Part shown: one piece after another, positions 1 through 64,000 of the stretch
Layout of the letters: each line of letters starts with the position of its first letter
Position numbering within the stretch: position 1 is the first letter of the stretch
NCBI GenBank assembly: GCA_031763025.1
Contig: JASSKH010000023.1
Coordinates: 4,801,501 to 4,865,500 of the forward strand
Length of the DNA: 64,000 nucleotides
Source of the DNA: Macrocystis pyrifera
Lineage: Eukaryota > Sar > Phaeophyceae > Laminariales > Laminariaceae
Direction of reading: 5' to 3'
The notes under the pieces: model-generated
What the model saw: only the letters and a program-made list of their open reading frames with translations
Told to the model about the DNA's origin: nothing
Database searches by the model: none
Position numbers and translations under genes: made by a program

Positions 1-2828
1 CACTGCTTTTCCAGCTGCCGTCAGTGCATCACATCTGACGTCGTCGCATTCAACGAATGTTCTGGCCAAGCTTGGGACTGCAGCGCTTCTTCTAGATCTT
101 CTCACGATCATGTGAGCCATCCTTATCCGGGAGGCATCTGGTTTTGAAGTCAACTTTTTATTTATTTGTTTTTGTTTATGTTCCCTGTTTCTCGTCTCTT
201 TCGTTCTTCTTGCTCTCTCTTTTCTTTCGTTTTTTTCTTCTTTTTTTTACGAACCTGCGTTACTGAGTGCGTTTATAGTGTAGAGCGTGACAAGCTGCCT
301 AGTGGCATAAGTAGGCGCTTCTCCCCTCCCAGTATAGGTGAGTTGACGCTTCTCCCCTCCTAGTAGGCACCGTCAAATCGCACGTGCAAGTACGTACGTA
401 CAACAAGCTCTGTTGTTCTTTCTTAGTAAGTACTTGATATATAAGTACTGGTGCTAATAGCAGTATGATGATCGAGGTTTGTTTTTTCCGCTCCCTATAC
501 CCCGTCTCCGCCGTGGAATGACGAGGTCGATGACCTCCACGATACGTGATTCCACGTGGTTGAATGCACCTGGAGACCCCCCAAATGACCTCGTGCTCAT
601 CGCACAAACCAAGCAGCGTTTTTCTTTGTACCCCTCCGCCTCGATATGCCCGCCCTTTCACAGGGAATGCACGTAGTAAGTACTACTGTAGGTGGAACTA
701 CTGGCACATTCTTGCCCGCAGACATTTTGTCTGCATCTTCCGGTCTATACCCGTGTTGTATGGGATTTGACCCTTGCCACGACTACAAAGAAGCTGCTAT
801 CGTACTGATAGGACAACCACGCAGCAGTACGTACCGACACCTTATTCTTTGGTACGTGATATGTATGCCGGTGGTGTGACCTACTACGCCATCGTTAGTA
901 TACGCATCTGTATGCAGCGTACAAACGGCTCGACCATAATTGCGAATTGTATCCGCTTGTATCCATCGCATGGAATATTCGCCTGCGAGTTCTTGAGAGG
1001 CCATTATTATTTATTTATTTATTTTTACCTGATACGAGCAACGGTATACGTATTGACTGACCTCACTTGCGACCCCCTGATAGCCAGAAGAATCATATAT
1101 ATATTTTTTATTATTTTTTTTTTTTTTTCATGCCCTTTGGTTACCGGATTTCAAGCCATATACTGGCCTACAGAGACTGGTATACGAGCGAGATACAAAT
1201 AGTGAATAGTGGTACCATGGTACGTAGTAATAATATTACGTATGTAGTAGCGAAAATTCCCGTGAACCCCCCCTCGTTCCCTGCCATATATTTAGGTAGC
1301 CAAACGATGCACAATTGGGTCGGTCCCCCCGTCTCGATGTGATGGAGTCGCACATCCATCGTATAGGAACGCATATACTCGCAGACGAATCTTGTATGGT
1401 TGCACGTAGTATTAATAGCTCTTTTGGGACCAGCGTACATATGTGCACCCCTCTTCAGATTGGCCCATCCTTACGCTGCTTCTACCCTACGAGGTACAGA
1501 ACAAGCGGCATGATGCACCTCCTGCGGAGCCTTTACTATATAAACAGGGCGCATGTTGCCGAAAATGACCAGATTTCTGCTACCTTTTTTGCCCCACCCC
1601 CACAGCCTGTAGGATACAAACAACGGCCGTTATTTCCATTTTTTTTGTTTTATTTTATTTTACTGCTGCTCTTTACGTGCACGTTTCCCAGCGTTAACGA
1701 CATAACACAGCTTTATGATGCTGAACCTTGTCCCACGGCTGCCTGTGTGCATCTAAATTTCTCAGTTTTACACCAGAAATAAGGTATAAGCTGCCTACGT
1801 GCACGATCTTCAGCGTTAACGATACAACGAGGCTTTACGGCGCCCAACCTTGTCTGACTACTGCTGTTTACGCCTACCCCCCCCCAGCTGTACTACATTA
1901 ACAGAATGTACGATACCTGATCTGGTCCGAATATTTTGTTTGGTCGTGTTTGTTTTCCCTCCCTTTCCCGTTTCGCTTTCGATTTTTGTTTTTTTTTTTT
2001 TTTTTTTTTTTTTTTTCCTCCACTTTTTAGCCAAAGCAGGGTAGACACTGTTCAAGTTTGTTACAAGTGTTATTTTCCAGCGCATCCCATCCCCACCCGC
2101 TTTTACAAATATGCAGGGTACAGGCTGCCTAGAACTGTAACACTACAAAGGTTACACAAACGAGTAACATATCATCTGGTTATCCCTTGTTTGTCCAGCT
2201 TCTCACAAAACCAGCAGCTGCCTGCTGCTCATATATGGAACATAATAACTGTGGCCCGGGCAGTGATCAGTTCCAAAGAGATGAACTAAATGCTGGCCAA
2301 ATTAAACAAAATAATATACAATTTTTCGCGGCGGATTAGAGTATTGGACCTCCCCACAGGAGCCAAATGATACCCTTTTCCACATTTTTACGTACCGGGG
2401 TCTATTTATTTATTTTTTGTTTTCCACTTGTGTTACCTCTACGATACCCTACGTATCTCACATCGTGTCGGACCTCGCGACGCCCCGAAATGCACCGGTT
2501 GCTGTCTGTTTTGCCACGGAACGACAAGCTGCCCACCGTTTAGGGAATCGCCCGATATTCTGTGCAGCTACTAAATAGTGCCGGCATGCTGCATTTTTTT
2601 TTTCCCCGACTCGACCTTCACATTTTCTTTACGGGTACTCTTATTTGTATCCCAACGAAAGGTCTTGCACTGCCCACGCTCAGTAAGCGTCACCCTGTTA
2701 TCATTACGAACATTGGGCATTTCAGACGGAGTTATGTTCAATTCTGTTCAACTGATATCACTTGAGTGACCCCGGCGCGACTACCGTCAATCAAACGCGA
2801 GGTGCCTGGCGCTAGTTAGATGCCCTCA
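1..2828. other. T-rich non-coding DNA, no gene seen
   Basis: No reading frame here has a recognisable domain. The stretch has T-rich tracts about every 300-400 bp (near 155, 225, 1010, 1115, 1640, 1990, 2405 and 2590). Short phrases resembling ACAAGCTGCCTA recur near 289, 1788, 2120 and 2525, which suggests a decayed repeat. Part of it may be the 5' LTR of the retroelement that follows, but I could not pair it with a downstream copy. Confidence 0.5.
1670..1870. repeat. Diverged tandem pair, period about 124 bp
   Basis: The segment starting near 1670 (TACGTGCACG, then CAGCGTTAACGA, CTTTA and CAACCTTGTC-like words) recurs near 1794 in the same order. The copies differ at many positions, so the duplication is old. 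Confidence 0.5.
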
Positions 2829-2830
2829 AC

Positions 2831-2838
2831 TATAAAAA
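2831..2838 (+). promoter_or_regulatory. TATA-like box upstream of the NADAR element
   Basis: TATAAAAA lies about 105 bp before a TTGGTATTGTAGCC stretch near 2937 that resembles a tRNA primer-binding site, and about 210 bp before the gag start. This spacing is what an LTR U3-R-U5 end would give. It is inference, since no matching 3' LTR was found. Confidence 0.3.
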
Positions 2839-3042
2839 TATCCTTCGACGGGCACTAAAATCGTGGCACGCACAACCTCAACACCCCCTATCGTACGTCC
2901 TTACCGTCACTCCTTTCTCTCTCCTAGATCGGTTTGTTGGTATTGTAGCCGCCTACCCTGATCCAAGCCTGGATCCACCCGCCCTCTCCATCCTCCACCA
3001 AACCTCTTCCCGCCCCAGTACAAGCGTTCCACCCGCCTAAAC

Positions 3043-5176
3043 ATGGCCGAGAAAGCTTCCTCCACCAACATGCCCGGCGCCCACTCCCCCGACGCCACCA
3101 ACCCCCGCGAGGCGAGGTATGCCGCAAGGGCCTCTCGCGCCACGGACGACGACACCCCCGGCTTCGAAACCATTCTGAGCGACCTCACGCTACACCCCAC
3201 CACACCGGGATCCTCTCCACTGGGAGCAGGTACGACCAGTGCCGTGCCTACCATAAAACCGGAGGTCTCCGCACAGGAAGCCTCCACCCTTGCTCTCCAT
3301 CCGGGGCGTTACCAAGGCGATCCCACGGCCCTCCGTGAGCGCCGTGCGGCCCTCAAAGCCCACCACGAGCAGCTCCTCCTTCTCGCGAAAGAGAGCGCTG
3401 ACCTCCTACTCGTGCTACCGCCATCCCCCACTCCCTCTTCGAACCCTTTCGACCCCACCTACGAGACTACAGCTGTGACCGCGACCACCACAACGCAATC
3501 GCAGCCGCTCGCTCCGCACCCGGACCCACCCTTTACGTCCGCCGCGATGTCTAGGACCACCACCCACCAGCCTCCCCAAAACCAAACTGGGACCACAATG
3601 TCCCAGGCACCATTTCCGACCCAACCCTCGCCAGCCCCCATGCCCACTGGGCACAGGCAACCGCAGACGTTCGGTTTCGAGTCCAATGACTGGGTTTTCC
3701 TGGACGCCAAGCTCCGCTGGATGCAGAGTACACGCGACCCGATAGCCTCGGATGTCTCGATAGCGGCACATCGCGTCTGGCGCCTGTTCACACCCGACTG
3801 CGACCCGTCGATCACCCTCGTTCTGGCCCGCGCCGCCACCGAGGGTGCCTCGTCCGAGTTCATCGGGGCCGCCCACACCCTTTTACTCGAGCTACGGTAT
3901 TTCCACTCCAACGCCGGCCGCGGCTACGTGTGGAACCCAACCGAGCCTCGACCCACTCTCCCGACACCCCCCAACCACCCGCCCCACGACGGACACGCCG
4001 CCGGCGATACCGTCCCACTCCACCTCGACAACTCCCACGACGACGACAGCGCCCCCCCCCGCACGAGCACTTAGCCTGAGGACAGAAGCCACTACGGAGC
4101 CCATGACGGAGGCGGAACGTCGTAGTGTCCGGCGCCTCTACGCCGGGGTCGATATGCGCAAGTTCACTGCGCTCGTGCGGTTTCCATGCCCGGACAATGT
4201 GGAACCCGCCGTCTACCTGGGCATGCTCCTCGCCAGCGTGAAACTCATCCTCGGCGAGATCCTGATAGTGTGCGACGACTCGGAGAAGCAGTCGTTTGAA
4301 ACACCTCCGTGGGTAGTGGGATGGGATGCTCCACTTCAAAGGTGTTTCCGCAAGGCGCTCTCGTCCCCCCAGGTCATGACATCGCCACTGCCTCGCCTCA
4401 TCGACGATTTCTTCGTCCAGGTGCGCCAGGAGCTCACCGTCGACAACACCGGACCGTCGGCATTCAAGAAGCTCCTACGTCTACTCACGAACCACTTCGA
4501 CGACGGCGACCAGGGCCGCGCCTTCGAGCAGCTCCACACCTTCGGCGTCCCAAATCTGACGGACTTCGCGACCTTCGTCCGTGCCTTCAAAGAACGTGTG
4601 TCCATCGCACAAGGCACGGAACGGGTCTTCAAGCCGAGCGATGCCATGGTCATCGAGATTGTACGCGGCACTACGGGCAGCCAATACCCGTCCCTCATGC
4701 CCACGCTTTATCCGGGGCGCCTCATGACCACCCCGCAGCCCTTCTCCTCGGTTGCCGACATGTGGGCAGCTTTCGAAGTGCTGGCGACCAACAAGACGCC
4801 GGCAATCAACGGGCACCGCTTCCACGCGACTTCCTCCGGCGGATTCGTCACGTACTCCTCCTCTCCACCGACCCCAGCGCGGCAGCAAACTCCGCGTGGC
4901 CCAGGTACCAACACAAGGGGGTCTTCCTCCAACCCGTTCGTCATGAACGTGGCCGAACAGGGGCGCGACCCGTTCTGCGAGGACGAGGCGGACTGGCCGC
5001 TGCGACACTACGAGGAGGTATACATGGTCACGACCACATTCGACCCTCAGACCCCAATCGCTCCGACAACTGGCGCCACAACAACGGCCGGTCATACGAC
5101 AACGGCAACTGACAGTCGCCAGGGCAACAGTTACATCGACAACGCATCGAGCCTGCCCCCTCGTCTTCAGCATTGA
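3043..5176 (+). CDS. gag-like region of the NADAR element
   Basis: The region opens with MAEKASSTNMPG and a long Pro/Thr/Ser-rich stretch. It continues into a helical, capsid-like part with FKKLLRLLTNHFDDGD and FATFVRAFKERVSIAQG, which resemble the capsid core of Ty3/gypsy gag proteins. I see no CCHC zinc knuckle, which many gypsy gags carry near the end; here the end is Pro/Thr-rich. The role as particle structural protein is inferred from its place before protease and RT. The start was chosen as the first ATG after the TATA and primer-site-like stretch. Part of a fossil element. Confidence 0.7.
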
Positions 5177-6235
5177 CGGTGCATAGCCCCCCGACCAATA
5201 CTTCCGCACCTGCCGCCCCCGCGAACATGCGGATGGGCAGCACCAACTCGAAGTACCCACCCGAACCAACGGCAGCCGGGCACCTTCCGCACCAACGGAC
5301 AAGCCGATGGTGGAGCAACTGTCGCAATCTCCACCAACAGCATCTACTGCGAGCACCCGAGGCTCCCAGGACGCACGAGTAAATCACGTGCACCACGCCT
5401 ACCCGACCCCTGCCCTCCAATGCCCCCCCCCTACCCCAGCCCATTTCACAGTCACTTGCTCAAGCACTGATCATCTTGCCCAAGTGATTGCCTTGAGGTG
5501 TGGGCGGGAGGAGGCCAAGACGCCGAGCCCCACCGGGATGCTCCACTCGACGTCTTCTGGCGGTGAGCAACGCTGCTTGCCGACTATTGCCGAGACCCCA
5601 GACATTGCTACCCTGGGAAACGTCTCGACGATTACGGCTACCAGCGGTTCCGGTTCACACGAAACTACTGTTTCGTCTACCGGGCCACCGCCCCCTGAGC
5701 CTGCCTCATCAAGGCCGCTCCATACGCGCATGTTCCAGCATGCGCGTATTCCTTGTGACAGCGTTGAACCCGCGAACGACGGGCTTCTTCCAGCTGCCAC
5801 GGTGTTGACACCACCGCTGTCCCTGAGCTCGAGGGACAGTCCCGTTTTGAATACGGAAGACTCGCGACCAACGTCGACCAGGGTCTGCCCTGAGCCCCCT
5901 GACCCGTCCTCCTCGCCTGCTTCGCGCAAAGCGTGGACACGGACCCCAGGTGTGGCATCCCCTAGCGAGTATGCCCCTGTTCTCCAAAAGTTGGACGATA
6001 GGGCGCTTGAGGGTCGTCCCGCCCGGCTTATAAGCCCCGGCGAGGACCGCCCCGGTACCTCGGCTTTGCCGAGCAATTCCCCCGCGAACACGAGGGTTCC
6101 GGCCAGCACCGCTCGATCGTTGCTGACTCTACCTCCGTCGACGCCAGGCGGCGATAGGAAAGATTATCGTCGCCCCCCACCCCCCCCGACACAAAAGACG
6201 CCATCAACTGCACACGTCACCGCCGAGGCCGCCTC

Positions 6236-6711
6236 ATCTTTCCACTTCTTCTGGGACTCCTCTTCGGTCTTTTCGCAGTGGTACCTGTGCGACATCGAAC
6301 ACGATGGCGTCACATACAACTGCGCTGAGCAGATGATGATGGCGCAGAAGGCCGCGCTCTTCGGGGACATCACAACTGAGCGCCGCATCAAAGCGACCCG
6401 CGACCCAGCCCGCCAAAAAGCACTTGGGCGAACCGTTTCCGACTTCGACGAAATGGTCTGGGAGCGACACCGCTACACCATCGCCCTCTACATTAACTTC
6501 TCCAAGTTCCGCCAACACCCGGAGCTACGGGAGGAGCTAATAGCAACCGGCGACAAGCACATCGCCGAGGCCAGCCCACACGACCTCATCTGGGGCATAG
6601 GCTTCAAGGCCGACCATCCGGACGCCTGTGACCCGACGCGTTGGCGTGGTCGGAATCTGCTGGGCAGGATACTGATGGACGTTCGAGCAAACCTCGGCGC
6701 CAATCGCTCCG
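6236..6711 (+). CDS. NADAR domain inside the retroelement polyprotein
   Basis: About 155 residues match the NADAR (YbiA/DUF1768) fold. They begin at FHFFWDSSSVFSQWY and carry YNCAEQMMMAQKAALFGD, DPARQKALGRTV, FDEMVWERHR, EASPHDLIWGIG and WRGRNLLGRILMDVR. Known family members cleave N-glycosidic bonds in riboflavin-pathway intermediates, or remove ADP-ribose from guanine as antitoxins to DarT1-type toxins. The Glu of the AEQ motif, the WGIG loop and the W-G-N-LG motif are all present, so this domain looks well kept. It sits between gag and protease in the same reading frame as the protease, which argues that it belonged to the element's own polyprotein. A late insertion is less likely. What it did there is unknown. 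Removing ADP-ribose from element nucleic acid or blocking a host defence are guesses. Confidence 0.9.
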
Positions 6712-6984
6712 CCCAGCCTCCATTTCCTCCCCATCTTCACGACCCGGAGCCAACACCCGCCCCCACCGACTCCACCCGGGTTTCCCCCACAGCCGACGGC
6801 ATCCACGAAACAAGCCCGACCCCTCCATGGCAACCGCCTACCTCTCCACTTGGGCCACTCCTACCGCCGTCTACCCCCGACGCCTACCCCAGCAGCCACT
6901 TTGCCCAAGTGTCCACCATCAACACCGCCACTCACAGCCACCTCCCTACCCGCCGCCCGCCGATACCGGAACACGGACCATGCC

Positions 6985-7440
6985 TTACAAGCGGCATCAT
7001 TACCGTCGACGACGCGTCGTTCACGACGAAAGTACTCGTGCACAGCGGCCCCACCGCCACTACGCGCCGCGAACTCGTGGCACTGCTCGATACCGGCTCG
7101 CCCCAGTCGTTTATCACCGCAACCGCGGTGGAACAACTGAAGGCTTCCCAGGCAGCCACCGATGCGTGCGAACGGCACAGTTCCCCCCGTTCATGGGGAG
7201 GTTTCGGCACTTCAGCCCCCCTCTCCACCTCCGTCTCCATCCGCTTAAGCATCCAGTTTATGCGCCTCCAGTCCCCCACTGCTGCCCTGGCAGTATGGGC
7301 CTGCGTAGTTCCTGCAGGAACCATGCAGAACCCCCATCCTTCTGGGACGAGACAGCTGGATGCGCTTCGAGCGACGCTCGTATACCACGCTCCAGCAACA
7401 GCCCACCCCCCCCCCACCACCTCCCCGGCGAACCCGCGGT
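6985..7440 (+). CDS. Aspartic protease of the NADAR element
   Basis: The active-site motif ALLDTGSPQSFITATAV (about 7078-7128) follows a beta-strand-like lead-in (SGIITVDDASFTTKVLV), as in retropepsins. A hydrophobic stretch (AALAVWACVVP) follows where the second half of the fold is expected. It would cut the gag-pol polyprotein. It lies directly after the NADAR domain and before RT. Confidence 0.8.
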
Positions 7441-8129
7441 GAGCTCTCCTTGAACCACCATGACCCCAACGGAGCCTCAGCATTCATTCCCGACGACCGT
7501 TCCACTGACGACGTCTACCACCTCCGATTCGCCGGCAACAAAGCTATATCGCTTTCCTCCACCCCCCAAGCTCGTTAAGGTCAACCTGGCGCGCCAGTCA
7601 GGCGCTCCAGCGTTTACCGGGAACTACATGGTGAACATGCTCCCCCGCGAGAACCCACTCTCCGACACGGCCATTTTCGTCTCCGATGGATGCCAAACGG
7701 TCCCCCTATCTGGATCTACCGATCTCGAGCCGGGCGACCTCCTCGGAACCTCCTACTCCCCACTGGTACAGGTACCACTTTCCACCCTTGGACACCCTTC
7801 CTTGGCCCCTCCCCACCCCCCTCAAATTCCGGATGTACATGCCCTCCACGACAACATTCCCGTGGCCGACCAGTGCCCATCGACAGATGACCCTCCTACC
7901 GCACCACAAGCCCCGTGCCCACAACTCCTTGCACGCCTCAACACCGACCAACGGGACAGCTTCCTCGACCTCTGGGAACGTCTGCCGTTACACCTACGCG
8001 ACGTCAACTTCGACCTGCACGGTTCTGGATGGACCCCGTCGGTGATCACCAACCTGGGAGACGTCCTCTGCGAGTTCCAGGACGTTTTCTCCACCTCAAA
8101 AACCGACTTCGGCTCGTGCTCGCTGATTC

Positions 8130-8900
8130 CGTTCAAGATCACCGTACCCCCGGGCAGCGCACCGGTCACTTCCCGCCCCTACAGGATCAACCCATCCTCG
8201 CAAAGAAGGCAGACGCGGTATTAGACCAGTACCTGGCCGCCGGCCTGATCCAACATTCTACGTCGCCATACTCAAGCCCTATGGTGGCCATCCCCAAAAA
8301 GGATGGAGGTGTCCGGATTACGATCAACTACAAAGAAGCTCAACGCCATCAGCTCCCTCGGGCAACTCCCCATCCCCCGCGTCGACGAAGTCCTCGACTC
8401 CTTGGGCAAAGGTCGCATCTTTTCTCTCTTCGACCTGGTCTCCTCGTTCCACCAAATCACCATCGACGAGGACACCATCCCTTTGACGGCGTTTTGCACT
8501 TCCAACCGGCTGTTCGAATGGCTTGTTATGCCGCAGGGAAGCAGCGCCTCCCCGGGCTGGTTCGTGAAGGTCATCAACGAGGTCATCAAGGGCCTGGAAC
8601 GCGTCGCCGCGTACCTCGACGACATCATCGTCTTCGACCCCGACCCCACCGACCACGTCGCCAACATGAGAACCCTCTTCGCACGCCTCCGGAAGCACCA
8701 CCTCAAACTCTCCCCCGCCAAGGCCAAAATTGGCGCCACCACCGCCGATTTCCTGGGACACACCATTTCCGCTGGCGGCTACAGCCCAAATTCCGACAAG
8801 GTCGCCGCCCTCACCAGAATGCCCATGCCGACCGACAAGAAGCAAGTGCGCTCACTCCTTGGAGGCATCAACTACTACGGCAAGTTCCTGCCAAACCTTT
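8130..8900 (+). CDS. Reverse transcriptase of the NADAR element
   Basis: Ty3/gypsy RT blocks are visible in order. They are a PPGSAPVTSRPYRI lead-in, AGLIQHSTSPYSSPMVAIPK followed by KDGGVRITINY, FSLFDLVSSFHQITID, FEWLVMPQGSSASPGWF, and the catalytic box YLDDIIVF near 8611-8636. DFLGHTISAGGY and the VRSLLGGINYYGKFLPNLS connection segment follow. The pattern is typical of gypsy rather than copia elements. Confidence 0.9.
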
Positions 8901-9024
8901 CTCGACGTCTGCGCCCCATCAACGCTCTACTCAAGCAAGGCGCGACGTTCGACTTCACCCCCTCCATGGAAACCACCGTACGCGCCATTCTCCAAGAACT
9001 TGCCGAACCGCCTATCCTCGTCTA

Positions 9025-9345
9025 CCCCGACTGGGACGCCGTCGCCGACAACTCCCGCCCCTTCCGCCTCTACTGCGACGCTAGCATCGACGGCTTCGGA
9101 GCGACCCTTGAGCAAGAGCAAGCCGACGGCTCAGTCCGCCCCATCCTCTTCATCAGCCGTGCCACCCTGGACTCCGAACGTTCATGGACACCCCTCGACC
9201 TCGAGGCCGGGAGCATCGTGTGGGCGATCAAACGCCTCCGCGGACACTTATGGTCCACCCGCTTCCAGATCTACTCGGACCACAAGGCGCTCGAGAACAT
9301 TGCCAAGGTCGGCGAACATAACGCTCGTGTCGGCGATGGCTCGAG
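9025..9345 (+). CDS. RNase H of the NADAR element
   Basis: FRLYCDASIDGFGATLEQ carries the first catalytic Asp. RPILFISRATLDSERSW and LEAGSIVWAIKRLRGHLW carry the conserved region with Glu, and FQIYSDHKALENI carries the later Asp. This is the Ty3/gypsy RNase H layout directly after the RT connection. Confidence 0.85.
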
Positions 9346-10359
9346 TTCCTTTCAGCATACACCTACACGCTGGAATACCGGAAGGGCACGACCAACGGCA
9401 ACGCCGACTTCCTCTCCCGGCTTCCCCAACCAGCCACCGACGCCGACCGCACCGGACGCAACCGCCTCACTGGCCCCGACACCGTCGGCATCTACCTCAT
9501 CCGCCCCTGCGGCTTCGCGCCGAACGACCCTTCCACCCCGGGTATCGGCTTGGGTGGGCTCGTGTCCCCCCCTTCCAGACCCATCCCGACCGTCCAGCCG
9601 CTCCCCTTCACTGACGACGACTTCCGCGATTTTCGCCTACTCGGACCACGTATGGAGCACCCCACCCTTTCCCCCGCAACCCACACCTTCATCGGGCCTA
9701 TTGCGACCAGCGACTCCACCACCGGACAGCTTGCCGGCACCGAGAATGCCGCCGTGAACACCGGAGCTCCTCCAGGCTCGGCTTCCATGCCGTCCGTCGT
9801 CTCTCCGCCGCCCACCATTGGCGCCACGACACCAGCCCTTTCAGGTCTGATATCTTCTCGGACCCGCCATCGCGTCGCCGCTGCCGCGGGAACCCCTCGG
9901 CCCACAGCCGACTACCGGTTTGGACGCCGACCGCCACCCAAGCCATCGGCGCCCACCACGCAAAGACCGACCCCTTTAACAACGCCCTCGCCGCCGGCAC
10001 AAACACCACCGTCAGTGCCCCTTCCGGAGCCCGTCGTCGAACCCGATGATGACCCCTACCTCCTCGCCTGCGTCGAGCACTACACCTACAAAGACTGGGC
10101 GCGAGAACAACGCGCGGAGCCCCTGTGCTGCGCCACCATCCGCTTCCTGTCGTTGGACTCCCCCAGCCCCACGCCGCACGACCTCCTGGACTTCATCCCC
10201 CCGGCCCGGCGCCCACAACTTTCGGACGTCCTCACTCTTGCCTCCAAAAGCAAGCTACACCGTACCGACGACGAAACCGCCCTCCTGGTCCAACGACCAC
10301 CCACAACCTCATCCGGGAACAGCCTACCACCACCACCCGCCCCCTCTACCCCACGCGTC

Positions 10360-11260
10360 TACGTGCCAATGTTAATGCGCCCTTGGGTGCTGAACACATG
10401 CCACGCCACCACCTCTCTACACCTGGGAGTCACCCGAACGGTCCGCATGTTGGCACGTTTCTTTTGGTGGATTGGCATGGACGCTTCCGTCCGCTGGTGG
10501 ATCCGCCGTTGCCTTCAATGCCAGGCGCGGAAGACCTCCCGGCACACCATTCGTTGGCCCATCCTTTCTCTTCCTTTGCCCAACGGGCCTGGCATCACCG
10601 TCAGCGTCGACTACTTCGGGCCCCTGCCGCTCACGCCGCGCGGGAACGTCCACATCCTCCTCTTCACAGACCGCTTCAGCCGCCGCGCCGATATGTATGC
10701 CGTTTCAGCGGCGCAATTCACGGCCGCCGGCACTGCCGACATCTTCCTGAACGAGTACATCCCTCTCTGGGGGTGCCCGGTTACACTTCTCTCCGACAAC
10801 GGACTACACTTCACCTCCAAGCTTGCGAACATCGTCTACGAACGCCTTGGCATCCACAAGGTCAACACCAGCTCCTACCACCCCTGCACCAACGGCGGCG
10901 TCGAGCGCGTCAACCACGTACTGGCCCAAATGCTCTCTATGGTTGGCAACGAACAGCAGACCGACTGGGACGTGCTGCTCCCACACGTGTCGTCGGCCTA
11001 CAACAATTCCGTGAACGCCGCCACAGGGCTTGCACCTAACGAAATCCACATGGGCCGCCTTCCTCGCCTCCCGCTCTCGGTCTTCGAACCCGACAATATC
11101 GGTGGTCACCAAAGCCTGGACCGCGATCACCTGGTTTACATCAACCTCGCCACCGACCGACAACGACGCGCCTATTCCCTCGTCCGCGAACTACACCGAC
11201 TCACCGTCTCGCGTCTTCAGCGCCGCAATGCGCCCATCATGGCCGCCCTCCTAGCATCCC
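10360..11260 (+). CDS. Integrase of the NADAR element
   Basis: An HHCC zinc-binding N-terminus is visible (HATTSLHLG, then CLQCQARK). The DDE core follows: ITVSVDYFGPLP near 10595, VTLLSDNGLHF near 10780 and GGVERVNHVLAQML near 10893. The spacing and the VDYFGPL, SDNGLHF and VERVNH motifs are those of Ty3/gypsy integrases. It would insert the cDNA into the genome. Confidence 0.9.
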
Positions 11261-11654
11261 CCCCCCTTCACCGTAGGCGGCTGGGTTTGGGTCTACAACT
11301 CCGCCTCAACCATCCGCCAAGGCGTCAAAAAGGGCACCGACGCAACCGTCCTCAAGGCGAAGCTTTCCCTGAACTGGAATGGCCCCTTCAAGGTCCTTGC
11401 CGTAGGGCCGACGCCCGCCTCAAACACCCCCGACAATCGCCCCCTTCACGACAAACTACTTTTCCTCGACCTTCCATCGGACCTTCCGGGACGGGACTCC
11501 AAGCCACGCGTCTCCGTCCAACGATGCAAACCTTGCCGGAACCCCGACGACACCAGCGACATCCCCAAGCATCTGCCCGCGGACCTTACTGCATACGTGC
11601 TCACAGCTTCTGCCGCCAAGTCCCCCCCTTACCACGTCACCGTCGACGACGTCA

Positions 11655-11835
11655 CTCCTCCACCGGAACGCCTCGAGGTCGAGCAGATCACTGGCCATCA
11701 ACTCGTACGCGGCCGCGGCGGGGTCATCGCCGTTCTGTACGAGACTCACTGGACTGGACTTCTCAGCCCCTCGTGGGAACGCGAGCTGGACCTTCAACAC
11801 TTCCGGCGCCACATCCTACTTTACTGGTCACGATC
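11655..11835 (+). CDS. Chromodomain-like segment after integrase
   Basis: The segment PERLEVEQITGHQLVRGRGG, then VLYETHWTGL, SPSWERELDLQHF and a closing ILLYW, fits the chromodomain pattern: a V-E-I opening, a Y-x-x-W core with SWE, and a terminal helix. Chromoviruses carry such domains after integrase, where they are known to steer insertion towards marked chromatin. The aromatic cage is only partly visible, so call it chromodomain-like. Confidence 0.65.
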
Positions 11836-11984
11836 ACCAACCCAGCACCGCCAGACGAACCGCCTCTACCGCCAGATGCGCATCGGCGCCGCTCACCGCG
11901 AACTGGCCCGATCTCAGGGACAAATCTTCCTCGCCCCAGGCTACGCCTTGGTCTCCCGCAGCCTTTGGCTCCACAACTTCAGCA

Positions 11985-12225
11985 CCACCATCCTACCCTC
12001 CGGAGCACACATATGGTACAAGGCGCGCGACGGCCTTTGGTGGCTGGGCAAGGTCGCCCACGGCTCACCCCCTGACGCCTCTTCGGGAACTCCGCCGGAG
12101 TCTTCACCGGGAAACTCCTACATCGTCCGGTTCCTGGACGACCCCGGCCCGATCAAGATCGACCTCCAACCCGCCCGCTACACTACAGCACGGAACGCCG
12201 TATACGGATCGTGGTGTCTTCAACG
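11985..12225 (+). CDS. Tudor/PWWP-like tail of the polyprotein
   Basis: Following the chromodomain-like segment, GAHIWYKARDGLWWLGKV and, after a Ser/Pro linker, SYIVRFLDDPGPIKIDL look like the two beta-strand pairs of a Tudor/Agenet/PWWP-type chromatin reader. The region closes with ARYTTARNAVYGSWCLQ. The assignment is by pattern only and no close family member came to mind. A second chromatin reader at the end of a gypsy polyprotein would be unusual. Confidence 0.4.
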
Positions 12226-12316
12226 CCATGGGAATGGGAGCCTAGCACGTGGGGTGCTGCGGAACTCTGATGTGTCCCGCGGAACCCCCACCGTTTCCAC
12301 TCCCCCCCCTGGTTAG

Positions 12317-13920
12317 CCTTAGTTTAGTCTTTTGTTAGTTCTGGGTATTTGGTTCTGGTTAGTCTACAATATCTTAAGGGTAGTTCTTCAGGGTTAGTCT
12401 TCAATAGTCATCAGCAGTCATCTTCTTGGGAGTGTTTGTTTCCATCTACCGCCACCGGTATCGCTTGACCGACCCCGTGTTGGCTACCGATCCGAGGCCG
12501 TGTATGTTTCTTTTTTTTGGGTGTGTTTGGGAGTATCATCGTCCCCCCCCCCCCCCCCCCCCCCCCCGTTTGTTTTTCTTCTTATCGCCTACGGCTCCGT
12601 GTAACCTCCTTATGTTCAGGCCACTGACTCGTAGCGATACCTTCATTTGCATTTGTGTTTGTACTCCACTAGCCTACAGCCAATTATCGGCGATATCACG
12701 CCGAGGTAAAATCGTGTTGTAGCCTGAGCTGTGCTCTGACCTTAGTCGACTTCCGCCGACCCGTGTTTCAGACGGTCCTCGAGCTAAGACTATATCGAGC
12801 TTCCAGCTCACCCGTGTTTCTTCCATGTTTGACAAGTAGGGTCCCGATAGCATTGCCGCCCCGGAAGGCCGCTGAGTTATCGGCCATACATATGCGGTTC
12901 GGACACGATCGATCTCTCCTGACCTGTGTCCAGCTTTTTGTCTGTTTTCTGGTCCCGATGGTATTTCGTTTTCTCTTTCCCTTTTCTTCTTCTTTCTTTC
13001 TTGTCCGGTATCCCGCACACCCCCTCTGTCCTCTGGCAAACGACACCACGTTTAATGTCGCCCCGGTTGACCGAGTTGCACACGCTAGTTTTTGGGCCCC
13101 GCACTATCTACAACTTCGAACTGCACGCATTAGGCCGATTTTCTTGCGGATTTTCTTGCGATTTTCTTGCCGCCACCGTCTTTGAGTTTGGTTTTGTTGA
13201 GTTGGCTACCTTGCTACGTTTGCTAGTTTTGTTCACACCACGAACAGGTCTCCCAGACGCCGCGTTGTTTGTTGCGTCTCTCGGCTTTAGTAATCCCTAG
13301 TGCACGCAGCCCTCATAGCACTCTAGCTGTGTCCCTTCTGTCTCGCGTGATGTCTACCATGTTAGGGCCTTCGCCACAAGACAAGGCATGGGGCCTAGCG
13401 GATATGGATATATATATATGTTTTTGAATTGTGATCGCTGTCTCCTTTTTAGAGTTTCCTCGTTCGCCAACCCGGTTCAGCGAACAACCCTTTCGTACTT
13501 CCTTGGGCCCCAGACAATGGCTCCAGTGAAACGCTTGTACGTCCTTCTTTTGCCTTCATTTGGGTCTTCGTTTTCTTCTTCGGCCTTCGCTTCGGTTTCT
13601 GCCTCATTTTGCGTTCGTCTTTCTTTGTTTTCATTTTGGGTAATTTTTCCTTGCGCCTCTGCTATGAGTTCTGTGTCTCCCTCTGAGTTCTGTGTCTCTC
13701 TCTCCTTTAGTCTCCCTTTCCGTGGTTATTCGCAGCGAACACCCCCTCTTCGTAGTGTTTGGGTTTTATTACGAGGTGTGGGGGGATCTATAGCCTCATT
13801 TCTTTTGTTTCGAATAGCCGCATCTTCGACCACCTTTTTCTGGCCGTTCGGGATGAACTTTGTCATCACCCTCCGACCATCTTGTGGTCTGCATATACGA
13901 CTATTCAGGGTGGGCTAATG
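12317..13920. other. Downstream region of the NADAR element, no gene seen
   Basis: The stretch is T/C-rich with GTTAGT-type repeats near 12320-12410, a C25 tract at 12543-12567 and no reading frame with a known domain. It probably includes the element's 3' untranslated region and possibly its 3' LTR, but no direct repeat with the upstream flank could be found by eye. Confidence 0.4.
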
Positions 13921-14405
13921 TGATATGAGTAGAGTATTCATGGGCTATAGATATAGATAATACGTTGCAGTCTTGTAGTTTCACGAATACGAGAATAATC
14001 CAAAGAATGGATTAACCCGGCGGATATTCCGTTAGTCGAGAGTATCGTTATTTTAGGAATGTTCCCTAGGGCGGATAGCCCGTTAGACGAGAGTAATGTT
14101 CCTTGATGCAGATAGGACTACGAAGTGAGAAGTTCTTATATTAGCAGAAGAACGATCGGTAGCCATAGGAAAGTTCTGTTGGAGTACATCAGATAAGAGG
14201 AATTTAGGAGAGCTTGTGGCGTGGGGTGGGACGAGTATATCTGGGCGTCGAGTCTCGCCCCCCTACCTCTCACTTCTCTACCAGAGCACCTCCTCAGCTC
14301 TCGCCATCAATAAGAAGATCTAAATCAGAAGAAGCGAAGCACTGCTTTCCAGCTGCCAGAACAACCTGCGTCCCTTGCCACTACCCTTACCACTACCCTA
14401 GAGCC
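13921..14405. repeat. LTR-like sequence, not assigned to an element
   Basis: Two related units (GCGGATATTCCGTTAGTCGAG near 14030 and GCGGATAGCCCGTTAGACGAG near 14073) recall U3 enhancer repeats. A TATA-like GAGTATATCTGG near 14231 and a polyadenylation-like AATAAGAAG near 14308 follow. The stretch abuts the end of the minus-strand gag-protease block. It could be the LTR of either neighbour or a solo LTR. Confidence 0.35.
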
Positions 14406-14406
14406 G

Positions 14407-17392
14407 TCACCGCATCACATCAATTAGTGCAGCAGTGGTTTTGGTCGGTGCTGTCACCGATTCTACTTGTACTGTCATCTCACTCTGAGGGGGGATGCAG
14501 CATTTGTTTTTCAAAAACACCGGTACGGGTTCGACATTATTATTAATTGAGACCACGGAGCACTGAGCTGTCGCAGTGTTCTCGGGGTGTGTCGTAGCAT
14601 TCACTCTACGGTGAGATGCTTTTATTTTGACTTGAGATGTTTTGAATGACAATTGCTCTGTACTCCAATCGAGCACGCCGCCGAAGGCGTTCATGATAGA
14701 GTTATCGAGTAGCATAATGTCTGGCCCTAGAGAGGGCAATACAAACGCCTCGACTGGTAGGGTAATATCTCCTAGCGTCAGTTCAAAGCGAACGTATCCT
14801 AAAATTTTGAGAGGTGAACCATCAGCACTGCTGAGGTTGATCGCTCCGGCTGGCACTGCAAAAATTTCAGTGTCTTTCATTGTGGGATGTGTCTGGACGA
14901 AGTTAACAGAAATGCACGGTACATCGGTTGCTGTGTCAATGGTGACATTGTGCGCAGGATGATTATTGACTCTGGCGTTTACTCGTACGCGTTTCGACGA
15001 CGAGCTTAAAGCGGTGGGATATTTTGGATACCCACTCATAGCCGACGCATGGAAAGCATCAAAGTGCTTTTCCCGGTTAGCGTCGCATGATAAAAAACCC
15101 TGATGATGATTTTTTTTCTCATTATTGCGGTTCACAGCAGAAACATACAAGGCTTGCGGTACCATGGAAGGTGAAAACGTAACACTTTGACGCTGACTAC
15201 TCTTCTCGACTCTGCTTGTTGTTTCTACGGTGTGTCCCACTCCATGCTGTACTGCTGAGACACTCGGAACCTGCTGCTTATTCAATAAGTCTGTTACAGT
15301 ATTCGACTGGTTGCCTGCATGTACGTGTTGTGCACAGGTGTTCGCCAGAGGGGTGGCTATCGTTTCGCGGCCACTTTTATCCCTCCTCTTATCACTAGGT
15401 CTACCGACGCTGGCTACGGTTACGCTAGCTGCTTGCGCTATCGTTTGCCCCGCGAGCTCGGTGGTCCTAGCCAACCTACTCCCCGAACCGGTTTGAGGAA
15501 ACCGGCGCGGGCCTCCTCATTTATCTTTCTTACTGAGTACCCACCCCTTCTCCTCATGCGCCTTAGCCAAACGGCACTCGGGGCGCGAGTGGGAGGTTCG
15601 GTGCCGACACATAGGGTAGTCGCATTCGGCCCCCGCCGCTACCGTGGCGTGACGGGACTTAGAGCGGTCTACGCTCACCGACCTGCCGCGCTTCTCGGCC
15701 GAGCCGCGGGTGTCCTTTGCAAAGGTGACCCGTTGGGCTCGCCCTCGTCCTGCTGTCAAGTTGGACACGATGGCTTTCTCGATGTTTGCCATCGAGGTAA
15801 TCAACTGTCGATCAGGACCAGGGGAGGCACCGGTGACAGCGGATGCGTACGTAGTCGGGGGTGGGGTGGGGGTTCCGCGTAAGGCGTTCGTCTCGTGTTT
15901 TTTAGCCCGAGTACGAGATGCTTGGTATGTGAGGGAGGGGTCTTCACGGATGAGTTCAACTCGTATCGGGGGAATCAAGCCGTTTTCGAAGGTAGCCATC
16001 AGTGAGGTTTGCCACGCGTGCTTGTACGGCGAGACGTTAGGGGGAGCGGTGCGTTTGGCTTCAGCCAAGAGTCGTGCATAAGCTTGAGTTACTCTCAGTC
16101 CGTAAGAACCGACAGATTCACTACTCCCTTGCTTGAGGTTAGCGATGGTGCGAGCGAGCAAGACGATGCGGTTGACTGGGCTGAACAAATTTGTGAAGGC
16201 GTTGGTCCAGTCACGGTAAGAGCGGGGGGCTCGGATTTCGAGAGCGTCCTCATCATTGGTTAGTTCGGCCAGTTCTTTGTCGGTTCGCCACTCTAAGGTC
16301 TCGCATTGCAGCTGCTGCATGGTGGTGGGCTGCTTCACCGCTGACTAGGAGGGGGAGGTACTTGACTGCGTGGTGGTCTATAGTTGCATCCGGTGTATTG
16401 TCAGGTGAGTGTAAGCGGATGCGAGAGCGGAAGAGTGCCATGATTTCGGGCACGTCTTCCGAGGGTGATCCGACCAGTTTCAGTGAAGGCGGAAGGTCTG
16501 TCTTTTTGATGGAAAACTTTCCGTGATCAATCGGCTGAGTCGAGATTCTAGTTGACTGGCTATTACTAGTCTCTTCACTTACAGCAGAGGGTGTACGTGC
16601 TGGTTGTGTCACGAAGGAAGTGGCAGGTGGGGCTACAGCAGAGGATGTACGTACTGGTTGCTGCGAGGGGGCGTTGGTGGGTGGGGACACAGCAGAGGAT
16701 GTACGTGCTGCTTGCGTTACAGCAGAGGGTGTACGTGCTGCGGGCAAGGGCTGGCTAGATGGGTCGGGGGGGGAGTGGCTGCTGCTGTCAGAACTGCTCG
16801 ACCGCTGAATCGGGGTGGCCTGGTCAGTTTGTGTGGTTGCGGCCCCGGCGAAAGCTACATCGAGATTCTGTGTGGGCAATACCGAGACTCCTCTCACCTC
16901 TCCCATTTGGGCAGCTGTCGAGGTAATCAACTCTCCCATCTGGGCAGCTGTAGGTCCGTCCACGGTGCGTGCGTTCGCCGGCATGACCAGTTGCAGCACC
17001 CAGGCTGGCGGAGTGGTGCCGTTTAACATGCAGCGTCGAAGGCACGCTGCTGTTTCCAGGCGAACGGGATCACCGGGGGGATAAGGGTTCGGTCCCGCCA
17101 GAACGTCCTCCGCCAGTCCGGAGGCTGAGGCGGTCTCCTCAACGGGCCGTTCTTGGTGACTGCCGGGGTCGCTAGACCCCTCGTCGCCGAGGCTGGGGCT
17201 GGGCTCCTCGGCTGCCGGCTCCTCGGCTGCAGGCTCCGTTGCGGCAAGGTCCCCGTCGGCGGACGCTAGATCGTCGTAAAAATTGGCGTCCGTGTCTTTT
17301 TTTGAGGCCGCTTCAGCCGCCAGGCGTGTCTTCGTCCGCTGCTTCTTTGATCTCCCTCCTGAGCGTGGCATTGTTCCAAAGCAAGGTGGTCA
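14407..17392 (-). mobile_element. Ty3/gypsy fossil: gag and protease, reverse orientation
   Basis: Read on the minus strand, this holds a gag with an acidic and Pro/Ser-rich front carrying repeated RTSSAV/RTPSAV units. A capsid-like part follows (FTNLFSPVNRIVLLARTIANL, SSESVGSYGLRVTQAYARLL), then a zinc-binding CDYPMC-H-C knuckle. A protease-like domain comes next, with TIDTATDVPCISVNF and LGPDIMLLDNSIMNAFGG. Just before the gag start, the minus strand reads GTTACATTGGTGACCACC. This looks like an LTR end (..TTACA) followed by a primer-binding site, at about 17390. RT and integrase are absent. The element is broken and truncated, with about two interruptions in what remains. Confidence 0.8.
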
Positions 17393-17412
17393 CCAATGTA
17401 ACAGATTCTCGG

Positions 17413-19572
17413 ATACAAAAAGACCCGAACGACTCCGTATCGACCTCAGGGCAATTCAGTATCAGAACGCGTGCACTCCACCATGCACAACATGCTGGCC
17501 ATGCATAGCACGATAGATCAAAGCAACTGGGCATCACTATTACCGTTCGTCCAATTAGCTCACAACACTAGTTTTAGTGCTACGATGCATGAGACACCAT
17601 TTTTCTTGATGTTCGGGCGACAACCTCGACTTCCAGTCGACATAATTCTCGGAATTCCTCATGTAGGAAGAACAGCAGATACCGAAGAATTTGCACAAAA
17701 CACGCGGGACAATTTGCAGATTGCTTTCGAACTCGCACGCCGAAATCTTACCGAGCGTGCAGACAAACAAGCAGAAAATAACAGCAAACTCAAACCGTAC
17801 CCCGTGTTCAAACCTGGACAAGAAGTACTCGTGTACAAACCATACCAGGACGCGGATGGTCCCAACCCAAAACTGCTGCTACCATGGCGGGGACCGTATG
17901 TTGTCTGCTCACAACTATCACCAGTGGTATATAGAGTACGACTTACGAACGACACACGAGAAGTGTCAGTCCATCTTGCCCACATAAAGCCCTACCATAG
18001 ACGGGAAACACCGCCGGCACCTCAATTCGAGAAACTTGCGGAATTGTTTTTGGGGAAACCAATACCCCTACCCGCATTGGACCATCCCGATGAGGCTCAA
18101 CCTAAAATTGAGTCCTATTTCGTAGACAGGGTAGTAGACCATAGACGTGGGCCTGGCAGAAAAAGCCCCCACAACTACAAATACCGTCTGAGGCTGCGAG
18201 GATACGGCCCGGAGTCGGACCTCGAGTATCGCGCAGACGAAATACCCCAATGTCACGAATTAATCGCCGCATACCGAACCCAGAAGGGTTTGCAACTCGC
18301 GATAACCCCGCCCCCTTCGCCCCTTCTCCCCTCTCTCGGGAAACGGAAGCGTAAAGTAGGCGAGGAATGAGCACAAGTTGAGACAGCGCCAAATAAGTAC
18401 TCAATGCTCCGCGGCGTAAACAAAATCACGAACAAGTTGGCAAACACGGTTAACTCGGCTGTAGGCATATGAGTTAACAACGGTGATGAGAGTAGCACCG
18501 TCAGACATGGCAGACACACGTGTGTCTAATATGATCTGACGGGCACTCTAACCGGCATTCCGGTGGGAATAGCCGGGGCAAGGAGACGCACATAGAACTG
18601 TTGTACCCATCAGTAGAAAGCTGTAAGAGACATGACAATTCATGCCCAAGCCTACACTGAGTTAGGGACAAAACAACAAACCCACCGTCTTGTCACACAA
18701 AATTGTTCGAACCCACACACACAGGGAATGGGAGCCACGCGACTCCGCCCCGCTTAAAACGAGGTTACCAGTTGATACACTTGAATCAACCACGTCGACC
18801 TCGCGTGACCGCCCGACTAATCACGAAAATAATTAGGGTTCAGCTGCCCGTGGTTCTCAGAACAGCAACCACGGGAGCGCACCAATAGTACGTGTGGCCA
18901 CACGGAATTAGTGCGTTGAGATAAAGTTTGGAATTACCAAACAACTTCAGCATAAGCTGTCAGCGTGTAAGCTTGAAAATGTATGCATCTTCGCCGGACC
19001 GGTTTTTACCACCCGTGTTTACTCAATACGTCGGCTATAAGGAGTGGATGAACGCATGTGAAAGCTGCTGTGTTTCGATCAGATAAATCAGCACCCTGCT
19101 TCCTAACTAGTCATCCTCCCGATGACCGCCACAAGCCCATCCCTAGCTAAGATGGGCTTGCGGCGAATAAAGGGGGGGGCGATGTGGAAGCCAGGGTCGG
19201 AGATATCGTAGATCTCGTAATACGCACGCGCGAAGGACACGTCACCGGTCAAGCAATATCAAATCTCGGGTCACGAGCGGTCTCACGTCATTGACGGTGT
19301 AGACCCGTCCTCGGGAGATAAGCTATCGGGAAGATACGTAATCCGCCGCAGACTCTGGGGTAACCAAAAAGGTCCCCCACCGAGTCAGACTAGCTCTAGC
19401 ATCTCCTTGCTAAATATCAACGAAGAACTTTGCTCGGCTTACGTCGGCCGTAACGACGGCTACAAGGGACCCTCGCTCCGCGACCTCATCACGGCGACTT
19501 CTCCGCGACTTCTACGCTTCGACATCTCCGCGACGACCTCGGTACGAACGACTGGCGAAGGGACGACATTAC

Positions 19573-19573
<1 letters not shown>
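17413..19573 (+). mobile_element. Ty3/gypsy chromovirus fossil: integrase end and 3' LTR
   Basis: Only the 3' part of an element is present. It begins within the integrase core at the conserved Glu region (SERVHSTMHNML) and continues through LAHNTSFSATMHETPFFLMFG and the GPYVV and VYRVRL strands. A clear chromodomain (IESYFVDRVVDHRRG, YKYRLRLRGYG, SDLEYRADEI) lies at about 18103-18285. About 800 bp of non-coding DNA leads to a polypurine tract (AAAGGGGGGGGCGA near 19170-19182) and an LTR. Everything upstream is missing. The left edge abuts the LTR end of the gag-protease fossil in the opposite orientation, so this is either an inversion or one element beside another. Confidence 0.8.
19183..19573 (+). 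repeat. Probable 3' LTR of the chromovirus fossil
   Basis: The stretch starts TGTGGAAGCC directly after a polypurine tract and ends near GACATTACA, before an ATA microsatellite. The length is about 391 bp. The opposite-strand fossil next door also has an LTR ending in TTACA. No partner copy was found, so the right edge is approximate. Confidence 0.55.
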
Positions 19574-19603
<30 letters not shown>

Positions 19604-19631
19604 GTAATAATAATAACAATAATAATAATAT
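19574..19631. repeat. ATA trinucleotide microsatellite
   Basis: About 18 units of AAT/ATA with a few changes follow the probable LTR end. Confidence 0.9.
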
Positions 19632-19783
19632 ATTAGGTATAGGCGATTGGCGTGTATACCAGCTCGTAGCTGGTGTGTACGCCTAGACTCGATTGCCGAT
19701 GGCCGGTCAATACACAGTCAAAATAAATGTTCGAGGCAAACGTATAGCCACTGTTAGGTTTTTAAGAAGTCTCATGTTTTGGT

Positions 19784-22000
19784 TTGGACGACATCCGGCA
19801 CATGGTACACACCATGTACGTCGACAACCTTTCGCGCCCTTCCAGCGTCAAGCCGGTCGCAGGTCGTGGCATCGCCATGCAGGTGGCAGGACACAACGGT
19901 AGGGACGTGCAGTGCACCTACTGCAAAGGAGTCGGACACACCATACAAGACTGTGCCGTCTTGAAAGACAAGGAGCACCGGCGTGGGTCAAATCAATGGG
20001 GCCAACAAATTCAACGACCACAGCACGCGTCTCGCCACGCGAAAGAAGCACCCGGAAACGGGAGGAGAGGGGGCGATGGAAAGCAGTGGTGTTCTTTCCA
20101 TAAGTCCACAACACACAGCGACGCAGATTGCCGTATGCAGCATCAACAACGCAGCAACAGTGCAAACAACGGGAGCGCGAATTATGTCGCTTCTTATGAC
20201 CCCAACCACCCTATCTCATTTTCCGCGGTGGAAGCGCCCGTGGAGGAGGAAGCTTTCTGGCCTTTCGGGCCAAAAGATGAATCAGTCGACTCCAGCGGGC
20301 TGTTTGGATCCTTCGGCGGTATCAGCGGAGAAGAGACTAACGGATCGGCCTTCATGATCGAGGAAGGACCAGTCCAGAAACTGCAGCTTCGAGGCCGCAT
20401 CCTCGGGATTTTGGCTGCGATCACCCGTGCTCTAGTGATGGTGGCCATATTTCACTATCTGTGGCTCCTATTCGGTGACCCCCTTTATGCCCGCATGGTC
20501 TCGACGAACACCAATGGGCAGCCCGAAATGTTTAAGGGAATCATCCGTACGGAGAAAGGATCGGCTCTCACGGCTGGTCCTACCGCGGGGTGGCAAGCCC
20601 ACTGCAGCAACACGTCCGTGAATGTGCTGGTGGACAGTGGCGCGTCTGGACACTATTTCGATGATGCTATCATCCCCAGACTGCGTGACAGGTTGAAGAA
20701 CTTCAAGGTCTTGGATATGCCGAAAGCAATCTCAACCGCCGGGGGGGGAGAATTGATTGGTACAGCGCAGGGGCTTCTCCGGGGTTACGTAACCGACGAC
20801 AAAGGAGTACAGCGTTTAGTCCAACTTTCATGTCTGGTTGTGCCCGGCCTAGGGCGTAACCTGTTCTCGGTAAAACAAGCGGCTCGAAGCGGTGTCGTAT
20901 CAATTTTTGACAGGAACACCCCAAGGCTGGAGACAGACACCTTCACACTTCCACTTCAAGAGCTGGGGTCCGATCTCTACTCTTTCTCGCTGGATCTTGA
21001 GGACGAGATCGACAGGCCGGGGCTGGCAATGCAGGCTGCGGCTAGTGCCAACTTGTGGCATCGGAGACTAGGGCATCTCAATCGCAAGAGCCTAGATCTC
21101 CTGAAGAACCTGGACAACAACGGGGTGAGCTTCGACGGGACCGTTCCAGACTGCGACGTGTGTGCGGTCGGAAAGAGTCACCAGCTAGCTCACCCGAAGA
21201 CGGCTGATAATAATGCCAAGCTCCCTTTCCAGCTGGTTTTCGTAGACCTGATGGGGCCTTTAACGCCAGAAGCACTCGGAGGTTACAAGTACGTCACCAA
21301 GATCTCCGACGAGTACACCAAGTGGACGGAGACCTATCTGATGAAGTCCAAGCACGACGCTCTCAGCTCGTTGCAGATGTTCGTACTGTCTGTGGTGATC
21401 CCCAGTGGTTTCCGTGTGGAGCGTTTAAGGGCTGACAAAGGGGGCGAGTTCACCGGCAAGGAGTTCCAGAACTACTGTCTCCAGACGGGGGTATCGCTAG
21501 AATTCGCCAGCACCAACACGCCGCAGCAAATCGGTATGTCCGAGCGTGTTGGAAGAACTCTCGCAGCTATGGTGCGGTGCATGCTCGCCGATAGCGGGCT
21601 GCCAAAATTTCTCTGGGGAGAGTTGATGTTTACGGCGGCGTTCCTGGGGAACAGGGCGCCACATTCTGCGATTGGCATGCAGTCCCCGTACAAGATGCTG
21701 CACGGAGCAGAGCCGGATCTTCGGCTTCTTCGAGTCATTGGTGCCAGGGCCTTCGTCCACATCGAGACGTACTCGAAAAAACTCGAGCTCAAGGCGGTAG
21801 AAGGGCGACTAGTGGGATACAGCAACAACAGCAAGAGTTATCGCGTCTACAATCCAGTCACCAGGCGCATCATGGAGAGCAGAAACGTCATTTTCATCGA
21901 GACCCCATCACGACTCCTTCCGCCATCATCGGATCTAGCCCATAAGCAGATTTTTCCGTCGAGCAACGGGATGGATGCCCACAATTACACCACAGACAAT
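19784..22000 (+). CDS. copia gag end, protease and integrase
   Basis: CTYCKGVGHTIQDC (19915-19956) is a CX2CX4HX4C knuckle. VLVDSGASGHYFDD near 20627 is the aspartic protease site. LWHRRLGHLNRKSLDLLKN with CDVCAVGKSHQ near 21055-21185 is the GAG-pre-integrase/HHCC region. FVDLMGPL, LRADKGGEF and MSERVGRTLAAMV give the D, D and E of the integrase core. A hydrophobic stretch (ALVMVAIFHYLWLLFG, near 20430) lies between knuckle and protease and is odd for gag. Confidence 0.85.
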
Positions 22001-22709
22001 GACTTTCTGCGGGATATTCGCGATTACACTGCAGTGTTGGAACCCCTTACCAGTCCTTCTGGGGACCACATCGCCGCAGGTGGGCTCTCGGTGAACCCAC
22101 CGGTGGCCGAACTCTTGGACCGAATCAGCGACATCACCCGGAGGGACATACTGGACGGAGGAGCCGTAAGATCACCTTACGAGGGTTTTGTGTCCGGGGG
22201 AGCATCGCTGGAGAGCGTCCTGGAAGGAGGCAGTGTGCAAGTTGGAGCATCGCCAGAGGTAGCTCCGCAGGAGAGCGTTTTCGAGCAGCTCGAGCAGCCA
22301 GTATCACCTGGTGGAGCCTCCCTGGAGTCATCGCCGGCTGCATCATCGCCTCTCCAACAGAAGGGGCATTCGCGGTTGGAAGCGACGCCTGCGGTTACGC
22401 GTGCTGGTACTGCAGCAAAATCCTTTGTGAAGCATAACACCAACAGCCGTTCAAATTCTGCCCATCTAGCAACAGTTGTCACCAGGTCCGCTCTGTCTGA
22501 GCTTCGAGGACTGAAGCTCTACACCAAGATGACTCTGCCAGATATTGCGCACGAGACATACGCAGAAGACTCAGCCGTGGAGTACGCCTATGTCGCGACT
22601 AACGTTCGAAACTGTTCGGCGGGGGAGAATGTGGAAATAATCCCGAACACTTTCAAAGAAGCCATGACTCTACCGGCCAAGGCGCAGCAGCCTCAGACAA
22701 GGAAGTGGC

Positions 22710-23440
22710 AAGTCTAAAAAGGAACAACGTCTACACCCTCTTGCCGATGACTGCTGTCCCCACAGAACACAAGATTATCGGCAGTCGATGGGTCTATAAA
22801 GTCAAGGCCGACAACTCACACAAGGGACGCGTTATTGTACTTGGGTGGGGTCAGTTACCTGGTGTTGATTGCGGCAGTACGTTTGCCCCCGTTTGCAGAC
22901 TTCAGAGCATCCGCATGGTGCTAGCGATAGCGGCGGAGTACAATCTGGAGTGCTGGCAGCTAGATTACAACACCGCGTTTCTGAATGCGGATGTCACGGA
23001 AGAAGTATATGTCAAGATGGCACCCGGATACGAAGAGTTCGACAAAAACGGAGTTCCAATGGTCATGAGACCTCTTAAAAGCTTGTACGGCCTTCGCCAG
23101 AGCCCAACCAACTGGTGGAACACAATCGACGGACATCTGGTGGAAATCGGCTTTAAAAGCCTCAAGTCGGACCCGTGTGTCTACACCTACTCGGAGAGCG
23201 GCGGCATCATCATCCTAACCCTGTACGTTGACGATGTTCTACTGCTTGGAAAAGACCTGACCGTACTCAGGCGGATCAAGCAGAAGCTGATGAGCCGTTT
23301 CTCAATGACGGACATGGGAGACGTGTCGCTCGTACTCGGGATGGGCGTCACCCGTGATCGTGAGAAGGGGACGGTGACCATCACCCAGGACAAATACACT
23401 AAGTCCATGCTAGAGCGGTACGGCATGGCAAGTTGCAATC
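22710..23440 (+). CDS. copia reverse transcriptase
   Basis: Typical Ty1/copia RT blocks are visible: IIGSRWVYKVKAD, STFAPVCRLQSIRMVLAIAA, QLDYNTAFLNADVTEEVYV, GLRQSPTNWW and the catalytic YVDDVLLLG near 23224. FSMTDMGDVSLVLGMGV follows. Confidence 0.9.
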
Positions 23441-23699
23441 CTACGTACACACCTGGCGTGGGAAAAGAGCTTTCACTGGACCAACCGGACGAGAAGCTTT
23501 AAACAAGGAGGAGAAACAGCGTTTCCAGGCCATCACGGGCAGCGTAATGTACCTCGGACAGGTGGCTCGCTATGATATTTTGTACGCCGTCAACCAATTG
23601 GCGAGGGCGATGTCCAAACCGTCCAAAGCGCACATGGCGGCGGCAAAACACCTACTTCGCTACCTGGCCGGGACGGCGGATTTCTCCATCACATACAAG

Positions 23700-24183
23700 C
23701 GAGAGGGTTTCAAGTTGACGGCTTTTTCGGATGCAAACTGGGGCAACAATCCGGATAACGGCAAGTCGATGTCTTCATACGTTGTGTTCCTCTCAAATGC
23801 CCCTGTGAGCTTTAAGGTGGGGATGCAGGGGCTGACGGCGCAGTCCACCATGGAGGCAGAGCTCGTGGCTGCAGCGCTAGCGATGAAAGAGGCGGTGTTC
23901 TGTTCGAACATGATGAAGGAGCTGGGATTCGGCACGCGCTTTGACTGCGTACCACTGTACATCGACAACACCTCGGCTCTGCACGTGGCCGGGAACCGAA
24001 CCTACAGCTCGCGAGTCAAGCATGTGGCTCTGCGGTATTTTTTCATCCAGGAGCTGGTCAAGGAGGGAAGAATCTCCATCCACTACGTCAAGACGGAGGA
24101 CCAACTCGCTGACATCGGCACCAAGTATCTCAGTAAGCACAGGCACCGCTATCTCCTCAAGCTGGTCAACGAGTTCAAGGTCT
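23700..24183 (+). CDS. copia RNase H
   Basis: LTAFSDANWGNN carries the first Asp. GKSMSSYVVFLSNAPVSF and the QSTMEAELVAAALAMKEAVF segment carry the Glu, and PLYIDNTSALHVAGN and the YVKTEDQLADIGTKYL tail follow. The end is the usual copia polyprotein terminus. Confidence 0.9.
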
Positions 24184-24611
24184 GAAGTAGATAAATCTGG
24201 TTTTATTATTCATATTATTTTATTGTTTGTTTTTTCTTGATACGTTCGCGCGAATGGGGGAGTTGTTCGGGAGTCAGTGTTGCACACGATATACTTCAAA
24301 CCATTCCGTTTGCCTTCTGAAAGGCAGTTATCACAACGAGTGGCTTGAATGGGTCTTTGATGCGTTTCCATCGATATGATCCTTAATGCGTTTCGATCGA
24401 TATTTTTCTTGATTCAGAGTGACTTTGTAGTATACACATGCATTACGTTGCATTGTCAAACTCACCAGTGAAAGAAGACACCAGTTCCAACGAGGCTTTA
24501 TTGCAGAAGGCATACGCTAGGTCTAACCCGACGGTGGAGGTTTTAAGTAACGAGGGAATTGATTTACGGCATTGCAGCTGTATTTGAGACTCGACATCCA
24601 TTGAGGGGGAG

Positions 24612-25194
24612 TGTTAAGAAGTTGACGAAATCAGTGTATTGGCATTATCAATGTTCTGTAGCGAATGTACAGCTCCATGTTAGCACTTGCTGCAGCGCCA
24701 CAGCAGTAGCAGGTAGCCTACAGAGTTGCTCATCGGTACGACAAGTGTGCTTGGTGGGTGTGTTGGAATGTTACGCTTGTACAGACTATCTGCATGTGTT
24801 GAAGCTGGTTGGTTTGGGTTCCACCGCGTTATTTCAGGTTGCGCCGCATTTCTTTGTGTAACGTACCTACCGGATATCCACGAGTACAGAGTTCGTAGTC
24901 GGATATCCTAGCTCAGTTCTTCGTCTGGCTTCCCTGCGTTTGTCTACGTGGTTTGTCTACCTTTCCCTGGTTGCGACGTCTAGCTCTACCAAGCGGCTCT
25001 ACTGCATTGACGCAGGACGAGCGTCATCGCTGGTATCATCAAGTTAATTTATATGAAGTGAAGTGAAGCGAACCTTCTAAGCGTTATCAACTTCTCACAT
25101 CCTCGACACAGCGTGTCTGCTCGGTCAGTCTAACGACTACCAGCACCAGCCTTTGCAGCCTACTGCGAAGTACCATCTGGTGGTATCTTTAACA
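24612..25194 (+). repeat. 3' LTR of the copia fossil
   Basis: A polypurine tract (GAGGGGGAG) is followed by TGTTAAGAAG. The stretch ends CTTTAACA, so the ends are inverted (TGTTAA...TTAACA), as LTR ends should be. The length is 583 bp. The next five bases, TAGGT, could be the target duplication but the left partner is missing. Confidence 0.75.
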
Positions 25195-27190
25195 TAGGTG
25201 ACTTGTACGAGAAGCTTCAATAGAAGAGAAGAAGATGTGGTGACCCCAAGCCACAGTGTTGGTTCATTTGCTCAGCTGGAAGCTGATGATGGTGAGCAAA
25301 AGTAGAGTGAGCTCGAAGGGGAGCGATGCGCGTGTGCGCTCACGGCTCGGAACAAAGGACGACCCCTACAAATTCGTTCAAAACAAAAATAGGGAAATAC
25401 CCTTGCATTCAGTTCAATATAAAACAACACGGAGACCCGCAGTTCTACTGCTAAAAACAATAAAAGTTGGGGTACGTACTCATGACCCTCTTGTAGCCTA
25501 TATTGTTACTTCAACCACAACTAAAACTATGCTACTGGTCCCGACGGGATACTGAAGATACCCTGTCCATTATTTACCAGTGCGCACGCACCAGGTACTG
25601 CTGTACATGTGTGCTGCTGGCTGTAGATTCTGTACGTACGTAATACAGTAGATCCACGATGCGCTGCTTGTTATTGAGATCTATTATTATGCAATATGCA
25701 CGAGTGCACAGCAGTAGATATTATCGTAGGACTGCTGCTGCTGTATACTGCTACTACTCACAGACTGGAAAACTGTCCGCGGTACTTAGAAATGCGTAAA
25801 TGTATACCAGATGACGCAAGTGTTATCGAGTAACGACTATGATGGCTACTGACAAGTATCATCCTTAATACCTCCTCCCGTTAAGCATACACTTTCTTAC
25901 TCTGCGTTACATGCTAAAATTTCTCCAAAAGAAACACATGCAACATCAAGTGGTGATGTTGCTATTGGGAACAAACTATGTACATGATGTACCTACCGCA
26001 TGAGATCCAAGGAGTGGATTCAACACGTACAGGACAACAAAATAACCGAACATAGAATCGTTCTGTTCTTCTATACTGTTGTAACACCTGCTTGTATGAG
26101 ATGGGTGTGTACCTAAATTATGGTTGCTACAGGAGTACCTGGTAGCCTTGTGTTATGCAGCAGCGACTAGATGATACTGGCTTCTGCTGTAATAGGTGTC
26201 ATCCCTAATACGACCCCTCGATGCGTTAACACATCGAACTGAACTGGATTTTGAAATTCAACTCTGGAACAATGTACTCGTTGCTTCTGCGTTACATGCC
26301 ATACTTCAAAAATGCACCCAACAAGGCCATAATTGTTGCGGTGAAAGTATTCAACTTAAAATACTGAGAGCCAACTCATTCTGCTAGAATACCCGGGGGG
26401 TTACACAAAACTAGCTGATGTAAAATATCCAGCTCTGCTACTTTTCTGCACATGTTATGCAAGCTTAGCTACCAGTCCAAGAATCATCAAACCGTGAACT
26501 ACATTCCAGTCAGTTAAACGACAAAGGAATACTAAATATGTGAAGTAGTCTAAAACAGTAAATTTGTTCATCATTCCGCAACTAGAATAGGAGTGAACAA
26601 ACTATTAACGTTCCTGCCGCCCACAAAACAAACAAAGGAACATGTTTTGGATTCTGCCAGCTTAACGCTGTAACAAGACATACTGTTATCAGAGACATCC
26701 CCCTCGTGTGTGCTAATCTCCTGTTTGGACTCATCTAGGTGGAAAGTTCTCCTGTCATACATCCTGAAGCTCCGGAGATGACGTACTCTTTTCAACTACA
26801 CATTCGAACCTAATGATTCGACTTGGTTACAATGCACCCTTACTTGGTACTGACTGCACTTTATCTTTAATATTGCACAACACCGGTCATTGTACTGCAC
26901 TGTAGGGAAGATGGACGGGATGCGCTACCAATGAATGCAAAAGATCCAGTGATCAGTTCGTTGACCCAAGGAAATAAAATTCTTATCCGCCCCGTACAAA
27001 TTGAACATGCGACAACCTACAGCTTCGGTAAGGGAGACAATACAGTTCACGCTTCCAGTGGGTTGACCTTGTTGGTGTAGACGTCGGTGGCCGTCCGATG
27101 TGCTTGGTCCGTCATTCCTTGCTTAGTACTGGAGGCTCAACTTATGTTGAAGTTGGAGAGGTAGTCTTTTACTTTCCCTCAAAACTGATT
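25195..27190. other. AT-rich DNA, no gene seen
   Basis: No reading frame has a recognised domain. A diverged pair occurs about 340 bp apart: TCATCCTTAATACCTCCTCC then TCTGCGTTACATGC near 25860, and TCATCCCTAATACGACCCCT then TCTGCGTTACATGC near 26200. This suggests a decayed duplicated repeat. Confidence 0.5.
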
Positions 27191-27214
27191 GTCGTCTTAG
27201 CTCCGCCTCCACTT

Positions 27215-27325
27215 GTTAATTAAGCAGTCAGTGTCTGCTTCTTGGTCCCGATGTTGATGGGCTCTCCGTCCAGCAAGAAGAGGATTCCTGAAGTTGGCTT
27301 GCGGTTGTACACGAAGGCCGTTGTC
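27215..27325 (-). mobile_element. Ty1/copia RNase H relic
   Basis: On the minus strand, NRKPTSGILFLLDGEPI followed by GTKKQTLTA matches the RNase H segment around the T-S-G-Y and S-K-K-Q positions of copia elements. Nothing else of the element is recognisable on either side. This is a small, clearly broken fossil unrelated in position to the copia element at 19.8-25.2 kb. Confidence 0.55.
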
Positions 27326-27599
27326 GCCAGTGGTTCTTGATCGTCCTGTGTCGATGCCGCAGATCCTGTCCCGGGGTTTGCCCGTGGTTGTCCTTCCGCT
27401 ATCGTGAGCGTGTGGACCTCCTTCAGCTGACGGTTTGTCTCTGTCTGTGTTCTCTGGTTTGGGCTCGGCTCGTGTGGAGGCACGAGTCAGACACAGCCCT
27501 CGAGAAGCTGACACCACCCCTGGTGAAGCCGGTGGTGATGTCTGCGCTGACACTCCGGTGATGCCAGACGACGATGATCCAGCTGATGATACGGTGATG

Positions 27600-27905
27600 C
27601 CAGACGATGATCCAGCTGATGATCTATCTGGTGATCCCAGATGATGTTGATCCAGTGATCCCAGACGTGCATGCTCCGGTGATCCCAGACGCTGATGCTC
27701 CGATGATCCCAGACGATGATGATCCAGCTGATTCAGATGATCTGGTGATCCCAGATGATGTTGATCCAGTGATCCCAGACGTGGATGCTCCGGTGATCCC
27801 AGACGCTGATGTCCCGATGATCCCAGATGATGATGTCACGATTATCCCAGATAGATATTGATGCTCCGATGACCCCAGATGTCGATGATCCGATGATCCC
27901 GGGTG
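27600..27905 (+). repeat. 24-bp minisatellite with acidic coding potential
   Basis: About a dozen units of a 24-bp repeat (GTGATCCCAGACGNNGATGC type) are present. Read on the plus strand the units give VIPDVDAP, VIPDADAP and MIPDDDDP. The codon-sized period suggests it arose in, or was kept by, a coding sequence, but the frame is not held throughout. Confidence 0.75.
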
Positions 27906-28257
27906 AGGCTGCTCCGGGAATGAATGGCATCGTAGTGTTTCGGTGGGGATTTTGATCACCCAGTTTTCCTCCTCCGAGATCCGAAAAGGGTCTCTATTGG
28001 TGTAGGCGAAATCCACACACGTGCCCGGGGGGTCTTCCCCCGATGCCGAACATTCTCGGAAGAATGAGAGAATGTGAGTTTTGTACGTACGTAAGAAGTT
28101 CAAGCCAATCAGATGACTGCGGTGATTCACGGTAGCATGAATCGTAGCCCTTGGTAGACACACCTTGTCTGGTACGTAGCCGCAACCTACACGTATCAGC
28201 GCAGTGAAGCAGAGGCAGAGCTACAGGTCCAAGGTGTGAGACTAGTTTGAGTTCGGG

Positions 28258-29422
28258 ATGTCCGACGAGAGCAAGTCGCCGGAGGCCACGGCCAATGCGT
28301 CTACTATTGCGCGCGAGGCGCAGGCTGCGAGGTTTGCTGCACAAACAGAAGCTGAGGCGAACGCTCATGCTGCTGTAGCTGCTGTGCAAGCGGAGGTAGA
28401 CGCACGCCGTGTTGGGATAGCCGAGGCCGAGGCTCGCCAGGCCGCGGAAGACGCTGCGTCCATTCGCCAGGCCAACGCTGCGGCTGCTGTTGCCACCACT
28501 GCGGCTTCGGCTGGTCCTTCATCTATGCCGGCAGCCTCGGGGGGAGCAGTATCGACGGCTGACGTTCTGCATTGGCAAAACCAGGTGGCATCCGAGTTTT
28601 CCCCCGAATAGACACGGATATACTATGCGTCAAATCTACACTGGACAACGTGCTCCTGTCTGTGGCTGGCCTTCGGGACGCCGTCACCAGCAGCGTATCC
28701 AAGATCGCCAACAACGAAGTGCTCCTCCAGCAGTTTGTTGACAATTTTTCCGACCGTGAGCCTTCTGTGCGGGACAGCGGAGATGCGAGGGAGCGCCATG
28801 TACAGAAATCGCAGCTCACCGACGACACGGCCATGTGGAAAAAAAAATGTCATCTCGCAAACACTGGCTGCTTCGGGGACGCTTGCCCCCGAACCTCGGC
28901 GAGTCGGCCGCGGATATCCAGTCGTTTGTGGGGGAGAGCGTCGATGTTACGGCGGCGGTGGCGGCCCAGCTTCGTGCCGTCAGCAATTTTGACGTGGCCT
29001 TGTATGGGCCACGTGCCGGTCGCCCGGTTGACCACCAGGTGATGGTCGCGGACCGCCTGGATCTCTTGCGCCAGGCTCTCATGGCGGTTCTTACAGTTGG
29101 ACTCTCGGCGGAGGTCGCCGACGACCGCGCGCGCCTGGACCGGCTGGCACCCGTCAACGCCTCCTTTACATCCGCGGCTGCTGGTCTGCGCCGTCACACT
29201 CTCAGCAATATATTTTTGCTGTCCAGCTCCACGGCGAGGGCCGTCATGAGCGAAATGGTGAACGACGACTTACGTCTTTGGGTGAACGACCTGATGAGGT
29301 TCGCCCAGCAAGTTCGTCCGTTGACCGTGCCCCCCCTCAGTCTGACGCGGTGTTTGACGCGCCGCCTGTCCCTGCCTTCAGTCGCACGCTCTCCTTTTGC
29401 TCGTCCGGGGGCGACGTTCTGA
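28258..29422 (+). pseudogene. Unrecognised GC-rich coding region, broken
   Basis: The codon pattern is protein-like over about 1.1 kb. The front is alanine-rich and likely coiled coil (TIAREAQAARFAAQTEAEA, then AEARQAAEDAASIRQANAA). The middle has LDNVLLSVAGLRDAVTSSV, and the later part has helical VMVADRLDLLRQALMAVLTV and MSEMVNDDLRLWVNDLMRFA. I do not recognise the family. The frame is interrupted about twice. The helical, gag-like look and the nearby copia relic make a retroelement structural protein possible; a decayed host gene is the alternative. Confidence 0.45.
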
Positions 29423-29759
29423 GGCTTGTCGAGGGTCTCCAAGGTCCACGCGACAGTCGGGATGGGGCATACAAGCGGAGCCAAAGCCTCGCCCCCGCCA
29501 GGATGGGTCCGTTACCGACGACTAATCAAATATCCTAATCAAATTTGCATAAAAATGTAGCATATTATACTAGAGCCATATTTGTGTGATATGAGATTCG
29601 ACCGCTGCATTCTGTTGGCCGAAAACTCTCCGGACGCTTTGGATTCGCCAAGCTTGCCCCGAGAGTGGCCTCGGACCCTCGGGCCATGTGTCTGCTACCG
29701 GCGGAGAAGAATTGCTGCCGCTGATGCTGCATGCCTTTGCAGCAGATACTATTAGGTAG

Positions 29760-30330
29760 GTGCTGCTGCAGCTGCTGCTGCTGCTGCTGCTGTACGTCAC
29801 CGACTACTCCTACTACTGCATGTAGTGTGTTGCTGCTGCTGCTGCTGCTGCTGCTGCAAGTAAGTGCTGTTGTTGCTGGAAGCACTGCGGCAATAAGCAA
29901 GCACTGCGGCGAGCAGGCGCTGCTGCAAACAAAAGCGCTGCTGCAAGCGAGCGCTGCTGCACACAAGCAAGGTCTGCTGCAAGCAAGCGCTGGTGCAAGC
30001 AAGCGCTGCTGGAAGCGAGAGAGCTGCCTCCAGCAAGCGCTGCTGCAAGAGCTGTCGCAGGCGCTGCTGGTGCTGCAAGCACGTGCACCCTTGCCGCCAC
30101 GCCCCTGATCTTCGCCGCTTCGACCCCTTTTCGGCCAGGGAGGACGACGAAGAAGGAGGGCGATCTTCTCGTTGTGGCGGCGTTGCTTGCACAGCGAGTG
30201 TCGAGGAACGCAAGATAGATCGCACTTCTGCCTGTTAGTGCTTGCTGCTGCTTACTGCTCCTGCAGCAGCTGCTGCTGCTGCTGCTGCTGCAGGTAGGTA
30301 CTACTGCTGCTGCTGCAGGTAGGTACTGCT
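29760..30330. repeat. CTG/GCTGCAAGC repeat cluster
   Basis: Blocks of (CTG)n lie at about 29765-29790, 29830-29855, 30260-30290 and 30303-30335. Between them, near 29895-30070, is a longer-period array built on GCGCTGCTGCAAGCAAGC. Reading frames here are homopolymeric (Ala, Leu, Ser, Cys) and are not taken as genes. Confidence 0.8.
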
Positions 30331-30335
30331 GCTGC

Positions 30336-31376
30336 TTGCACGACTTCTTGTGTTCGGCTCGTTTGGTACAAAAAAAGTGCTGCCGCTGCCGCAAGTGTTT
30401 TTTTTCAAACATAAGAATCCAATATTTAGCTGTTTTTCGTCTACGATTATGCGCATGCCGAAAGGCTTTCGATTATGATTACATTTCCGACGGAAATCCT
30501 TGATAAACAAAAATATTATGCGCAGACACTCTAATAATAATAATAATAATAATCAAAAGCAGGGCTCCTGGGGTGTGTTTTGTACTTGCACTTGTTTTTA
30601 TAAGAAACTAAGAAAGCACGTCAGCTGTGAGTTCAACCGATCGGCAGATCGGTCGATACTCATAACTTTGCAAGCTGCGTGAACCGCGCGCGTTTTCCAT
30701 TATTTCCCTGGCGATTGACTACTCTGTACTGGGCCAGAGACTCCACTGGATGCCACCAGGGTCGACGAGACGATAATAATACTTACAGCTGGTTCGATTT
30801 CCAATTGATTTCGGCCAGTACTATTTCGCGCACTGAAACAGCAGATCGACACGTGAGGGCCGGGGTGCACAAGACAGTCGAAAGTTGGTTTACAGCAGTT
30901 CACACGTGACATACACACCAAGACACCGGAAATTGTTTTTAAAAAAAAAAAAATGTAACTGATTTTGGTCGAAAAGTGGCCAGGTGTGTGTGTGTGTGTG
31001 TTCTTCACATTAAACCGTTCTTCTACTCGTCGACATCCAGCAAGCCCAGTGTCCGTGCTGATTCTTCACCCTAGATACGTATACCTGGCCTTTGGATAAT
31101 AAAACCCCAGAAAAAAATCCTGGTACCGGAACAGCTAATTCTATCCCTGCCTGGGTATGTGTGTGAACTGCTGTGTACGTAGAGTACGTGGGCTTTTCAA
31201 TTTTCAATTTTCTTCCAAAACTTCGTAAATCCCCGAAACTTTACAGAGAAGAAATGAAACTCTCATGAAAACTCTTGTTATTATGTCCAAAATGCCCAAC
31301 GCCCTCGCTCTGTGTTCTGTCTACCTCGCATTGCAACGTTCAGCACCGGAGCCTACAACCATCCTCAGCAATTAGG
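30336..31376. other. Intergenic stretch upstream of the MIT gene
   Basis: No gene is seen. It holds an ATA microsatellite at 30532-30553, a TG run near 30985-31000 and one copy of the CGTCGACATCCAGCA repeat (about 30985-31065). It would contain the promoter of the MIT-domain gene, but no clear core element stands out. Confidence 0.4.
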
Positions 31377-62755
<31,379 letters not shown>

Positions 62756-62814
62756 GTACCTGTCCGATAATGAAATGGGGATGTGATCCATTCGATCATC
62801 CATGTAGATAAAAT

Positions 62815-63340
62815 CTCCTGAAGTAGATCCTATTTTTTTACCGCCGTTGTTATTTATTGGGGCAATGAACGCACTCTGCGAGTGCTGCCGCACAGATCAG
62901 ATAGATCACGATCTGTAGGTGATTTAGATCAGCCACGTACTGTGTAGATATTCTTATTGCCGTCGATGTTGATATTTTTGGGTAAGGCGCTTTGCGGATG
63001 GATGCTGATGCTGCACAGATATGCGGACAGATCACTAGCTTTAAATCATCTACGAAGATCACCTTGAACCCTATTTTTTTCTTGCCATTGTGATATGTTT
63101 GGGGGGGGGGGGGGGGGGATGCGCTTTGAGGATGCTGCCTGCACACGTTGGACATAGGACGATCTACTGAAGATCATCTAGTTCCTACTACTTTTTTTCC
63201 CCCCGTTATTTTGAGTTGGGCGAGAGCCGTATCATACAGATCCCCACCCGGCAAGACGTGTGCGCAGGAGCCGTGTCATACAGATCCGACCCGGAAATAC
63301 ACGATTTAGTTCGTGCAGATCACATAAAGCAGGGATAAGA
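62815..63340. repeat. Diverged long-period repeat after exon 7
   Basis: Blocks with a CCTATTTTTTT tract, a GATGCTGCNNNCACAG phrase and AGATCNNCTA words recur near 62820, 62960, 63060 and 63170. No exon was found here. Confidence 0.5.
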
Positions 63341-63365
63341 TCGGCTCCGAAAGATCTACATATCT

Positions 63366-63625
63366 GATATGTCCGATCATGCAATGGGGAGCTGATCTGA
63401 TCTGTCTGATCATGCAATGGGGAACTGATATTGTCAGTCCGATCATGAAATGGGGAGCTGATCTGTCCGATCATGCAATGGGGAGCTGATATTATCTATC
63501 CGATCATGAAATGGGGAGCTGATCTGTCCCATCATGCAATGGGGAACGGATATTATCTGTCTGATCATGAAATGGGGATCTGATGTGTCCGATCATGAAG
63601 TGGGGAGCTGATCTGTCTGATGCTT
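63366..63625. repeat. CCGATCATGAAATGGGGAGC minisatellite
   Basis: About nine units of 28-30 bp (TGATCTGTCCGATCATGCAA then TGGGGAGC). A single unit also occurs at 62761-62790 directly after MIT exon 7. Confidence 0.9.
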
Positions 63626-63729
63626 GGAATGCTGCACCCATCTACGGTAGCTCTGTACCTGGTGGGTCTCTGGCGCTGGAGCTGCGCGCGCTAGCGTCGG
63701 TTGTCTTTTGAGCCATGCGAGCATGACCA

Positions 63730-63965
63730 GCCTTGCCTTTTTGCCTTGGCGTGCCTTGCCTTTCCTTGCCTTGGCGTGCCTTGCCTTTCCTTGGCTTTGC
63801 CTTGCCTTGTTTTTCCTTTGCCTTGTCTTGCATTGTGTTTGCCTTGCCTTGCCTTGCCTTGCCTTGCCTTGCCTTGCCTTGCCTTGCCTTGCCTTGCCTT
63901 GCCTTGCCTTGCCTTGCCTTGCCTTGCCTTGCCTTGCCTTGCCTTGCCCTGCCTTGACCTTGCCT
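63730..63965. repeat. TTGCC pentanucleotide array
   Basis: (CCTTG)n, nearly pure from 63840 to 63950, with diverged units before it. Long Leu/Pro/Cys and Lys/Ala/Arg frames here are repeat products. Confidence 0.95.
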
Positions 63966-64000
63966 TGACCCTTGAGCCACGTGCCTTGCCCCTTTCCTCC

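What the first reader, a model, noticed from the sequence alone, without database searches (positions are those of the whole stretch)
6236..6711. NADAR domain carried inside a Ty3/gypsy polyprotein
A well-kept NADAR domain (AEQMMM, WGIG, W-R-G-N-LLG motifs seen) lies in frame with and just before the aspartic protease, after gag. NADAR enzymes are known as N-glycosidases acting on riboflavin intermediates or ADP-ribosylated guanine, the latter as an antidote to DarT1-type toxins. I do not recall an LTR element built this way. If the domain is a standing part of this lineage, the element may have used it against nucleic-acid ADP-ribosylation by the host, or on its own nucleic acid. That function is inference.
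Basis: partly seen in the sequence, partly recalled or inferred. Interest (0 to 1): 0.88.

Follow-up and report, generated by a model that had tools for sequence, protein, structure and literature searches.

The report
NADAR enzyme domain in kelp retrotransposons
A family of virus-like jumping genes in giant kelp carries a built-in domain of an enzyme family that can remove ADP-ribose tags from DNA; this was already reported in a related seaweed, and here it is seen in many copies with its active-site residues kept, while its job is still untested.

Summary
Window 6246-6695 encodes a full NADAR domain (PF08719, E 6.6e-48) in one open frame with an aspartic protease (DTG at 7089), inside a 14,841-base Ty3/Gypsy element with near-identical LTRs and a TCAA target duplication. 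The genome matches the giant kelp Macrocystis pyrifera assembly.

It is no one-off: 150 of 150 scored genome hits pass the cut-off; three kelp families (A, B, C) carry NADAR before protease and RT; one copy has linker-NADAR-protease-RT-RNase H in one frame. In databases, 20 of 22 lineage proteins reaching far enough upstream carry it, against 0 of 7 other Gypsy proteins. NADAR and RT trees share 17 of 23 splits. ADP-ribose-binding active-site residues are nearly always kept.

The architecture is in print: PMC12477816 (2025) reports it for an Ectocarpus Gypsy lineage. New here: kelp families, co-inheritance with RT, fast B-C divergence, and RT-less copies that keep NADAR. Function, perhaps an ADP-ribose or other N-glycoside hydrolase acting with RT, is inference.

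The parts
1..33 (+). end of the 5' LTR (455 bases; it begins upstream of the window, at G000 C204:4801079)
   Evidence: 443 aligned columns with the 3' LTR, 0 mismatches, 2 gaps, besides one longer indel; ends ATCACA
34..2961 (+). long leader between LTR and gag frame
   Evidence: stretches from 376 on align in three other copies at 92.7-96.6% identity
2962..5176 (+). gag region in two frames (2962-4074 and 3764-5176); no Pfam match; no CCHC knuckle in this copy
   Evidence: 9-base C run at 4052 near the frame change
5187..7442 (+). 5' part of Pol: low-complexity linker, NADAR, protease in one open frame of 751 aa
6246..6695 (+). NADAR domain (PF08719), E39/K46/E119/D124/W127 in the numbering of 6213-6713
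6978..7331 (+). retropepsin-like aspartic protease, DTG at 7089-7097
   Evidence: E 0.052, below cut-off; matched in 40 of 40 fetched copies
7454..8224 (+). Pol spacer between protease and RT, similar in families B and C
8166..9337 (+). stretch missing with shared junctions in 15 of 21 fetched family-B copies (RT and start of RNase H); present in the window copy
8249..9391 (+). reverse transcriptase and RNase H
   Evidence: RVT_1 1.1e-25, RT_RNaseH 3.2e-24
9322..11250 (+). integrase: H2C2 zinc finger and rve core (rve below its cut-off)
11255..12313 (+). conserved C-terminal tail, weak chromodomain match
   Evidence: PF00385 E 0.069, below cut-off; 57-85% identity to ten lineage proteins; model unusable, pLDDT 40
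13919..14419 (+). 3' LTR, 501 bases, TGTGAT...ATCACA; followed by target duplication TCAA

Best explanation
This is a recently inserted member of a brown-algal Ty3/Gypsy lineage whose Pol polyprotein begins linker-NADAR-protease-RT-RNase H-integrase. Shown: the architecture, many copies, three kelp families, co-inheritance with RT, retained active-site residues. Inferred: the domain is an active YbiA-family hydrolase of N-glycosidic bonds to (ADP-)ribose; being part of Pol it is carried into the particle with RT; there or in the cell it strips ADP-ribose adducts (guanine is the known target of relatives) from the element's RNA, cDNA or proteins, sparing the element from host ADP-ribosylation or damage. 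The confidence given is for this mechanism; the anatomy alone is near certain.
For: Domain match; fold model pLDDT 96.3. My reading of the printed alignment to the solved Phytophthora NADAR 8bau puts window E39, K46, E119, D124, W127 on E43, K50, E125, D130, W133, which contact ADP-ribose there or, by mutation of E. coli counterparts, matter for guanine-ADPr removal (passages of PMC11543638). Kept in family B 21 of 21 at each site; family A E39 18 of 19, K46 18 of 19, others 19 of 19; family C 3 of 3; 17 database element rows: K46, E119, D124 17 of 17, W127 16 of 17, E39 14 of 15 covered. Single frame with RT. Trees congruent: 17 of 23 splits shared, 2000 label shuffles mean 0.28, max 5. Between families NADAR dN 0.40-0.46 while dS is saturated or above 2. 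20 of 22 informative lineage proteins carry it, 0 of 7 other Gypsy proteins. A myxobacterial YbiA-family NADAR rescues from its paired transferase toxin, and E. coli and phage NADARs of several subfamilies act on ADP-ribosylated DNA in vitro (passages of PMC11125620).
Against: No activity, expression or particle data. E. coli C7 NADAR and a Streptomyces NADAR were inactive on uracil-ADPr (PMC13036486 passages), so that RNA substrate is unlikely. E. coli K-12 YbiA does not act as antitoxin for DarT1 or YarT (PMC11125620), so family membership does not fix the substrate. I know of no host ADP-ribosyltransferase acting on element nucleic acid; my genome searches for DarT and PARP families did not complete. 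NADAR is less constrained than RT (between-family dN 0.40-0.46 against 0.11-0.20; within-family pN/pS 0.57 A, 0.63 B, 0.29 C against RT 0.50, 0.33, 0.27), and is 0.94 in six RT-bearing B copies. Some database fragments have changed active-site residues: of seven fragmentary relatives one has N at K46 and one S at D124.
Confidence: 0.45

Rival explanations
1. The domain is an active N-glycosidase but on small molecules: it destroys ADP-ribose-derived signals or damaged nucleotides/riboflavin-type intermediates in the cell or particle rather than adducts on nucleic acid.
For: E. coli YbiA acts on riboflavin intermediates (stated in PMC9303266 and PMC9503650 passages); PMC9503650 argues that phage NADARs mostly target small ADPr derivatives.
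Against: The same review argues that NADARs embedded with a polymerase in eukaryotic RNA-virus polyproteins target macromolecular ADP-ribosylation; the element NADAR is fused to RT.
Confidence: 0.25
2. The domain is kept for binding or spacing (RNA, cap complex, chromatin or Gag contact), with catalysis secondary.
For: SNA-3 of nematodes, an RNA trans-splicing factor, has three NADAR domains, in one of which the catalytic residues are not conserved (PMC9303266 passages).
Against: Active-site residues are nearly invariant across the element families although the domain has diverged to about 50% identity; in SNA-3 itself changes of such residues in domains 2 and 3 impair function.
Confidence: 0.15
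3. One-off capture, contamination or chance insertion of a host or bacterial NADAR gene in this copy.
For: Named non-element relatives among the best hits are mostly bacterial (e.g. Nannocystis, 53% identical).
Against: 150 of 150 scored genome hits pass the cut-off; 65 of 119 RT-selected copies have a listed NADAR upstream, and 7 of 11 unlisted ones probed do too; Ectocarpus and other lineage proteins carry it.
Confidence: 0.01
4. Origin: the NADAR was acquired twice, or swapped in the ancestor of families B and C, rather than once at the base of the lineage.
For: 66-row NADAR tree puts element NADARs in two well-supported groups, {B, C, P0001-3, P0024} and {A, Ectocarpus, others}, none of 200 bootstrap trees uniting them; in the first tree B and its close ENA relatives joined a metagenome protein, P0007, at 85 (P0007, a long branch, was later dropped); B-C distance is 1.08 for NADAR against 0.17 for RT.
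Against: Holding them as one clade is not rejected: lnL 9.46 lower, p-AU 0.34; an earlier 105-row set without family C even had a higher likelihood with one clade, lnL +21.6, p-AU 0.783. RT tree nests A, B, C together (84/82) inside the lineage.
Confidence: 0.35

Closest known systems
NADAR-bearing Gypsy lineage of Ectocarpus sp. 7 (e.g. Gypsy-12_Ec32; PMC12477816, Genome Biol 2025)
   Same: YbiA-family NADAR at the N-terminal part of Pol in all families of one Gypsy lineage (section 5); Ectocarpus sp. CCAP 1310/34 proteins with NADAR plus RT group with the kelp elements by RT.
   Different: Different host (giant kelp), different families; RT-less derivatives and fast NADAR divergence between B and C are seen here; the published chromodomain is only a weak match here. 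The published consensus itself was not compared: supplements could not be opened.
Tx1 LINEs of Crassostrea gigas with NADAR in ORF1 (named in PMC12477816)
   Same: A retrotransposon that carries a YbiA-family NADAR.
   Different: Non-LTR element, domain in ORF1; not compared here.
NADARs embedded with the polymerase in polyproteins of eukaryotic positive-strand RNA viruses (PMC9503650 passages)
   Same: NADAR as part of a replicase polyprotein.
   Different: RdRp, not RT; in the passages read NADAR is listed for phages, large DNA viruses and RNA viruses, not for retroelements.
Phytophthora NADAR 8bau and E. coli YbiA 2b3w
   Same: Family; active-site residues aligned to 8bau.
   Different: Stand-alone enzymes; E 3.3e-19 and 3.1e-8.
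DarT1-linked (BC4488-type) NADAR antitoxins
   Same: Superfamily; E and K of the active site.
   Different: They use aspartate where this domain has the YbiA glutamate.

Membership tests
NADAR superfamily, YbiA subfamily | PF08719 above the curated cut-off | tested here: met
   163.5 bits against 35.1
NADAR superfamily, YbiA subfamily | glutamate at the position of P. nicotianae E125 (BC4488: Asp; phage: His) | tested here: met
   window E119 aligns to it (read by eye); definition from PMC11125620/PMC11543638 passages
NADAR superfamily, YbiA subfamily | hydrolysis of an N-glycosidic bond to ribose or ADP-ribose | not testable with these tools
   residues kept; no assay
DarT1-linked NADAR antitoxin | aspartate in place of the YbiA glutamate and a neighbouring DarT toxin gene | tested here: not met
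   E119; neighbouring domains are those of Pol
Ty3/Gypsy LTR retrotransposon | two LTRs and target-site duplication | tested here: met
Ty3/Gypsy LTR retrotransposon | Pol order protease-RT-RNase H-integrase | tested here: met
   the protease match is weak and rests on DTGSPQSF plus conservation
Ty3/Gypsy LTR retrotransposon | Gag | tested here: inconclusive
   no Pfam gag match; CCHC knuckle in sister copy L039, none in the window copy
[quoted passage not shown]
   window copy: NADAR and protease in one frame, RT in another; family A copy L031: NADAR to RNase H in one frame
Ectocarpus-type NADAR Gypsy lineage | RT groups with RTs of Ectocarpus NADAR-bearing proteins | tested here: met
   22 lineage rows, all chosen for bearing NADAR and 5 of them Ectocarpus, against 6 other Gypsy rows, 100/100
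Ectocarpus-type NADAR Gypsy lineage | C-terminal chromodomain | tested here: inconclusive
   PF00385 E 0.069, below cut-off; not seen in P0161, P0159, P0162, P0172 at E up to 1; model unusable

The most novel reading that the evidence does not exclude
Brown algae modify retroelement nucleic acid (or particle proteins) with ADP-ribose as a defence, and this Gypsy lineage has carried its own eraser in Pol since before the split of kelps and Ectocarpus; the fast divergence of NADAR between families B and C, and its retention in copies that have lost RT, would then be traces of an arms race over that eraser.
Probability: 0.2. Interest if true: 0.88.

Novelty: new member of a known kind. Interest (0 to 1): 0.5.

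Why it matters
ADP-ribosylation of nucleic acids in eukaryotes has few known biological roles (recalled). A mobile-element lineage that has kept a putative ADP-ribose eraser fused to its reverse transcriptase while diverging into many families is a natural pointer to a substrate in the retrotransposition cycle, and the purified domain makes that directly testable. The architecture itself was published in 2025 with only a guess at its role.

Tried and rejected
Structure of the C-terminal tail: pLDDT 40, discarded. Searches for LTRs within the window found none because the 5' LTR lies mostly upstream of it. Intron reading of the 8166-9337 gap: rejected, none of the three possible registers of the junction gives GT-AG borders (sequence printed) and other copies have the stretch. 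Selection tests on copies picked by NADAR score are biased toward intact domains and are reported only as weak support. The RT-less junction count, DarT (PF14487) and PARP (PF00644) searches of the genome could not be had.

Rows dropped: from the NADAR trees, P0007, P0081, P0096, P0123, P0150, P0153 and also P0026, P0044, P0060; one search had taken 111 rows, not all 153 proteins then held; one search used 42 of 76 remaining non-element rows and left out some near-duplicate element rows (P0163, P0166, P0167, L021, L039, L064) and the fragments P0011, P0045, P0094. The rooted RT tree left out P0152, P0163, P0166, P0167. In one search the limits of 45% RT identity and 560 aa upstream were set after seeing the spacing.

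Full report
1. The observation. The window's open frame 5187-7442 (751 aa) contains a complete NADAR domain: PF08719, E 6.6e-48, 163.5 bits, residues 354-503, window 6246-6695. The same frame continues into ALLDTGSPQSF, the active-site region of a retropepsin (DTG at 7089-7097; Asp_protease_2 E 0.052, below its cut-off). RT and RNase H (in 8249-9391) and integrase (in 9322-11250) follow on the same strand. The AlphaFold model of the domain has mean pLDDT 96.3.

2. The element. The window begins inside the 5' LTR. Fetching the upstream DNA shows LTRs at C204:4801079 (455 bases, ending at window 33) and window 13919-14419 (501 bases), both TGTGAT...ATCACA, flanked by TCAA on both sides; 443 aligned columns hold no mismatch and two gaps, besides one longer indel. 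The element is 14,841 bases long. LTR identity points to a recent insertion. Three of its frame changes lie near C runs at 4052, 7406 and 11258; those around 8224-8249 and 9322-9391 do not. Whether they are real breaks or assembly errors I cannot tell.

3. The host. The genome holds 537,376,219 bases in 223 contigs. The giant kelp paper PMC10498591 (passages) gives 537 Mb, 223 contigs, 35 scaffolds plus 188 contigs and N50 13,669,674; contig C196 here is exactly 13,669,674 bases long. The identification is mine; the tool names no organism.

4. Not a one-off. A PF08719 search of the genome gave 1264 first-look candidates; the best 150 were scored and 150 of 150 passed the cut-off. I fetched 40 of these 150 with flanks. 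Protease is matched beside NADAR in 40 of 40. They fall into family A (19 copies: NADAR 45-51%, RT mostly 73-75% identical to the window, single pieces 70-81%) and family B (21 copies: NADAR 93-100%). RT lies in the fetched stretch in 19 of 19 A copies and 6 of 21 B copies.

5. Check by RT. A search with the window's RT scored 119 of 3799 candidates in three identity bands: 92-100%, 80-91% (family C) and 72-76%. Matching RT places to the listed NADAR places gave a NADAR 1.2-3.6 kb upstream for 20 of 37 (B), 26 of 38 (C) and 19 of 44 (A) RT copies, 65 of 119 in all; the NADAR lists are capped, so these are lower bounds. Of 11 unlisted RT copies probed, 7 have NADAR (L065, L067, L070, L071, L072, L073, L075), several of them broken over frames; of the other 4, one (L066) holds reversed gag sequence of another copy, two (L068, L069) hold no recognisable element sequence there, and one (L074) has the expected stretch displaced. 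Among the stretches probed I saw no clean element with intact flanks and no NADAR.

6. One polyprotein. In the family A copy L031 a single open frame of at least 1332 aa holds linker, NADAR, protease, RT and RNase H. A database search with its NADAR-to-RNase H part (1016 residues) returned 80 proteins. Of these 65 have RT at least 45% identical; 31 of the 65 show NADAR. Only 22 of the 65 reach 560 aa or more upstream of RT; 20 of 22 contain NADAR (one, P0198, only a 34-residue piece); the two exceptions (P0176, P0178) come from a EukProt and an Ectocarpus gene set, and I could not check their DNA. The 32 other rows without NADAR start too close to RT to tell. Of 7 other Gypsy proteins that reach as far, 0 contain it. 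Named carriers are from Ectocarpus sp. CCAP 1310/34; the rest are unnamed ENA, NCBI, JGI, lgn or EukProt sequences.

7. Co-inheritance. For 26 rows with both domains, NADAR and RT trees share 17 of 23 splits; 2000 label shuffles gave a mean of 0.28 and a maximum of 5. Distances correlate (15 representatives, Mantel r 0.43, p 0.0006; r 0.76 without B and C). NADAR changes about 1.8 times as fast as RT at the median, but 6.5 times between B and C. Rooted with six outside Gypsy RTs, the kelp families A, B and C group together (84/82) within the lineage.

8. Origin. Whether all element NADARs stem from one capture is open. A 66-row tree gives two well-supported element groups, the larger next to a group with the myxobacterial Nannocystis protein P0013 (85/74), but one clade is not rejected (lnL 9.46 lower, p-AU 0.34) and was favoured in an earlier row set. 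PMC12477816 also suggested horizontal transfer from blastp hits that were almost all bacterial. Vertical descent since the kelp-Ectocarpus split is an inference; transfer between algae is not excluded.

9. Active site. Aligned to 8bau (read by eye; the chain numbering there runs two ahead of the paper's, an offset that fits all five residues), E39, K46, E119, D124 and W127 match E43, K50, E125, D130, W133 of the Phytophthora enzyme, whose contacts with ADP-ribose are described in PMC11543638 (passages). They are kept in 21 of 21 B copies and 3 of 3 C copies; in A, E39 and K46 in 18 of 19 each and the others in 19 of 19; in 17 database rows K46, E119 and D124 in 17, W127 in 16, E39 in 14 of the 15 that cover it. 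Among seven fragmentary close relatives one has N at K46 and one S at D124. The glutamate at 119 marks the YbiA family rather than the DarT1-linked type (PMC11125620).

10. RT-less copies. In 15 of 21 fetched B copies the sequence jumps from about window 8158-8165 to 9336-9340, removing RT and the start of RNase H (in L048 the left side is a short piece ending at 8165). The shared junction means a copied, non-autonomous subfamily. It keeps NADAR and protease. Since the copies were picked by NADAR score, the absence of stops in their NADAR (0 of 15) proves little; spacer and H2C2 pieces of the same copies hold stops in 10 and 6 of 15, part of which may come from the frame mapping.

11. Selection. 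Between families NADAR dN is 0.40-0.46 with dS saturated or above 2, so the domain has been held far more than synonymous sites, though less than RT (dN 0.11-0.20). Within families pN/pS of NADAR is 0.57 (A), 0.63 (B) and 0.29 (C, three copies), against RT 0.50, 0.33, 0.27 and protease 0.48, 0.63, 0.30; it is 0.55 in RT-less and 0.94 in the six RT-bearing B copies taken apart. These are weak and, for A and B, biased.

12. Prior art. Two searches, NADAR with Gypsy and LTR and YbiA with retrotransposon, returned one paper each, PMC12477816. In the listings shown for NADAR with retrotransposon (20 of 104 papers), NADAR domain (15 of 15), NADAR with brown alga (10 of 80) and Gypsy-12_Ec32 or related terms (6 of 6) it is the only one that I recognised as joining NADAR to a retrotransposon. 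I read the first part of its section 5 and passages. [quoted passage not shown] Its main text has no occurrence of Macrocystis, kelp, Laminariales, Undaria or Saccharina. The kelp elements are therefore new members of a published kind. The library holds open-licence papers only.

13. Mechanism. Shown: domain, place, copies, co-inheritance, residues. Following from established work: relatives hydrolyse N-glycosidic bonds to ribose, including guanine-ADP-ribose (passages). Inferred: packaging with RT and action on element nucleic acid or proteins. Against a uracil-RNA substrate: two bacterial NADARs were inactive on uracil-ADPr. The most telling single experiment is the substrate assay of the purified domain.

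Noticed in passing
window 8166-9337 versus L019, L024-L027, L032, L033, L035-L038, L040, L044, L045, L048: A non-autonomous family-B derivative with a shared loss of RT and part of RNase H makes up 15 of 21 fetched B copies; genome-wide number not obtained.
   Followed up: partly
families B and C (window; L061-L064): NADAR differs about 6.5 times more than RT between B and C: a swap, or unusually fast change.
   Followed up: partly
L073 (G000 C212:1416910-1418310): A NADAR only 58% identical to family A and 48-50% to B and C, upstream of an RT in the 72-76% band: perhaps a further kelp family.
   Followed up: no
window 4744-5058; L035, L039, L045, L024 first 320 bases: Most fetched B copies do not align to the window upstream of 5059; L039 encodes a CCHC zinc knuckle with an Asn/Arg-rich tail there (the others show it split over frames). 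The window, L032, L036 and L047 share a different version.
   Followed up: partly
window 11255-12313: The Pol tail is well conserved in the lineage; beside a weak chromodomain match a second stretch around 12000-12190 looks Tudor-like by eye; no tool confirmed it.
   Followed up: partly
window 19769-24179 (+): Ty1/Copia element: gag_pre-integrs, rve, SH3_retrovirus, RVT_2 (rve is below its cut-off).
   Followed up: no
window 15523-16344 (-) and 17405-18364 (+): Fragments of other LTR elements: a weak Retrotrans_gag match (E 0.001, below its cut-off) and, on the other strand, an integrase C-terminus with a weak chromodomain match.
   Followed up: no
window 38536-59768, many places in both orientations: A dispersed repeat of about 105 bases, mostly 80-94% identical, perhaps a small non-autonomous transposon.
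   Followed up: no
proteins P0121-P0149: These unnamed-source proteins join NADAR with one or more of the Pfam domains PF10021, PF03747, PF14216 and PF01661 (Macro), several of them likely ADP-ribose-processing domains (domain functions recalled).
   Followed up: no
Ectocarpus Esi0017_0056 (PMC7922944 passages): A stress-induced Ectocarpus protein with a DUF1768/NADAR domain whose best hits were prokaryotic; 'transpos' does not occur in that paper's text, so a link to an element was not discussed there.
   Followed up: no
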